DNA from: Rhodospirillaceae bacterium
GTDB lineage: Bacteria > Pseudomonadota > Gammaproteobacteria > Steroidobacterales > Rariloculaceae
Assembly (NCBI GenBank): GCA_002718345.1
Contig: PBDA01000030.1
Span: 1-64,000 of the forward strand
DNA: 64,000 bases
Direction: 5' to 3'
Made by a program: the position numbers and the translations under genes. Shown here piece after piece: positions 1 to 64,000 of this stretch. The notes below the pieces were generated by a model. That model was not told where the DNA came from and made no database searches. It saw nothing but the letters and a program-made list of their open reading frames with translations. Within the stretch, counting starts at the first letter, position 1, and every line of letters begins with the position of its first letter.

Positions 1-439
1 AATAACCAAAAAGTTTTTTCTTGTTAGCTTAGGTATAGTGTTTGGAGTAATAACTTCTACGAGTTTTGCTCATCATGGTGATGCAGGGCGTTTTGAGGAA
101 GCCATTACAACATTGACTGGCACTGTAGTTGCGGTACAGCTTATAAATCCTCACTCTCGATTAATTTTTGATGTTGAAGAACATAATGGGCAGCTGGTCA
201 GGTGGCAGGCAGAATTCTCTAATGCAGCTGGTTTAGCAAGAATAGGTTGGACTACTGAGACCCTAAAAACTGGTGATGCAATTATAGTGGCTGGTCGTAC
301 TGTAAGAAGTGGAGCTCCCTATATAAATTTAAGTGAGCATGCAAGAATCTTTAAGTTAGAGACTTGCGAGGATATCTATCGTTCCGGGATGATTTTTGGC
401 GAACCTCCAGATTATCCTGCACCAGATTGCAGTCTTTAA
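1..439 (+). CDS. DUF6152-like secreted protein, 5' end cut by window edge
   Basis: The open frame continues upstream of the GTG at 38 to the window edge and reads as a hydrophobic signal peptide ending in SFA before HHG, so the true start lies outside the window. The mature part has the DUF6152 pattern: an HH pair at the new N-terminus, an NPHS motif, a W-containing strand, a GW, and a final G-A-P-x-I strand. This is a small beta protein of unknown function, presumably periplasmic. Three more copies of the domain lie at 49.2-52.2 kb. It is followed after 15 bases by a TTT binding protein. The function is not known. Confidence 0.75.
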   Translation, partial: ITKKFFLVSLGIVFGVITSTSFAHHGDAGRFEEAITTLTGTVVAVQLINPHSRLIFDVEEHNGQLVRWQAEFSNAAGLARIGWTTETLKTGDAIIVAGRTVRSGAPYINLSEHARIFKLETCEDIYRSGMIFGEPPDYPAPDCSL

Positions 440-454
440 AACGTATCAGAAAGC

Positions 455-1483
455 GTGAAATCTCTTTTTAAATTTCTGCGTGTGCTAATAGGAGTTTATC
501 TGTATTTGGTTTCGTCTGTTGCATGGGCTCAAAATAGCGCTGATTTTTATTCAGGGAAAACTGTCAGTATTTTGGTGGGTTCCGGACCAGGTGGATTAAC
601 TGATACATCTGCACGTGTAATTGCTAGATTTCTTGAAAAATATATACCAGGGCAGCCAACTGTAATAGTTCAGAATATGCCTGGTGGCGGAAGTGTCACT
701 ATGGCTAATCATGTTTTTAGATCTGTTGCCCGTGATGGCACTGTTCTTGGTTATCCGGTTCCAGGGATGGTTACTGCTGAAATCCTTGAGCCTCGTCGGG
801 CAAAATATGAAGGTCGCAGATTGAATTGGATAGGCTCTGCTTTTCGGACAACTAACACTATCTCAGTTTATAACAGAGCTGATATACAAACCTGGGAAGA
901 CACAAAAGAGAATCAAGTTTTTTTTGGGGCGTCTGGCAGAGGGTCGCCTCTTTACCAAATCCCATCACTTGCAAAAGCACTACTTAATTTAAACTTTTCT
1001 ATTGTGACAGGTTATGAAAGTGGTAGTGCAGTTGTGCTTGCAATGGAGAGAGGAGAAGTAGATGGCCAGGCAATAGCATTAGATTTTTGGGAGGCTCAGC
1101 GCCCTCAATGGCTTTTAAATGATTCTCTTACACATCTGATGAGAATTGGTCCACCAGACCCTAAAAGGGCACCTGGTGTGCCACATATAGCTGAGTTAGT
1201 TAATTCAGAACGTCAAAAAGCTTTAGTTGAGCTTGTAGAGATTGGCTTTACGTTAGGTTGGCCTCTCTTTGCACCACCTGATGTGCCTATTAACCGGGTA
1301 GAAATATTACGGAGAGCTTTCTCTGATCTAGTGGAAGACCCAGAATTTTCTACTACCATAGAGGCAGCACTTCATGTACAGCTAAATCCTATAATTGGAG
1401 CTGAATTAGCTCAGTACGTTGACCAGGCACTTAGCACTCCTAAGCCACTAGTTGAGGAGCTAATTAGTATTTTAGGGTTATAA
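455..1483 (+). CDS. TTT (TctC/Bug family) periplasmic solute-binding protein
   Basis: Periplasmic receptor of the tripartite tricarboxylate transporter class, which captures carboxylates for a TctAB permease. It starts with GTG and has a clear signal peptide (about 26 residues, ending WAQ). The mature protein shows the Bug features: a GxGPGG-type ligand loop after the first strand, the P-x-x-x-V-x-x-N-M-P-G-G segment, and a C-terminal lobe rich in aliphatic helices. Its 342 residues are normal to slightly long. It lies 15 bases after a DUF6152 gene and convergent with the next operon, so no permease is directly attached. It probably shares the permease at 3.5-5.5 kb or 18.4-20.4 kb. The ligand cannot be predicted. 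Confidence 0.88.
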   Translation: MKSLFKFLRVLIGVYLYLVSSVAWAQNSADFYSGKTVSILVGSGPGGLTDTSARVIARFLEKYIPGQPTVIVQNMPGGGSVTMANHVFRSVARDGTVLGYPVPGMVTAEILEPRRAKYEGRRLNWIGSAFRTTNTISVYNRADIQTWEDTKENQVFFGASGRGSPLYQIPSLAKALLNLNFSIVTGYESGSAVVLAMERGEVDGQAIALDFWEAQRPQWLLNDSLTHLMRIGPPDPKRAPGVPHIAELVNSERQKALVELVEIGFTLGWPLFAPPDVPINRVEILRRAFSDLVEDPEFSTTIEAALHVQLNPIIGAELAQYVDQALSTPKPLVEELISILGL

Positions 1484-1487
1484 GAAA

Positions 1488-2384
1488 TTAAGCAGTCAAA
1501 CGGCTATCTACAATTGATTCAAAGCGGCTTTCAGGAGATAGCAGATCACGAGCAACCATCCAGTCATAAATACGTTCATATTCTTCTGGTGTGTAAGGTC
1601 GTGGATAAACATAACGAAATCTGCCTAAGTAGAAATCTTCATCACTGATTTGTGCAAATTCTGGCGGAACCTCTTGAGCCATAAATTTAAGATATGGAGT
1701 TATATTTACATTAATTCTATCTACTGCAGTTCTTATGGCCCGGTCTACTCCGGCATAACCTTTTGGATCTAATGATGGAACACCCACTTCTGCACCCTCA
1801 TAGAAAGCTTCACAGATTATTTTATGCCCTCGTTTAACTGCAACGGTTATCCAAGGTTCCATTAGTGCGGCAGCGCCAATTTTCCCATCTTCGAGGAACT
1901 TTAAGCGTTGTTTAGGCCCACCAACGTGGCCTGGTTGAATTTCGCTCTGACTAAGGTAGCCTTCCAATAACGCAAGGGTTACATAGTGTGAACCTGCGTG
2001 CATATTTACACCCACAGTAACACCTTTTAGGTCTGATGGTATGTTGTATGAGGAGTCGTCACAAACAACTAATGCCTGTGTTGCAACAGCTGCGCGTTTA
2101 GAAATAACCTGGGCTCCTTCATTGCTATCTTGCGTCCTTCTTATTTGACCCCATTCGCATGCGCGATACATGGAATATTCACCCTTTTCTATTCCTTCAT
2201 GCCAACCATAAGATTTAACTTTTTTATGATCCAGGATTGGTTCTGACGGGACTTCTTTGTCACGGTTTCGGCCTGATCCTGCAGGGATTAACTCAACATC
2301 AATGCCTTCATCAGCAAAGTACCCTTCCTCTAACGCCACGTGATAAGGAAGCGAAAATACGGCGTTATTAACTTCAATCTTCAT
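1488..2384 (-). CDS. NMT1/ThiY-like substrate-binding-fold protein without a signal peptide
   Basis: Type II periplasmic-binding fold of the NMT1/THI5/NrtA-SsuA group. The N-terminus reads directly into the first strand (LPYHVALEEGYF, then DEGIDVELIPAG), and the middle has SDLKGVTVGV and a later LMEPW, both typical of this group. No signal peptide or lipobox is present, so it is either cytoplasmic or an enzyme built on the binding-protein fold. It is the last gene of a minus-strand run (cupin, cupin, TctC, TctA, TctB, TctC, this gene). A role in the pathway rather than in ABC uptake is suggested because no ABC permease or ATPase is nearby. An enzyme role is inference. Confidence 0.7.
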   Translation of the reverse strand: MKIEVNNAVFSLPYHVALEEGYFADEGIDVELIPAGSGRNRDKEVPSEPILDHKKVKSYGWHEGIEKGEYSMYRACEWGQIRRTQDSNEGAQVISKRAAVATQALVVCDDSSYNIPSDLKGVTVGVNMHAGSHYVTLALLEGYLSQSEIQPGHVGGPKQRLKFLEDGKIGAAALMEPWITVAVKRGHKIICEAFYEGAEVGVPSLDPKGYAGVDRAIRTAVDRINVNITPYLKFMAQEVPPEFAQISDEDFYLGRFRYVYPRPYTPEEYERIYDWMVARDLLSPESRFESIVDSRLTA

Positions 2385-2467
2385 GACTTTGTATATGTCC
2401 TGTTGTTGATAGTGAGTAAATTTTTAAATATATGGTGCTCAGTATGAAAGAGATGCTTCAGGTATTA

Positions 2468-3421
2468 TCAAAGTATATCTTTATAATTTTCATAAAGTGC
2501 CCATTGATTGGCTACATTAGCTTCCGTGTCTTTTGCAGATAATGGAGATAGAGGAAGACCAGTTGATACTGACCATGCAATCAATTGCGGGTCAGCAAGT
2601 GCGTGTGATAAGGCCTCACTTAAAATCGCTCTGGCTTCTTCATCCATTTCTGGTGGACCTCCTAGCATTCGCTGAACATTTAATTCTGATAGTTCAGGTT
2701 TTCCTAAATCAGCAGCATTCTGTGTGTCTGGTATAGAATTTATATTGCTAAAATTTGCAATAACCTTCAGATCACCGGTATCTGTATAACTTCTAACTGA
2801 AGTTGATGGGCCAAGCGCCACGTCTCCATCACCACGAACAACTGCTAGAACATAATTTTGGCTGCCTTCATAACCTGTTATAAATCGTGCATTGAGTCCT
2901 AAGACATTAGTTACAATCTTTGTTGCGGCATGAGCACTTGAATGCACACCTGTAACAGTGAACATAATTGGCCTCCCTAAAGCCCTTAAATCATCTACGT
3001 TGGAAATATTTTTAGATGAAGATACAACCATTAAGTAACGATCTTCAGACATACGACCTAACCAAGTCACGTTTGATAGATCATAACCAACTCTTTCGTC
3101 TAGAAGATGAGGCAGAAGTAACCCAGGAAGATTGAAAGCGCCTATCGTATAACCATCAGGCCTTGCACGATAGATTGCAGTCGCGCCTTTACGTCCACCA
3201 GCTCCAGGCATATTTCTAGGGATAAGGTTGACAGAATTTGGGAGGTATTTTTGCATAGCAGGTAAAACACCTCGAACGTAACTATCAAAACCACCACCGG
3301 CGCTGTAGGGAATGATTACTGTTATGTCTTTCTCGGGATATTGAGCTTCAGCATTAGTGACATTAAACGATAAGCTTAAAAAGAATACCGCACTGAAATA
3401 ATAAATTGATTTGATGGACAC
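2468..3421 (-). CDS. TTT (TctC/Bug family) solute-binding protein
   Basis: Periplasmic carboxylate receptor of a TTT system. It uses a GTG start and a signal peptide ending in AEAQ. After the peptide comes YPEKDITVIIPYSAGGGFD, the usual ligand-loop region, then N-L-I-P-R-N-M-P-G-A-G-G, the signature of the family. Length is 317 residues, typical for the family. It lies directly downstream of TctB and TctA on the minus strand, so it is the second receptor of that operon; the first is at 5.5-6.5 kb. Two receptors with one permease suggests different ligands or conditions served by one channel (inference). Confidence 0.9.
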   Translation of the reverse strand: MSIKSIYYFSAVFFLSLSFNVTNAEAQYPEKDITVIIPYSAGGGFDSYVRGVLPAMQKYLPNSVNLIPRNMPGAGGRKGATAIYRARPDGYTIGAFNLPGLLLPHLLDERVGYDLSNVTWLGRMSEDRYLMVVSSSKNISNVDDLRALGRPIMFTVTGVHSSAHAATKIVTNVLGLNARFITGYEGSQNYVLAVVRGDGDVALGPSTSVRSYTDTGDLKVIANFSNINSIPDTQNAADLGKPELSELNVQRMLGGPPEMDEEARAILSEALSHALADPQLIAWSVSTGLPLSPLSAKDTEANVANQWALYENYKDIL

Positions 3422-3516
3422 TATCTTTTTTTAATTTAACTCATGAATTATTCAAAAGCTTAGAGATTTTTAGTCAACTGTCAATTGTTAAAATAGGGAT
3501 TTGATTGGAAGGGGGT

Positions 3517-3990
3517 TTATCCAGACCCTACTAGCCACATTATAATCAGCCCGTTAAATAGTGGAATTTCAAAAATAAGTTCAAATAAACCAAAGACTAG
3601 CAACCATGCGCCTATTGCGCCGCTTATGCTAACTAAAAACGATTCTTTACTACCGACAAAAAGGAAGCTAAATACTAAAATAGGCGTGGCATATGTGAAG
3701 CCAAATCCCAGAACTCCCACGATAAAGAGGAACATCCAAAATAACATTTTATTTTCTGCTGATTTGGATTTATTTATTTTAGTTTGCTCTTCCTGATTTG
3801 AGTTAATAGATAATTGGATTTCTCGGTAAAGTTGCAACAAGGCAAGGATTGTGCCTGGAATACCAATTAATAACGGCATAAGTTTTGAACTACCAGGAAA
3901 AGTTATTGAAAACAATGACATGAATAAGAAAATTAATGTCATTAGTAATGCGGTAAATACTTGGCTATTTATTGGCAATTTATGAATCAT
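3517..3990 (-). CDS. tctB: TTT small membrane subunit, TctB-like
   Basis: Small four-helix membrane subunit of a TTT transporter. The 157 residues contain an N-terminal helix (about 12-32), a second helix, a polar loop rich in K, E, Q and N (about 63-82), and two further helices, the standard TctB layout. Sequence in this family is poorly conserved, so the call rests on topology and position: it starts 7 bases after the TctA stop codon and precedes a receptor gene. It forms the permease with the TctA subunit at 3998-5491. Confidence 0.85.
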   Translation of the reverse strand: MIHKLPINSQVFTALLMTLIFLFMSLFSITFPGSSKLMPLLIGIPGTILALLQLYREIQLSINSNQEEQTKINKSKSAENKMLFWMFLFIVGVLGFGFTYATPILVFSFLFVGSKESFLVSISGAIGAWLLVFGLFELIFEIPLFNGLIIMWLVGSG

Positions 3991-3997
3991 GGTTTCT

Positions 3998-5491
3998 TCA
4001 TTTTATTTCATTGTTCGTGTCTACTTTTCGCCAAAAATAGATACTAAAGCTAATAATTGTAAGGGCAACAAGTGTTATTGCCCCTGGCCGTAGAACGAAT
4101 GATGGTCCCCATAAAGCCATCGCTTTATGAAATGAATCTTCCATAATAGGGCCGAGAATTAGCCCGATAACAAAAGGTGGACGCGGCCAGTGGTGTTTCT
4201 TCATTAAATGACCAATAACACCCAAGAGAATTAAAACGATTAGATTTTCCCATGCTCTGTGGCTTAGGTAAGAGCCTAAACAGGTTAGTATGAAGACAAA
4301 TGGAATGAGTAAATTACCTCTAACATAACTTAGATAGCTAAAGCAGGGGGCTATAGCAAAGAACATCACAACAGCGATAATGTTAGCAATCATCAGGGCC
4401 CAGATGAGCGTCCACACCGTTTCCATCCCTGTCAATGCTAAGCTGGGACCGGGCTGTAAGCCAAGCATAACAAAGGCGCCTAGTAGTATAGCCATGCCCG
4501 AGGAACCTGGAACACCAAAAAATAATGTTGGTAGCAATGAACCGCCTTCTTTGGAATTATTTGCTGTTTCTGGCGCGATCACTCCTTCTACAGCACCTTT
4601 ACCAAGTTGTTCTGGGTTTTTAGAAGATTGAACTGCATGGCCATAACATATCCATGATGCCGCGTCCCCTCCTAGTCCTGGGATCATTCCTATAAAGGCT
4701 CCTATGATAGAAGTGCGTATGGTTAGGCCCCAATGTGAAAATACATCATGGACTCCTTTTAGGACACCTTTAATTCCATAGGTCGCTTTTTCTTGTACTT
4801 GAGCTATTGATCCTCCGGTAGTGCCAAGCGCAATCATTTCAGGTAGTGCGAAGATTCCAAGTACAGCAGTAATAATATCGATCCCATCCCATAGAAACAG
4901 AAAGTCGAATGTATATCGTTGAGCGCCAGTTTGTGGATCTAAATTGATGAAGGCTAGCATTAGGCCAAATAAGCCAACGGTTAATCCTTTTACAAGAGAA
5001 TCACCAGAAAGTAATGCAATAAACATGATGCCAAACAAAGCTAAAAAGAAAAATTCTGCAGGTCCAAAGGCAAGTACAACAGGTCGTAATAAGGGCATAA
5101 CTGCAATTAGGAACAGTCCTCCGATTACACCACCTACTCCAGAAGCGCCAAGTGCTGCGCCAATGGCACGCCCAGCTTCTCCTTTACGCGTCATAGGTAA
5201 TCCATCCACAATTGTTGCCGCATCTGGTCCGGTTCCTGGAACACCAAAAAGAATGCTTGGAATTGCACCTCCTGTGTGAACTACTGAATGCATAGATATG
5301 AGAAATATTGCACCTGCTATTGGGTCCATGCCAAACACAAATGGAATAGCCAAAACAACACCTAATTTTCCACCTAATCCTGGAATAGCCCCAAAAAACA
5401 TTCCGACTGGCACTGCAATTAGAATCAATAACATATGGTTTGGCGTGCCAATTACTTGTATAAGAGCTTCAAAAATACCCAGGATATCCAT
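3998..5491 (-). CDS. tctA: TTT large membrane subunit, TctA-like
   Basis: Large permease subunit, 497 residues with about 11-12 membrane segments. It has the two conserved glycine-rich halves of TctA: GxIPGLGGKLG near residue 35 and the repeated IPGLGGDAAS near residue 270, plus FGVPGTGPDAAT and FFGVPGSSGMA in equivalent places. These duplicated motifs form the transport pathway in the family. It sits between a TctC gene (upstream, 28 bases) and TctB (downstream, 7 bases), so the operon encodes a complete TTT importer. Carboxylates are the usual substrates; the exact one is unknown. Confidence 0.95.
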   Translation of the reverse strand: MDILGIFEALIQVIGTPNHMLLILIAVPVGMFFGAIPGLGGKLGVVLAIPFVFGMDPIAGAIFLISMHSVVHTGGAIPSILFGVPGTGPDAATIVDGLPMTRKGEAGRAIGAALGASGVGGVIGGLFLIAVMPLLRPVVLAFGPAEFFFLALFGIMFIALLSGDSLVKGLTVGLFGLMLAFINLDPQTGAQRYTFDFLFLWDGIDIITAVLGIFALPEMIALGTTGGSIAQVQEKATYGIKGVLKGVHDVFSHWGLTIRTSIIGAFIGMIPGLGGDAASWICYGHAVQSSKNPEQLGKGAVEGVIAPETANNSKEGGSLLPTLFFGVPGSSGMAILLGAFVMLGLQPGPSLALTGMETVWTLIWALMIANIIAVVMFFAIAPCFSYLSYVRGNLLIPFVFILTCLGSYLSHRAWENLIVLILLGVIGHLMKKHHWPRPPFVIGLILGPIMEDSFHKAMALWGPSFVLRPGAITLVALTIISFSIYFWRKVDTNNEIK

Positions 5492-5519
5492 AGTTCTTTA
5501 CAAAGATACGTTTGTTTAC

Positions 5520-6527
5520 CTAGGGATCCCCTAGCCCTATTGCGTTTTTAATTATTTCTAATGTTTCAGGAGGTTGATTAAGTGCAGATATGACAAGATC
5601 TGCAACATTTTCACCATAAGCAGGTTCTATTGGTCGTCCCATTCGTCGTGCTTCTGCAATGAGTCTTGGGTCTTTTAATGCATTCTCATAAGCAGTGCGC
5701 AGGGAATTAAGTTGTTTGATTGGTATGTTTGGAGGAGCAGCGGTAATTCTGCCAAGTTCTGCCATGTCAGTTATTAACTGAATTATTTGTTTAGCGCGAT
5801 TATCAACTGCAAAATCTATCGCATTAGGGACTCCGCTAATTGTTCCGCCAACAGAAAGAATAAAGTTGCCATAACCAGCATCGACAAAACTTTGTGCTGA
5901 ACTTGTTGAGCCTACTTGTCCACAAATTTCACCGCGCATCATTGCCATTTCACTTTCGGTTCCTCCATAACCTGGAATAATTTTGATGTTCAGTCCAAGC
6001 GCTTCTGAAAGTAGACGAGTATCGGCATAGGAAGCAGAACCTATTCCCGCCCCTGAGAAAGGGACAGGATCTTGGGCGTTAAGCAAATCATGAATAGTTT
6101 TGATAGAGCAGTTTGTAGATATAATTACTGCTCTAGGTTCTCCCGCAGCTTTTCCAATCCAAGTAAGTTCACGAAGGTCAAATTGCAGAGCAGGATTATT
6201 AGTTAATTGACCATATATTAATCCAGCGTTGAATGTTCCTATTGTTAAACCATCTGGATCAGATCTAGCAAGCGTATTAGCGCCAATATAATGGCCAGCG
6301 CCAGGTATATTTCTGATAATTACATGTTCTGCATTAAGTTTTTCCTCAAGATACCCGCCAATTAGCCGAGCGTAGGCGTCATAACCACCACCAGCATCTG
6401 TTGCAACGATATAGCTTACTGACTTATCAGCGTAATAATTTATATCTATTGTAGAGGCAGAAAGTAGCACGTATGTAACCATACTTGCTGTTATCAGAGC
6501 GCTTAGTTTTTGTAGGAAGCTTTTCAC
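5520..6527 (-). CDS. TTT (TctC/Bug family) solute-binding protein
   Basis: Periplasmic receptor for the adjacent TctA/TctB permease. I chose the GTG at 6527 because the longer ATG-initiated frame (to 6575) overlaps the upstream cupin gene and puts polar residues before the signal sequence, whereas 6527 gives a clean start (MKSFLQKLSALITASMVTY) and a 16-base intergenic gap. The mature part has TDAGGGYDAYARL and a later I-R-N-I-P-G-A-G, both Bug signatures. Length is normal at about 335 residues. The longer start remains possible. Confidence 0.88.
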   Translation of the reverse strand: MKSFLQKLSALITASMVTYVLLSASTIDINYYADKSVSYIVATDAGGGYDAYARLIGGYLEEKLNAEHVIIRNIPGAGHYIGANTLARSDPDGLTIGTFNAGLIYGQLTNNPALQFDLRELTWIGKAAGEPRAVIISTNCSIKTIHDLLNAQDPVPFSGAGIGSASYADTRLLSEALGLNIKIIPGYGGTESEMAMMRGEICGQVGSTSSAQSFVDAGYGNFILSVGGTISGVPNAIDFAVDNRAKQIIQLITDMAELGRITAAPPNIPIKQLNSLRTAYENALKDPRLIAEARRMGRPIEPAYGENVADLVISALNQPPETLEIIKNAIGLGDP

Positions 6528-6543
6528 GGACAAGTTTTGCCCG

Positions 6544-7134
6544 TTACTCAGTAGGAGGTATCCACAAATCTTCAAATCCCTTTGCTGGCTCTAGTTGATC
6601 AAACCAGTGAAAGCCCATTGGCTTAAGGAGTCGACTGTTTATTACTACTACGCGGGCCTCAGTATCCAGACTAGAGTTTACTCGTTTATGTGCGCAGTAC
6701 GGTGGAATATAAATATAGTCACCTGGGCCCCATTCATATTTTTTGGGAGTTGTATCCCATTCCCAAATAAATTCGTCTTCACATTGAAATCGAACATCGT
6801 AGTGTAGGTCGTGGCCAGTGCCTTCTATAACAAATGCAATTTCTTCAGATAAATGCCGGCTTGTGCCAGTAGCTCCGTTTGATGGGATGAATTGCATATA
6901 AATATCAATACAACATTCAGCAGTATTCATACCTTCATTTATAATGTGTTTAATCAGACCATCTGATGTACGTTCCATAGGCATTTCGTTAGCTTTGACA
7001 ACGCCTTTACGCTGTGCGTATTCCTTTTTAAATGTTTTTGATGCTTCTAGTGCTTGAGCATAAAAATCTGCTGTAACTTTACTGCGAGAGCGCTGTCGTT
7101 CAATATCACATACAAAAGAAGGTTGTTCACTCAT
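6544..7134 (-). CDS. Single-domain cupin protein
   Basis: A 196-residue cupin with a polar helical N-terminus. Motif 1 is SRHLSEEIAFVIEGTGHD, with one His and an acidic pair in metal-ligand positions, and motif 2 is PPYCAHKRVN, with the second-motif His. A WEW...YEWGPGD insertion lies between them. The fold is a small beta barrel that usually binds Fe, Mn or Zn in dioxygenases, isomerases or sugar- and acid-binding proteins; no reaction can be assigned. It is 25 bases downstream of another cupin gene and just upstream of TTT genes, so it is likely co-transcribed with the importer. Related bicupins appear three more times in the window. Confidence 0.8.
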   Translation of the reverse strand: MSEQPSFVCDIERQRSRSKVTADFYAQALEASKTFKKEYAQRKGVVKANEMPMERTSDGLIKHIINEGMNTAECCIDIYMQFIPSNGATGTSRHLSEEIAFVIEGTGHDLHYDVRFQCEDEFIWEWDTTPKKYEWGPGDYIYIPPYCAHKRVNSSLDTEARVVVINSRLLKPMGFHWFDQLEPAKGFEDLWIPPTE

Positions 7135-7159
7135 TGTTTTTCTCTATAAATGTATTTTC

Positions 7160-7714
7160 TCATAGTGAGTCTGGTGGCGAATAGTTTTCTTGGCCGGGTA
7201 CAGGTTCTTTCGGAGGGTACTCAACAACTTTTTGAAACATTAGATGCATAAATAGAAATAAAGGTTTGGCTTTCATTATTAACACAATTGTTTCATCTTC
7301 ATGATCATCAGAAAAATGTTGATGTACGCAGCAATTCTCTACTAATAGTGCATCGCCAGCTTCCCAATCAATACGTCGGCCATCATGGATGTCATGTCCT
7401 TTTCCTTTTAGCACAAAAAAGACTGCGCTATTCATATGGCCATGCTTTTGACCATGCCCACCAGGCGCAAAAACGTCTATATGAGATTCTATGGATTGTG
7501 CAATGCGAACAGACTGCGGATTTATAACTTTCTTTCCAAAATTTTGTGGTCCTCCTTTCCATTCTAAGTCGCCTGATGAATAGATTCTTGGTTGTGAGAA
7601 TAATTCATGAACAAGCTCTCCATAGGTTCCTTCAAGGCCGCGAACAAAAGTTCGTTTTTTTGTCCACCTTTCCCAGACTACTTCCTCTTTATTATCTGTG
7701 CTTGGGGTTGCCAT
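7160..7714 (-). CDS. Single-domain cupin protein
   Basis: A 184-residue cupin and the first gene of the minus-strand TTT operon; a good AAGGA lies 6 bases before the ATG. Motif 1 is KHGHMNSAVFFVLKGKGHD, with the H-x-H metal ligands, and motif 2 is ENCCVHQHF, with the ligand His. A canonical Glu is replaced by a small or aliphatic residue, giving a mostly His site. The WEAGDALLV strand between the motifs is typical. The same VHQHF/YHQHF motif recurs in the bicupins at 8.7, 20.5 and 21.6 kb, so these belong to one expanded family. The enzymatic role is unknown. Confidence 0.8.
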   Translation of the reverse strand: MATPSTDNKEEVVWERWTKKRTFVRGLEGTYGELVHELFSQPRIYSSGDLEWKGGPQNFGKKVINPQSVRIAQSIESHIDVFAPGGHGQKHGHMNSAVFFVLKGKGHDIHDGRRIDWEAGDALLVENCCVHQHFSDDHEDETIVLIMKAKPLFLFMHLMFQKVVEYPPKEPVPGQENYSPPDSL

Positions 7715-7837
7715 TCAAATCCTTTATGAAATTTTAAACTGCCGACAATCTTACTGCGAAACAGATCGAAATATACACTATACACATTAGTAGCTTAGAT
7801 TAGATTGATAGGTAAATTTATGGTTTTATTTAATTTG

Positions 7838-8545
7838 TCATATGGTCGGCCAGTTTTCTACTAGCCTCATAACACCTACAGTTATCGCAAGAGCGCCTAT
7901 TGAAGCAGTGACTGCTAACTGCAGCCAGCGCGCTCCATTTTCAATGGTTCTAAGCGGATAGGATGCCAAAAAGGATAGAGTGGTCATACCAACTATCGAG
8001 CCAGCACCAAAAGCAATTATGAACCCTAGAGCATTTGCTAGAGTTTGTGCTGTTGCAGCTAGTACAAGCATACCGGCCGAACCAGCAGCTCCATGTATCA
8101 TGCCTACTAATAATGCTCTACTTAATCCCATATTGATATGTCTGTGCTCATGTACACTTTTTGCATGTGGTTCCTTGTAGTTCTCATGGGAATGTGCGTG
8201 CATATGAGTGACACCATCTTGGTGTTTATGCATATGAAAATGGGATTTCTTTTCTCGTAATGAAGCAACGACATGTAGCCCTAATAGGATGAGCATTATG
8301 CCTACTAAAAATTCTAGTAGGGATTCTGTGGTTGGGGAAAGGGTTTCGCCAAAAATAAGAAGAATGCCGCATATAATTAGTAAAGTTATCGTATGACCAA
8401 GACCCCACATGGTGCCTCTAAGGATTAAGGCTTTGCGGGATGATCGATTTGTGCTCATAGCAGCCACTGCTGATAAATGATCAGCCTCAAGGGCATGTTG
8501 AAAACCAACAACGCAACCGAGCATCAGTAACGTATAGTATTCCAT
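7838..8545 (-). CDS. Nickel/cobalt transporter-like membrane protein (NicO/UreH type)
   Basis: A 235-residue membrane protein with about six helices. Helix 1 carries HALEADHLSAV, the HxxxxDH signature of NiCoT/NicO metal permeases. A second histidine-containing segment (MIHGAAGSAG) lies in a later helix. The middle loop (about residues 103-136) is very rich in His, with HFHMHKH and HMHAHSH runs, consistent with metal capture. It probably exports or imports Ni or Co, or delivers Ni to an enzyme. No urease or hydrogenase is in the window; the cobalt-type nitrile hydratase at 54 kb and cobalamin use implied by the EutA-like proteins are possible clients (inference). It is transcribed alone, divergent from the bicupin at 8712. 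Confidence 0.78.
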   Translation of the reverse strand: MEYYTLLMLGCVVGFQHALEADHLSAVAAMSTNRSSRKALILRGTMWGLGHTITLLIICGILLIFGETLSPTTESLLEFLVGIMLILLGLHVVASLREKKSHFHMHKHQDGVTHMHAHSHENYKEPHAKSVHEHRHINMGLSRALLVGMIHGAAGSAGMLVLAATAQTLANALGFIIAFGAGSIVGMTTLSFLASYPLRTIENGARWLQLAVTASIGALAITVGVMRLVENWPTI

Positions 8546-8711
8546 AATGATTACTTCATCGAATTGTTGGTTTTCCTAACAAGAATGGGGTTTAGTTTGT
8601 ATTATTTATTGATTCTGGTTTAAGAGATGTAGCGCCAATGGCAGAATTGTAGCATCCTTGAAAGTCATAACATCATGTTTAATTTTATATCTTAGAGGAA
8701 ATATTCAGTAT

Positions 8712-9827
8712 ATGGAAAAGCACGCAATTGTTGCAGATGATTTTGCTAAGAAATTTGCAAAAGAGAAAGAGACGCCATACACAAGGTGGGTCAAGCAAGA
8801 GGGACTTGATTTAATTGATGGGATCTATGTTCCAGATTTGAATGCTGTGAAATTAAAACCATGGGCTCGAAGAAATGGGCATGCAGTTTTTATTAATCAT
8901 GATGCTTCTCGTACATCAAATGATTGTTACGTTTGTGAGATTGATGCAGGTGGTAAGCTAAATCCACAGCGTCAATTGTATGAAGAAATGATCATGATTT
9001 TGGATGGACGTGGTTCTACTATGGTGTGGAATGACGCTGGTCAAAAATCTACTTTTGAATGGGAGTCCGGAGCTTTGTTTGCGATTCCTGTTAATGCGTG
9101 GCACCAACACTTCAATGGTTCGGGTAAAAATAAAGTTCGTTTTGTGGCAGTAACAAATTTGCCACCGATTATGAATGTTTTTGAAGAGCCTGAATTTATT
9201 TTTAATACACCAGTTGATTTTGCTAGTCGATTTTCAGGGGAACCCGATTATTTTTCCCCCAAAGACGAGCTTAGTGGTTTTTTGCTTGAAACAAACTTTG
9301 TAGCAGATGCAGTCAATCTGCCGTTAGTAGAGGCTAAAGAGCGCGGCGCGGGTAGTGGTCATATCCGATTTAATATGGCGAAAAGTTCGTTAAATAGTCA
9401 TATATCACAAATGCCTGTTTCTACTTATAAAAAAGCACATGCACATGGCCCTGGAGCACATGTAATTATTCTGTCTGGGGAAGGGTATACCCTTATGTGG
9501 CCAGAGGGAGAAACGCCAAAAAGATATGATTGGACGCCAGGCGCATTAATTACACCCCCCAATATGTGGTATCACCAGCATTTTAATACAGGAAATACAC
9601 CGGCCAGATACTTGGCATTTAAATATGAGGGTGTTGCAATTAGAAATTCTCAGGGTGTACCTAAAGCATGGATTAGCCGTCGAATTGGCGGGCATCAGAT
9701 CGACTATGCCGATGAAAGCCCTGAGGTAAGGACCATGTTCGCTGATGCATTGGAAGATCATGGGTTAAAAGCAAAAATGACTGAAGCCTATGAGCTTGAA
9801 GTTGATACATTGCCACCCCTTCCTTAA
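8712..9827 (+). CDS. Bicupin protein
   Basis: Two cupin domains in about 371 residues. I chose the ATG at 8712 (AGAGGA 12 bases upstream) rather than the longer frame at 8658, because the paralogues at 20.5 and 21.6 kb start at the equivalent point. In the N-domain, motif 1 has QRQLYEEMIMIL (no H-x-H) and motif 2 has WHQHFNGSG. In the C-domain, motif 1 is KKAHAHGPGAHVIIL, giving three histidines, and motif 2 is PPNMWYHQHFN. The second domain therefore looks like the metal site. The layout recalls gentisate dioxygenase-type bicupins but the motifs differ, so no substrate is claimed. It is followed by the alcohol dehydrogenase after 73 bases. Confidence 0.85.
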   Translation: MEKHAIVADDFAKKFAKEKETPYTRWVKQEGLDLIDGIYVPDLNAVKLKPWARRNGHAVFINHDASRTSNDCYVCEIDAGGKLNPQRQLYEEMIMILDGRGSTMVWNDAGQKSTFEWESGALFAIPVNAWHQHFNGSGKNKVRFVAVTNLPPIMNVFEEPEFIFNTPVDFASRFSGEPDYFSPKDELSGFLLETNFVADAVNLPLVEAKERGAGSGHIRFNMAKSSLNSHISQMPVSTYKKAHAHGPGAHVIILSGEGYTLMWPEGETPKRYDWTPGALITPPNMWYHQHFNTGNTPARYLAFKYEGVAIRNSQGVPKAWISRRIGGHQIDYADESPEVRTMFADALEDHGLKAKMTEAYELEVDTLPPLP

Positions 9828-9900
9828 AGAAGTTTTTGTTTTGTTTGGTAAGAAGAGAATTGGTTTTATTACGCTCCTTGAGATATGAAACGGTACAAAT

Positions 9901-11010
9901 ATGAGTGAACAGGTAGTTGCAGCAGTACGTACGGACATACAAAAAACAGAGTTTCGTGAGTATCCCATGCCTGAAATATCTGAGGATAGTGCGCTTTTAA
10001 AAATGGAAGTCGCTGGTATTTGCGGGACTGATGTAAAGTTCTATGCAAAGCCACCAATTTCTGATCCTGTGATTATGGGGCATGAAAATATTGGCTATAT
10101 TGCAAAAGCTGGTAAAGAGTTTCAGAAGCGCAAAGGCGTAAAAGTGGGTGATCTTGTCTTTGTTGAACATTATGTGCCTTGTTTTTCTTGTGAATGGTGT
10201 CATAACGGAGAATATAGACTCTGCAATGGAACTGATTGGCGTAAAAATCCGGATGCAGTACGATTTGGTTATTCATCTGCTGAAAGAGCTCCTCATCTTT
10301 GGGGTGGGTTTGCGCAGTACATGTATCTGCCATGGAATTCTGTAGTTCATAAAGTCCCAGGTGGGGTAACACCAGAGTTGGCTGGAGTCGTGACACCTAT
10401 GGCTAATGGTATTCAATGGGCTTTGTTTGATTGTAATGTTGGTTATGATTCGAGAGTGCTTATTCAAGGCCCTGGTCAGCAGGGCCTTTCTCAAGCAGTG
10501 GCCTGTAAGCAGGCGGGTGCATCACTCATAATCATAACTGGCACATCAAAGGATAAAGCAAGATTAGAAGTTGCTTTGAAGCTCGGTGCAGACTATGCGA
10601 TTAATGTGGATGAAGAAGACCCTAGAGAGGCAATCCAAAAGATCACGGGTGGTGAGGGAGTAGATGTCTCTTTAGATTGCACAGCAGGTGCAGGGACTGT
10701 TCCAATTCTTCTTGGTTTAGATGCTTTGAAACGAAAAGGTGGGACACTGCTAGCACAGGGTGAGGTAGCTAAATTTCCTGAATTTCCTTTGTCTAAGGTG
10801 ACTAATAAGTATGTCACTATTAAGAGTGCTCGTGGGCATAATTACCTTTCATGTGAGTTGGCGCTTAAACAGCTCTCATCAAATCGATTTCCTTTAGAGT
10901 TGATTACTACGCACCGACTTGGTCTGGAGGATACTGATCTAGCCATTAAATCAGTTGGTGGAACGGAGTCAGAGGGCGTTATCCATGTATCTTTATTGCC
11001 GTGGCAATGA
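9901..11010 (+). CDS. Zinc-dependent MDR alcohol dehydrogenase
   Basis: Medium-chain dehydrogenase/reductase, NAD(P)-dependent oxidation of an alcohol (or the reverse). It has GICGTD with catalytic zinc ligand Cys41, GHE with His61-Glu62, and the structural zinc site Cys94, 97, 100 and 108. The nucleotide-binding fold follows with QGPGQQGLSQA, a variant of the GxGxxG loop, then SLDCTAGAG. Length 369 is normal. It lies just after the bicupin and converges on the Rieske oxygenase gene, so a role in oxidising an alcohol or diol made by that pathway is plausible, though the two are not in one operon. Confidence 0.92.
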   Translation: MSEQVVAAVRTDIQKTEFREYPMPEISEDSALLKMEVAGICGTDVKFYAKPPISDPVIMGHENIGYIAKAGKEFQKRKGVKVGDLVFVEHYVPCFSCEWCHNGEYRLCNGTDWRKNPDAVRFGYSSAERAPHLWGGFAQYMYLPWNSVVHKVPGGVTPELAGVVTPMANGIQWALFDCNVGYDSRVLIQGPGQQGLSQAVACKQAGASLIIITGTSKDKARLEVALKLGADYAINVDEEDPREAIQKITGGEGVDVSLDCTAGAGTVPILLGLDALKRKGGTLLAQGEVAKFPEFPLSKVTNKYVTIKSARGHNYLSCELALKQLSSNRFPLELITTHRLGLEDTDLAIKSVGGTESEGVIHVSLLPWQ

Positions 11011-11067
11011 TTTTTGTAAATTCTATTCTTAGCGCATAGTGAAAGAAAGATTATTACTAGTTCTGTA

Positions 11068-12351
11068 TTAAATGGACACGTGAGGTTTGCCTGTTTTTAC
11101 TCGCAGATGTCCCTGCGCAGTTTCGTTATAGCTCTGACCCTTTGGAAGTAGAAAGGATGCAGATCGAACTTTATGAGTTTCAGGGTCAACGCCGGGAGGT
11201 TGTATTCCCTTTGTCTCTAATTCTTCTACGGCTTTTAATAATTTTCTTCTAGCTAACATAATTCCACGATCAGTAGGAGCTAACTTTTCGTTACTTCTGT
11301 CGCAAATTGATCCCATGCTTTCTTGCAGTGAAGAGTCTTGAATGGCAATGCCTTTGACGCCGCTATAGGTAGTGCCTAATCGTTGCGCTTCTCTATCCAT
11401 CAAATAGTTATTAGATTTATTAGCCTTTGGAATAAAGGTTCCTGGCACATACTCACAGTGAATGCCTTCGCCATTTTCCATTGCTTTTCGTTCATTAGTT
11501 GTAAGTTTTCTTGAAGCTTTGTAATCGTAGCTCCACGTCCAGCAGTTATGGTCATCTATCGGAACCCAAAAATGACCATGTATCGGATGATCTGCTCTAG
11601 GTGGGATCATAGTGAATGCGGGCATTACCCATTGTGTGATTCGCCAGTAGTATTGATCTTTCTCTGCATTTCTACGAGCACCAATTAACAAACCGCCAGT
11701 GCTCTCAGAAACATCGAACACCGGGCGCAAATCACCAAAATTATATTTGTTTCCTTTAGAGCCCTTGAATAAAGGGTCCGTGTTCAAAGCGCCACTATGC
11801 AAGAAAGACACATGACTAGAATCTATACCACCTTCCATTGCCTGAAGCCAGTTACATTCCTGAATCCGCTTAGATATAAAGCGTTTATCAGGAGTTACAT
11901 TACAAAATTCATATTCTGGTAATGGCGGTTTATCTTTAGGGTCTCCAAGATAGGCCCAAAGTATTCCTCCCTTTTCCGCTAGTGAATAGGCTTTAAGCTT
12001 GATTTGCTTGCAGAAATTAGGATCTTTTTCAGAAGGGACATCTATACAATTACCGAAGACATCATATTTCCATCCATGATAAGGACAACGTAGGCCGTTT
12101 TCTTCATTTCTACCAAACCATAATGATACGCACCTATGAGCACAGAACTCATCGATTAATCCCAGTCTGTTTTCAGAATCTCTAAATGCAATTAGACGTT
12201 CTGAGCAAATTTGTACGCGCACAGGAGGACAATCGGGGGAAGGCAATTCCTCAGTTAAAAGTACTGGTTGCCAGTAACAACGGAATAAATTCCCCATAGG
12301 GGTTTCAGGTCCAGTTTGTGTTAGAAGTTCATTCCTTTCTTTTGAGAGCAT
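11068..12351 (-). CDS. Rieske non-heme iron oxygenase, alpha-type (phthalate-4,5-dioxygenase-like family)
   Basis: A terminal oxygenase subunit, 427 residues. The Rieske [2Fe-2S] ligands are Cys70-x-His72 and Cys89-x-x-His92 (CPYHGW). The mononuclear iron site shows EGGIDSSHVSFLH with His180 and His185. The gene starts at an ATG preceded by AGGTGAG. The family hydroxylates aromatic or other carboxylates with O2, taking electrons from a reductase. No reductase gene is adjacent, so one must be elsewhere or shared. It is divergent from the PanB-like gene 52 bases away and convergent with the alcohol dehydrogenase. The phthalate-type resemblance is by overall look; the substrate is unknown. Confidence 0.9.
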   Translation of the reverse strand: MLSKERNELLTQTGPETPMGNLFRCYWQPVLLTEELPSPDCPPVRVQICSERLIAFRDSENRLGLIDEFCAHRCVSLWFGRNEENGLRCPYHGWKYDVFGNCIDVPSEKDPNFCKQIKLKAYSLAEKGGILWAYLGDPKDKPPLPEYEFCNVTPDKRFISKRIQECNWLQAMEGGIDSSHVSFLHSGALNTDPLFKGSKGNKYNFGDLRPVFDVSESTGGLLIGARRNAEKDQYYWRITQWVMPAFTMIPPRADHPIHGHFWVPIDDHNCWTWSYDYKASRKLTTNERKAMENGEGIHCEYVPGTFIPKANKSNNYLMDREAQRLGTTYSGVKGIAIQDSSLQESMGSICDRSNEKLAPTDRGIMLARRKLLKAVEELETKGIQPPGVDPETHKVRSASFLLPKGQSYNETAQGHLRVKTGKPHVSI

Positions 12352-12403
12352 CGGTTACACTCACCTATGAGTTAAATGTTCAACTAAGAGGCTAACGGAT
12401 TCA

Positions 12404-13216
12404 GTGTCTAATCAAGTAACGATACCACAGCTAAATAAAATGAAGCATGAGGGCCGAAAGATTGTTGGTGTCGTTGCATGGGATGCACACATTGCTCAAA
12501 TAGCGGATCGTGCTGGGGTAGATATTTTATCTGTTGGGGATTCGATTGGCGTTAATCTTTGGGGGCATTCAAACCCATTTTCTGTGACATTGGACCAAAT
12601 GATTACAGTTGCATCTGCAGTACGATCAGGGACACAACGCGCTTTAGTAAGTTGCGATCTGCCGTTTGATCCATCTGAAATAGGCGTCAGTGCGACGGTT
12701 GAAGCAGGACTGAGGATGATTCAGGAGGTTGGGGTTGATTTGGTAAAGCTTGATGGGGCATCTGGATGCCCTGAGGCTGTATCAGCACTTACTGAGGCAG
12801 GGGTTTCTGTATGGGCCCAGTTCGGCGTGACACCATATACAGCCGAGCAATATGGCATAAAGTATAGCGATCTCTCCAACGCAGAAGTTCCTTCTGAAAT
12901 GACAAATAAATTAGTATCAGAAGCGAAAATTCTAGAAGCTGCTGGAGCAGACATGTTGGATTTTACAAACTCTGGTCCATATGTTGGACCAGCTGTAACT
13001 TCTGCTGTGACTATTCCAGTGATAGGTGGATTTGGTGGTGGGCCATGGCTAGATGGTCGTGTTCGCATGGCCCATGCTGCTATAGGTTATGGTGTAGCGA
13101 ACCTTGATCAGAACATTACAACCTATGCGAATGTAGCTAATATAACACTAGAGGCTATCAGTGCCTTTAGTAAAGATGTAAGAGAAGGCCGTCAGATAAA
13201 AGGCGGTATACGTTAA
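12404..13216 (+). CDS. Ketopantoate hydroxymethyltransferase (PanB)-like aldolase
   Basis: A TIM-barrel enzyme of the PanB/PEP-mutase superfamily, 270 residues with a GTG start. It keeps the first metal region (SVGDSIGVNLWGHS with the Asp), VSCDLPF with the second Asp, and LVKLDGA with the Lys, as in PanB. The PanB catalytic Glu segment (LECVP in the family) reads MLDFTNSGP here, so the general base is changed or moved. No panC is nearby and the gene is grouped with a hydrolase, EutA-like and TTT genes. A catabolic C-C lyase or aldol role is more likely than pantothenate synthesis (inference). Confidence 0.75.
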   Translation: MSNQVTIPQLNKMKHEGRKIVGVVAWDAHIAQIADRAGVDILSVGDSIGVNLWGHSNPFSVTLDQMITVASAVRSGTQRALVSCDLPFDPSEIGVSATVEAGLRMIQEVGVDLVKLDGASGCPEAVSALTEAGVSVWAQFGVTPYTAEQYGIKYSDLSNAEVPSEMTNKLVSEAKILEAAGADMLDFTNSGPYVGPAVTSAVTIPVIGGFGGGPWLDGRVRMAHAAIGYGVANLDQNITTYANVANITLEAISAFSKDVREGRQIKGGIR

Positions 13217-13236
13217 AGTTCAGTAGTATAGATAAA

Positions 13237-14097
13237 GTGCCAATTACCAGAATTGATGGAATAAGTACTAGGTACGAGATAATTGGTTCCGGACAACCAG
13301 TTCTCTTCTTTTCACCTGGTGGTTTTGATGCGACCTTGGATAAATGGTCTACGCTTGGTGTCTACGAGCGTATAAGAATGCTTGAGTATTTGCCGCAACA
13401 CTATCAATGCATACTTTTTGATAGACGCGAGACCGGTTTGTCTGGCGGAAGAGTTGAAAAACTTTCTTGGGATCATTATGTGAATCAAGGGAAAGGTCTT
13501 TTGGATTATCTGGGTTTTGAACGCACGCATTTGATAGGAGGTTGCATGGGTTGTTGTCCAGTGATGGCTTTTGCAGTCAAACATCCTGAGACGGTGTTGA
13601 GCATGACCCTCTTTTGGCCTGTTGGTGGTCCTCATTATCGCATAAGAGCAAGAGAACGTTTTGAGACCCACCTTGCATTTGTTGTAAAGGAGGGCTTAGA
13701 GGGTGTTGTGAATCTTGTTAATGAGACTAATGTTGGTTTTGGTAAAGACCCTCGTATTGGCCCATGGGCTTCAGTAATTCGCCAAAGTAAAAAATTTGCT
13801 GCAAGTTACAGTGATATAAGTTTAGAAGAATATAAGCTGATAATAGAAGGCATTCAGCATAGTCTTATTGATCGAGATACTGCGCCAGGGGCAGAACCAG
13901 AGGATCTTCTTAATTTAGATATTTCAACACTTATTATTCCAGGGAAAGATCTCGCTCATGCGACATCAGCAGCAAGATATCTCCACGAATGTCTCCCATT
14001 ATCTCAATACTGGGATATTGCTCCAGACTTATTGAGTGAAAAAAATGTGCCAACAAGAATTTTGAATTTTTTAAATGATGTGTCTGATAAAACCTAG
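13237..14097 (+). CDS. Alpha/beta hydrolase with cysteine at the nucleophile position
   Basis: An alpha/beta-fold hydrolase of 286 residues with a GTG start 20 bases after the PanB-like gene. The oxyanion region FFSPGG and the FDRRETGLSG segment resemble MhpC-type hydrolases. The nucleophile elbow is GGCMG (residues 101-105), so the nucleophile is Cys103 instead of Ser, as in dienelactone hydrolase. Asp238 in PGKDLAHAT is a plausible acid, but the usual C-terminal G-H catalytic histidine is not evident; His241 or His250 are the only candidates near it. It likely acts on an ester, lactone or C-C bond in the same pathway. Confidence 0.8.
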   Translation: MPITRIDGISTRYEIIGSGQPVLFFSPGGFDATLDKWSTLGVYERIRMLEYLPQHYQCILFDRRETGLSGGRVEKLSWDHYVNQGKGLLDYLGFERTHLIGGCMGCCPVMAFAVKHPETVLSMTLFWPVGGPHYRIRARERFETHLAFVVKEGLEGVVNLVNETNVGFGKDPRIGPWASVIRQSKKFAASYSDISLEEYKLIIEGIQHSLIDRDTAPGAEPEDLLNLDISTLIIPGKDLAHATSAARYLHECLPLSQYWDIAPDLLSEKNVPTRILNFLNDVSDKT

Positions 14098-14129
14098 CAA
14101 TTTCATTAGTGGTTGAATTTCAGAATTAA

Positions 14130-15074
14130 TTATCCAGTAAGGTCAATTGTCTCAGAAACGAACAGAGAATTGATATCAACATGGTGCCTTAAAATTTTCT
14201 GAGTTTTTGCATGCTGTATAAGATTTTCAAGAATTGAATTGTTGAGAGTAACACCATACGGTAGTGGGTCTTGGTGAAGCTCCAATATTTGAGCATTTAA
14301 ATTATCTGTAGATGAAGGGCAAAATATTTGTTTTTTACTCAATTTATCTAAGTACAATTTTTTAGCCTCACTAAAAGCATTGAATATAGCAGTAGCTACG
14401 CCAGGGTGTTTTTTCAATACAGAATTACGAATTACGATTAGGTGGTTGATAGGGTAGTGTCCACGATCAGAAAAAGCAGCAAGCCCTCTTTCTAAAGCAT
14501 CAGGTATTAAGCTTTGAACCCGAGGATCGGTGGGCTGTATATTAATTGCTGCTGATATATCCCCAGTAATTAGTAATTCCTCTAGCGTTTGCGGACTATT
14601 GGAAGGGACAACATTTGTAGGTGGGTTGTACTCAGCAACATGTTCATCTCCAGAGAGCACCCAAGTAATCTTGTCAAGATCTACATCGTATTCTTCTTGT
14701 AAAATACTGCGAGCCCAGACGCCTGCTGTTACAGTATATCCGCGATTTACTCCAATTCGACAACCCTCTAATTGCTTAGGTTCCTTAATAGGATTATCTG
14801 TATTGTGGAAAATTGCCCCATGGTGGAAAGCACGTTTTAAAAATATCGGTATAGCGGTAAATTCAACACCATGCTCGCGCGCACATAGATAGGTTGTAAG
14901 AGCCATTTCGCAAATGTCGAATTCTAGTCTTCTAACCATTCGTCTAAATGCATCTACAAGAACTGGAATCTCAATAAAGTCTAATGCTAAGTCAGGTAAT
15001 TTAATTGTGCCGTTTTTTAGCGCTGCGTTGTTACCTTGGGTGCGTGTAACAATACTTAGAGGTTGTGAATTCAT
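14130..15074 (-). CDS. 4,5-dihydroxyphthalate decarboxylase-like protein (substrate-binding-protein fold)
   Basis: A 314-residue protein without signal peptide that resembles Pht5-type 4,5-dihydroxyphthalate decarboxylase, a family built on the NMT1 binding-protein fold. Matching segments are RRLEFDICEMALTTYL, FTAIPIFLKRAFHHGAI, GCRIGVNRGYTVTAGVW and the ILQEEYDVDLDKITWVL block. The family removes a carboxylate from hydroxylated aromatic diacids. Many homologues carry this annotation without proof, so the decarboxylase role is a family inference. It is followed 17 bases downstream of the EutA-like gene, in the same minus-strand unit as the 122-residue protein. Confidence 0.7.
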   Translation of the reverse strand: MNSQPLSIVTRTQGNNAALKNGTIKLPDLALDFIEIPVLVDAFRRMVRRLEFDICEMALTTYLCAREHGVEFTAIPIFLKRAFHHGAIFHNTDNPIKEPKQLEGCRIGVNRGYTVTAGVWARSILQEEYDVDLDKITWVLSGDEHVAEYNPPTNVVPSNSPQTLEELLITGDISAAINIQPTDPRVQSLIPDALERGLAAFSDRGHYPINHLIVIRNSVLKKHPGVATAIFNAFSEAKKLYLDKLSKKQIFCPSSTDNLNAQILELHQDPLPYGVTLNNSILENLIQHAKTQKILRHHVDINSLFVSETIDLTG

Positions 15075-15091
15075 AATGTTTCTTAATGTTT

Positions 15092-16684
15092 TTAACTTGG
15101 TTGTTTGTGGTGAATATACTCTTTTCGTTGAGGTCCCTCTGAGATATCTCTAAAGACAAGAGACTTGATTGTAACTGGCACTGTTAATGATGGATGCCTG
15201 AGTTTGCCAATGTCTATGTAGTCAAAATTTCGTAATTCAAGGCCATCTAAAATTAGAATATCATTTATTAGGCCTAATTCCTCTCGCAATATTGCGCCTA
15301 GGTTCAATGCAATATCTGCATTTAGAATTACATAAATAGGTTTGCCTTGACTGATTCTTTGTCTAAGGGCTGTTTGAATGGCTTCGGCTAGTTTTTTAAC
15401 TCTGGAAAAATCAGGATTTCCAGTCCAGTAGATAGCTAGAACAATTTCTCTGTGATTATCTATATCAAAAATATTTAGTTTATGTTGAATGGCATCAACG
15501 AGTTCAGTAGAACTAAAGTTTTCTGTGAAGTTAAAGTCTGGTTGAATAACCTGAATGTTTCTTCGAGGTAATAATCTCTCAGGATTACTGATGTAGCTGG
15601 TATTTCCGCTCAGTTGGGCAGTGAATTCGGATCCACCTAGTGCAGTTGATCTAATGCCTTCGCTCTCCTCTATTAGTGTCCATGGTAGTTCTCCGGAATC
15701 GATACGTTCTCGTAGAGCCTTTCCTAGGTGAAAACCAAGATCCTGATAGTCTTTTTTTTCGTGGCCATAAAAAAACTCTGATACTCCGCCAGAAAAAATC
15801 ACGCCATCTATTTTCTCCATGTTAGTTATTGGATCAGTTAGGTAAAGGTTCAATAATTCTTTAGGTTTAGGTGAATTTGTAAGTACTGTATTTAGATCGC
15901 TTGCCATTGATTGAGCTACTGTCTTTATCTCATTACTACTAATTATTTTTCCTAACTCCCAGTTAACACCGGCTCGAACCGCATGGGTTTTTCCTGCTGG
16001 ATCTAAGCGTATTAGTTCTTGCTTTTTGTTAAATACGGCAAGTCTCCCTCCAACATGGAAAGCTGCAGTGGATAGTATTTTCCCCTTATCAATAACGCTC
16101 AGTTTTGTGGTTCCTCCACCTACATCAATATTTAACAGCTTATTATTAAAATCATGTGAAATTTTAGCAGCGCCAGATCCATAGGCTGCTAACATTGCTT
16201 CCATGTGATGGCCAGCAGCGGCACAAACTAGTGCCCCACATTTTTCAGATAAAATACGTGCAATACGTTCTGAATTTTTTCGTCTAAGAGCCTCTCCTGT
16301 AAGAATAATTACACCGGTGTCTATTTGATCAGGTTTTAATTGAGCGTCTGCATAAGCTTTATCAATTATCTCTCCAAGGGCCCTATCGTTAATGAGCGTA
16401 TCGTTGATGTAGGGCGTAAGACTAATTGGTGACTGAAAAAGTGTCTGGCGGGATACAACAAGATAACGTGTTGATAGTTTAACTGCCTGGCGTTTAAGTC
16501 TTACTTCAGAAAATAAAACTTGTGTCCCAGCTGATCCTATATCTATACAAACACTGAAGAGAGTTACATTTTCTCGATGCCAAAGAGGGTGCTCGTCAAC
16601 TTGACTTTGTAAATCAGAATCATCCTGATATCCATCAGGCGTATGGTCAGGATCTGGATTGTAGTAATTTGAATGTTTGCTCAT
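15092..16684 (-). CDS. EutA-like ATPase (ethanolamine ammonia-lyase reactivase family)
   Basis: A 530-residue protein of the actin/Hsp70 ATPase superfamily that resembles EutA throughout. Phosphate-1 is D48-IGSAGT, phosphate-2 is D187-VGGGTT and the adenosine motif is FSGG about residue 298. EutA-specific blocks are IILTGEALRRKN, AAGHHMEAMLAAYGSG, VGGRL and the C-terminal FDYIDIGKLRHP then VPVTIKSL. It has a 40-residue polar N-terminal extension compared with enterobacterial EutA. EutA exchanges damaged cobalamin out of ethanolamine ammonia-lyase using ATP. No EutB or EutC is in the window, so the client is unknown. It is transcribed with a DHPD-like gene. A second copy is at 22.7 kb. Confidence 0.85.
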   Translation of the reverse strand: MSKHSNYYNPDPDHTPDGYQDDSDLQSQVDEHPLWHRENVTLFSVCIDIGSAGTQVLFSEVRLKRQAVKLSTRYLVVSRQTLFQSPISLTPYINDTLINDRALGEIIDKAYADAQLKPDQIDTGVIILTGEALRRKNSERIARILSEKCGALVCAAAGHHMEAMLAAYGSGAAKISHDFNNKLLNIDVGGGTTKLSVIDKGKILSTAAFHVGGRLAVFNKKQELIRLDPAGKTHAVRAGVNWELGKIISSNEIKTVAQSMASDLNTVLTNSPKPKELLNLYLTDPITNMEKIDGVIFSGGVSEFFYGHEKKDYQDLGFHLGKALRERIDSGELPWTLIEESEGIRSTALGGSEFTAQLSGNTSYISNPERLLPRRNIQVIQPDFNFTENFSSTELVDAIQHKLNIFDIDNHREIVLAIYWTGNPDFSRVKKLAEAIQTALRQRISQGKPIYVILNADIALNLGAILREELGLINDILILDGLELRNFDYIDIGKLRHPSLTVPVTIKSLVFRDISEGPQRKEYIHHKQPS

Positions 16685-16748
16685 CTGATGACAAATATCG
16701 GCATTTAAGAAGTAGGTATTTATTTTGTGTTATGACGCAAGTTTGTGG

Positions 16749-17117
16749 TTAGTATTTTTTCTTAATATTGCTTGCGGTTGACTCTCCTTCAGCATAGCCA
16801 GTCAGCAATGCTTCTATTAGATTCCGCAACGGGTCATCCTGTATAGGTTGATGTGCTGCTATAAATCCGGCTATTCGAGCATATACTAGTGGTTCCATTG
16901 AAATCCTTTCATAGCCTGTTATTGCGTTGTTGGTCTCATCGCAAGTTGTAGTTGCGCTGAGCGTTTGTCGAAACAAATTATCCAGGTAGTTATATAAGTT
17001 ATCTGTTGTGTTGCTATTATCTGTTTTTGTAGACGAGAGAAATTTTTGCGTTCGTTCTACAAATCGTTGGTAGTAGTCTTCTGCTAATGTTTCATCGCTT
17101 TCTATATCACCACACAT
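16749..17117 (-). CDS. Hypothetical protein, 122 residues
   Basis: Not recognised. It is an acidic, soluble protein with a Ser/Thr/Asn-rich middle (about residues 28-43) and a helical C-terminal half (EPLVYARIAGFIAAHQ, then NLIEALLTGYAEG). No signal peptide or membrane segment is seen. It is the first gene of the minus-strand unit with the EutA-like and DHPD-like genes (64 bases upstream of EutA-like) and diverges from the TctC gene at 17269. By position it could be a small subunit or adaptor for that unit, but that is only context. Confidence 0.55.
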   Translation of the reverse strand: MCGDIESDETLAEDYYQRFVERTQKFLSSTKTDNSNTTDNLYNYLDNLFRQTLSATTTCDETNNAITGYERISMEPLVYARIAGFIAAHQPIQDDPLRNLIEALLTGYAEGESTASNIKKKY

Positions 17118-17181
17118 TGTCGTATTCCTGTTAATTCATTGTTTATAAAAATTTGCTAGAACCTTCTTGGGTAGTTTACCT

Positions 17182-17210
17182 TTGACCAATATCATATTGC
17201 TGTATATTCA
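17182..17210 (+). promoter_or_regulatory. Putative sigma-70 promoter for the TctC-TctAB operon
   Basis: TTGACC at 17182-17187 and TATTCA at 17205-17210 are separated by 17 bases, with an overlapping TATATT at 17203. This sits about 60 bases before the TctC start and in the divergent gap of the hypothetical gene. It is the best match in this gap; it is sequence-only and unverified. Confidence 0.35.
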
Positions 17211-17268
17211 GCGGATATTTACAGAAGGGCGATGATAATATCTCTCCAAAAAGGGAGGAAATTAGGAG

Positions 17269-18315
17269 ATGTGGCCAGCAAAAAGACACCTGCTTGCGTT
17301 TTGTTCTTGCTTATTGATGTCTCAACTAGTTGTTGTGCCCATAAAGGCTGATGCCGTATCAGATTTTTATAAAGGGAGGCAGGTAAGGCTTTTGATCGGC
17401 TATAGTGCAGGTGGAGGGTATGATACCTACGCTCGCCTTCTTGCCAGACATTTGGGTAAGCACATACCAGGAAATCCAACAATTGTTCCGCAAAATATGC
17501 CGGGTGCGGGTAGCCTTACTTTGGCTAATTTTATATATAACGTTGCACCTAAAGATGGAAGTGTTATTGGAACATTTGCTCGTGGTATGGCTATGGAGCC
17601 ACTTTTATCAGGTATGGGCACGAGATTTAATGCTAACGAGTTTTCATGGATTGGTAGCTTGAACAACGAGGTCAGCGTTTGCGCTTCCTGGTATGAGTCA
17701 AATGTTAAGACTATGGAGGACTTGAATAATTATGAATTGATTGTAGGTGGAACAGGCTCAGGTGCTGACACTGATACCTTTCCTATAGTTATGGGTAACC
17801 TTATCACTCCCAATATAAAACTTATATCAGGTTACCCCGGTGGTAATGATGTGCTTCTAGCAATGGAGCGGGGTGAAGTAGATGGTCGCTGCGGTTGGTC
17901 TTGGTCTACAGTTGTTTCCAGGAGTAGTGACTGGTTAGCGGAGGGTCGAATAAATATTCTTGTGCAGTTAGCATTAGAAAAGCATCCTGATCTTCCCCAT
18001 ATCCCCTTAATTACAGAGTTTGCTGAGAACGATGATGAACTAATGGCGTTGGAATTGATTTTTGCACGTCAAGTTATGGGGCGACCGTATTTGGCACCAC
18101 CAGGTATTCCTATAGATCGGCTTACTGCCTTGAGAAATGCTTTTGAGGCAACAACTAATGATCCAGAATTTATCGCAGATGCAACACGTATTCAGCTTGA
18201 ACTCAATCCAGTTTCTGGTGAAGAGATAGATATTCTTATTTCGCGTATTTATGATGCTTCTGAAAATGCAGTTAGTCTTGCCTCTAAAGCAATTGTTAAG
18301 TCTGATGGGATGTGA
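17269..18315 (+). CDS. TTT (TctC/Bug family) solute-binding protein
   Basis: A 348-residue periplasmic carboxylate receptor. A GGGAGG ribosome site lies 9-15 bases before the ATG. The signal peptide ends around IKADA. The mature part has LLIGYSAGGGYDTYARL and the T-I-V-P-Q-N-M-P-G-A-G segment. It is directly upstream of the TctA-TctB fusion, so the two form a complete TTT importer with a two-component permease in one chain. It is close in style to the receptor at 455-1483 (GG/DT residues, NMPGGG/GAG). Confidence 0.92.
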   Translation: MWPAKRHLLAFCSCLLMSQLVVVPIKADAVSDFYKGRQVRLLIGYSAGGGYDTYARLLARHLGKHIPGNPTIVPQNMPGAGSLTLANFIYNVAPKDGSVIGTFARGMAMEPLLSGMGTRFNANEFSWIGSLNNEVSVCASWYESNVKTMEDLNNYELIVGGTGSGADTDTFPIVMGNLITPNIKLISGYPGGNDVLLAMERGEVDGRCGWSWSTVVSRSSDWLAEGRINILVQLALEKHPDLPHIPLITEFAENDDELMALELIFARQVMGRPYLAPPGIPIDRLTALRNAFEATTNDPEFIADATRIQLELNPVSGEEIDILISRIYDASENAVSLASKAIVKSDGM

Positions 18316-18397
18316 ATTAGTGAAAATTGATGACACTCGAAAGTTAAGGAAAAATGAATTCTTTGGTGTGTCAGCGTGAAAACGGGAGATTAATAAT

Positions 18398-20425
18398 TTG
18401 GAGGCAGGCGCACTCGAATTAGCAGTAAATGCATTGAGTGTAATGCTTGAGCCATCAAGGCTTATTCTTTTGGGTGCCGGTGTTTTAGTAGGTTTGACAA
18501 TAGGGGTCATTCCAGGGCTCGGTGGTATTGTAGGTATTGCGTTATTAATCCCATTCACTTTTGAGATGGATGCTTATTCAGCGTTTGCCTTTCTAATAGG
18601 TATTGGTGCTGTTACGACCACTTCAGACACTGTGCCAGCTGTACTTTTTGGCGTGCCTGGCACTACAGGCTCTGCAGCTACAATACTTGATGGACATCCT
18701 TTAGCCAAAACAGGACATGCTGGCCGAGCTTTTGGTGCGGCATACAGCGCATCACTTCTTGGTGGGTTAGCAGGAGCATTTCTTTTGGCAGTGAGTATCC
18801 CCGCTTTGAGACCAGTGATTTTATATCTTGGCTCGCCGGAGCTTTTGGCAATATGTGTTTTTGGATTGTCTATGGTTGCTGTTTTGAGTGGAAAGGCAGC
18901 ACTTAGAGGAATGGTAGCAGCTGGTATAGGTTTAATGATTGCCATGGTTGGTTCTGATCCGCAGACGGGAACCATGCGATGGACGTTTGACACATTTTAT
19001 TTGTGGGATGGGTTGCCACTGGTGCCAGTAACACTTGGTTTATTTGCTTTGCCTGAATTAGCAGATCTTGCAATTGGAAAAAAAAGTATTGGCCGTGTTC
19101 ATTCCGTCAATACCCGTTCTGGGCAGTTTCAGGGGATTAGGAATACTCTTCAGTATTGGTGGTTAGTTTTAAGGTGTAGTTGGATTGGGGCTGCATTAGG
19201 TGCTGTCCCTGGTATGGGATCTGCTGTTATAGATTGGTTAGCATATGGTCATGCTCTCAAGACAGAAAAAAATACCGAAAAATTTGGAAATGGTGATATT
19301 CGAGGAGTTATTGCATCAGAGAGTTCAAATAATGCAAAAGAAGGTGGTGCATTAGTTCCAACGCTTGCTTTTGGTGTTCCTGGCAGTGCCTCAATGGCTA
19401 TTTTATTAGGCGCATTTACAATGCATGGATTAGTTCCTGGTCCGGGAATGCTGACTGACAATTTGGATGTTACGTATTCAATTGTTTGGAGCCTTGCGCT
19501 TGCGAATGTTTTTGGCGCTGGTTTGTGTCTTTTATTGAGTAACCAGTTGGCTAAGGTTGCATCAATTCGTATTAGCGTATTACTTCCACTTGTCCTAGGG
19601 ATAATTTTTTTTGGAGCATTACAGGGTTCTCGACAGTGGGGAGACCTTAATGTTTTATTTGCCTTCGGTCTTCTTGGTTGGATTATGAAGCATTTAGGTT
19701 GGCCTAGGCCACCATTGATACTTGGTTTTGTTCTTGGAGATATTGTAGAGCGATATTTATTTATATCAGTTAATCGTTATGAGTGGACATGGCTGAGTAG
19801 ACCATTAGTAATTTTATTTTTCACATTAGCTATTGTAGGTCTTATTGGGCCTCTATTACGAAATCTTAAGGCTTCGTTTAAGTCAGATCAGACTAAGAGC
19901 TTCTTGCCCAAGTTTTCTATGTCTGCTTTTTTTACATTGATTGTTATTTTATTTCTCACGATTTATGTGCTTCTTGCTTCACAATGGAATTTTGAAGCGA
20001 GAATAGTTCCTTTGTTAGTAGGTTGCACAGCTTTGATGTGTGCCATTTTAAGTTTAATTAATCAGGTGTTTTTTCAACAGAGCGGAAACAAAACATCAAA
20101 TATTAATGAAAACACATCTCAATCGAATATTGATGATGTTTCAGTTGGATTCACGAAACATATGATGGTCGAGGGGTGTATATTTTTTGGGAATTGTGGG
20201 TTATTTATTTTATTAGCAAGAGTTACAGGAATGCTGTTAGCTGTTTTCTTGTTTGTTCTGCTATATATGTGTTTTTGGGGAAAAGAAGGCTTGAGTCGTG
20301 CTGCACTGTTTAGTTTAGGGGTAACTGGATTTAGTTGGCTGCTGTTTGACAGGGTATTATCTATTCCTTGGCCTCAGAATTTTCTCGGCAGTATTGTTCC
20401 AGTGCTCGGGCCATTTTTAAAATAG
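18398..20425 (+). CDS. TTT permease, TctA-TctB fusion
   Basis: A 675-residue membrane protein. Residues about 1-505 are a full TctA, with VIPGLGGIVG, FGVPGTTGSAAT and the duplicated VPGMGSAV and FGVPGSASMA motifs. Residues about 515-675 form a TctB-like four-helix unit separated by a polar linker (about 555-588). The TTG start at 18398 has GGGAGA 8 bases upstream. Standalone TctA is near 500 residues, so the extra 170 match the size and topology of TctB. No separate tctB lies next to it, which fits a genuine fusion rather than readthrough. It pairs with the TctC at 17269-18315. Confidence 0.9.
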   Translation: MEAGALELAVNALSVMLEPSRLILLGAGVLVGLTIGVIPGLGGIVGIALLIPFTFEMDAYSAFAFLIGIGAVTTTSDTVPAVLFGVPGTTGSAATILDGHPLAKTGHAGRAFGAAYSASLLGGLAGAFLLAVSIPALRPVILYLGSPELLAICVFGLSMVAVLSGKAALRGMVAAGIGLMIAMVGSDPQTGTMRWTFDTFYLWDGLPLVPVTLGLFALPELADLAIGKKSIGRVHSVNTRSGQFQGIRNTLQYWWLVLRCSWIGAALGAVPGMGSAVIDWLAYGHALKTEKNTEKFGNGDIRGVIASESSNNAKEGGALVPTLAFGVPGSASMAILLGAFTMHGLVPGPGMLTDNLDVTYSIVWSLALANVFGAGLCLLLSNQLAKVASIRISVLLPLVLGIIFFGALQGSRQWGDLNVLFAFGLLGWIMKHLGWPRPPLILGFVLGDIVERYLFISVNRYEWTWLSRPLVILFFTLAIVGLIGPLLRNLKASFKSDQTKSFLPKFSMSAFFTLIVILFLTIYVLLASQWNFEARIVPLLVGCTALMCAILSLINQVFFQQSGNKTSNINENTSQSNIDDVSVGFTKHMMVEGCIFFGNCGLFILLARVTGMLLAVFLFVLLYMCFWGKEGLSRAALFSLGVTGFSWLLFDRVLSIPWPQNFLGSIVPVLGPFLK

Positions 20426-20506
20426 ATGATCAAATGAATGTGCAGACATGAGTTGATAATAATTTTTAGTGTCGATTGTTTTTGTTTTTCTTATCGGTGA
20501 AATTAT

Positions 20507-21595
20507 ATGAAAGAAATTGATGAACCTAAGTTTCTTTTTGATCCATATCTTGATTGGGCAGAGGGGGAGGGTATACCTATTGTTGAAGATTTTGGTGTTG
20601 ATTTGAACAAAGTTGAAACGCGTTCATGGGATCGATTTGGTGCGGATGGTGCTTTGGTTCATTTGAAAGGTCGCGGGGATTTTCTGTGCATATTTCTTAT
20701 TGATATTGTGCCTGGTGGTAAATCAGTTCCACAGCAACATGTTTTTGAGGAGGTGATTTATGTGCTTGAAGGACAGGGTAGTACAACAGTAAAAACACAC
20801 GATGGTAGAACTCATAGTTTTGAATGGAGCAAAGGAAGTCTTTTTGCATTACCGCTAAATGCTACGTATCAGCACTTCAATGGTAGTGGAAAAAGAAAAG
20901 CAAGACTTTCATCTACTAATAATCTTCCTATGGTGATCAATTTGTTTCACAACGATGATTTTGTTTTTGACAATCCATTTGTTTTTGCTGAACGTCAGGG
21001 CAAGGAAAGTTTTTTTTCTGGCGAAGGTGATTTTATTCCTAAAAAACCTGGTAGGCACATGTGGGAAACTAACTTTGTGCCAGATGTTAGGGAATTTGAA
21101 CTTGTCAAATGGGAAAAACGCGGAGCGGGTGGTTCAAACATGATGTTTGTTCTAGCAGATGGGACAATGCACGCGCACTCATCAGAAATGCCGGTAGGCA
21201 CTTATAAAAAAGCTCATCGTCATGGTGCTGATTTTCATGTTTCCTGTATTACAGGGACTGGGTATTCGCTACTCTGGTATGAACAAGATGAAGAGTTTGT
21301 AAGGGTTGATTGGGATCATGGTGTTGTATTTGCACCACCCGATGGAATGTACCATCAGCATTTTAATACAAGTCCATTACCAGCTAGGTATTTAGCTATA
21401 GCTCTCGGTGGTTTGCGGTATCCCATGTTGGCTGAGAAACGAGCTGTTTTTGCAGGCATGGATGTAAACGTTCGAGATGGAGGAGCACAAATTGAATATG
21501 AGGACCAGGATCCACGTATTCATGAAATATATCTTGAGGCTCTTAAGAAAAATGGGGTTTCCTCCGGGATGGATGGTTTTTTCAGTAAAGCCTAA
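20507..21595 (+). CDS. Bicupin protein (tandem copy 1)
   Basis: A 362-residue bicupin, ATG start. N-domain motif 1 is QQHVFEEVIYVLEGQGSTT, motif 2 TYQHFNGSG. C-domain motif 1 is KKAHRHGADFHVSCI, giving H-x-H plus a third His, and motif 2 is PPDGMYHQHFN. The N-domain lacks the H-x-H pair, so the C-domain is the likely metal site. It is the neighbour of a near-identical-length tandem copy at 21624, with long identical stretches by eye, so the pair arose by duplication. It sits between the TTT fusion and the second EutA-like gene. A catalytic or substrate-binding role in the pathway is likely but unproven. Confidence 0.85.
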   Translation: MKEIDEPKFLFDPYLDWAEGEGIPIVEDFGVDLNKVETRSWDRFGADGALVHLKGRGDFLCIFLIDIVPGGKSVPQQHVFEEVIYVLEGQGSTTVKTHDGRTHSFEWSKGSLFALPLNATYQHFNGSGKRKARLSSTNNLPMVINLFHNDDFVFDNPFVFAERQGKESFFSGEGDFIPKKPGRHMWETNFVPDVREFELVKWEKRGAGGSNMMFVLADGTMHAHSSEMPVGTYKKAHRHGADFHVSCITGTGYSLLWYEQDEEFVRVDWDHGVVFAPPDGMYHQHFNTSPLPARYLAIALGGLRYPMLAEKRAVFAGMDVNVRDGGAQIEYEDQDPRIHEIYLEALKKNGVSSGMDGFFSKA

Positions 21596-21623
21596 TGAGA
21601 TTACAGTTTTATAACTAGTTACT

Positions 21624-22718
21624 ATGAGACAAAAAAAAGAAGAAGCAAAATTTCTTTCAGATCCTTATTTAGAATGGGTCAATAAAGAAGGTATACCTAT
21701 TACTATAGGGCTTGGAATAAATTTGTTGGATATCGATACTAGGCCATGGGAAAGAGTAGGAGTAAATGCTGGTCTCGCTCATCTTGATGGCCGTGGTGAT
21801 TTTGTGTCAATTTTCGTCTTGGATATTCCGCCGGGAGGGAAAACTGAGTCACAGCAGCATCTTTTTGAAGAAGTAGTGTACGTTCTTGAGGGTCACGGTA
21901 GTACTACAGTAAAAACCATTGATGGTAAAACCCACAGTTTTGAATGGGGGCCGAAGAGTCTTTTCGCTTTGCCGCTGAATGCTGAGTATCGACATTTCAA
22001 TGGAAGTGGTCGTGCAAAAGTACGTCTTTCATCAACCAACAACCTCCCATTAGTGATGAATCTTTATCACAACGAAGACTTTATCTTTAAAAATAAGTTT
22101 GAGTTGCCAGAACGTGCTGGAAAAGCAGGCTATTTTTCAGGTGAAGGGGAATTTATTCCTAAGAGGCCTGGTAGACATATGTGGGAGACTAATTTTGTGC
22201 CCAATGTCAGTGAGTTTGAGCTTAAAACTTGGGATAAGCGTGGTGCAGGTAGTTCAAATATGAAATTTATTCTTGCTGATGGGACTATGCATGCCCATTC
22301 ATCAGAGATGCCTGTAGGTACATACAAGAAAGCCCATAGGCATGGTCCTGATTTCCATGTTTTTAATGTGACTGGTAAAGGATATTCACTTCTATGGTAC
22401 GAGGGTGACAATGATTTTCAACGTGTGGATTGGACTCACGGGGTAGTATTTGCACCACCAGATGGGATGTATCATCAGCACTACAACACCAGCAAGAATC
22501 CTGCTCGTTATCTTGCGATTGCCTTGGGAAGTTTAAGGTATCCATTTACATCTGCAAAAAGAAACTTATTTGAAGGAGTGGATGTAAGCATTCGCGATGG
22601 GGGAGCGCAAATAGAGTATGAGGATCAGGATTCACGAATTCACCAGATTTATCTGAGTGAACTCGCTGATGCTGGTGTGGCTTCTCAAATGAGCGATTAT
22701 ATTGATGAAAGTGTCTGA
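21624..22718 (+). CDS. Bicupin protein (tandem copy 2)
   Basis: A 364-residue paralogue of the gene 28 bases upstream. The whole C-terminal half is largely the same, with HAHSSEMPVGTYKKAHRHG and VFAPPDGMYHQH. The N-domain motif 1 is QQHLFEEVVYVLEGHGS, motif 2 EYRHFNGSG. Its end overlaps the start of the EutA-like gene (stop at 22716-22718, EutA start at 22705), indicating tight co-translation. Retaining two full copies suggests distinct substrates or a heteromer (inference). Confidence 0.85.
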   Translation: MRQKKEEAKFLSDPYLEWVNKEGIPITIGLGINLLDIDTRPWERVGVNAGLAHLDGRGDFVSIFVLDIPPGGKTESQQHLFEEVVYVLEGHGSTTVKTIDGKTHSFEWGPKSLFALPLNAEYRHFNGSGRAKVRLSSTNNLPLVMNLYHNEDFIFKNKFELPERAGKAGYFSGEGEFIPKRPGRHMWETNFVPNVSEFELKTWDKRGAGSSNMKFILADGTMHAHSSEMPVGTYKKAHRHGPDFHVFNVTGKGYSLLWYEGDNDFQRVDWTHGVVFAPPDGMYHQHYNTSKNPARYLAIALGSLRYPFTSAKRNLFEGVDVSIRDGGAQIEYEDQDSRIHQIYLSELADAGVASQMSDYIDESV

Positions 22719-24291
22719 ATTGTTGGGGTTAAGTGGAACATCGCCCGAAGTCTTTCAGCCTAGTTATATTCTGCATGATTTGGGCTTTGATCATCTGCAC
22801 CCAACTGAAGAAGAGCAAAAGAAATTAAGCGATACGATTTGGTCTGCAGATAATATTATTTTAACTACTGTTGGTGTTGACATAGGTTCTTCGACTTCCC
22901 ATTTAATGTTTTCGCGTGTGCATTTACAACGTTTGTCAGAAGCTCTTTCAAGCAGGTTTGTCATTGTTAATCGGGAAATGTTGTGGAGATCGCCTATTAT
23001 TTTAACGCCGTATGTTTCAGGGGTAACGATAGACGCAAATCGTTTAGCATCATTTATTTTTGGCTCGTACAAAAAAGCTAACTTAAAAGCTGAAGATATC
23101 GATAGCGGAGCAGTTATTCTCACTGGCGAAGCACTTAAAAGGAAAAATGCTAGAGCAATAGCTGAGTTGTTTGCTGATCAGTCAGGTAAGTTTGTTTGTG
23201 CATCTGCAGGACATCATCTTGAAGCAGTCATGGCTGCTCACGGTTCTGGTGTAGTTAAGTATTCTAGGCAGTCACATAAATCAATTCTTAACGTAGATAT
23301 AGGTGGAGGTACTACGAAACTAGCGCTTGCTCATGAAGGACAAGTTATTGGGCAATCTGCAGTAGCAGTTGGGGGTAGATTGGTAGCTTTTGGGACCAAG
23401 GACGAGCTGATTCGAGTAGAAGAGCCGGCATTGGAGATAGCAGATAGTGTAGGTGTAAAACTTGAGCTTGGTAAAACCTTAAGTCCTGCAGATAAGCAAA
23501 AAATAATTCAAGCAATGGTTGATGTTCTCGTCTCAGCCTGTAATTTTGAGTCATGGCAAGGATTAGGAAAAAAGCTCGCCCTCACGCCTTTTTTGGAGAA
23601 GAAAAAAACTGTAGATGCGATAAGTTTTTCAGGTGGAGTAGCTGAATACATTTTTAAACGAGAACAGTCTGATCATGGTGATATTGGTGTTGAATTAGCA
23701 AATGGGATTGTCACAGCTTTAAAAAACAAAGAGATTTCTTATTCAGTGTATGATCCGGGCAATGGTATTCGAGCCACTGTAATAGGAGCATCTCAATTTT
23801 CAGTTCAGGTCAGTGGTAATACAATTTTTATTTCTTCTGATAACTTGCTACCTTTAAGGAATATACCAGTAGTTAAGTTAAGTTCTAGTCTAAACAAAAC
23901 AATTAATGCTGAAGAAGTTTCAAAAGATATTATTGAGTCCCTTAAATCATTTGATATTACCGAGGGAACAGACCCTGTTGCTTTAGCTTTTCGATGGCAG
24001 GGAGATCCTTTGCATGAGCGCCTTTATCAACTAGCTTGTGGCATTTGTAGTGGTTTTCCTAAGACTATTAAGTGTAATACACCTTTAATATTGGTAATGG
24101 ATGGTGATGTTGGGAGAACTGTTGGTGAAATTCTGAAAAATGAACTTGATGTCATTTGTGACATTATTTCGATTGATGGAATTGAGCTTAAGTCATTTGA
24201 TTATGTGGATATTGGCGAGATCATTAGGCCAACTAATGTTGTGCCATTGGTAATAAAGTCTTTGCTATTTTCAGCTGGGGACACAGATTAA
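22705..24291 (+). CDS. EutA-like ATPase (second copy)
   Basis: About 528 residues, homologous end to end to the EutA-like protein at 15.1-16.7 kb. Phosphate-1 is DIGSSTS near residue 59, phosphate-2 is DIGGGTT near 198, the adenosine motif is FSGGVAEY, and the ending is FDYVDIGEIIRP then VPLVIKSLLF. I chose the ATG at 22705; the TTG at 22702 and GTG at 22711 are alternatives. It overlaps the bicupin gene and is followed after 2 bases by the MFS gene. No EutB/EutC partner is visible. It is the reactivase-like ATPase of the plus-strand unit of bicupins, MFS, aldolase, UbiD and CoA transferase. Confidence 0.85.
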   Translation: MKVSELLGLSGTSPEVFQPSYILHDLGFDHLHPTEEEQKKLSDTIWSADNIILTTVGVDIGSSTSHLMFSRVHLQRLSEALSSRFVIVNREMLWRSPIILTPYVSGVTIDANRLASFIFGSYKKANLKAEDIDSGAVILTGEALKRKNARAIAELFADQSGKFVCASAGHHLEAVMAAHGSGVVKYSRQSHKSILNVDIGGGTTKLALAHEGQVIGQSAVAVGGRLVAFGTKDELIRVEEPALEIADSVGVKLELGKTLSPADKQKIIQAMVDVLVSACNFESWQGLGKKLALTPFLEKKKTVDAISFSGGVAEYIFKREQSDHGDIGVELANGIVTALKNKEISYSVYDPGNGIRATVIGASQFSVQVSGNTIFISSDNLLPLRNIPVVKLSSSLNKTINAEEVSKDIIESLKSFDITEGTDPVALAFRWQGDPLHERLYQLACGICSGFPKTIKCNTPLILVMDGDVGRTVGEILKNELDVICDIISIDGIELKSFDYVDIGEIIRPTNVVPLVIKSLLFSAGDTD

Positions 24292-24293
24292 TT

Positions 24294-25511
24294 TTGTTTT
24301 TTAAAACTGATATCAAATCAGATGCAAAGATTTTGAGTCTGGTATCGGCAGGACATTTTGTTAGCCATTTTATGACGCTAACGCTTCCTCCACTTTTTCC
24401 TTTTCTTCAAGCTGATTTTTCAATGAGTTATACCGAGCTTGGCTTCATAATGACTCTGTTTGCATTATCAACTGGTATTTTTCAGATACCAATTGGATTC
24501 CTTGTGGATCGCATTGGTGCTTTTTGTGTTTTGCTCATTGGGCTTTCAGTTCTGTGTTTGTCTATTGGAGCTATTGGGTTCTCAAATTCTCAATGGACCT
24601 TGGGGGCTTTAGTTATTCTTGCTGGTATAGCTAATAGTGTTTTTCATCCTGCAGATTATGCGGTGCTTACTTCCGTAATCAAGCCAGTGCGATTAGGAAA
24701 GGCCTTTGGTGTACATACCTTTGCAGGTCATTTAGGGAATGCTATAGCGCCGATAACAATTATTTATCTTGCTCTAGCTTGGAGTTGGCGTATTGCACTT
24801 GTTTTTGTTTCGGCTGTGGGTCTGGTCATCATGGTGTGCATGTTTTTTGGTATACGTAATAATGATATTGACTCTAATCTAACAAAAGAAAACTTAAATG
24901 AATCTGGAGGGCTCCAGGAAAGAGAGGAGAAGAATTCAATTCGTATATTTTTTTCTATACCTCTTTTAAAGCTTTTTGTTTTTTTTGTATTAACTGCCGC
25001 TGCTTCCAATGGGATGCAAACTTTTTCTGTTAGTGCGCTAGTTGCGCTTTTTGATACCCCAATAGTAATTGCAAGTGCTTCGCTAACAGCTTTTTTATTT
25101 GCCACATCAGTAGGTATTCTTCTCGGTGGGGTTCTTGCTGATTATACAGGCAGGCATGATCTTATTGCTGCTGTAGCCTTTGGTTTGACCGCTATTATTA
25201 TTGGGTTCATTGGTGCAGTACCATTTTCTTCGCTAATTCTGATTTTGTTACTTACAATTGCAGGTTTACTTCAGGGTGTAATTCGACCAGCCAGAGATAT
25301 GTTAGTACACGCTGCCGCTCCTGCTGGAGAAACAGGAAAGGTTTTTGGTTTTGTCACAACGGGGATAAACGTTGGGGCAGCTCTCATGCCACTAATATTA
25401 GGTTGGTTGGTAGATCGTGGAGCTGTAAGGTGGGTTTTTTGGCTTATCGCTCTATCAATGGTTTTGGCATTGTTGACTGTTCTTACAACTAAAAATTCTG
25501 TGGACAATTAG
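24294..25511 (+). CDS. MFS transporter
   Basis: A 405-residue major facilitator protein, about 12 membrane helices. The conserved loop between helices 2 and 3 reads GFLVDRIGA, a variant of the GxLaDrxGrk motif, and a second copy after helix 8 reads GGVLADYTGRHD. The N-terminal HFVSHFMTLTLPPLFPFLQ resembles the fosmidomycin-resistance-like group. A TTG start lies 2 bases after the EutA-like stop codon, so translation is coupled. It probably imports or exports a compound of the local pathway; an export role for an intermediate is equally possible. Confidence 0.85.
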   Translation: MFFKTDIKSDAKILSLVSAGHFVSHFMTLTLPPLFPFLQADFSMSYTELGFIMTLFALSTGIFQIPIGFLVDRIGAFCVLLIGLSVLCLSIGAIGFSNSQWTLGALVILAGIANSVFHPADYAVLTSVIKPVRLGKAFGVHTFAGHLGNAIAPITIIYLALAWSWRIALVFVSAVGLVIMVCMFFGIRNNDIDSNLTKENLNESGGLQEREEKNSIRIFFSIPLLKLFVFFVLTAAASNGMQTFSVSALVALFDTPIVIASASLTAFLFATSVGILLGGVLADYTGRHDLIAAVAFGLTAIIIGFIGAVPFSSLILILLLTIAGLLQGVIRPARDMLVHAAAPAGETGKVFGFVTTGINVGAALMPLILGWLVDRGAVRWVFWLIALSMVLALLTVLTTKNSVDN

Positions 25512-25550
25512 AGTTTTAGTAGGTAGGGGTATTAGTTTGATTGCATTCTT

Positions 25551-26288
25551 ATGGATAACGCACACACTAGATTAAGTCTGGCTGCATGTATTCGACTTCT
25601 TCATGCCGAAGGAATACTTACATATAACGGACACATTAGTGTGCGAGCCTCTGAAGACAATCATTTTTTTATACATTCTTTACTTGATCCTCGCTCTGAT
25701 GTTTTGCCAGAAAATATTGTTCTTCTAGATTTAGATGGTAGAGTAGTTGAGGCTACAGAAGGTCGAAAGCCCCCGAGTGAATTTCATATTCATTCAGAAA
25801 TTTATCGTCATCGTCCTGATATACATGCTATTGCTCATACGCATTCTGATGCAGCTATAGCATTTACGCTAGTCAGTGATAATCCATTAAGTGTGATGCG
25901 AGCTGACGCTATTCATTGGTCTGACGGAGTGCCTGTACATCCTGACCCTACTAGAATTAATACTTCGAAAAAGGGGAAGGAATTGTGTGAAACCCTTGGA
26001 GCTAAGAGCGCGGTTTTATTGCGATCTCATGGTGCAGTTATTGTTGGGTCTGGGCTCCTGAACATTTTTATGTTGGCTATTCATTTTGAAGAGAATGCAC
26101 AAGCGCAATTCCTTGCATCAAAACTTGGTGAGCTTAAGCCTTTGAGCTCAATTGAAATAGAGGCCTTGAAGAACAGTTCTTCGCCTGAGTTTTACGTCCA
26201 TTATGCAAATAAAATATGGAGTTATTATGTAAGTCGAGGCCAGAAAAAAGGTGTCATACCTAAGACGTGGTCAAATAAACTGCTATGA
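25551..26288 (+). CDS. Class II aldolase/adducin family protein
   Basis: A 245-residue protein of the FucA/RhaD/adducin-head family. Zinc ligands are in HTHSDAA (H-x-H) and a later LLRSHGAVIVG with His. The GHISVR-type (NGHISVRA) substrate-binding segment sits near residue 26 and PPSEFHIH near residue 82 provides the catalytic acidic residue. The family cleaves 2-hydroxy or 2-keto acid aldols; some members decarboxylate hydroxylated acids. It is in line with MFS upstream and UbiD downstream, so it is probably a lyase of the same route. Confidence 0.88.
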   Translation: MDNAHTRLSLAACIRLLHAEGILTYNGHISVRASEDNHFFIHSLLDPRSDVLPENIVLLDLDGRVVEATEGRKPPSEFHIHSEIYRHRPDIHAIAHTHSDAAIAFTLVSDNPLSVMRADAIHWSDGVPVHPDPTRINTSKKGKELCETLGAKSAVLLRSHGAVIVGSGLLNIFMLAIHFEENAQAQFLASKLGELKPLSSIEIEALKNSSSPEFYVHYANKIWSYYVSRGQKKGVIPKTWSNKLL

Positions 26289-26327
26289 TTAATGCCTGCG
26301 ATGAGATACATCTGAGATAGTGAAAAC

Positions 26328-27875
26328 ATGAAAAAAGATATTACAAATATTCGTTCAACGTTGGATTGGTTAAAAGAGCAGGGCGATGTTATTGAAACCG
26401 ATAAGGAAGTGGATCCTGATCTTGAACTTACAGGGTTGCAGAAGCATCTTGATGGTGGCCCAGTTATATTATTCAACAACGTAAAAGATAAGCCACATGC
26501 AAGGGCAATAACGAATCTTTTTTCAGATATAGAAGTTATAGATAAAATTTTTGGTTATGAAGATCCAGTTCAACGGACTCGAAAAATTGCAGATTGCATT
26601 GAGCAGCCACTACCGCCAACAGAAGTATCTCAAGATGAGGCCCCTTGTCAGGAAACAGTTATTACGGATGATCTTGATGTTAATAAATGGATAACCGCTA
26701 TCCGACATACAAAGCTTGAATCAGAAATGACAGTTGGATCGGCAATTTCGTGTGTTGTGGGAGATTATTTTGATGGAGGTAGCCATATTGGTTATAACCG
26801 AATGAATTTTCGCTGGGGAAATGTTGGGACGTTTCAAATATCGCCTGGTTCACACATGTGGCAAGTAATGACCAAGCATTATAAAGATGATCAGCCAATC
26901 CCCTTGACCATGTGTTTTGGAGTTCCGCCCGCGTGTACGTTAGTAGCGGGTGGTGGTTTTGATTATGCCATGTTGCCAAAAGGTTGTGATGAAATTGGTA
27001 TTGCAGGGGCTGCTCAAGGTACCCCGGTAAATATAGTTAAGGCTAGAACTGTTGAAAATGCTTGGGCAATTGCAGAATCAGAGTATGTGCTTGAGGGGTA
27101 TTTGCATCCGCGTGATAAGCGCTATGAAACCAAAGAGGCAGAAGATGCCGATGTTCAGGGTAAGTATTTTTTTCACCCGGAATGGGCTGGGTATATGGGC
27201 AAGGCATATAAAGCACCTACATTTCATGTTACCGCGATTACAATGCGTAACCCTGAGACTCGGCCAATTATTTTTCCATTGGGTGTGCATACATCAGATT
27301 GTATAAATATTGTTACTACTGTTCGGGAGTCGGCAATTTTAGGATTGTGCGAGCGTCTGCAGCCCGGCATTGTTCAAGATGTTCATATTCCCTACTGTAT
27401 GACAGACTGGGGTGGTTGCATAATTCAAGTTAAAAAGCGTAATAAAATTGAGGAAGGGTGGCAGCGAAACTTCTTGTCTGCAATTTTGTCGTGTTCCCAG
27501 GGAATGAGATTGGCAATTGCTGTTAGTGAAGATGTAGATATTTATTCCATGGATGACATTATGTGGTGTTTAACCACTAGGGTAAATCCGCGTACTGATA
27601 TTCTGAACCCAATACCTGGTGGTAGAGGGCAGACTTTTATGCCTTCAGAAAGAATGACCGCGGGGGATAAACAGTGGACTGCCTCAAATACAGAGTTTGA
27701 GGGAGGTATGGGAATTGATGCAACTGTTCCATATGGATATGAACAGGACTTTCATCGTCCGGTATATCCTATTGATCATGTGAAACCAGAGGATTTTTTC
27801 ACCGACGAGCAGATTAAAAATGCTAAATCACGGATGGCTGGTTGGGTATTATCTCTGGCGCGTACAGGAAGATAA
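26328..27875 (+). CDS. UbiD family decarboxylase
   Basis: A 515-residue member of the UbiD family, which uses prenylated FMN to (de)carboxylate aromatic or unsaturated acids. It has YNRMNFRWG-type and GSHMWQVM segments, IGIAGAAQGTPVNIVKA, and the VTAITMR strand. Where well-studied members have EGPFGExxGY, this protein reads YFFHPEWAGYMG, keeping the second acid (Glu285) but not the first. No UbiX (prFMN synthase) gene is in the window. It lies 39 bases after the aldolase and 33 before the CoA transferase, so these form one run. The substrate is unknown. Confidence 0.88.
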   Translation: MKKDITNIRSTLDWLKEQGDVIETDKEVDPDLELTGLQKHLDGGPVILFNNVKDKPHARAITNLFSDIEVIDKIFGYEDPVQRTRKIADCIEQPLPPTEVSQDEAPCQETVITDDLDVNKWITAIRHTKLESEMTVGSAISCVVGDYFDGGSHIGYNRMNFRWGNVGTFQISPGSHMWQVMTKHYKDDQPIPLTMCFGVPPACTLVAGGGFDYAMLPKGCDEIGIAGAAQGTPVNIVKARTVENAWAIAESEYVLEGYLHPRDKRYETKEAEDADVQGKYFFHPEWAGYMGKAYKAPTFHVTAITMRNPETRPIIFPLGVHTSDCINIVTTVRESAILGLCERLQPGIVQDVHIPYCMTDWGGCIIQVKKRNKIEEGWQRNFLSAILSCSQGMRLAIAVSEDVDIYSMDDIMWCLTTRVNPRTDILNPIPGGRGQTFMPSERMTAGDKQWTASNTEFEGGMGIDATVPYGYEQDFHRPVYPIDHVKPEDFFTDEQIKNAKSRMAGWVLSLARTGR

Positions 27876-27908
27876 CGAGTCCTAAGAGTGTGATGGAGAG
27901 GTGACCCG

Positions 27909-30305
27909 ATGCTTTCGGGAATTCGGGTGCTTGATTTTACGGATCAGTCTGGCTGGATTGCTGGCAGGATATTAGCTGACCTCGGAGCAGAGGTAACCAA
28001 AGTTGAGTCCCCAAACTCTGATCTGGATGATTCATTCTGGCGTGCACACAATCTCAATAAAGCCCTAATGTTATTTAATCTTGAGCAAGTTAATGCTCAA
28101 GAAACTCTATATTCTCTTGTTAGTTCAGCAGATATCTTGATTGAGAGTACATTACCTGGGTCCAGAGAATTTAAGTTTTTTGAACATAAACTATTGCATG
28201 AAAAGAATCGCAGCTTGATTCATGTTGCGATTACACCATTTGGGCAAAATGGACCTCGTTCCGATTGGCTAGCAAGCGACCTCGAGCTGATGGCAGCTGG
28301 TGGGGCCATGTCTCTTACAGGGGAGGCTGATGGAGAGCCTGTTCGAATTTCCAGACCTCAGTCTTATGGTTGGGCTGGAGTTGCAGGTGCTGCTGGTGCT
28401 TTGACTGCACTCTGCGCCCGAGATCGTACAGGCCGTGGTCAGTTAGTTGATGTATCTGTTCAAGCGACGATCGTATCTGCATTAGCGAATGCTCCCACTT
28501 TTTGGGATCTCCAGCGTACTTTACCAATGAGAGATGGAGCCTTTATAACAGGACGTTCTATTTCAGGTGCGCGCTATCGGGTATTTTGGGAATGTAAGGA
28601 CGGTTATATTAATTTTATATTATATGGGGGTTCAGCAGGCAGGCGCACAAACAAAGCGCTAATAGAGTGGATGAAAGAGGAAGGCAGTGATCCTGGTGTT
28701 CTTCAAAGTATAGATTGGTTGAGTTTTAGTCCAACAGAATTAACTCAGAAGCAAGTAGATGAGATAGAGCGCCCAATCCAACTTTTTATGGCCAGGCTCA
28801 CAAAACGTGATTTTCTGGATGGTGCTTGCAAAAGGGAGATGCTTGGGTATCCAGTATCAACCGTTGCTGATATTAATGATGATCCGCAGCTTTCTGAAAG
28901 ATCTTTTTGGAGTTATCAAATAGAGAGAGATGGCTCTTTGGCAAAGTATTGCGGTGGTTTTGCAATAGTGGACGGAGAGAGACTTAAAGTTAGTAAAAAT
29001 ATTGATAGTGCTCAGATCACTACAGAGGAATTTATAAAAAGACCCTTTGATGATGCAAAATACCGTGATCATGAATTGGAGGTTAATGAACCATCTCAGT
29101 CTGCGTTAAGTGGTACCAAAGTTGTCGTATTTGGTGGCTATGCAGCTGGTCCTTGGATTGGCAAGATACTTGCTAACTTTGGAGCTGATGTGGTCCATGT
29201 TGAATCACTAACTCGACCAGATGGGTTTCGTCTTGAATATCCACCATTTAAAGATGGAAGAAGAGGGGTAAATCGCGGTGGTACATTCACGTTTTTTAAT
29301 GATTCTAAATTAGGTATTACTCTGGACTTAAAAAAGCCTGGTGGAGTTGAGCTTGCAAAGCGCTTAATTGATTGGTCAGATGTACTTATTGAAAATATGC
29401 GTCCAGGCGTTATTAAACGACTTGGACTTGATTATGCGGAACTTTTAAAAACTAACCCAAGCTTGATTCAGCTTTCTACTTGTAACATGGGGCAGACTGG
29501 TAGGCGTTCGCAAACACCTGGCTTCGGCTCTCAGTTGTCTGCTATGGCTGGGTTCTCCGAGCTATCAGGACAATCAAATGGCCCCCCTATGCTACTTTAC
29601 GGGCCATACATTGATTTTATTGCCGCTTTTTACGGGACATCAGCGGTGCTTGCAGCTCTTACAAACCAAAAGAACAATCATAAAGGTTGTTTAATTGATC
29701 TTTCTCAGTATGAGTGTGGAGTATCGTTTTTGGCAGGAGAGCTATTAGACTTCAATAGAAATGGGATCATAGCAGGAAGAATTGGTAATGCTGATGATCA
29801 GGCAGTACCTCATGGTGTTTATCGGTGTTCTGATATGGAGTGGCTAGCGATTTCTTGTTGGTCCAATAGTGAATTTTTCAGGCTGGCAAAGATACTTGGG
29901 AAAGAACAGTGGTGTGAAGACGATCGATTTTCAACATGTATTGCTCGTAGAAATAATATTGTTCTAATTGAGGCTGCAATTACTAATTGGTGTTCAGATA
30001 GAACTGCTGAGTTAGCTTCAGTTGAACTGCAAGCATCGTATGTCCATGCTTATGCAGTAAATACAGTTGCAGATTTATTTACTGATCCTCAATTAGCCTT
30101 TAGAAATACTTGGCGTGTGTTAGAACATCCTGTTATTGGTGAGCAGTCATTCTACTTTCCAGGCTTTGATTTAAGTGAGACTCCAGGTGAGATTATTAAT
30201 CCAGGTCCACTGTTAGGCGCTGATAACAAACATGTTTATCAGAATTTTCTGGGTTTGACAGAAACAGAAATGGCTCGTTATAGAGCCAATGGCGTTATTA
30301 CATAA
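27909..30305 (+). CDS. Two-domain family III CoA transferase (CaiB/BaiF)
   Basis: A 798-residue tandem of two CaiB domains (about 1-390 and 400-798). Each starts with the typical strand (GIRVLDFTDQSGWIAGRILADLGAEV; GTKVVVFGGYAAGPWIGK) and has the E-S-P or E-S-L strand. The N-domain has TGRGQLVDVSVQAT, where the residue after VQ is Ala186; the C-domain has GCLIDLSQYEC with Glu602 in that position. The family usually has an acidic residue there for catalysis, so the N-domain may be non-catalytic or dimer-forming. A monomer with two domains mimics the interlocked homodimer. It probably transfers CoA to the acid processed by UbiD. Its 3' end overlaps the next gene by 17 bases. Confidence 0.9.
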   Translation: MLSGIRVLDFTDQSGWIAGRILADLGAEVTKVESPNSDLDDSFWRAHNLNKALMLFNLEQVNAQETLYSLVSSADILIESTLPGSREFKFFEHKLLHEKNRSLIHVAITPFGQNGPRSDWLASDLELMAAGGAMSLTGEADGEPVRISRPQSYGWAGVAGAAGALTALCARDRTGRGQLVDVSVQATIVSALANAPTFWDLQRTLPMRDGAFITGRSISGARYRVFWECKDGYINFILYGGSAGRRTNKALIEWMKEEGSDPGVLQSIDWLSFSPTELTQKQVDEIERPIQLFMARLTKRDFLDGACKREMLGYPVSTVADINDDPQLSERSFWSYQIERDGSLAKYCGGFAIVDGERLKVSKNIDSAQITTEEFIKRPFDDAKYRDHELEVNEPSQSALSGTKVVVFGGYAAGPWIGKILANFGADVVHVESLTRPDGFRLEYPPFKDGRRGVNRGGTFTFFNDSKLGITLDLKKPGGVELAKRLIDWSDVLIENMRPGVIKRLGLDYAELLKTNPSLIQLSTCNMGQTGRRSQTPGFGSQLSAMAGFSELSGQSNGPPMLLYGPYIDFIAAFYGTSAVLAALTNQKNNHKGCLIDLSQYECGVSFLAGELLDFNRNGIIAGRIGNADDQAVPHGVYRCSDMEWLAISCWSNSEFFRLAKILGKEQWCEDDRFSTCIARRNNIVLIEAAITNWCSDRTAELASVELQASYVHAYAVNTVADLFTDPQLAFRNTWRVLEHPVIGEQSFYFPGFDLSETPGEIINPGPLLGADNKHVYQNFLGLTETEMARYRANGVIT

Positions 30306-31356
30306 GGTTGTTCAATTGATCCGCGGCATACAAAGAAATATATATTTGTACTGTTTATTGATGTGCTCTGTGGTTAGAGGTTTGTTGGTAGTAGGTTTTT
30401 TAATTTTAATAGTTCCAACCAGATTGTATGCACAGGGAGAGTATAACCTCGCATTAAGTGGAGCCAGTCCAGGTGGACTATGGTCATTGCTTGGCGCTGG
30501 AGTAAATGCAGCAGTTGCAATTAATCATCCGGGTTCTGTTATTACTTACCAGACTTCTGGTGGAGGTATTGCCAATATCAAGTTAGTTAGTGAAGGTATA
30601 GCTGAACTCGGCATAGTTCATGATGTTGAGCTTAAGGTGGCCGCAGAAGGAGGTTTGCCATTCGGCCAGCCTGTTAATAACCTTAGGGCTATTGCTTATC
30701 TGTATGACTGGGCACCAATGCAGCTAGTAATTACTTCATCATTTGCTGAGGAATACGAAATTGAGACACTAGGTGATCTTATTACTAACCAAGCGCCTGT
30801 TCGTTTTGGGGTTAATACTCGTGGCAATATGGTTCAAGAACTTAATAGAATGCTCCTTGATGCGTACGGTGTCACTTATGAACAAGTACGGGGCTGGGGT
30901 GGTCAGATAGTTTTTGCAGCATCTAATGATATGGCTAATCTTATGGCAAACCGTCGACTTGATATGACTGGTAATGGTTTGTTCACACCTAATAGCACAA
31001 TTTTGAGGACCGGTAATGCAGTTGATGTAACTATGCTATCAATCGACACAGATGTAGTTAATGCTGTGTCAGAAGCCTCAGGAGCAAGGCCTTTTACTGT
31101 GCCAATAGGTACCTATGATTGGCTGGATTCTGATGTTTCAACAATTGCGCTCGGAGCGGTTCTTGTTGTTAATAAAAACATGAGCTCTGAAGTGACTTAT
31201 GATTTAGCTAAAGCTCTCGTAGAGCATATTGCAAGGCTTCGTAGTGTACATGGTTCGATGAATGCACTAACTCCTGAGTTTATGGCATCACAGGATGTAA
31301 TCCCCTACCATGCTGGGGCATTAAATTATTTCCGTGAAGTAGGTTTGGTTAACTGA
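30289..31356 (+). CDS. TAXI-type TRAP solute-binding protein
   Basis: Periplasmic receptor of the TAXI (TRAP-associated extracytoplasmic immunogenic) group, 355 residues. After a long hydrophobic leader ending RLYAQGEYN come the strand LALSGASPGG and GSVITYQTSGGGIANI. The ATG overlaps the CoA transferase by 17 bases; the ATG at 30361 is an alternative that gives a shorter leader. Just downstream is its fused membrane subunit. TAXI receptors bind carboxylates or amino acids such as glutamate; this ligand is unknown. Confidence 0.88.
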   Translation: MALLHKVVQLIRGIQRNIYLYCLLMCSVVRGLLVVGFLILIVPTRLYAQGEYNLALSGASPGGLWSLLGAGVNAAVAINHPGSVITYQTSGGGIANIKLVSEGIAELGIVHDVELKVAAEGGLPFGQPVNNLRAIAYLYDWAPMQLVITSSFAEEYEIETLGDLITNQAPVRFGVNTRGNMVQELNRMLLDAYGVTYEQVRGWGGQIVFAASNDMANLMANRRLDMTGNGLFTPNSTILRTGNAVDVTMLSIDTDVVNAVSEASGARPFTVPIGTYDWLDSDVSTIALGAVLVVNKNMSSEVTYDLAKALVEHIARLRSVHGSMNALTPEFMASQDVIPYHAGALNYFREVGLVN

Positions 31357-31379
31357 TCAGCTCATTTAGTGAGACAAGC

Positions 31380-33218
31380 ATGGTTCGCTTTCTTTTTACC
31401 GTAGGTGCCCGGCGAAAGCTTGAAGGCTCTTTACAACAAGTAGTTAGGTTTTATTCCGCCCTAATAGCTGTGTGGACCATTTGGGCGGCAACCTTTGCCA
31501 TAATTGATCCTCTTTCCCACGGTGCCATTTTTGTTTGTTTTATTTTTGGTTTAATGTTTCTTGTAGTTTCATCAAGTCCTGACAGTGGGGGTAAAACTGT
31601 AAATTACAGTGATTGGATGCTTTCTATTTTGAGTATCTTATGTGGTGTTTACTTCATTGTTATTAGTGAACGTGTTTCCAGTCGTATTTCTTTGTTTGAT
31701 CCGCTAACAGAATTCGATTTGTTAGTTGGCACTATACTGTGGTTGCTTGCTATAGAGGCAACTCGACGTGCAGTGGGCCTAGGGTTAACTCTCATAGTTA
31801 TTTTCTTTGTGATCTATAACCTGTTTGGTCATTTATTAGCCGGGGTTTTATCGCACGGTTACATTAGTTACTCACATTTTCTTGATCAGTCCATTTTTAC
31901 TACTAATGGTCTGTTCGGTATGCCAATTCGGGTCGCAGCTACCTACGCGTTTCTCTTTGTAGGGTTTGGTGTATTTTTGCAACGTGCAGGAGGAGGTACA
32001 TTTTTCTATGATTTGGCATCTTCTGTCACTGGTAAAACTCCTGGTGGTCCAGCTAAAGTTTCAATATTTTCGTCAGCGCTTTATGGGACCATGTCTGGGA
32101 GCCCAACCTCCGACGTAGTAACTACCGGTTCGATTACTATCCCAATGATGAGGCGATTAGGCTATTCGCCAGTGATGGCTGGAGCTATCGAGGTAGCAGC
32201 TTCAACAGGCGGGAGCATTCTTCCTCCAGTAATGGGATCAGCTGTTTTTATTCTTGTTGAGTTTACTGGGATTACTTATCAGCAAATAGTTATTGCAGCA
32301 ATTATTCCGGCACTTCTTTTTTACTTTGCACTTTATGTTCAAGTGCATTTGGGCGCAGTTCGATTAAAACTAAAAAATGATTCTGCTTCAGATATTCCCA
32401 GATTGGGTGAAACAATAAGAAAACATGGTATTTTATTATTGCCTCTTGCCGTGATAATAGCAGCTCTTAGTTTGGGTTTTACTCCTACATTTTCCGCTCT
32501 TTTTGGTGCATTCTCTGCCATAGTGGTTTCCATGCGTAACACAGAAAATAAAATAGGTCTGCTGGCTTTTTACGATTCTTTATCAGACATTAGTTTAAGA
32601 ATTGTGCCTGTTGCAGCTGCATGCGCTGCCGCTGGATTGGTAGTCGGCGGAATGAGCTTAACAGGATTAGCAGGTAAGTTTTCTTACATAGTTTTCGCTT
32701 TAGCAGGTCAAAGTAATTTTTTGACGTTGATCGTTGCAGGTCTTCTTTGTATTTTATTGGGAATGGGAATGCCTACTCCAAGCGCATATATTTTGGCTGC
32801 AGTTCTTATTGCAGATGTGTTAATAGGGGTGAATATTGATGTTTTGACGGTTCATATGTTCTTGTTATTTTTTGCGGTATTATCTGCTATAACGCCACCA
32901 GTTGCCGTAGCTGCTTATGCGGCATCCTCAATTGCTGAGGCTAATCCTTTGTCAATTGCAGTTACAGGATTACGCCTGTCTCTAGTCTTGTTCATAATTC
33001 CTTTTGCTTTTGTCTATAACCCCTCACTATTAGCTCAGGGATCCATGTCTAGCGTAATTGTCGCTTTTATACTTGCTGTGCTGGGGGTATTTTTACTATG
33101 TGTTGCTAGTGAGGGTTATTTTCGGCGGCCTTTAAAAACTTGGGAACGTCTTGTTGCTGTAGGATTAGGTGGATGCTTGTTGTTTCCAACAATATTTTTA
33201 GAAAATTTAAAGCTTTAG
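31380..33218 (+). CDS. TRAP transporter fused membrane subunit (DctQM type)
   Basis: A 612-residue polytopic protein that joins the small four-helix domain (about 1-140) and the large DctM domain. It contains SGSPTSDVVTTGSITIPMM, and the ending GxxTPSAY region (GMGMPTPSAYILAA) and later AITPPVAVAAY, all typical of TAXI-TRAP permeases. It starts 23 bases after the receptor, so the two make a complete Na+- or H+-driven importer. It is the last gene of the long plus-strand run that begins at the TctC gene. Confidence 0.92.
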   Translation: MVRFLFTVGARRKLEGSLQQVVRFYSALIAVWTIWAATFAIIDPLSHGAIFVCFIFGLMFLVVSSSPDSGGKTVNYSDWMLSILSILCGVYFIVISERVSSRISLFDPLTEFDLLVGTILWLLAIEATRRAVGLGLTLIVIFFVIYNLFGHLLAGVLSHGYISYSHFLDQSIFTTNGLFGMPIRVAATYAFLFVGFGVFLQRAGGGTFFYDLASSVTGKTPGGPAKVSIFSSALYGTMSGSPTSDVVTTGSITIPMMRRLGYSPVMAGAIEVAASTGGSILPPVMGSAVFILVEFTGITYQQIVIAAIIPALLFYFALYVQVHLGAVRLKLKNDSASDIPRLGETIRKHGILLLPLAVIIAALSLGFTPTFSALFGAFSAIVVSMRNTENKIGLLAFYDSLSDISLRIVPVAAACAAAGLVVGGMSLTGLAGKFSYIVFALAGQSNFLTLIVAGLLCILLGMGMPTPSAYILAAVLIADVLIGVNIDVLTVHMFLLFFAVLSAITPPVAVAAYAASSIAEANPLSIAVTGLRLSLVLFIIPFAFVYNPSLLAQGSMSSVIVAFILAVLGVFLLCVASEGYFRRPLKTWERLVAVGLGGCLLFPTIFLENLKL

Positions 33219-33307
33219 CTTCATAGTTTCACAAAGTTGTTTAACGGAAGATATGTTTCTACACTAAATTGTTTGTAATGGTTGAAGTATTTAGGCGGCA
33301 AGTAAAT

Positions 33308-33463
33308 ATGACTGATAATGAAAAAGAGAACCCTAAAAAAAAATTACGAAGACGCGCTTTTTTTCTAGTGTGCTTGGTAATAGTCCTTTATGTAGGCTTC
33401 ATTGGTTTAATGAGTGTAGTTGGTCCTGGTTTCGGGCCAAGTGATCCTGCTTCTTTCGATTAG
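33308..33463 (+). CDS. Small single-membrane-helix protein
   Basis: Not recognised. I chose the ATG at 33308, 9 bases after AGGCGG, giving 51 residues; a longer TTG frame starts at 33269. The protein has a charged N-terminus (NEKENPKKKLRRR), one helix (AFFLVCLVIVLYVGFIGLMSVV) and a short Pro/Gly tail. It is the first gene of the SURF1-oxidase run, so it may be a small oxidase assembly or structural subunit. This is context only. Confidence 0.55.
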   Translation: MTDNEKENPKKKLRRRAFFLVCLVIVLYVGFIGLMSVVGPGFGPSDPASFD

Positions 33464-33497
33464 TATGAATGAATAAATTAAGGGGATTTTGCTTGAA

Positions 33498-34229
33498 GTG
33501 AAGGTCTCTCTAAAACGCATTGTTATTTTTGTGGTTATTCCGATTTTGCTAATATTTTTGGTGCGCTTGGGGATGTGGCAGCTTCATCGTGCAGAGCAGG
33601 GTGCTAGTATTTATGAGCAATTTGATCGGGAGACGCAGCTGCCAGCTCTTGACAGTTCTAGCCTTAATGGTCATTTAGATGATGTTCGTTTTCGTTGGAT
33701 AGAGCTTCAAGGGAAATATCTTTCTTCTAGGCAGTTTCTTTTGGATAGCATGACTTATGAGGGACAGGCTGGATATCATGTTTTAACGCCCTTTGCTGTC
33801 AATGATGGGGTTAGTTGGGTTTTAGTGAATAGGGGTTGGGTTCTGGCAGATCCAGATCGTCGGGTACTTCCTGAGGTATCGGTCAGTGAAATTCCACGTG
33901 TGATTAGAGGGATGGCTGAATCTTTGCCGCAACCTGGGTTATCGCTTAGTACCCCTATGAACCTCATGCCTTGGCCACAAGTGGTGCTATTTCCCTCTTT
34001 TGAAGAGCTTGAAATTCGGTTTGAGCAGTCACTGATACCTTATCAGTTGCTTTTGGATTCAAATTTACCTGATGGCTTCAGTCGGGAGTGGAAACCTCGC
34101 GCATTACCACCCGAACGTCATATTGGTTATGCCATACAATGGTTTTCTTTTGCGGGCGTACTTGCCTTTATGGTCATAGCTTTATGGGCACGTTCAAGAA
34201 CACGTCTTAATGATGAGATTGGACGATAG
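33498..34229 (+). CDS. SURF1 family cytochrome oxidase assembly protein
   Basis: Heme a insertion factor for aa3-type oxidase. It has an N-terminal helix, the conserved LGMWQLHRAEQ segment, GYHVLTPF, WVLVNRGWV and a C-terminal helix (IGYAIQWFSFAGVLAFMVI) with H-x-x-Y-A-x-x-W-F. Start chosen at GTG 33498, 11 bases after AGGGGA; TTG at 33489 is an alternative. Length is about 244 residues, typical. It overlaps the next frame at 34210 only if the longer start there is used. It lies upstream of the oxidase genes it serves. Confidence 0.92.
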   Translation: MKVSLKRIVIFVVIPILLIFLVRLGMWQLHRAEQGASIYEQFDRETQLPALDSSSLNGHLDDVRFRWIELQGKYLSSRQFLLDSMTYEGQAGYHVLTPFAVNDGVSWVLVNRGWVLADPDRRVLPEVSVSEIPRVIRGMAESLPQPGLSLSTPMNLMPWPQVVLFPSFEELEIRFEQSLIPYQLLLDSNLPDGFSREWKPRALPPERHIGYAIQWFSFAGVLAFMVIALWARSRTRLNDEIGR

Positions 34230-34293
34230 GGTCAAGATATGGTACATCAGCGCCCCGAAGGGACTCTGGATAGGTATTTTTTGGAGTATATCG

Positions 34294-34704
34294 ATGGTTA
34301 AAGGCTTATTAGCTTTAAGTGCAGTTTTTGTAGCAACGGTTATTGGCTCTGTGCTTGCGTTCGAATTAAAGACAGCAAGTATTCACGAAACAGGGAATGA
34401 AGCTTGGGCACATCAAAAAATGGAGTTTGTTTCTTGGAATAATGAACGTTGGACGGCTTGGGTCAAAGATGATTCATTTGAGCATACTCCAGAAAGTAGC
34501 GGTTATTGGCATCGCCACTCAAACCCTAGCTTGGCATTTATTGATTGGAACGGGGAGCCTTGGCAGGCAAAAATTGCGGAAGATTCATTTGTTATTGCAA
34601 ATAGAGGAGATTGGAGCATGCCAACCGAAACCGTGGAAGCCTTACATTACCTAGACTGGTCGGGGCAAAGGCAGATTCGAACTTTAGCTCAATTATCTCG
34701 TTAA
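34294..34704 (+). CDS. Membrane-anchored W-repeat protein of unknown function
   Basis: A 136-residue protein not recognised. I chose the ATG at 34294, with GGAG 7 bases upstream and a direct signal-anchor (ALSAVFVATVIGSVLAF); the longer frame at 34210 overlaps SURF1 by 20 bases. The soluble part has three copies of a short repeat, with tryptophans at 48, 85 and 122, exactly 37 apart: FVSWNNERW, FIDWNGEPW and YLDWSGQRQ. The first two copies continue to a DSF. It is most likely a periplasmic beta-repeat domain. It sits between SURF1 and the oxidase subunit II gene. Confidence 0.65.
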   Translation: MVKGLLALSAVFVATVIGSVLAFELKTASIHETGNEAWAHQKMEFVSWNNERWTAWVKDDSFEHTPESSGYWHRHSNPSLAFIDWNGEPWQAKIAEDSFVIANRGDWSMPTETVEALHYLDWSGQRQIRTLAQLSR

Positions 34705-34859
34705 GACATTGGCTTTGAATTCGACGAGATGTTCACCTATCATACCGCGCGGATGAACGGTTTAAGGAACACAAGGATGGAGTTCCCAGGTATGGTGTGG
34801 TCGCACACTCAATCGCGGATTCGTGAATCATTGAAACAATTTATTCTGGACTACTGGTT

Positions 34860-35993
34860 ATGAAATACGCCTTTAGTTGCTCCGGACGCGGGCGCTTGGC
34901 ATTTTTACTTTTCTTTCTAGCATCTGGCGCATTTGCCCAGGGCTGGGACATGAGACCTGGTGTCACTGAGATCAGCCAAGATCTCCGTGCCTTGCATCAT
35001 ATGAGTCTTTGGATCTGCATTATTGTAGGTGCCATTGTTTTTGGGGCGATGTTTTACACGATCATTGCGCATCGTCGTTCGAAAAATCCTGTGCCAGCCA
35101 CTTGGCATCATAGTACTAAGGTTGAGATCATTTGGACGATCATTCCGACGTTGATTGTCATAGGAATGGTTATTCCTGCCACCAAGACCCTAATTGAAAT
35201 TGAAGATAATAGTGACGCTGATCTAACGATTTTGGTTACAGGTTCTCAGTGGAAATGGCATTATCAGTATCTTGAAGCCGGCTTTGGTTTTTTTAGCAAT
35301 CTTTCTACGCCTACTGAACAGATAAATAATATAGAACCCAAGGGAGAGCATTACCTGTTAGAGGTAGACAACCCTTTGGTAATACCAGCAAATCTCAAGG
35401 TTAGGTTTCTGACTAGTTCTGATGATGTTATTCATTCTTGGTGGGTGCCAGATTTCGCGGTTAAGCAAGATGCATTGCCGGGTTTTATTAACGAAGCTTG
35501 GGCAAGAGTTCCTGTGCCAGGCACCTACCGTGGTCAATGCACTGAGCTTTGTGGTATGAATCACGCCTATATGCCGGTTGTTGTGGATGTCATTCCTGAG
35601 GATGAGTTTCAAGAATGGATTGATGATCAGCGTATTGCGCTTGAGGCCCAGGGAGAGGCGGCAATAGCTGCACGTAGCCGTGATTGGTCAATGGAAGAAT
35701 TAATGCCAATTGGTGAGGACGTGTATCTGAGTAACTGTGCAACATGTCATCAGCCAGATGGCTCAGGACAGGGCATTACCTATCCAGCTATGACGGGAAG
35801 CGCTATTGTGAATGGTCCAATTGAGGCTCATATAAGTACCGTCCTCAATGGTGTTGCAGGCACTGAAATGCAAGCTTGGGGACCGCAACTTAGTGACTTG
35901 GAGATTGCGGCTGTAATTACTTATGAACGAAATTCTTTAGGCAATGAGACGGGTGAAGTAATTCAGCCTCTCACCATATTTAACTCGCGTTAG
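34860..35993 (+). CDS. coxB: Cytochrome c oxidase subunit II with fused cytochrome c domain
   Basis: A 377-residue oxidase subunit that accepts electrons at the CuA site. It has a signal peptide ending AFAQ, two membrane helices (about 48-70 and 90-108) and CuA ligands His192, Cys227, Glu229, Cys231, His235 and Met238. A C-terminal class I cytochrome c domain follows, with CATCH at 293-297. The fusion is typical of caa3-type oxidases and allows direct electron delivery. It is followed by subunit I after 11 bases. The 155 bases before it hold no gene. Confidence 0.96.
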   Translation: MKYAFSCSGRGRLAFLLFFLASGAFAQGWDMRPGVTEISQDLRALHHMSLWICIIVGAIVFGAMFYTIIAHRRSKNPVPATWHHSTKVEIIWTIIPTLIVIGMVIPATKTLIEIEDNSDADLTILVTGSQWKWHYQYLEAGFGFFSNLSTPTEQINNIEPKGEHYLLEVDNPLVIPANLKVRFLTSSDDVIHSWWVPDFAVKQDALPGFINEAWARVPVPGTYRGQCTELCGMNHAYMPVVVDVIPEDEFQEWIDDQRIALEAQGEAAIAARSRDWSMEELMPIGEDVYLSNCATCHQPDGSGQGITYPAMTGSAIVNGPIEAHISTVLNGVAGTEMQAWGPQLSDLEIAAVITYERNSLGNETGEVIQPLTIFNSR

Positions 35994-36004
35994 GTTTACT
36001 ACTT

Positions 36005-37585
36005 ATGATTGCCCACGCAGATAACATACCTTCAGGCAGACACCCTCTAGTCAAATTTATTTTGCGCTGGTTGTTGACTACTAATCATAAAGAGATTGGT
36101 ACGTTGTACCTTTCATTTAGCTTCTTGCTGTTTTTCATTGGTGGTGCTTTTGCTTTGACATTTCGTGCTGAGCTAGCGCAGCCTGGTCTCCAATTCATGG
36201 GGGCTGATTTCTACAACCAAATGGTTACGCTTCATGGGTTAGTGATGGTATTTGGTGCGGTAATGCCAGCATTTGTTGGGCTCGCAAACTACATGATTCC
36301 CTTGCAAATAGGGGCTTCTGATATGGCATTGCCTAGACTGAATAATTTTAGTTTTTGGATTATGCCTTTTGCCTTTGGCTTGTTGCTCTCATCTCTATTT
36401 ATGCCTGGGGGTGCTCCTGACTTTGGATGGACTCTCTATGCTCCTTTATCAACTACGTATGGGCCACCAAGTACTGATTTTCTGATCTTGGGTGGTCAAT
36501 TGATGGGAATCTCTTCAATACTTGGTGCCATCAACATTATTGTTACTATTTTTAATCTGCGCGCACCCGGTATGACCTTGATGAAGATGCCGATGTTTGT
36601 GTGGACTTGGTTGATTACAGCTTTCCTATTGATCATGGCTATGCCGGTGCTTGCCGGGGTAGTGACAATGATGCTAACGGATAGGCATTTTGGCACGAGC
36701 TTTTTTGAGGCATCTGGTGGGGGTGACCCTCTGATCTTTCAGCACGTGTTTTGGTTCTTCGGTCATCCCGAGGTCTACATCATGATTCTGCCAGGATTTG
36801 GCATTGCATCTCAGATTATTCCCACTTTTGCACGCAAACCTCTCTTTGGTTATGCCTCAATGGTTTATGCAACAGCAGCTATTGCTGGATTGTCTTTTGT
36901 CGTCTGGGGTCATCATATGTTTGCTACAGGGATGCCATTGGCGACAGAGTTGTGGTTTATGTATGCCACGATGCTTATAGCTGTTCCAACTGGCGTAAAG
37001 GTTTTTAACTGGGTTGCCACTATGTGGGATGGCTCAATGACCTTTGAAACGCCCATGCTTTTTGCATTAGGTTTTGTTGTGATGTTTACAATAGGCGGTT
37101 TTTCGGGACTTATGCTCGCGGTGGCCCCTGTTGACTTCCAATATCACGATACCTTTTTCGTTGTTGCTCATATTCACTACGTCCTTTATCCGGGAGCTAT
37201 ATTTGCAACAATGGCGGCAGTCTACTATTGGATTCCAAAGTGGACGGGAAACATGTATGACGAGCGTTTAGGAAAAATTCATTTTTGGACTGCTGTTGTC
37301 GCACTTAATCTTACTTTCTTTCCGATGCATTTTGTGGGCCTAGGGGGTATGCCGCGTAGAATTGCTGATTATGCACTACCGTTCACAGGGCTCAATACAT
37401 TCGCTACTGCAGGGGCTTTTTTGCTTGGTGTTACACAGGTTTTGTTTTTATACATCATTATTAAGACAGTACGTGGTGGGCCAAAAGCTACTGATCAGGT
37501 TTGGGAGGGAGCAGAAGGGCTTGAATGGACTTTGCCTTCTCCGCTGCCACTTCATACATTTGAGACTCCACCAAAAGTGGATTAA
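36005..37585 (+). CDS. ctaD: Cytochrome c oxidase subunit I (aa3-type)
   Basis: The catalytic subunit, 526 residues with about 12 helices, which reduces O2 at the heme a3-CuB centre and pumps protons. Heme and CuB ligands are seen in LHGLVMVF, FFGHPEVYIM, VWGHHMF and VAHIHYV. GASDMALPRLNN carries the D-channel Asp and Asn, the HPEVY Glu is the A1-type gating residue, and PTGVKVFNW carries the K-channel Lys. It is therefore an A1-type proton-pumping heme-copper oxidase. It belongs to the coxB-ctaD-ctaG-coxC operon. Confidence 0.97.
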   Translation: MIAHADNIPSGRHPLVKFILRWLLTTNHKEIGTLYLSFSFLLFFIGGAFALTFRAELAQPGLQFMGADFYNQMVTLHGLVMVFGAVMPAFVGLANYMIPLQIGASDMALPRLNNFSFWIMPFAFGLLLSSLFMPGGAPDFGWTLYAPLSTTYGPPSTDFLILGGQLMGISSILGAINIIVTIFNLRAPGMTLMKMPMFVWTWLITAFLLIMAMPVLAGVVTMMLTDRHFGTSFFEASGGGDPLIFQHVFWFFGHPEVYIMILPGFGIASQIIPTFARKPLFGYASMVYATAAIAGLSFVVWGHHMFATGMPLATELWFMYATMLIAVPTGVKVFNWVATMWDGSMTFETPMLFALGFVVMFTIGGFSGLMLAVAPVDFQYHDTFFVVAHIHYVLYPGAIFATMAAVYYWIPKWTGNMYDERLGKIHFWTAVVALNLTFFPMHFVGLGGMPRRIADYALPFTGLNTFATAGAFLLGVTQVLFLYIIIKTVRGGPKATDQVWEGAEGLEWTLPSPLPLHTFETPPKVD

Positions 37586-37622
37586 TTTTGGCAAATAGTA
37601 AACGCTTCTAGATATTTTAAAG

Positions 37623-38213
37623 ATGAAAAGCAAACGTAACCCTAAAAAACAAATTGCTGTATTAGGCCTGACAGTTGCAGGAATGTTTGGCTTTGCTTAT
37701 GCGCTAGTGCCTCTTTATGAAATTTTTTGCGAAATTACAGGGTTTGGTGGAGGAACTTTTGAGCAGGCCGTAATAGCGTCAGATGTTAAAAGTGGTTATA
37801 TAGTTTCTGATGGCGGGAATAGAGAAGTAACTGTTCAGTTTCTAGCAGATATTGGTCGGGGGTTGCCTTGGGAGTTTCGTCCCACTGAAAAGCAGATGCG
37901 TGTAAAGGTTGGAGAAGTTCATGAAACTCGCTATTACGCACGTAATTTTGCCAATCACTCAGTGACTGGTCAGGCTGTTCCTAGTGTGACACCTGCATTC
38001 GGCGCTACTTCTTTGCAGAAAGTTGAGTGCTTCTGTTTTACGGAGCAGACCTTAGATGCAGGCGAAGAAGTTGTAATGCCCGTGTTGTTCTACGTTGATG
38101 AGGATTTGCGTGCAGATGTTGGAACATTAACGCTTTCTTATAGTTTTTTTCCGGTAGAGAGTGCAGAGGTTGGTGTAATGAATCATGCAACAGCTAATAT
38201 GGAGCACCTATGA
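37623..38213 (+). CDS. ctaG: Cytochrome c oxidase assembly protein CtaG/Cox11
   Basis: Copper chaperone for the CuB site of subunit I. It has one N-terminal helix (GLTVAGMFGFAYALVPLY) followed by the EIFCEITGFGG segment and a periplasmic immunoglobulin-like domain. The copper-binding CFCFT motif is present (ECFCFTEQ). Length 196 is typical. It overlaps the start of subunit III by 4 bases (ATGA), so the two are translationally coupled. Confidence 0.95.
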   Translation: MKSKRNPKKQIAVLGLTVAGMFGFAYALVPLYEIFCEITGFGGGTFEQAVIASDVKSGYIVSDGGNREVTVQFLADIGRGLPWEFRPTEKQMRVKVGEVHETRYYARNFANHSVTGQAVPSVTPAFGATSLQKVECFCFTEQTLDAGEEVVMPVLFYVDEDLRADVGTLTLSYSFFPVESAEVGVMNHATANMEHL

Positions 38214-39121
38214 GTCAAGAATCATTGCATGCTGGTGATGGGCCGCCCGATTACTACGTGCCTCATAGCAGTGCTTGGCCAATTATAGGGTCAACAGCAC
38301 TTTTTGTTACTGCTTTTGGTGCTGGGCATTTTATACAGCAAAGTACTGATAAAGTGCCAACTGCAACAGGTAGCTATGGGTTATGGATTTTCTTAATTGG
38401 TCTCGCTGCTGTTGCGTACATGATGTACGGCTGGTTTGCTCAGGTGGTCAAAGAGTCAATTCAAGGTCTAGTAAGTGCTAAACTTGATCGGTCATTTCGA
38501 CAAAGTATGTTTTGGTTTATTGTCTCTGAGATTATGTTTTTTGCGGCCTTTTTTGGGGCGCTATTTCATGCTCGTGTAATCACTGTTCCATGGTTAGCAG
38601 GAGCTAGCGATAATCTTCAGACACACCTTCTGCTATGGCCAGACTTTGCAGATACATGGCCGCTTTTTTTGACTCCTGGTGGTGGGCTTACTCAGGCCAT
38701 GGCTGCTTGGGGTTTGCCTTTTATTAATACTGTAATTCTTGTAACAAGCAGCATTACCGTCACATTGGCTCATTGGGCGTTAAAAAAGAATAACAGAGGA
38801 GCTTTAAAGGCTTGGCTTGGTTTTACAGTTTTATTGGGAGCTGTGTTCTTAGTGCTGCAGGTAGTTGAATATTATGAGGCCTATCATGCTCTTAACCTGA
38901 CCATGGCCTCAGGAATTTACGGATCAACGTTTTTTATGTTAACTGGCTTTCACGGCCTGCATGTAACTTTAGGTACGATTATGTTAGCAGTGATGCTAAT
39001 TCGATCAATGCGCGGTCACTTTACTCCAGACGATCATTTCGCTTTTGAGGCGGCGTCATGGTACTGGCATTTCGTTGATGTTGTGTGGCTGTTTCTCTTT
39101 ACTTTTGTTTATTGGTTTTGA
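38210..39121 (+). CDS. coxC: Cytochrome c oxidase subunit III
   Basis: A 303-residue membrane protein with about seven helices. It carries the family segments MFWFIVSEIMFFAAFF, YHALNLTMASGIYGSTFF-type and the C-terminal ASWYWHFVDVVWLFLF. It stabilises subunit I and proton uptake. It overlaps ctaG by 4 bases and ends one base before the converging DUF2909 gene. Confidence 0.96.
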   Translation: MSQESLHAGDGPPDYYVPHSSAWPIIGSTALFVTAFGAGHFIQQSTDKVPTATGSYGLWIFLIGLAAVAYMMYGWFAQVVKESIQGLVSAKLDRSFRQSMFWFIVSEIMFFAAFFGALFHARVITVPWLAGASDNLQTHLLLWPDFADTWPLFLTPGGGLTQAMAAWGLPFINTVILVTSSITVTLAHWALKKNNRGALKAWLGFTVLLGAVFLVLQVVEYYEAYHALNLTMASGIYGSTFFMLTGFHGLHVTLGTIMLAVMLIRSMRGHFTPDDHFAFEAASWYWHFVDVVWLFLFTFVYWF

Positions 39122-39122
39122 G

Positions 39123-39314
39123 TTAAGGCGTTATGAATCTTGTAATAAAACCAAAGGCTAGTAGTGCAAGCAGTAGAACAGCAAGTCCTACGCGAAGACT
39201 CAGTGATTTAACGGTACGGCTACTTTTCCCATGGTCTCTAACTAGAAAAAATAGTCCGTATCCCAAACAGATTGTGATAGCTAGCATTACTGCAATAATT
39301 AAGAAATTAAGCAT
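39123..39314 (-). CDS. DUF2909-like twin-transmembrane protein
   Basis: A 63-residue protein with two helices joined by a short basic turn (RDHGKSSRTVKSLSLRVGL), which is the DUF2909 pattern. Members commonly accompany oxidase assembly genes, and this one converges on coxC within the oxidase cluster. Function is unproven; it may help assembly. It is the only minus-strand gene between 33 and 47 kb. An opposite-strand frame over the same bases looks like a shadow. Confidence 0.8.
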   Translation of the reverse strand: MLNFLIIAVMLAITICLGYGLFFLVRDHGKSSRTVKSLSLRVGLAVLLLALLAFGFITRFITP

Positions 39315-39365
39315 TATGATTATGGCCTTGATTGAGGGTGTTAATCGAATCAGGGGTCAGCATTA

Positions 39366-39785
39366 ATGTCAAGGACTGCTGAGATAAGACTTACGGTAGA
39401 TTTAGATGAGGACAATATTCCAACAGAAATTTATTGGGAAGCATCTGAGGCACAAGCCTCTGGTCCAACTCAGTGTCAGGCGATGCAGCTCTCGCTCTGG
39501 GATACTGAGCGTAAAACTATCGCTGCGATTGATTTGTGGGCTAAAGACACAACTGTAGATGACATGAACCTATATTTTTATCAAGCGATTCATCAAATGG
39601 CTGATACTTATTACAAAGCAACTCACAACCAGGATGTGTCTAAGCTTATACATGAATTTGGAGAAGGATTTGGCGGTACAGTGGGATTAGTTAGCAATCA
39701 AAGCAAGTCAGGATCCGATAATGGGAAGCATGTTATCGATCTTGTCTCTCTTGCCGAAGATAAGCGGAGTCGGAGTGTTAAATAG
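39366..39785 (+). CDS. GldC-like protein
   Basis: A 139-residue soluble protein resembling GldC, best known from Bacteroidota gliding clusters. Matching blocks are IRLTVDLDEDNIPTEIYW, MQLSLWD, AAIDLWAKDTTVDDM and FYQAIHQMADTYYKAT. Its role is unknown; GldC homologues occur outside gliding bacteria. It ends one base upstream of the alternative complex III ActA gene, so it is part of that operon. Horizontal exchange together with complex III is possible. Confidence 0.7.
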   Translation: MSRTAEIRLTVDLDEDNIPTEIYWEASEAQASGPTQCQAMQLSLWDTERKTIAAIDLWAKDTTVDDMNLYFYQAIHQMADTYYKATHNQDVSKLIHEFGEGFGGTVGLVSNQSKSGSDNGKHVIDLVSLAEDKRSRSVK

Positions 39786-40349
39786 ATGAGTATTTCAATT
39801 GTCCCATCCTTAAAAGTGCTCAAGCCTGCGGCTATTGTTGTAGGCGTTGCATTTTTGGGGCTAATACTAGGTTATTGGGCTAATGCAGCATTGACTACAG
39901 GCAATGCACCAAGTTTTGCTCCCGGCTATGCGCCTCAGCAACCTATAGATTTTAGCCATAAGATACATGCTGGCGATAATCAAATAGATTGTTTGTACTG
40001 TCATACTCAGGCAAGTAAATCCACATCAGCTGGTGTTCCGTCTGTTGCAAAGTGCGCAGGTTGTCACCAGCAAGTTGCTACCGATCGACCTCAGATAAGA
40101 AGAGTGATGGAATATTGGGAGAATCAAGAGCCAATTCCTTGGATAAAGGTGCATGATTTGCCCGACTTTGTCTATTTTCCGCATAAGCGACATGTAGCGG
40201 CTGGTGTAGCTTGTCAGACTTGTCATGGGCCTGTTGAGACTATGGATGTGATTTCGCGCCAAGCGCCATCTCAAATGGGGCTTTGTTTAAATTGTCATAA
40301 AGAACATCAGGTTGAGTTTGGTACAGACTGCTTGACCTGTCATCAATGA
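39786..40349 (+). CDS. actA: Alternative complex III pentaheme cytochrome ActA
   Basis: A 187-residue protein with one N-terminal helix (about 13-33) and five CxxCH heme sites at residues 69, 90, 143, 167 and 182 (CLYCH, CAGCH, CQTCH, CLNCH, CLTCH). This heme number and order match ActA. It carries electrons from the quinol-oxidising part of the complex toward a periplasmic acceptor. Next gene starts 18 bases later. Confidence 0.93.
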   Translation: MSISIVPSLKVLKPAAIVVGVAFLGLILGYWANAALTTGNAPSFAPGYAPQQPIDFSHKIHAGDNQIDCLYCHTQASKSTSAGVPSVAKCAGCHQQVATDRPQIRRVMEYWENQEPIPWIKVHDLPDFVYFPHKRHVAAGVACQTCHGPVETMDVISRQAPSQMGLCLNCHKEHQVEFGTDCLTCHQ

Positions 40350-40367
40350 GAAAATAAGGGCAACTAA

Positions 40368-42653
40368 ATGTCAGGTATTGACCGTCGAGACTTCCTGAAA
40401 TTAGCTGGTGCTGGTGGAGCAGGTGCTGGTGCGGGATTTATGATACGGGAATCAATCAAGCACCCCGTAGAGCATTTAGTCCCATATCCTTCTCCTCCAG
40501 AGGAGTTTAGTCCTGGAATAGCTACTTGGTACAACACAGTATGTACCATGTGTTCAGCAGGTTGTGGTATTACTGTAAGGACTAGGGAAGGTAGGGCAAA
40601 AAAAATTGAGGGTAATCCGGCGCATCCAGTTAGTGAAGGGCGACTCTGTGCTCACGGTCAGGCAGGGTTACAGGTGCTTTATAACCCTGACAGATTAACA
40701 GGGCCTATGGCACGGACCGCCGGAAGTGAAGATTTAGCACCTATTACATGGGCAGCGGGAATTTCACAGTTAGCAACCCGCATTAGAGAAATTCAATCTT
40801 CTGGTCAAGGAAACAGTGTTTGTTTTTTGAGTGAAGGAGTAGGTGGGCATCTTGGAGTTCTGCAGAAGAACTTCATGGAGCAGCTTGGTTCTACTCGTTA
40901 CCACCAGTACGATTTTGCTTACCCCCATACGTTGTACTCGGCAATTCAAAACCTATTTGGTGAGTCACAACTCCCTTATTATGATTTAGCGAATGCTGAT
41001 TATGTATTGTCATTTGGTGCTGATTATTTGAGCACTTGGATTTCTCCAGTTCAGCATAGTTTAGGGTTTGGCAGGAGTCGGCATGGTGCAAGTGGGACTA
41101 GAGGACAATTTGTACAAATTGAGCCGAGGATGTCAGTAAGTGGAGCTTCTGCTGATCAGTGGATTGCAGCAAATCCAGGTACAGAAGGAATTTTGGCTTT
41201 AGGTATTGCTAATTACATAGTTAATGAGATCGGTTATGAGGGAGCCGATAGACAAGAATGGGTTGGCTCATTGGCTCCTTATGCGCTAAATACAGTTTCC
41301 GAAAATACGGGTGTTTCTGCTTCAGTGATTAGTCATTTAGCAGAGTCATTAGCGACTGCTCAAAGTGGTTTAGCAATTGGTGGCGGTTCGGCTGGTAATA
41401 ATACAAATGGGGTAGATACCCTAGTTGCGGTAAATGCGCTTAATTATCTTGTTGGAAATCTTGGTAATGAAGGTGGATTGGTATTTAACCCTAGCCCTGT
41501 GATTGGCGAAGAAGTTAGTGGCGCTCAGGCAACCTATTCAGACATGCTGGAACTTGCAGAAGCTGCAAGAGATGGACAAATACAAGTGCTCATCATAAAT
41601 CAGACTAATCCAGTATTTAATCTTCCAGAGGTAGCTCAATTTAGAGAGGCAATTGAGCAGATACCCCTTGTGGTAAGCCTTTCTAGCTTTATAGATGAAA
41701 CAAGTGCTCTAGCAACACTTATATTGCCTAGCCATACCTACCTTGAGAGTTGGGGTGATACCTTTCCTAAACCAGGAGTTGGTTTTTCAGTAGGAGCAAT
41801 TTCGCAACCTGTTGTTTCTCCGCTTTTCAACACACGAGCGACTGGAGACATAATTCTTGGTCTTGCGAAAGAAATTGGTTTGTCAGAAGCATTCCCATGG
41901 TCAGATATGGAGGAATATCTTAAGCAAGGATGGCAAGAAATATATGCTAGGGGGAATGCTGGCAATGATAGTGGAGATTTTGAAGCATTTTGGACAGATG
42001 TGGTTAGAGCTGGAATATGGGGTGAAAATGTTCGTGGTTCAGATTCCACTGGCCTTGCAGAAGGAGTGATTGGAACAATTGGGGTCGCATTACCTAGTTT
42101 TTCTGGCTCTAGTGATGATTATCCTTATGTTTTACATCCTTTTGTATCTGATACATTGGAAGATGGTAGTGCTGCAAATCTACCATGGATGCAAGAGCTT
42201 CCTGACCCTTTGACAAGCATTGTTTATGGCTCTTGGGTAGAGCTTAATCCAAGTACTGCAAACAACCTAAATCTGGAGGAGGGAGATGTTGTTGAAATTC
42301 AGTCTCCACATGGAATTGTTACTGCACCTGTTTTTATTTACCCGGCTATCATGCCAGGCGTTATAGGAATGCCAATTGGTCAGGGGCATACGGATTATGG
42401 GCGTTATGCTAGTGGGCGCGGGACAAATCCTATTCAAATTCTTTCACCTCAATTAGAACAGGAAACAGGTGATTTGGCTTGGGCAGCTACAAGAGTTTCA
42501 ATTACAGCTACTGGTAGACGAGTGAATATTGTTAAGACTGGTGGTCTTGCTCGAGAGCTTGGGAGAGAGATAGTGCAGAAAGTTGATGCTGAAGAACATA
42601 CAACTCCAATAGCTGGTTTAAGCAGTATCCCAGTCAAAGTGGTGCAATCATGA
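40368..42653 (+). CDS. actB: Alternative complex III molybdopterin-like subunit ActB1
   Basis: A 761-residue protein with a twin-arginine leader (DRRDFLKLAGAGG), so it is exported folded. Cys59, 62, 66 and 94 form a typical [4Fe-4S] site for the molybdopterin oxidoreductase fold. In alternative complex III this fold carries no molybdopterin and is a structural, electron-transfer part. Here ActB is split from the ferredoxin part, which is the next gene and overlaps by 4 bases (ATGA). Confidence 0.9.
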   Translation: MSGIDRRDFLKLAGAGGAGAGAGFMIRESIKHPVEHLVPYPSPPEEFSPGIATWYNTVCTMCSAGCGITVRTREGRAKKIEGNPAHPVSEGRLCAHGQAGLQVLYNPDRLTGPMARTAGSEDLAPITWAAGISQLATRIREIQSSGQGNSVCFLSEGVGGHLGVLQKNFMEQLGSTRYHQYDFAYPHTLYSAIQNLFGESQLPYYDLANADYVLSFGADYLSTWISPVQHSLGFGRSRHGASGTRGQFVQIEPRMSVSGASADQWIAANPGTEGILALGIANYIVNEIGYEGADRQEWVGSLAPYALNTVSENTGVSASVISHLAESLATAQSGLAIGGGSAGNNTNGVDTLVAVNALNYLVGNLGNEGGLVFNPSPVIGEEVSGAQATYSDMLELAEAARDGQIQVLIINQTNPVFNLPEVAQFREAIEQIPLVVSLSSFIDETSALATLILPSHTYLESWGDTFPKPGVGFSVGAISQPVVSPLFNTRATGDIILGLAKEIGLSEAFPWSDMEEYLKQGWQEIYARGNAGNDSGDFEAFWTDVVRAGIWGENVRGSDSTGLAEGVIGTIGVALPSFSGSSDDYPYVLHPFVSDTLEDGSAANLPWMQELPDPLTSIVYGSWVELNPSTANNLNLEEGDVVEIQSPHGIVTAPVFIYPAIMPGVIGMPIGQGHTDYGRYASGRGTNPIQILSPQLEQETGDLAWAATRVSITATGRRVNIVKTGGLARELGREIVQKVDAEEHTTPIAGLSSIPVKVVQS

Positions 42654-43420
42654 GTTTTATGGATACATTGCGAACACGCTGGCAGGAATACCGTAAGCCT
42701 GGGTATTACGATGAATTTGATTATGCCTGGACAATGACAATTGATCTTGATCGTTGCACAGGTTGTGGCGCATGTGTGACGGCTTGTCAGGCAGAAAATA
42801 ATATCCCCTTAGTTGGTGAAACAGAACTTGCCCGTGGTAGAGAGATGCAATGGATCCGAATTGAGCGTTACTGGGAAGGGGAGTATCCAAACGTTAAGCT
42901 AAATTTTATACCTATGCTTTGTCAGCATTGTGATGCCGCTCCTTGCGAAACTGTTTGTCCTGTTAGTGCAACTTACCATAATCAGGATGGGCTTAATGCT
43001 CAAGTTTATAATCGATGCATTGGGACGCGATCTTGTGCTGTCTACTGTCCATATGAAGTCCGGTATTTTAATTACTACGACCATGAATGGCCGTCTCCTT
43101 TAGACCAGCAGCTAAATCCGGATGTTTCTGTGCGTGAGAAAGGCGTAATGGAAAAATGTACGTTCTGTATTCAACGTATTCGCCAAGCAAAAGATACAGC
43201 TAAGGATGATGGAAGGCGACGTGTTCTTGATGGAGAGGTTCAACCGGCTTGTGTGCAGACCTGCGCTACTGAAGCGATGGTATTTGGGGATAGGAATGAT
43301 CCGCAAAGCCAAGTATCTCAATCAATGAATGATCCTCGTGCCTACCACGTTTTAGAGGAAGTAAACACAGCACCATCTGTGGTTTACCTGAAAAAGGTTG
43401 AAGCAAATGTCTCAACGTGA
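42650..43420 (+). CDS. Alternative complex III iron-sulfur subunit ActB2
   Basis: A 256-residue ferredoxin-like protein with four cysteine clusters: CTGCGACVTAC, CQHCDAAPCETVC, CIGTRSCAVYC and CTFC with a later CVQTC. It is the electron-transfer partner of ActB1. In many organisms these two are one fused ActB; the split form with overlapping frames is also common. ActC overlaps its end. Confidence 0.92.
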   Translation: MSFMDTLRTRWQEYRKPGYYDEFDYAWTMTIDLDRCTGCGACVTACQAENNIPLVGETELARGREMQWIRIERYWEGEYPNVKLNFIPMLCQHCDAAPCETVCPVSATYHNQDGLNAQVYNRCIGTRSCAVYCPYEVRYFNYYDHEWPSPLDQQLNPDVSVREKGVMEKCTFCIQRIRQAKDTAKDDGRRRVLDGEVQPACVQTCATEAMVFGDRNDPQSQVSQSMNDPRAYHVLEEVNTAPSVVYLKKVEANVST

Positions 43421-44756
43421 GATTGCTTATTCAGAAGTTAATGATGATATTGTTCGGTCTCTAGTAGTTACTGGGCGGAATTACTACATCACTCTTGCCG
43501 TCTCTATTCTTGTAACATTTGCTTGTTTTTTTGGTCCTTGGTTTTATCAGATCCAGTACGGAATAGGTGCTGCGGGGATGAATCACCCGACTGTCTGGGG
43601 AACGTATCTAGCAAGTTTTATTTTTTGGATAGGGCTTAGTCACTCAGGCACTCTCCTGTCTGCGGTCTTACATCTCACTAATAGTGAGTGGCGCAAGGCC
43701 ATGTATCGTAGTGCAGAGGCCATGACACTATTTTCGGTTATGGTTGCTGCAACAATGGTGATGGTGCATGTTGGTAGGCCCTGGTTTGTGCATTGGGCGG
43801 TTCCTTACCCTAATCAAATGGAGATGTGGCCTAATTTTCGCTCTCCTCTCATGTTTGATGTGATGGCAATTACGACTTATATGACCGGAAGTATAATTTT
43901 TATATACATGGGAACTATTCCAGATTTTGCTGCAGTAAGGGATCGTACGACAGGATGGCGGCACCATATGTATGTGCTACTCTCATTAGGGTGGCGTGGA
44001 ACTGATACTGAATGGCACAGATTACATTGGGCTTATACATTTTTAGCAGTGCTAATTGTACCTTTAGCAGTTTCAGTGCATAGCATTGTATCTTGGGATT
44101 TTGCGCTTTCTATAGTTCCTGCATTGCATCAAACAATCTTTGCACCGTATTTTGTAGTTGGGGCAATTTACTCAGGTACAGCAGGTATAGTCACAGTTAT
44201 GTTCGTTCTTCGGAAGTATATGAAGTTCGAACATCTAATCACTAAATTGCATTTTGATAATCTTGGTAAATTGCTGCTCGTTATGTCATTGCTTTGGACC
44301 TATATCAATGCAGTGGAACTTTTTACTGGCTGGTACAGTGAGAGTTCAGAGGAGTACGAGGCGCTTGGTTTTAGATTATTTGGATTTTACGGGCCACTTT
44401 ATTGGGAAATGATACTCTTTTGTGCGGTGGCCCCACTTCTGCTTATCTCAAAACGCTTTAGAACTTCTTTCGTGCCTATGCTTATTTTGTCAATTGCCAT
44501 AAACATTGGAATGTATACAGAACGATTTCTTATTGTTGCTACCTCCCTACCTCGGCAATATCTGCCGGATGCATGGGGAATGTACTATCCGAGTTTAGTA
44601 GAAATCTTGATTATGATTGGTTCATTTGGAATGTTTACGACCCTCTTTTTAATATTCGTAAAAATATTTCCAAGCGTTTCATTATACGAAGTTAAAGAGA
44701 CCTTGCCTGAACCACAACCAAAGCTAAGAACTCAATCTGAGAGTGGAGCATCATAA
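43407..44756 (+). CDS. actC: Alternative complex III NrfD-like membrane subunit ActC
   Basis: A polytopic quinol-binding subunit of the NrfD/PsrC fold. I chose the ATG at 43407 (AAAAAGG 9 bases upstream), which overlaps ActB2 by 14 bases; the TTG at 43398 is less likely. Ten hydrophobic helices and histidines in helical segments are visible, with conserved WGTYLASFIFWIGLSHSGTLLSA. It oxidises menaquinol or ubiquinol. The ActF gene at 45.8 kb is its paralogue. Confidence 0.92.
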   Translation: MSQREIAYSEVNDDIVRSLVVTGRNYYITLAVSILVTFACFFGPWFYQIQYGIGAAGMNHPTVWGTYLASFIFWIGLSHSGTLLSAVLHLTNSEWRKAMYRSAEAMTLFSVMVAATMVMVHVGRPWFVHWAVPYPNQMEMWPNFRSPLMFDVMAITTYMTGSIIFIYMGTIPDFAAVRDRTTGWRHHMYVLLSLGWRGTDTEWHRLHWAYTFLAVLIVPLAVSVHSIVSWDFALSIVPALHQTIFAPYFVVGAIYSGTAGIVTVMFVLRKYMKFEHLITKLHFDNLGKLLLVMSLLWTYINAVELFTGWYSESSEEYEALGFRLFGFYGPLYWEMILFCAVAPLLLISKRFRTSFVPMLILSIAINIGMYTERFLIVATSLPRQYLPDAWGMYYPSLVEILIMIGSFGMFTTLFLIFVKIFPSVSLYEVKETLPEPQPKLRTQSESGAS

Positions 44757-45268
44757 TGGCAATAAATGCATTAGGACTTTTTGATGCACCATCTTCTGCA
44801 TTAGAAGCTGCTGGTGAATTAAAAGGTGCAGGATTCGAAGCTCCCGAGATAATTTCTCCAATTCCTATTCATGGCGTAGAAAAGGTATTAGGAAAAAAGA
44901 AGAATATTATTAAGCGATTTACTTTTTTTGGCGCATTATTTGGGGGGATAGGCGGTTTTGCGCTGGCGGCTGGTACTGCTGTGTTGTATGTACATGTAAC
45001 AGGGGGAAGGCCAGTTATAGCGATACCACCGTTTTTAATTATTACCTATGAGTTAACAATTCTTTGTGGAATTTTGGCGACTGTAGCAGGATTCTTTTTA
45101 AGCTCACGTTTGCCTGCGATGCGGGACAGAGTTTACGCGCCAGAGGCAGCTGTAGATAAATTTGCTGTTACTGTTGAGTGTGAGGATTCAGAACAATTTA
45201 GACGTGCCCATGAAATATTACAGAACGCGGGTGCTGAAGAAATAAGAGAATTGGGGGGTAGTGAGTGA
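44756..45268 (+). CDS. actD: Alternative complex III subunit ActD (DUF3341)
   Basis: A 170-residue protein with a soluble N-terminal domain (LGLFDAPSSALEAAGELKGAGF) and two helices (about 63-85 and 95-118). The start and end overlap neighbouring genes by one to four bases, consistent with coupled translation. DUF3341 is the usual ActD. Confidence 0.9.
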   Translation: MAINALGLFDAPSSALEAAGELKGAGFEAPEIISPIPIHGVEKVLGKKKNIIKRFTFFGALFGGIGGFALAAGTAVLYVHVTGGRPVIAIPPFLIITYELTILCGILATVAGFFLSSRLPAMRDRVYAPEAAVDKFAVTVECEDSEQFRRAHEILQNAGAEEIRELGGSE

Positions 45269-45792
45269 AGTTTTTTATTATGAAAAAAGAACTTACTTTA
45301 TTTCTTGTTTTATGGGTCCCAATTATTAGTTGGGGATTTCCTTGGAATCAAGATATGGTAGATCAGCCTACTGAAAAACCTTTAGAATCAGAAGCTCCTC
45401 CAGGACCAGGTTCAATCCCTATACTTGGTGGTGAAACCCTACCTGCTCCAACGACCGTAGTTGGCATGACAGAGGCTAAAGATGATGCTGCTTCATTAGA
45501 GAATCCAGTGCCTATGACCCAACAGTCAATAGATCGGGGTAAAACACTATATGAAATCAACTGCTCAGTTTGTCATGGTGCTGGCGGGGAGGGTGATGGG
45601 ACAGTAGGGCTTCTTTTTAGCGTGGCTCCAGTAAATTTAAATGATGCCTACACACAAGACCAGGCTGATGGGTCGATATTCTTCACTATTACACGTGGTA
45701 GGGGTGTCATGCCATATTATCGAGATGCTCTGGATCACGAAGAGCGTTGGCATGTTATTAACTATCTTAGAGCGGAGTTTGGATCAGAATGA
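45265..45792 (+). CDS. actE: Alternative complex III monoheme cytochrome c ActE
   Basis: A 175-residue protein with a GTG start, 6 bases after a G-rich site, a signal segment, a Pro-rich linker and one CSVCH heme site followed by GAGGEGDG. The C-terminal half is a class I cytochrome c ending before an overlap of 4 bases with ActF. It likely passes electrons from the complex to the cytochrome c domain of the oxidase. Confidence 0.9.
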   Translation: MKFFIMKKELTLFLVLWVPIISWGFPWNQDMVDQPTEKPLESEAPPGPGSIPILGGETLPAPTTVVGMTEAKDDAASLENPVPMTQQSIDRGKTLYEINCSVCHGAGGEGDGTVGLLFSVAPVNLNDAYTQDQADGSIFFTITRGRGVMPYYRDALDHEERWHVINYLRAEFGSE

Positions 45793-46979
45793 ATGAATCC
45801 CATGCAATCTCCCCAACAGGCGGAAAGCAACCTTTAGTACTACTAGCATCCCTTCTTGCTATATTTATTGGAGGTCTTGGTAATCTGTTTTTCAGAGGTG
45901 ATCAGCTAGATGTGGGTTTGTTTACTGTTTCATTTCTATTTTTGATGGGGATTAGCCAAGCAGGCATTGTGTTTTGTGCAATAACTCGACTTACTCGAGC
46001 ACACTGGTCAAAGCCATATTACCGATTAGCGGAAATTAGTACATTGGCATTTGCCCCATTTGCAATTATCGGTTTTCTGTTTATATATTTTTATGGTCAA
46101 GATGACTTATTTTACTGGTTGCACCATTCAGTAGAGCATTCTCCTGAAGAGCATGTTAGCCCATGGTTGAATATTAACTTTCTTTTGATTAGGCATTTGT
46201 TGGCCTTAGGTGCTTTCTATGGTTTGAGTGCCTACTACGTTATTAAAGGTATTAAAGTTGACCTTTCTAATACGATAGGTGATACAGCAGCTCATCTTAA
46301 AAAAGAAGATGAGTTGTATTTGTTGTCTCCAGTAATTTTAGGACTTTACATACTATGTAATACATTCTTTGCTTGGGATTATGCCATGATGTTGATACCG
46401 CATTGGCATAGCACAGTATTCCCAATTATTTTTTGGTTTGGCAATATGTTTGCTGGAACAGCCGCTTTAATAGCTTTCCCAATTTTGCTAAGAAAAAGTG
46501 CCAATTCGCCATTTGGTCCTGATCAGACTCGATGCCTTGGTATGGTATTAACTGGATTTACGCTCGTCTGGTTTTATATGTTTTGGGCTCAATTTTTTGT
46601 GATGTGGTTTGGAAACCTTCCTCGGGAGACTGATGGGTTATTTCGGCAGATGTATGGACATTATGGGCCATATTTTTGGGCAATGATGGGTGGTTGCTTT
46701 TTTATACCTTTTGTTTCTTTTATATTCGCTTTCGTCAAGCGCTCTCTGGTAACAATGGGGATTCTTGCTCTTTGTATTAATCTGGGAATTTGGCTACAAA
46801 AGTATCTAATGGTCGTGCCAGTTTTTTCACCGGACAATACACCATTCAATAGTTGGATTGATATTGCTGCAGCCACAGGACTTTTAGCTGGGTTTATAGC
46901 GGCAATAATAATTCTATCTAAAAGAGTGCCTATCTATTCAAGCTGGGAGCTGGCTTTAAAGCCTCAACGACGAGATTAA
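45789..46979 (+). CDS. actF: Alternative complex III NrfD-like membrane subunit ActF
   Basis: A 396-residue polytopic protein, paralogous to ActC. It has about ten helices and motifs such as LFLMGISQAGIVFCAITRLTRA. It completes the ActA-B-C-D-E-F set. Together with the upstream coxBA it should form a quinol-to-oxygen chain without cytochrome bc1. It is the last gene of this run. Confidence 0.9.
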   Translation: MNESHAISPTGGKQPLVLLASLLAIFIGGLGNLFFRGDQLDVGLFTVSFLFLMGISQAGIVFCAITRLTRAHWSKPYYRLAEISTLAFAPFAIIGFLFIYFYGQDDLFYWLHHSVEHSPEEHVSPWLNINFLLIRHLLALGAFYGLSAYYVIKGIKVDLSNTIGDTAAHLKKEDELYLLSPVILGLYILCNTFFAWDYAMMLIPHWHSTVFPIIFWFGNMFAGTAALIAFPILLRKSANSPFGPDQTRCLGMVLTGFTLVWFYMFWAQFFVMWFGNLPRETDGLFRQMYGHYGPYFWAMMGGCFFIPFVSFIFAFVKRSLVTMGILALCINLGIWLQKYLMVVPVFSPDNTPFNSWIDIAAATGLLAGFIAAIIILSKRVPIYSSWELALKPQRRD

Positions 46980-47133
46980 AAACTTTAGAAAGATTTTAGT
47001 CGCAGAAAAAATACACTTTAGGCATAGAACCTATTAATATCAAAGCGCTTATGTGTTTTAAGATGCATAGTTTAACTATGTTTTAAGCTATCTCAGACTA
47101 TTCAAATTCCTGTTAGCTAAGGTTATTAAATTA

Positions 47134-47361
47134 ATGAAGAAATGGTTAAAAAAATTATTGCGAAACGATAGCGTATTTCTTTCATTGGTGTATACAGTCG
47201 GGCATATTTTTATTGCTGCATTGTGCGCTGTATTGATCACTGGAGCATCACTACAGTTAGCAACTATTGATGCTTTAGTAGAGCCGGTAATTAATGGTTT
47301 CTGGTTCTATTTCCTGCATGTGCTTTGGAAGAAAAAATTTAGAAAATATGAACACGCATAA
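47134..47361 (+). CDS. DUF2061-like small membrane protein
   Basis: A 75-residue protein with two hydrophobic segments and GASLQLATIDALVEPVINGFWFYFLHVLWKK, a pattern seen in DUF2061 (paired helices and a terminal F-Y-x-x-H-x-x-W). No function is known. It is on its own, with 154 bases upstream, and converges on the diheme cytochrome gene. Confidence 0.55.
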   Translation: MKKWLKKLLRNDSVFLSLVYTVGHIFIAALCAVLITGASLQLATIDALVEPVINGFWFYFLHVLWKKKFRKYEHA

Positions 47362-47461
47362 AAATCTATTTGTTTTTATAAAAAATATATTAGAGAAAGA
47401 ATGAAGTAATCTAAACTCGCTTTTTATGATTGATGAGCTCTCATAAATGACAGAAATAGCA

Positions 47462-48508
47462 TTATTGAGGTAATGAAGCGATGTAGGCTGAGATATAGAG
47501 CATATCGTCAGCTGTAAGGTTAGTTACTACTGGTTCCATTAGAGGGCTTTCTCGCGTGCCCTGTTTGATATCCCAAAGCTGTCTCATGATATAACTAGCT
47601 GTTCGTCCTGCGATTCCAGGAATAAGGCCAAGTCCCATATGATCCTGACCATGGCAAATACCACACTGAATGGTTTTTCCACTTCCTGTTCTGACTAGAT
47701 CTTGACCTTTTTCAAGGCTACCTATTGGAACATATGCAATAAACCCACCTCTTGGATCACGCATCATTTCAGTTTTTTCGGGATCATCAGGGATTTCAAT
47801 TATGCGTTGTCCGAGAGGTATTTCTGGAGCGTTATCTATGGGTAGCATTAGACCGTTTGTGGTTGCTCTCACTTGAGGTGCAGTTTCTGACTCGATTACT
47901 TGGACCATGGGCTGATAACTCATTGATGAGTAGTACTCTGCAACTTCGATTTTTTCCTCGTTACTAAGACGACTGGCAATCCTAGCCATTACATTTGTAT
48001 TGGCTTTACGACTATCCGCACTTTTTCTTTTTCCATCTATGAAAGATTCAAGCTGTTGTAATATATAGTCTTTTGGTAAACCTGAGACATGACCATTTTC
48101 CATTTTTCCTTGGCCATTCGGATAATGACAAAGGGCGCATGCTTGTACACCTTCGGACTCTTTTCCATAAGCAACCACGTCTGGCATTACTGGATGGTCG
48201 TTTGGATACCAGTCAGCTGGACCATAACCAAAATAAGCCTCATTACGAGTAAATGTTAAATTTGTATCTGGAAGTGTTCTCTTAATTCCGTCATCTGGAA
48301 CTGGCGTACCAACATATCCGCATTCGATAGGTCTAGCATCTGGAGGGCAGGGTGGTGCTGTTCTATCTCCTTCGGTTAGTGGGCCTAATAGTCCATAAGC
48401 CCAGTTAGGCCAATCATCTGTGTGTTCAATAGATTGAGCAATTAGAGGCACACTTGTATAAAAATAAGCAAAAATTGTTAAAGTTATGAAATGTATTGAT
48501 CTCTTCAT
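47462..48508 (-). CDS. Diheme cytochrome c, secreted
   Basis: A 348-residue protein with a signal peptide ending PLIAQS and two heme sites: CALCH in the first half and CGICHGQDHMG in the second. The two domains resemble c553/c4 type. It begins the minus-strand run with the DUF6152 cluster. It may be an electron shuttle or donor partner of a periplasmic dehydrogenase; it is close to but outside the complex III operon. Confidence 0.85.
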   Translation of the reverse strand: MKRSIHFITLTIFAYFYTSVPLIAQSIEHTDDWPNWAYGLLGPLTEGDRTAPPCPPDARPIECGYVGTPVPDDGIKRTLPDTNLTFTRNEAYFGYGPADWYPNDHPVMPDVVAYGKESEGVQACALCHYPNGQGKMENGHVSGLPKDYILQQLESFIDGKRKSADSRKANTNVMARIASRLSNEEKIEVAEYYSSMSYQPMVQVIESETAPQVRATTNGLMLPIDNAPEIPLGQRIIEIPDDPEKTEMMRDPRGGFIAYVPIGSLEKGQDLVRTGSGKTIQCGICHGQDHMGLGLIPGIAGRTASYIMRQLWDIKQGTRESPLMEPVVTNLTADDMLYISAYIASLPQ

Positions 48509-48550
48509 GCAGAAAAATCCTTAAATTTAATTATCTCGCCCTAAACATTT

Positions 48551-49216
48551 TTACTTAGGTACCTGATCACATTCATATTCATAAAAATGTGCATCAGGAG
48601 ATAGACCCCAGATATGTGTTGTGTGCCAAGGCTCGTTATAGTGTATTGGGTCTGTAATTGTCATTTCTATCTGAAGCGTTTTATCATCCAGGCGCGTAAA
48701 TTTTTCAATAATTTCAGTTGATTCGCTAAGCGGTAAGCCTTCCCAAAAGTAGCTGACGCCGCGCAAACCATATGTTTTAACCACTAGGGTTTCATCTTCC
48801 CATTGCCCATTAGAATGACCCATCCATGTTGAACCAACCTCAGTTGGTACATTACGACCATCCATAAAAATTCTTCGGACTTGGTGGTATGCCTCGAATA
48901 GTATCCATATGCGTTCTTCTGATTGAATTATCTCTATGCTAGTTGGAGCCCACGCTATCATTGCACGTGGCATATAAACGATACATCTTAGATATGGGTC
49001 ATTAGCAATATCAAATTCATCTTGAGCAGTCCTTCCTGCGAGCGTAAATGGCGGATTAACGGGAAGAATCTGGCTAATATCGCGTTGTGGTCTCCATATT
49101 CCTTCTATATTACCTTCAGCTTGAGTGTATTTAACGCTCAATATAGATATTGAAAAAAGTAAAATTACTAAAAATTTCTTTTGAAACAGATAATAGTTCA
49201 CGATTATTCTTGCCAA
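48551..49216 (-). CDS. Secreted protein of unknown family (partner of DUF6152)
   Basis: Not recognised by name. It has a signal-like N-terminus, then GIWRP, SIEIIQSEERIWILFE, VRRIFMDGR, WEDETLVVKT and a C-terminal FYEYECDQ. The same order (R-x-I-x-x-D-G-R or T-R-R-T-I-H, G-x-W-E-D/G-D, and a final C) occurs in the C-terminal half of the fusion at 49.8 kb and in the protein at 50.9 kb, so three members sit together. It lies 2 bases after a DUF6152 gene on the same strand. It is likely a beta-rich periplasmic protein. Confidence 0.7.
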   Translation of the reverse strand: MARIIVNYYLFQKKFLVILLFSISILSVKYTQAEGNIEGIWRPQRDISQILPVNPPFTLAGRTAQDEFDIANDPYLRCIVYMPRAMIAWAPTSIEIIQSEERIWILFEAYHQVRRIFMDGRNVPTEVGSTWMGHSNGQWEDETLVVKTYGLRGVSYFWEGLPLSESTEIIEKFTRLDDKTLQIEMTITDPIHYNEPWHTTHIWGLSPDAHFYEYECDQVPK

Positions 49217-49218
49217 AA

Positions 49219-49638
49219 CTATAAGAATGGTACTTCTAGAACAGGACTTCCTCTTTGCATTTCATAGCCATTAGGGAAGAGTATCCAGTTTAGTCGCATT
49301 TCTGGTTCACCATGTCTAGATGGATGACCCCTAACCTTTATAAAATCACCAGGTTTTAATGAGTCATGGGAGAGCCCACCTTCTCTGTAAAATGTTGTCA
49401 CTGCAGCGCTTTCTATTAACCATCTTTCTATTTCCCCGTTCTGATTAGTAACATCTATATAAATAAGCACATGAGGATTTCTAAATTCATACTGAGTAAC
49501 GGTTCCCTCAATTGAGGATTCTTGGTTTGGGTCAAAGTGGTTAGTAAAACCATGATGTGCAACAACAGAATTAAAAGAAAAGCCAAACATAAGGGTTATG
49601 TATACAGGCCTAGGTATATTTAGAAATCTAATATTCAT
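49219..49638 (-). CDS. DUF6152 family secreted protein
   Basis: A 139-residue protein with a signal peptide ending before HHGFTNHFDP, then EGTVTQYEFRNPHVLIYIDV and LKPGDFIKVRGHPSRHG, the DUF6152 pattern. It starts the minus-strand pair with the unnamed family member downstream (2-base gap). It diverges from the fusion gene at 49836; the 197-base AT-rich gap probably holds promoters for both. Function unknown. Confidence 0.8.
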   Translation of the reverse strand: MNIRFLNIPRPVYITLMFGFSFNSVVAHHGFTNHFDPNQESSIEGTVTQYEFRNPHVLIYIDVTNQNGEIERWLIESAAVTTFYREGGLSHDSLKPGDFIKVRGHPSRHGEPEMRLNWILFPNGYEMQRGSPVLEVPFL

Positions 49639-49835
49639 TAATGAACCTTATGAAACAATAAAACTCGCTAATATATGTCACAGTAATATCGAAAATAGTC
49701 ACAATGGAAACTAAGGTCAAGTCTGTTTTTGTCTGCAAAAAGTTTAATTAATTAGTATTTTAATAATTAAGCAAGAGAAAGTTAGATGATTTGTTAAACT
49801 TATTCAAAGAGAACCTATATTGGGTGGAGAATTAT

Positions 49836-50882
49836 ATGCTTATCAGGATTGCCGGATTAATTCTCGTATTGAGTATCTCAACTTCTGCAAGCGCTCATCA
49901 TGCAGTCGGTGCAAGGTATAACATGGATGATTTAATTGAGGTTGAAGGTGAGGTTACCGAGGTATTAATAAGAAACCCGCATTCTCAAATTGGAATTCGC
50001 CGAATTGCCGACAATGGAGCTATAGAGAACTGGAGAATGGCTACTACAGCTGTTAGCAATATGCGCAGATGGCAAATTGACCCTTCTTTTGTCCAGGTTG
50101 GAGATATTGTTCGGGTGGCGGGATACCTTTCACGTTTTGATGATAATGATCTTTATTTTACAAATCTTTTGACAGCTAACGGTTACGAAGTGTTTTTAGA
50201 CAGAAATGCAACATCTATTTGGACAGATCAAACAATAGAGATGTCCGCTAGTCGTCGGCGTAGTATTGGGTCGATTACAGCACCCGAACTTGGAATTTTT
50301 CGTATTTGGAGTACGCCCGATAACATTCCAATGCTAATGCCCCGTAACATTGGAAAAACAACTGAGGGACGGGCTAATCTAACTTCTGATGCACTCCAGG
50401 CACAGGACTCATATGTGCGGGACAGAGATAATCCTCTGCAAAATTGCACGCCTAAAGGCATGCCATTGATTATGGAGGCTCCTTATCCCTTTGAGATGTA
50501 CAGAGATGGCTCTAATATCATTTGGCATAACGAGGAGTATGACACTCGTCGAACTATACATATAGATACATCTGATCCGGGTGAAGTAGAGCCTTCTATA
50601 CTTGGTTATTCAGTTGGTGTTTGGGAGGACGAGTACAATCTGATTGTTACCACTACTCATATTAGTTGGGGGCATCTCGATGGCCAGGGGATTCCTTTAA
50701 GCTTGTCTGCTGAAGTAGTCGAGAAATTTAGCGTAAGTGCTCAAGGAGACAGGCTAGATTATGAAATAACTATTGTTGATCCTGTGAATCTGGTCGAGCC
50801 AGTAAGTTTCTCTAAACATTGGGTTTGGTATCCAGATGCTGAAGTTGGAGAATACAATTGTACTATTGAGGCAGAGAATTAG
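49836..50882 (+). CDS. DUF6152 domain fused to the unnamed partner domain
   Basis: About 348 residues. I chose the ATG at 49836, 6 bases after GGAG, rather than the TTG at 49791, because it starts the signal peptide directly (LIRIAGLILVLSISTSASA before HHAV). The N-terminal 120 residues are DUF6152 (EGEVTEVLIRNPHSQ, VGDIVRVAGY). The C-terminal half has the same marks as the proteins at 48.6 and 50.9 kb (GVWEDEYNLIV, VVEKF, VGEYNC). The fusion shows that the two families act together. No function is known. Confidence 0.75.
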   Translation: MLIRIAGLILVLSISTSASAHHAVGARYNMDDLIEVEGEVTEVLIRNPHSQIGIRRIADNGAIENWRMATTAVSNMRRWQIDPSFVQVGDIVRVAGYLSRFDDNDLYFTNLLTANGYEVFLDRNATSIWTDQTIEMSASRRRSIGSITAPELGIFRIWSTPDNIPMLMPRNIGKTTEGRANLTSDALQAQDSYVRDRDNPLQNCTPKGMPLIMEAPYPFEMYRDGSNIIWHNEEYDTRRTIHIDTSDPGEVEPSILGYSVGVWEDEYNLIVTTTHISWGHLDGQGIPLSLSAEVVEKFSVSAQGDRLDYEITIVDPVNLVEPVSFSKHWVWYPDAEVGEYNCTIEAEN

Positions 50883-50896
50883 AATAATTACATAAG

Positions 50897-51778
50897 ATGC
50901 TGAAATATAAAAATATGTTGTTTTTTAATTATATGCTTTGTCTTCATATAGTTCATTTGTCTGTTATTCGGTCAATTATTTATAAATGTAAACAGGGTTT
51001 GTTCTTATGGTTTTTTTCTAAGTTATGTATGGCGCAATCATTAGTATCTTATGAACAATTACCTGACTGGAGTGGTGTTTGGCAAATGAATGGATCGACT
51101 GTGTTTGATGCCTCTAGTGTACAGCCTGAAGGCGGTCGGGCTGGGTCAGCTGGTGTAAGAGAATTTCCACCGTATAACGAAGAATGGGAGGCCATTTATG
51201 AAGATAATATGGAACAAGTGAGTTTAGGACGTTTTCCTGACCCATTATCGATTTGTGGTACTCCAGCGGGTTATCCGCGCATGTTAAATGTACCAGGCGC
51301 AATAGAATTTGTTGTGCGACCTGAGCAAGTATGGATTCTTACCGAAGATGGACCAAGTATTGCAAGAATTTATACAGATGGACGTAGTCACCCTCCAGAA
51401 GATGAAATCTGGCCGACATATAGCGGTGAATCAGTGGGATATTGGGAAGGTGATACTTTAGTTTTTGAAACTATAGGCATAAAGGGTAAGGGTGACGCAA
51501 TAATTGATCGTACTGGCTTAGTCTTAAGTGTTGATGCACGTATAAAGACGGAGATTCGCAGGGTCGATATTAGTACCATGGAAGCTCAAATTGAGATAAC
51601 AGACAGCACTGCAATGACTGAGTCTTGGGTTGTCACAAAGCGTTACGGTAAGCTAGAAGATGGTGCTCGAATGTTTGATGTAGCATGTGTTGAAAATAAT
51701 CGTAATCCCATTGATGAAACTGGAAGAACATTAACCTTGGATTCGCAAGGTAATATTTTAGATTCAGGAGTTAATTGA
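50897..51778 (+). CDS. Secreted protein of the same unnamed partner family
   Basis: A 293-residue protein with a long hydrophobic leader, then LPDWSGVWQMNGS, a marker of the family. It repeats the shared blocks (IARIYTDGRSHP, YWEGDTLVFET, MFDVACVEN). The gene ends with TGA at 51776-51778, overlapping the TTG start of the next DUF6152 gene. Long N-terminal leader suggests that a downstream start is possible. Confidence 0.68.
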   Translation: MLKYKNMLFFNYMLCLHIVHLSVIRSIIYKCKQGLFLWFFSKLCMAQSLVSYEQLPDWSGVWQMNGSTVFDASSVQPEGGRAGSAGVREFPPYNEEWEAIYEDNMEQVSLGRFPDPLSICGTPAGYPRMLNVPGAIEFVVRPEQVWILTEDGPSIARIYTDGRSHPPEDEIWPTYSGESVGYWEGDTLVFETIGIKGKGDAIIDRTGLVLSVDARIKTEIRRVDISTMEAQIEITDSTAMTESWVVTKRYGKLEDGARMFDVACVENNRNPIDETGRTLTLDSQGNILDSGVN

Positions 51779-52173
51779 ATCCGATGATAACTTTGCAATA
51801 TAGAAAAATTTCTCAATATTTGGCTATCCTTTTGCTGCAGTTTTTTTATCCTACAGCGATCGCACATCACTCAGGAAACATGTTTGATCGTGAACAGATT
51901 GTAGAGTTGGTTGGTATAGTCAGAGAGTTCCAGTGGACAAGCCCCCATATATGGATACAAGTTTTAGTTATCTCTGAAACAGGTATAACAGAAGAATGGA
52001 GTATTGAAGGAGGAGTGCCAAATAGGCTATTTCGATCTGGGTGGAGACCAAATACATTTAAGCCCGGTCATCAAGTAATACTCCAAGCTTACCCTATGCG
52101 TGATGGCGCAAGAGCTGGATTGTTTATTGGTGCAAAACTTAATGATGGGTCAATTCTGGGTGAATTTAATTAA
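51775..52173 (+). CDS. DUF6152 family secreted protein
   Basis: A 132-residue protein with a signal peptide ending TAIA before HHSGNMFD, then LVGIVREFQWTSPHIWIQV and FKPGHQVILQAYPMRDG. The TTG at 51775 has AGGAG 4 bases upstream; ATG at 51784 is the alternative. The NPH motif reads SPH here. It is the last gene of the divergent plus-strand set. Confidence 0.72.
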   Translation: MNPMITLQYRKISQYLAILLLQFFYPTAIAHHSGNMFDREQIVELVGIVREFQWTSPHIWIQVLVISETGITEEWSIEGGVPNRLFRSGWRPNTFKPGHQVILQAYPMRDGARAGLFIGAKLNDGSILGEFN

Positions 52174-52216
52174 TAAAAACTAGTGATTTTTTAGCTGGAT
52201 GTATTTATGGTGATTG

Positions 52217-52867
52217 ATGATGGCTATTAGCAAGTTTGATTTTTCTGAGTTTAAAGAAGTTATAAAAACTGAAGATCAATTAAGAGCAATAATGGGAGAA
52301 GCTACTACTACCGTATTGAATAAATCTATCGATAAGTTAGATAATATATGTACAGCATTTATCGCTAAGTCTAGCTTTGTCATCATTGCATCAGCTAATT
52401 CCCAAGGTGAGCTTGATGTCTCTCCAAAAGGTGACCCTAAGGGCTTTGTTCGGGTTCTTGACGAAAAGCACATTGCAATACCTGAAAGACCGGGAAATAG
52501 AAGAGCAGATACTTTTCGTAATTTGCTTGATAATCCTCAAGTCGGACTAATCTTTTTAGTTCCAGGTAAAGGGGAAACATTGCGAGTAAATGGTAGAGCA
52601 AAAATTGTGCGTGACAAGTCTTTGAGAGAAAGTATGGCTATAAATAACCAAGTACCAGATTTTGCAACACTTATTGAAATTGATGAGGTATTTATGCATT
52701 GCCCTAAGTGCGTAGTGAGATCAAAAATTTGGGAGCCAGAGCATTGGCCGGGCCACGCAGGAATAGCAGATATTGGTGAAGCGGTCATAGCTCATGCAGG
52801 TTTGTCTATTGCGCCAGATCAATATGAGCAATTAGCAATAGCAGAAGATAGAAATAAGCTTTACTAA
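52217..52867 (+). CDS. PPOX-type FMN flavoprotein (MSMEG_1061-like)
   Basis: A 216-residue member of the pyridoxamine-5'-phosphate-oxidase-like split-barrel fold. Recognisable segments are DVSPKGDPKGFVRVLDE, PERPGNRRADTFRNLL and LRVNGRAKIVRD, the FMN-binding part, and a CPKCVVRSKIWEPEHWP end. The ATG at 52217 follows a TTG at 52214. It is probably an FMN-dependent reductase or oxidase of unknown substrate, placed between the DUF6152 cluster and the TRAP receptor. Confidence 0.85.
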   Translation: MMAISKFDFSEFKEVIKTEDQLRAIMGEATTTVLNKSIDKLDNICTAFIAKSSFVIIASANSQGELDVSPKGDPKGFVRVLDEKHIAIPERPGNRRADTFRNLLDNPQVGLIFLVPGKGETLRVNGRAKIVRDKSLRESMAINNQVPDFATLIEIDEVFMHCPKCVVRSKIWEPEHWPGHAGIADIGEAVIAHAGLSIAPDQYEQLAIAEDRNKLY

Positions 52868-52890
52868 GATGTATATCAGGGGTGTGATGG

Positions 52891-53988
52891 TTGAAACGAC
52901 GTGAATTTTTAGGTGGTTTAGGTGGTGGAACTGCTTTGGCAGCATGCACACCTACGCCTCAGCCTAATGTGTATTTGGCTGATACAGGTTCTCAGGAGCA
53001 ATTTTCTTGGCGTATGGTTACTACCTGGCCAAAAAATTTTCCAGGTCTTGGGACTGGTGTTAATACTGTTGTTAAATATATAAATGAGTTGAGCGGTGGA
53101 AGACTTAATATCACGGTCTACGGCTCGGGTGAATTAGTACCTGCATTTGAGGTATTTGATGCAGTATCTTTGGGAGCTGCAGAAATAGGGCATAGCCCCT
53201 CGTATTATTGGCTTGGAAAGAGCCAAGCAGCACAATTTTTCACAACTCTTCCATTTGGTATGACAGCACATGAGCATAATGCATGGCTTTACTATGGGGG
53301 TGGTATGGATTTGTGGAGAGAGTTTTATGAGCCATTTAATTTAGTACCCTTCCCTGTTGGGAATACAGGGGTGCAGATGGGGGGGTGGTTTAATAAGTCT
53401 ATCAATACAATCGACGATCTTCAGGGTCTAAAAATTAGAATGCCTGGGCTCGCTGGAGAAGTTTTGCGTCGGGCTGGCGCAATACCTGTAAATATGCCTA
53501 ATTCAGAGATATTTACAGCGCTTCAAACTGGTGCAATCGATGCCGCTGAATGGGTAAGTCCCTATAACGATCAAGCTATGGGATTACAGCAAGCAGCGCA
53601 ATATTATTACTATCCTGGTTGGCAAGAGCCTGGACCAGCAATCGAGTGCATAGTTAATAAAGAGGCATGGGACTCTTTGCCCGCTGACCTGCAAGCAATT
53701 ATTCGTGTTGCTTGCCAAGCAGCTGTAGTTGATATGACATCTGAGTTCATGGCCCGTAATGCTTATGCATTGCAAGAACTCATTGATGATGGCGGTGTTG
53801 AATTACGTGAATATCCGCAGTCATTACTGATCGAGCTTAAGAGGTTAACCTTTGAGGTGGTTGAAGAACTGGCCGAGAATGACCCTCAAGTTGCCAAGGT
53901 TTGGGATTCATATCGAGAATTTATGGAATTATCTCGTGGCTGGCAAGCAATCTCAGAGCAGTCATATTTAGAGACCCAAGAACTCTGA
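52891..53988 (+). CDS. TakP-like TRAP solute-binding protein, Tat/lipoprotein leader
   Basis: A 365-residue DctP-type receptor. It starts at TTG 8 bases after AGGGG and has KRREFLGGLGGG then LAAC, a Tat-like leader with a lipobox-like Cys. The rest closely resembles TakP (2-oxo-acid binding): WRMVTTWPKNF, NAWLYYGGGMDLW, GNTGVQMGGWFNK, LKIRMPGLAGEVL with the ligand Arg, and AAEWVSPYNDQ. No DctQ or DctM is next to it, so the permease is elsewhere or it acts alone. It lies 10 bases before nitrile hydratase beta. Confidence 0.9.
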   Translation: MKRREFLGGLGGGTALAACTPTPQPNVYLADTGSQEQFSWRMVTTWPKNFPGLGTGVNTVVKYINELSGGRLNITVYGSGELVPAFEVFDAVSLGAAEIGHSPSYYWLGKSQAAQFFTTLPFGMTAHEHNAWLYYGGGMDLWREFYEPFNLVPFPVGNTGVQMGGWFNKSINTIDDLQGLKIRMPGLAGEVLRRAGAIPVNMPNSEIFTALQTGAIDAAEWVSPYNDQAMGLQQAAQYYYYPGWQEPGPAIECIVNKEAWDSLPADLQAIIRVACQAAVVDMTSEFMARNAYALQELIDDGGVELREYPQSLLIELKRLTFEVVEELAENDPQVAKVWDSYREFMELSRGWQAISEQSYLETQEL

Positions 53989-53998
53989 TTTATTAAGA

Positions 53999-54640
53999 AT
54001 GAATAGCATTCATGATATGGGGGGGCTTACCTGTTTTGGTCAAGTTAAATATGATGAAGATGAGCCAGTTTTCCATCATGAGTGGGAACAAAAGGTTCTA
54101 GCAATAACTGTCGCCACTTCTTCACTTTTCGGTCCCTTGGATAAAAGAAGACATGTTTTAGAGAAGATAGGGTCAATTGATTACCTGAAGTCTAGTTATT
54201 ATGAGCGATGGTTAATTAGATTAGAGCTTTCACTAAATGAATTAACAGCTATTAATCAGTATCAAAGTACAGAGTCTGAATATGAGTCTATTGACTTTAA
54301 GGAGCTTGAGCATGCTATTTATAATGGGCGACCCTCCGATCGAACTGAAGGTAGGCAGACACCAATATTTTCTGTAGGTGACAGAATACGCACAAAAAAC
54401 ATCAACCCATCCGGTCATACTAGATTAGCACGGTATGTGCGTGGTAGATGTGGTTTTATAGATAGAGTGCATGGAACTCATTCTTTTCCGGATACTGCTG
54501 CTCATGGTGAAGGGGAAAATCCCCAACCTTTATATTCAGTACGTTTTACAGCAAAAGAACTTTGGGGCGCAGAAAAATATCCCACAGATAATTTGTATAT
54601 AGACTTATGGGAAGATTATTTGGAGCCACTAGATGTCTGA
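53999..54640 (+). CDS. nthB: Nitrile hydratase beta subunit
   Basis: A 213-residue subunit that, with alpha, hydrates nitriles to amides. It starts [10 protein letters not shown], the strongly conserved beefed-up beta N-terminus, followed by GxV and [14 protein letters not shown]. The C-terminal RxGRGxID-type ([12 protein letters not shown]) and [12 protein letters not shown] blocks are also typical. Beta precedes alpha here, as in cobalt-type operons, with an 8-base overlap. Confidence 0.92.
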
Positions 54641-55286
54641 TCATTTTCATAAACATGACCAGGATACTGTGTTAATTAAAGAAAGGTCTGAACAGGAAAT
54701 TGCAGGGCTAACAAAAAGGGTAGAGAAATTAGAAAAATTTTTAATTCAAAAGGGAATAGTTTCAAAAGACTTGTTAGAAAGTGTTGCTAACATATATGAG
54801 AATGATTTAGGCCCCTTAAATGGTGCTAAGGTTATAGCGCGTGCTTGGTGTGATCCATCTTATAAAAAACGCTTATTAGATGATGCTACTAAAGCAATAA
54901 AAGAAATGGGTTTTGGGGGGCTACAAGGTGAGCATATGGTAGTGCTCGAAAATACACCTATTATTCACAATGTTGTTGTATGCTCATTGTGTTCTTGTTA
55001 CCCATGGCCTGTACTTGGGCTGCCTCCTGGTTGGTATAAGGATCCTGCATATAGATCTAGAATTGTCATTCACCCAAGAGATGTACTTAAGGAATTTGGA
55101 TTAAATCTTTGTGATTCAGTTGAGGTTCGTGTTTGGGATAGCAGTGCTGAGGTCCGTTATCTAGTGTTACCAGAAAGACCTTTAAAAACAGAAAAGTTCT
55201 GTGAAGAAGATCTGGTAAAGCTTGTTACTAGGGAAGCTATGATCGGAGTTGCAAAAGCAAAGGATCCTTTTTTTAGTGAAACATAA
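54633..55286 (+). CDS. nthA: Nitrile hydratase alpha subunit
   Basis: A 217-residue catalytic subunit. The metal site is CSLCSCYPW at residues 117-125. The two C-terminal cysteines are those oxidised in known enzymes. The Tyr after the last Cys is typical of cobalt enzymes, whereas the Ser after the first Cys is typical of iron enzymes. The [27 protein letters not shown] block follows. It overlaps beta by 8 bases. The metal cannot be settled by sequence, but gene order and the Tyr favour cobalt. Confidence 0.92.
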
Positions 55287-55308
55287 AGTTCAAGAAAGTA
55301 TTGCTTAT

Positions 55309-55566
55309 ATGTCTGGTTCAAAGGCTTTGCCCCGCTCTAGCGGAGAATTGGTTTTTAATGATGATTGGGAACGACGAGTTTTTGCGCTTGGTGTAGCTCT
55401 TTGTGATATTGGCCAGTATGAGTGGAATGATTTTAAGGCTTGCCTAATAGATAAAATAAATAGTCAAGAAGAAGAGGATGTTCTTAATGCTGATTACTAT
55501 ATACACTGGTTGGAGGCACTTGAAGCCTTGTTAGATAAACACAATTTTGTTAATTCGTCTGATTAG
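55309..55566 (+). CDS. Nitrile hydratase accessory (activator) protein
   Basis: An 85-residue protein similar to the beta N-terminus, the activator that swaps metal into alpha. It has LPRSSGELVFNDDWERRVFALGVALC, YEWNDFKACLI and YYIHWLEALEALL. I chose the ATG at 55309, 22 bases after the alpha stop; frames further upstream overlap alpha. It completes the set beta-alpha-activator. Confidence 0.88.
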   Translation: MSGSKALPRSSGELVFNDDWERRVFALGVALCDIGQYEWNDFKACLIDKINSQEEEDVLNADYYIHWLEALEALLDKHNFVNSSD

Positions 55567-55569
55567 CTG

Positions 55570-56208
55570 GTGGAGATTAGTAATAATTTAGGGCCTTTAA
55601 CATCAAAGAGCTTTCCTTTATATATAAATTTATTAACTAAAAAACATATTGAACTAAATCAACTGGTCCAAGAATGGGGAATTCCTCGGTTTTGGGCACG
55701 ATCTCCTGGTTTTGAGACGCTTTTTAGAATTATATTATCTCAACAAATATCTAATTCTGCTGCTTACGTTATTCATCGTAGAGTGAAAACTGATTTAGTG
55801 CGAATCTCAGCACGCACCATTGATAAAGCGGGAGAAATAAAACTACGCAAACTGGGCCTAACTAAACAAAAGGCTTATTATAGTTGTCAATTAGCTCAAT
55901 CAGTTTTAGAGAGAAGATTGTCTATTAGAGGACTGAATAGTTTATCTGATTCCGAGGTTATTTCTGTCTTATGCGCACAACCTGGTATTGGCCCATGGAC
56001 TTCAGCAGTTTATCTTATGGCTGCTTTGAAAAGGATCGATGTTTGGCCTATTGGAGATCTTGCTCTTCGCAAAGGTATTGAAAGACTATTTCCCCAATCA
56101 AATTCTTCTTTTCTACATAATACTGGCGAATTATGGTCGCCTTATAGAGCAGTAGCAGCTAGGTTGATTTGGCATCTTTATGGGTGCTTAGGAAATAAAC
56201 ATAAATAG
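55570..56208 (+). CDS. HhH-GPD DNA glycosylase (AlkA-like)
   Basis: A 212-residue 3-methyladenine-DNA-glycosylase II-type enzyme that removes alkylated bases. It has LLFRIILSQQIS-type helix (TLFRIILSQQIS), the HhH motif LCAQPGIGPWTS (about 134-145) and the catalytic Asp163 in PIGDLALRKG. It uses a GTG start 4 bases after the nitrile hydratase accessory gene, so it seems co-transcribed with it. No iron-sulfur cluster cysteines are evident. Its place after a nitrile-degradation unit is unexplained. Confidence 0.88.
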   Translation: MEISNNLGPLTSKSFPLYINLLTKKHIELNQLVQEWGIPRFWARSPGFETLFRIILSQQISNSAAYVIHRRVKTDLVRISARTIDKAGEIKLRKLGLTKQKAYYSCQLAQSVLERRLSIRGLNSLSDSEVISVLCAQPGIGPWTSAVYLMAALKRIDVWPIGDLALRKGIERLFPQSNSSFLHNTGELWSPYRAVAARLIWHLYGCLGNKHK

Positions 56209-56430
56209 TTTCTACTACTGCTTTGTGATATGGCAAGTTTAGGCTGTTAAAATTTTCTTATAAATGTGCTTGTGTGCTGATTTTTGATCTATTTTGGCAG
56301 TGCCTATTCCTTGTGATGGTTTTTAGGTACAATGAGGTCGGTTAGTTGAGAGAGCGCTTTTCACCTTTGCTTTAAGCTCATTAAAAACATGGTCTTAAGC
56401 TTATCTTTCAAGAAAAGGCTTTAGGTTTTG
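56209..56430 (+). other. Gene-free segment, possible leader or small RNA
   Basis: The 339 bases 56209-56547 carry no gene. Within this part, 56328-56333 (TACAAT) could be a -10 element, but no -35 with normal spacing is evident. From about 56335 the sequence has a D-arm-like stretch (GGTTAGTTGAGAGAGCGC), then two similar AAGC-rich segments (GCTTTAAGCTCAT, GTCTTAAGCTTAT). No T-arm is seen, so I do not call a tRNA. It may be the body of a short RNA that ends at the next terminator. Confidence 0.3.
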
Positions 56431-56456
56431 AAGGCCCCTTATGGGGCTTTTTATTT
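56431..56456 (+). terminator. Intrinsic terminator upstream of the rimP leader
   Basis: GCCCC at 56434-56438 pairs with GGGGC at 56443-56447, extended by three weaker or A-T pairs, loop TTAT, then a T-rich run. It would end transcription from 56.2 kb upstream, or from the putative small RNA. Confidence 0.7.
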
Positions 56457-56506
56457 ATGTCTGTTTTTATTGAGTCTAGAAAGAATGGAGGACGAAGAGT
56501 GAGAAT

Positions 56507-56530
56507 AATGGGCCGTAGGCCCATTTTTTG
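56507..56530 (+). promoter_or_regulatory. rimP-leader-like attenuator hairpin
   Basis: ATGGGCC at 56508-56514, loop GTA, GGCCCAT at 56518-56524, and six T's to 56529, located 18 bases before rimP. Rfam describes a rimP-leader in gammaproteobacteria with this hairpin and T-tract, thought to be an attenuator of the rimP-nusA-infB operon. The match is by shape and place; not verified by a covariance model. It could also work as a plain terminator. Confidence 0.6.
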
Positions 56531-56547
56531 TACATTCGAGTCGCATA

Positions 56548-57006
56548 GTGACTGCTTTGGATGAGAAAGGCCGTTTATTTTGCTTATTAGAGCCAACAGT
56601 AGAAGCACTTGGTTATGAATTGATAGATCTTGATTTACACACTGGTGGTCGTGGTTTATTAAGGGTTTTTATTGATGGGAGTGATGGTATTGGGCTTGAT
56701 GATTGTGAATTAGTTAGCAGGCAGCTTAGTGATTTTTTGGATGTTGAAGATCCAATTCCTGGTCATTATGTCTTAGAAATATCTTCACCAGGAACAGACA
56801 GGCGACTTAGGACTATAGGACATTTTGAGCAGTTTCGTGGTCAAGAAGTTAGAGTAAGGTTAAAAAATGCATTAAATGGAATGCGTAAATTCAGAGGTTT
56901 TATAGACGGAGTACAAAAGGAGTCAGTACTCATTAGAGTTGATGGGCAGATATTAAATCTTAATCCGTCTGAAATTGATTTGGCAAAATTGATTCCTGAT
57001 GACTGA
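56548..57006 (+). CDS. rimP: Ribosome maturation factor RimP
   Basis: A 152-residue assembly factor for the 30S subunit. It has LEPTVEALGYELIDLDLH, LRVFIDG and the ISSPGTDR motif, all typical. The GTG at 56548 lies just after the leader hairpin; no strong ribosome site is visible, which may fit regulated translation. It is the first gene of the nusA operon. Confidence 0.94.
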   Translation: MTALDEKGRLFCLLEPTVEALGYELIDLDLHTGGRGLLRVFIDGSDGIGLDDCELVSRQLSDFLDVEDPIPGHYVLEISSPGTDRRLRTIGHFEQFRGQEVRVRLKNALNGMRKFRGFIDGVQKESVLIRVDGQILNLNPSEIDLAKLIPDD

Positions 57007-57031
57007 TTAAAAAGTGTGGGTTAAATAGTTT

Positions 57032-58534
57032 ATGAATAAAGAGATTCTTATGGTTGCCGATGCTGTTTCTAATGAGAAAGGCGTTGAAAAAGAAGTTATT
57101 TTCGAGGCAATTGAGGCCGCACTTGCGTCGGCGACACGAAAAAAGCATGGAGAGGATATTGACGTTAGGGTCCAAATAGACCGAGATAGCGGAGAGTACG
57201 AAACATTTCGTCGTTGGATGGTTTTTGCAGATGACTCTACTGAATTAGAAGATCCTGACAAAGAGCTAAGATTACAAGATGCAGTTGATGTGAATTCTGA
57301 CGCAGAGCCAGGTGATTATGTTGAAGAGCCCATGATTTCAGTGGAGTTTGGCCGTATTGCAGCTCAAACCGCTAAGCAGGTGATAGTTCAAAAAGTACGT
57401 GAAGCAGAACGCAAACAAGTCGTTGAGGAATATCAAGATCGTGAAGGAGAGTTAGTGTCAGGGATTGTTAAGCGTTTAGATCGTCATGGTGTATATATTG
57501 ATTTGGGAAATAATGCAGAAGGATTTTTGTCAAGAGAAGAACTTATTCCGCGAGAGCCCTTAAAGCCTCAGGATAGGGTCAAGGGAATGTTAAAGGAAGT
57601 GCGTGCCGAGCAAAGAGGGCCTCAGCTATTTTTAACTCGCACATCGCCTGAGTTTTTAGTCGAGCTTTTCACAGTTGAAGTTCCAGAAGTTGGTCAAGGG
57701 CTTATTGAGATTATTGGCGCAGCACGAGATCCTGGTTTGCGCGCAAAGATAGCTGTAAAGAGTAATGATAATCGAATCGATCCAGTAGGTGCATGTGTGG
57801 GTATGCGTGGGTCACGAGTTCAAGCAGTATCTAATGAACTTGCAGGGGAAAGAGTTGACATCATTTTGCACGATGAGAATGCAGCTCAATACGTAATAAA
57901 TGCGATGTCTCCTGCAGACGTTATTAGCATAGTGGTAGATGAAGATAGCCATAGTATGGATGTCGCTGTTGATGAAGAGAAGTTGTCTCAAGCCATTGGT
58001 CGTGGAGGTCAGAATATTCGTCTTGCATGCGAATTAACTGGCTGGGAGCTTAATGTCATGACCGAAAATGATGCGGTTGAGAAAAGTGAAAAAGAAGCCC
58101 ATGAGCTCGTTGAGAATTTTATGCGAGATTTGGATGTTGATGATGATGTTGCATCAATCTTAGTTCAAGAAGGCTTTTCTTCATTAGAAGAGGTTGCGTA
58201 TGTTCCGGCAAATGAATTGCTGGGAATAGAGGAATTTGATGAGGATATTGTAGAAGAATTGCGAGCTAGGGCTAGAGATGTGCTAATTACACAAGCAATT
58301 GCCACTGAAGAAGTTTTGGGTGATTCTAATCCAGCTGAAGATCTTCTTAGTTTGGAAGGAATGAGTAAAGATCTTGCGTATCAGCTTGCTAGTCGTGGGG
58401 TCGTTACGCGTGAGGATTTAGCTGAACAAGCAGTTAGTGATATAGAAGATATTGAGATATTAGAGCCTGAGAAAGCAGCAGATTTAATTATGGCAGCAAG
58501 AGCTCATTGGTTTGAGGAAGAGGAGCAGGCATGA
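57032..58534 (+). CDS. nusA: Transcription termination/antitermination factor NusA
   Basis: A 500-residue NusA: N-terminal RNA-polymerase-binding domain ([15 protein letters not shown]), S1 domain ([18 protein letters not shown]), KH domains ([27 protein letters not shown]) and two acidic C-terminal repeats (from about 370). Two C-terminal repeats are as in gammaproteobacterial NusA. infB starts 10 bases after its stop. Confidence 0.97.
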
Positions 58535-58544
58535 GGGGTTTTAC

Positions 58545-61061
58545 ATGTCTGATGTAACGGTTACAGAATTCGCTGCGACTTTGAGTGTGTCTGTAGAGAA
58601 ATTACTTGCTCAGCTTAATGAAGCAGGTATAGATGTTGGTGGTGAAAGCGGCACTATAAGCGAAGAAGCTAAACTTGAACTGCTAACTCATTTGAGGCGC
58701 TCACATGGAAAAAATGATCCCGGTGAATCAGCTCCGAAGAAAATTACTTTAAAACGTAAAACCCAAAGTGAGTTAAGGCTTGCTAGTTCTCAGGGGCGTG
58801 CACGTACGGTAAACGTTGAAGTTAGAAGAAAGCGAACATATGTAAAAAGAAATGTTCTTGAGGAAGAAGCAAAACAGCAACAAAATAAAATAGATGCAGA
58901 GAGACAGGCTGAAGAAGATAAGGTTCTAGCTGAAGCATTGCGAATTGAGGAGGAGAAAAAGCTTGCGGAAGAGGCTGATGCTAAGGCAGAAGTAGAGAGA
59001 AAGAAAGAAGAAGAACGTAAAGCCAAAGCTGAAGAAGATAGACTTAAACTTGAACGGCAAGCACGCAAACAAGAAGAAGAGTTGCGTAGAGCTAAAGAAG
59101 AAGAACAAAAGGAACGTGACGGTCAGGCTAGGCTCGACAAAGAGTTAGCAGCTCGAAATGCGAAAGATGAGTCTTCTGATCATACGCTCCATGTTGCTAA
59201 GGGTTCTACTGGCAGAAGGCGTAAAAAGAAAGCTCGAAGGCGCCCTGTTCAAGTAAATGTTGAAGCGCAGCATGGCTTTGAAAAGCCAACAGAGCCAGTT
59301 GTGAGGGATGTTGAAATATCTGACACAATCACTGTTGGAGAACTTTCTCAACGCATGGCTGTTAAATCTAGTGAGGTTATTCGGTCATTGATGAATATGG
59401 GAATGATGGTGACCATAAACCAGGTTATTGATCAGGATACTGCAATTTTAGTGATTGAAGAGCTTGGTCATACAGCAAAGATTTCAAATGAAGGTGAACT
59501 CGAAGAGCAGCTATTAGATTCAATAATTGATGATCACGATGAGAAAGATCTCTCCCCACGATGGCCTATTATAACTGTTATGGGTCATGTTGATCATGGA
59601 AAGACTTCTTTGTTGGATTATATTAGAAAATCTCGAGTTGCGGCTGGTGAGGCGGGTGGAATAACGCAGCACATTGGGGCGTATTCGGTTCAAACAGAAA
59701 AGGGCCAGGTCAGTTTTCTTGATACACCTGGTCATGCAGCATTTACAGCAATGAGAGCGCGTGGGGCAGAAATAACAGATATAGTGGTTTTAGTAGTTGC
59801 CGCAGATGATGGTGTTATGCCACAAACTGAAGAGGCTATTCAGCACGCAAAAGCTGCGGCTGGTCCTTTAGTCGTTGCTGTAAATAAAATAGACAGAGAG
59901 GATGCAGATCCAGATCGTGTAAGGAATGAATTATCACAGCATGAGGTCATACCAGAGGAATGGGGAGGTGAGAACCTGTTTGTTAACATCTCTGCTAAGA
60001 CTGGGGAGGGTATTGATCAACTTCTTGATGCTCTTATTCTTCAAGCTGAATTGTTAGAGTTAAAGGCAATTGCAACAGGGCCTGCAAAGGGTGTAGTCAT
60101 TGAGTCAAGTCTTGAAAGAGGGAAAGGTGCTGTCGCTACAGTTTTAATAAATCAGGGATGCCTTAGCCATGGTGATACAGTACTAGCAGGTCAAGAATAT
60201 GGTCGAGTACGTGCAATGTATAATGAATCTGGAGATGCTATTGAGAGTGCAGGCCCTTCTCAACCCGCTGTGATTGTGGGTCTTTCGGGCGTCCCAATCG
60301 CTGGTGATAATTTATTGGTTGTAGAAGACGAGCGTCGGGCTAGGGAGATCGCTGAACTACGTCAATCCAAAGATCGTGATGTGAAGCTTGCTCAGCAGCA
60401 GACTACTAAGCTTGATGATGTCTTCTCTCAAATGAATGATGGCGAGATTGCTAGCTTGCAATTAATTATAAAGGCAGATGTGCATGGCAGCGCTGAAGCA
60501 ATTAAGGAGTCAATTGAGAAGCTTGGCAATGAGGAGGTAAACATTGTAGTTATTTCCCACGGTGTAGGTGCAGTAACTGAATCAGATGTTCAGCTAGCTG
60601 CGGCTTCTAATGCAATTATTATTGGTTTCAACGTGCGTGCAGATGCATCTGCACGGGAGGCTGTGAAGGAGACAGGAGTAGATCTTCGTTATTACAGCAT
60701 TATTTATGAAGCTATTGATGATGTTAAGAGCGCTTTAAGCGGACTGCTGGCACCAGAAGTGAGGGAGCAAATTGTGGGGCTTGCTGAAGTCAGGGAAGTT
60801 TTTCGCTCTCCAAAATTTGGGCAAGTGGCAGGTTGCATGGTAGTGGATGGGTTTGTTCGCCGTAGTAATCCCATAAGAGTGTTAAGAGATAGCGTCGTTA
60901 TATATGAAGGTGAGCTAGAGTCTCTTCGTCGTTTTAAAGATGATGTAAATGAAGTTCGTGCTGGAACTGAATGTGGTATTGGTGTGAAAAATTATAACGA
61001 TGTTAAGAGTGGCGATCAGATAGAGTGCTATGAGAGGAAAGAAATTCCTCGCACAATATAA
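58545..61061 (+). CDS. infB: Translation initiation factor IF-2
   Basis: An 838-residue GTPase that brings fMet-tRNA to the 30S subunit. ATG at 58545 chosen with GAGGGG upstream; the longer frame from 58512 overlaps nusA. The N-terminus has the IF2N fold, then a very charged Lys/Glu coiled-coil region (about 95-205). The G domain shows GHVDHGKTS (from about residue 347), DTPGHAAF and NKID. The length is usual for gammaproteobacteria. Confidence 0.97.
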
Positions 61062-61064
61062 TTT

Positions 61065-61475
61065 ATGCCTCGCGAATACCCACGTAAATTGCGTGTTGCT
61101 AATGAGTTACGACGTGTGCTGAATGATATTCTGCGTGACGATATAAAAGATCCGAGGCTTCAGCAAGTGAGCGTTAGCCAGGTTGAGCTGAGTGGGGATA
61201 TTGGAGTTGCAAAGGTATTTTTTAGTACGTTAGTCCCAGATTCCGATCTAGACCCAATAATAGTGGCTTTGGAAAAAGCTCGCGGTTATTTAAGATCTAG
61301 AGCTGGTGAGCTTCTTTTTTTGCGACATATCCCCGAGTTACGTTTTTATGAAGATAAAGCAACAAAACATGGCTTTAAGTTAACTCAACTTCTAGATAAA
61401 ACTAAAAAAACATCAAATCAGCTTATTGATGATGATTCACATTCTGTATCTTCAATAGATAATGATATTCTATGA
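61065..61475 (+). CDS. rbfA: Ribosome-binding factor RbfA
   Basis: A 136-residue cold-adaptation and 16S rRNA maturation factor with RVANELRRVLNDIL, DPRLQQVSVSQVELS and ELRFYEDKATKHG. It starts 3 bases after infB and overlaps truB by 4 bases (ATGA). The C-terminal tail is Ser/Asp-rich and variable. Confidence 0.95.
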   Translation: MPREYPRKLRVANELRRVLNDILRDDIKDPRLQQVSVSQVELSGDIGVAKVFFSTLVPDSDLDPIIVALEKARGYLRSRAGELLFLRHIPELRFYEDKATKHGFKLTQLLDKTKKTSNQLIDDDSHSVSSIDNDIL

Positions 61476-62398
61476 AATCAAAGTCGAATCTAAAAAAACG
61501 ACGCGATATCAATGGAATTCTTTTGCTCGATAAACCACTGGGATTGACATCAAATTCTGCTTTGCAGAAAGTAAAATGGCTATTTCATGCTGCTAAAGCA
61601 GGACATACTGGTAGCCTTGATCCATTGGCAACAGGAATGTTGCCAATTTGTTTTGGTTCGGGAACAAAAGTATCTTCATTCCTATTAGATGCGGATAAAC
61701 GTTATTTGGTGACCGGAGAGATTGGTATTGCAACAGAATCTGGAGATGCAGAGGGAAAAGTAATCCAGGTTAACGATAATGTGACCCTTCATACAGCGAA
61801 TGTAAAAGATGTTTTAGATTCTTTTATTGGACATATTGAACAAATTCCGCCTATGTATTCTGCTTTGAGGCATAAAGGAAGAAGGCTATATGAGTTAGCC
61901 CGAGAGGGTACTGAAGTAGATCGAGTCTCCAGGGAAGTAACTATATATGATATTCAACTAAAGGATTTAACCCAAACCAAATTCACAATTGAGGTTCATT
62001 GTTCTAAAGGCACTTACATAAGAACTCTTATAGAGGATATATCTAAAGCTTTGGGTACAGTTGGGTTTGTGACTAAATTGAGACGATTAGTGGTGGCGCC
62101 ATTCTCTGAGGATCAAATGATCAAAATGGAATGCATTGAAGAGTGTTCCAAGCTTGGAACTGAGTCATTAGATTCTTTATTGTGCCCTGTTGATAGCGCT
62201 CTTACTTCTTGGTCATCAGTGCAAATAGATAAAAACTGCTGTAAGCAATTTTGCCAAGGTCAGAGTATTAAAGTTGGCTTAAGTTATAAAAAATCATGGG
62301 TGAGAGTTTATTCTTCTAAGAACGAATTTATAGGGATGGGAGAGATTCGTTCAAAAGGGCAGTTGATTCCACGCCGTATTTTTAGTTGTACGGGTTGA
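61472..62398 (+). CDS. truB: tRNA pseudouridine-55 synthase TruB
   Basis: A 308-residue enzyme that makes pseudouridine 55 in the tRNA T-loop. Catalytic Asp50 is in GHTGSLDPLATG. NGILLLDKPLGLTS and KGTYIRTLIEDI are also typical. It overlaps rbfA by 4 bases. The C-terminal part has the PUA-like extension. Confidence 0.96.
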   Translation: MKSKSNLKKRRDINGILLLDKPLGLTSNSALQKVKWLFHAAKAGHTGSLDPLATGMLPICFGSGTKVSSFLLDADKRYLVTGEIGIATESGDAEGKVIQVNDNVTLHTANVKDVLDSFIGHIEQIPPMYSALRHKGRRLYELAREGTEVDRVSREVTIYDIQLKDLTQTKFTIEVHCSKGTYIRTLIEDISKALGTVGFVTKLRRLVVAPFSEDQMIKMECIEECSKLGTESLDSLLCPVDSALTSWSSVQIDKNCCKQFCQGQSIKVGLSYKKSWVRVYSSKNEFIGMGEIRSKGQLIPRRIFSCTG

Positions 62399-62512
62399 TA
62401 GATATAAAAAATTCCATGGAATTGAAAGGATTGCACTAGTACAATAGCCGGCTTTCGACAACAAGTGATTAGTAAATAGGTGCTGCTGTAGGGGTAGCGT
62501 GGAGTAAAAAGA

Positions 62513-62782
62513 ATGTCTTTAAGTGTTGATGATAAGACTCAGATAATTGCTGAATACGGTCAAAACTCTAGTGATACTGGATCTACTGAGGTTCAAGTTG
62601 CATTATTGTCGGCAAGAATAAATCAGTTAACCGAACACTTTACAGGACATAAAAAGGATCACCATTCTCGGCGGGGGGTACTTAGAATGGTTAATAAACG
62701 GCGGAAACTTTTAGATTATCTAAAAGAAACTGATGGAAACCGTTATCAAGAACTTATCAAACGCCTTGGATTGAGGCGATGA
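62513..62782 (+). CDS. rpsO: 30S ribosomal protein S15
   Basis: An 89-residue ribosomal protein with [21 protein letters not shown] and [23 protein letters not shown], characteristic of S15. It is 114 bases from truB, leaving room for its own promoter, and is followed by a strong terminator. Confidence 0.98.
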
Positions 62783-62798
62783 GTCCCAATATGATCTT

Positions 62799-62831
62799 AA
62801 TCAGAGCCGTTTTACGGCTCTGATTGTTTTT
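62799..62831 (+). terminator. Intrinsic terminator between rpsO and pnp
   Basis: A perfect 11-base stem: AATCAGAGCCG (62799-62809) with CGGCTCTGATT (62815-62825), loop TTTTA, followed by GTTTTTA. It should separate most rpsO transcription from pnp; in relatives this region is also where RNase III acts on the pnp leader. Confidence 0.85.
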
Positions 62832-62879
62832 ACGCATTTAAACAATACAAACGATAAAGAGATAGATAGGAAAGCAATA

Positions 62880-64000
62880 GTGAAACTTAGTAGAACATTT
62901 TTGTACGGTGACCATGAGGTGACCATTGAGACTGGCGTACTGGCAAGACAAGCTGATGGTTCTGTACTTGTAACCATGGCTGATACTGTCGTGCTAGTAA
63001 CTGCGGTAGGAGAGAAAGGTCAAGCTGGAGGCCGTGATTTTTTTCCTCTTACAGTAAATTACCAAGAGAAAACGTATGCAGCGGGTAAAATACCCGGTGG
63101 ATTTTTCAAAAGAGAAGGTCGGCCAAGCGAAAAAGAAACTCTTACTTCGAGACTTATAGATAGACCAATTCGTCCTTTATTCCCAAAAGGGTTTTGTAAT
63201 GAAGTTCAAGTTATTGCTACGGTCTTATCCTTAAATCCAAATATCAATCCGGATATACCATCACTTATAGGAGCTTCTGCTTCACTTGCAATTTCAGGAT
63301 TGCCATTTCTTGGTCCAATAGGTGCGGCTAGAGTTGGCTATAAAGATGGTCAGTATATGCTTAACCCTGATCAGGCCGCTCTAGAAGAGTCACAGCTTGA
63401 TTTGGTTGTTGCAGGCACAAAAAATGCCGTATTAATGGTTGAGTCAGAGGCTCAAGTATTATCAGAAGAGGTTATGCTTGGTGCGGTCATGTTTGGTCAT
63501 GAACAAATGCAAGTAACTATTGAAGCAATAGAGGGTTTAGCGGAAGAAGTAGGTAAGTCCACAGTAGAGTGGACTCCTCCTGAGCAAGATAATGAGTTAA
63601 TCGACTCTGTTGCCACAGCTGTCGGCTCTAGTATTACCGATGCATATAGCATTCCTGAAAAACAGAGCCGTTATGAGAAGCTTAGCAATGCAAAAAGAGA
63701 GCTTGTAGCAAGTTTAGCAGGTAATGATGATTCTAAGTGGAATGAAGCACAATTAGACACAGAATTTTCTAGGCTAGAAAAAGAGATAGTCCGTGGACGA
63801 ATTTTAGCTGGAGAGAAAAGGATAGATGGCCGGGATAATCAGACTGTAAGGCCCATAGATGTTCAGGTTGGTGTGCTACCTAGAACTCATGGATCTGCTG
63901 TTTTTACTAGAGGAGAGACTCAAGCGCTTGTAGTAACAACTTTGGGGACTGGGCGTGATGCACAAATTATTGATGCATTAGAAGGAGAGCGCAAAGATCC
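62880..64000 (+). CDS. pnp: Polyribonucleotide nucleotidyltransferase, 3' end cut by window
   Basis: PNPase, an exoribonuclease of the degradosome. The GTG at 62880 follows AGGA about 8 bases upstream. The visible 373 codons give the first RNase PH domain: [36 protein letters not shown] and [12 protein letters not shown], then the alpha-helical domain and the start of the second PH domain ([15 protein letters not shown]). The frame is open to the window end, so the KH and S1 domains lie outside. Confidence 0.95.

Follow-up and report, generated by a model that had tools for sequence, protein, structure and literature searches.

A bicupin-linked branch of the EutA family of reactivase ATPases

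Which enzyme is served by a protein of the EutA family when ethanolamine ammonia-lyase is absent? According to the account of Mori et al. (2004) that is given in PMC5821096, EutA strips the damaged cofactor from ethanolamine ammonia-lyase in a process that requires ATP. The window, by which we mean the whole stretch of 64,000 nucleotides analyzed here, contains two genes that the preliminary description matched to EutA over their length, ATPase motifs included, and for which it proposed a separate branch of the family serving a different client. The homology is borne out by profile searches: copy 1 (an ORF of 530 amino acids) and copy 2 (529 amino acids) match the EutA profile PF06277 with 361 and 418 bits (E values 1.6e-107 and 9.5e-125), covering positions 2-474 and 3-474, respectively, of the 475 profile positions, and the named motifs, present in both copies, are common to classical EutA. 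The likely start codon of copy 2, ATG 22705, overlaps the stop of the upstream bicupin gene 21624-22718, and the neighboring genes are those that had been described (Table 1). A whole-genome search of the host MAG (2.29 Mb, 86% complete) yields these two EutA proteins only, and the EutB search of the same assembly returned no match, which extends to the available genome the earlier remark that the ethanolamine ammonia-lyase partner is missing.

Table 1. Genes and sequence motifs of the window that are discussed in the text
Feature	Position	Strand	Remarks
Type 1 bicupin, predicted copy 1 client	8658..9827	+	Likely start ATG 8712; paralogue test
Rieske-type oxygenase	11068..12351	-	Conserved around copy 1
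Ketopantoate hydroxymethyltransferase-like (PanB-like)	12404..13216	+	PF02548, 199 bits; conserved around copy 1
Alpha/beta hydrolase	13237..14097	+	PF00561; conserved around copy 1
4,5-dihydroxyphthalate decarboxylase-like (DHPD-like)	14130..15074	-	Downstream of copy 1; matches a solved 4,5-dihydroxyphthalate decarboxylase, PDB 9jp7, 6.8e-32
EutA-like ATPase, copy 1	15092..16684	-	PF06277, 360.8 bits; neighborhood conserved in loci L042-L045
HSNYYNPDPDH segment, N-terminal in copy 1	16643..16675	-	Orthologues: HYHPDPDHTPDGHH
Tripartite tricarboxylate transporter genes	17269..20425	+	TctC 17269-18315; TctA-type permease 18398-20425; upstream of both type 2 bicupins
Type 2 bicupin, predicted copy 2 client	20507..21595	+	Cupin_2; AlphaFold pLDDT 90.7; invariant H237, H239, H283, H285
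Second type 2 bicupin, immediately ahead of copy 2	21624..22718	+	Stop overlapped by copy 2 (ATG 22705)
EutA-like ATPase, copy 2	22702..24291	+	PF06277, 417.6 bits; adjacent bicupin
HDLGFDHLH motif, N-terminal in copy 2	22774..22800	+	Typical of the branch, missing in classical EutA
MFS transporter, class II aldolase, UbiD-type decarboxylase, fused CoA transferase	24294..30305	+	Downstream of copy 2

Phylogenetic analysis of 118 sequences separates 13 EutB-linked EutA proteins from 105 EutA-like proteins with an SH-aLRT support of 100, and both window copies fall outside the clade of EutB-linked EutA; the tree holds some long branches, and the finer branching inside the groups is less sure. 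In an even sample of the phylum (399 genomes), five non-host genomes encode a strong EutA match, with EutB located within approximately 160 bp in all five. EutB is missing, however, from 50 of the 56 genomes that carry the EutA-like type (eight from the order sample and 48 from 80 fetched loci). The weak PF06277 matches found throughout the order sample were set aside because they involve a short central stretch only and probably represent FtsA or other ASKHA proteins. Both types are present in Paenibacillus thalictri (G682), in which a EutA of 543 bits adjoins EutB and a EutA-like protein of 413 bits adjoins a bicupin. Moreover, the best scores of the window copies against the NCBI EutA equivalog models, 308 (copy 1) and 364 bits (copy 2), are far below the cut-off of 598. 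The EutA-like proteins are a new functional variant inside the EutA family: they have full-length homology and the positions of the ATPase motifs in common with EutA, which predicts a chaperone-type role, but they differ from it in lacking a EutB partner, in forming a clade of their own, in possessing a His-rich extension, in replacing GGGTxN by GGGTxK, and in having a bicupin partner. The separate branch and the different client that had been proposed both find support in these genomic data, and the combination that had been named as counter-evidence, eutBC in the genome with the two copies inside the classical clade, was not found. The open papers that were searched contain no link between EutA-like proteins and cupins.

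The bicupin is the neighbor that stands out. In the loci of related genomes, a bicupin gene is encoded on the same strand within 500 bp of 72 of the 106 EutA-like copies; 48 of these 72 gaps are at most 50 bp, and in 20 cases the two genes touch or overlap. Among the 34 copies without an adjacent bicupin, 11 are near contig ends. A seven-member subclade (L048-L051, L054, L057, and L059) mostly adjoins UbiD rather than a bicupin; most of the respective genomes hold bicupins elsewhere, and one (G693) shows none. Among the loci, there is no fusion of EutA with a bicupin: a long ORF in L093 that was considered as such probably owes its length to the spurious 5' extension of a bicupin gene.

Co-occurrence at the genome level is independent of adjacency and thus provides a separate test of the link. 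In the 246 order-level genomes, a bicupin is present in all eight EutA-like carriers and in 10 genomes overall (hypergeometric P=1.5e-13); the two genomes with a bicupin match that lack a EutA-like protein are MAGs of 80-83% completeness, and one of these matches is a fragment. Absence is shared as well: six other genomes of the same genus encode neither protein, and both are missing from the 398 non-host genomes of the phylum sample. When 29 EutA-like carriers, picked largely for missing an adjacent bicupin, were re-searched genome-wide, bicupins were identified in 27, compared to none of five classical EutA genomes. Furthermore, in a set of 72,556 plasmids, the four that encode bicupins with more than 50% identity are the same four that encode the closest EutA-like proteins.

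The two proteins also appear to have diverged together. Across 65 adjacent EutA-like/bicupin pairs, the evolutionary distances correlate with r=0.776, a value that was reached in none of 2000 permutations. Given that shared ancestry inflates correlations between tree distances, loci with two such pairs were used as a test: in the five available loci, the nearest EutA-like protein from outside the locus predicts the bicupin adjacent to the given copy, in preference to that of its paralogue, in all 10 comparisons. Two-pair loci include L091 and L110, and the culturable carriers comprise Phyllobacterium and Sinorhizobium, with one or two pairs, and Aromatoleum toluclasticum. Other neighbors correlate with EutA less than the bicupin does on the same subset (TctC, 0.30 versus 0.88; TctA, 0.50 versus 0.96; Rieske oxygenase, 0.45 versus 0.84), with the proviso that the presence of paralogues in these control families depresses the values. 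The order sample contains three subtypes of each protein, and EutA subtype and bicupin subtype agree in all 14 genome-by-subtype cases from eight genomes.

The same pairing can be traced for each copy of the window. The orthologous pair of copy 2 and its bicupin is present in L033/L046 and in L036; the tripartite tricarboxylate transporter genes are conserved in L036, and a TctA-type fragment precedes the bicupins in L033 too. Bicupin 8658-9827 lies five kilobases from copy 1 on the opposite strand, and its counterpart in L045, with 68% identity, is directly beside the orthologue of copy 1; bicupins of this type 1 are present in all seven genomes with a copy-1-type gene. This third bicupin, absent from the preliminary description, is the one that matches copy 1 phylogenetically. 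Taken together, the genomic data strongly link the two genes of the window, as a branch of the EutA family, to a bicupin metalloprotein as the probable client instead of ethanolamine ammonia-lyase. Of the two client options originally offered, the local enzyme is favored, in the form of the bicupins, and the cobalamin enzyme elsewhere in the genome is weakened.

As for the bicupin itself, its two cupin domains, and the HxH with a downstream His, resemble those of gentisate 1,2-dioxygenase (PDB 3bu7) and other bicupins, and the high-confidence model displays a three-His metal site. The invariant histidines are in the C-terminal cupin, whereas the N-terminal cupin retains only the Glu of the usual metal site, so that, in contrast to gentisate 1,2-dioxygenase and other bicupins, only the C-terminal cupin has an invariant metal site. 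In sequence profile comparisons, gentisate 1,2-dioxygenase 3bu7 ranks first, with a weak match (1e-6) that involves the C-terminal cupin; against curated NCBIfam models the bicupin produces sub-cut-off matches only, which do not make it a gentisate dioxygenase-like member. There is no close structure: the best matches in the fold search, MncA and oxalate decarboxylase, have a TM score of about 0.5 and give no clear functional match. The Rieske oxygenases, DHPD-like proteins, UbiD, hydrolases, and organic-acid transporters encoded in these clusters indicate aromatic-acid catabolism. The bicupin is probably an enzyme of this catabolism, with ring-cleaving dioxygenase as a weak assignment of its activity.

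With respect to the mechanism, the ATPase residues D60, G62, D199, GGGT 201-204, and SGG 310-312 are conserved in the EutA-like and classical groups alike. Within these motifs, DIGS together with GGGTxK in the EutA-like proteins versus DIGT together with GGGTxN in classical EutA are diagnostic of the branch, each at 100%, with Lys in the former and Asn in the latter after GGGT. The branch also differs at the N-terminus. Classical EutA starts 7-21 residues ahead of the first ATPase motif and has a His cluster in none of 12 sequences, whereas the EutA-like proteins have an N-terminal extension of a median 41.5 residues that contains three or more His in 89 of 102 sequences, typically in the form MHDxDFDHEH, and is found across several phyla. 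In addition, 12 EutA-like members possess a C-terminal tail with at least seven (up to 27) His. The motif is missing in one subclade (L039, L041, L091, L110, L115, and L124), although bicupins adjoin there. By sequence, the extension and the tail are putative metal-binding segments within an NTPase, as in metallochaperones. In L125, a His-rich linker joins a EutA-like protein and an ABC permease in one fusion; we rejected this fusion as proof of metal import because the permease belongs to a family similar to transporters of 2-aminoethylphosphonate and to other transporters.

The fold and the phosphate-binding motifs place the EutA-like proteins in the ASKHA superfamily. AlphaFold modeled copy 2 with moderate confidence (pLDDT 76, with residues 1-48 below 50), and at that confidence the Foldseek matches of the model are ASKHA proteins that include a HgdC-type activator, PilM, Ppx/GppA, and EutJ; a sequence search of PDB with the EutA-like protein matched only MreB.

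Given the cofactor-release logic of EutA and the His-rich tails, metal loading or exchange is the simplest transfer of this function to a bicupin. We consider it reasonably probable that the EutA-like protein has the bicupin as its client and loads or renews the metal in an ATP-driven manner, the metal step being what we infer. Under this scheme, the His-rich tail would bind the metal, an ATP-driven conformational cycle would open the bicupin, and the EutA-like protein would insert the metal or swap a damaged one, much as EutA frees damaged cobalamin. One chaperone could serve several bicupins, and the composition of several genomes, with 14-29 bicupins and two to four EutA-like proteins each, suits a chaperone with several clients. 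The more general proposition, that this family of ASKHA (actin/Hsp70-fold) ATPases, mis-annotated as EutA, represents the metallochaperone, or the metal-exchange reactivase, dedicated to a large bicupin family of aromatic catabolism, we hold with about even confidence.

Known systems provide partial parallels. HypB, UreE/UreG, and CooJ/CooC are metallochaperones that depend on ATP or GTP and contain His-rich segments; likewise, they combine such tails with, or place them beside, a nucleotide-driven helper for one metalloenzyme. However, they belong to G3E or other P-loop families or bind metal without being NTPases, as opposed to the actin/Hsp70-like ASKHA fold. XylT-type ferredoxins reactivate extradiol dioxygenases by reducing iron. 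Their genes are dedicated helpers beside a ring-cleaving enzyme, as would be the case here if the bicupin is one, but the helper here is an ATPase instead.

The main rival to metal handling is that the EutA-like protein reactivates or activates the bicupin without touching the metal, by remodeling an enzyme inactivated by substrate or oxidation or by assisting its folding or assembly, in which case the His-rich segments would be incidental or regulatory. Every result that identifies the bicupin as the client holds for this possibility too, and the subclade that keeps the bicupin without the His motif speaks for it. Against it stand the presence of the His-rich extension in the great majority of members over several phyla, its absence from the classical sister clade, and the second His-rich tail, and we regard it as rather unlikely. 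Less likely still, the EutA-like protein would have no chaperone role and be instead an ASKHA enzyme of metabolism, such as a kinase that phosphorylates what the bicupin consumes or produces. Such an enzyme would give identical co-occurrence; the top structural matches are diverse ASKHA proteins, kinases and Ppx/GppA phosphatases among them, and the substitution of Lys for Asn after GGGT could change catalysis. Nevertheless, the similarity to the EutA reactivase extends over the full length, C-terminal region included, a handful of EutA-like proteins alongside as many as 29 divergent bicupins is better suited to a chaperone than to a pathway enzyme, and the His-rich tails would be left unexplained.

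It also appears improbable that the client is one of the decarboxylases common in these clusters, DHPD-like or UbiD-type. Members of the DHPD-like cluster are present in 31 loci and adjoin copy 1 and its orthologues, and one EutA-like subclade has UbiD as its neighbor; however, the DHPD-like protein tracks EutA less closely than the bicupin does (r=0.64 versus 0.86 where both are present) and is missing from many bicupin loci, and UbiD-type genes adjoin only a minority of loci. Finally, a cobalamin enzyme elsewhere, such as class II ribonucleotide reductase, with the bicupin linkage reflecting shared catabolic operons, is the least credible client: the host does encode this reductase (575 bits), and B12-binding proteins are present in most carrier genomes, but genome searches of the host found neither a protein with the B12-binding domain PF02310 nor a BtuR-type adenosyltransferase, the reductase is common, with matches above the cut-off in 7 of 14 control genomes, whereas EutA-like proteins are rare, and the specific pairing with bicupin subtypes would stay unexplained. 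The view of the host as a B12 non-user, suggested by the missing PF02310, was dropped in light of the reductase match, which implies that B12 is probably used.

The adjacent bicupin gives the EutA-like branch a sharp, testable client. If the metal-handling reading, in which the EutA-like protein loads or renews the bicupin metal, is true, these proteins would represent a new kind of metal-insertion machine and add a second client class to the EutA family. Many environmental genes annotated as "ethanolamine ammonia-lyase reactivating factor" are probably unrelated to ethanolamine. To our knowledge, few dedicated chaperones have been described for cupins, a very large superfamily in which the branch points to a possible new route of metal loading or renewal. 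Furthermore, the number of bicupin copies is greatly expanded in SAR202 and in further presumed degraders of refractory organic matter, and the EutA-like/bicupin pair may therefore be relevant to the turnover of carbon in the ocean and in soil.

Bicupins, the double-cupin metalloproteins proposed as clients of the EutA-like ATPases, are strongly multiplied in several genomes carrying EutA family loci, namely those of L085 (G667; 29 copies), L052 (G648; 22), L047 (G644; 21), L065 (G655; 20), L067 (G657; 17) and L084 (G666; 14). The bicupin-rich genomes include a SAR202 MAG of 1.7 Mb with 14 bicupins. Rieske oxygenases are multiplied in SAR202 group VII (PMC6946804); the text of that study mentions neither ethanolamine nor gentisate.

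With respect to gene context, the EutA-like protein of L125 forms a single chain with the permease of an ABC transporter, the two parts being connected by a linker that contains 27 His, and the next gene encodes an ABC ATPase. In Phyllobacterium (L126), a putative metal transport gene of the YjbE family, accompanied by a LysR regulator, lies immediately downstream of a EutA-bicupin pair; L077 and L078 contain counterparts of this gene. On a contig labelled Flavobacteriales TMED123 (L054), which probably represents MAG contamination, the EutA-like gene is very close to those of Rhodospirillaceae. Furthermore, haloarchaeal plasmids (L128, L129, L176) carry a compact EutB-EutC-EutA operon, and the parts of these plasmids that were read contain no genes annotated as encoding a microcompartment.

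Within the window, two further small cupin genes adjoin the second tripartite transporter set, and the latter of the two has a relative (84% identical) in L044, near the orthologue of EutA-like copy 1. The CoA transferase ORF appears to combine two family III CoA-transferase units in a single chain.

Coordinates of the genes discussed
Sequence	Positions	Feature
Window	3998-5491	Second tripartite transporter set
Window	6544-7134	Small cupin
Window	7160-7714	Small cupin
Window	27909-30305	CoA transferase ORF, 798 aa
L125	9920-13396	EutA-like/ABC permease fusion
L126 (Phyllobacterium)	17595-18236	YjbE-family putative metal transport gene
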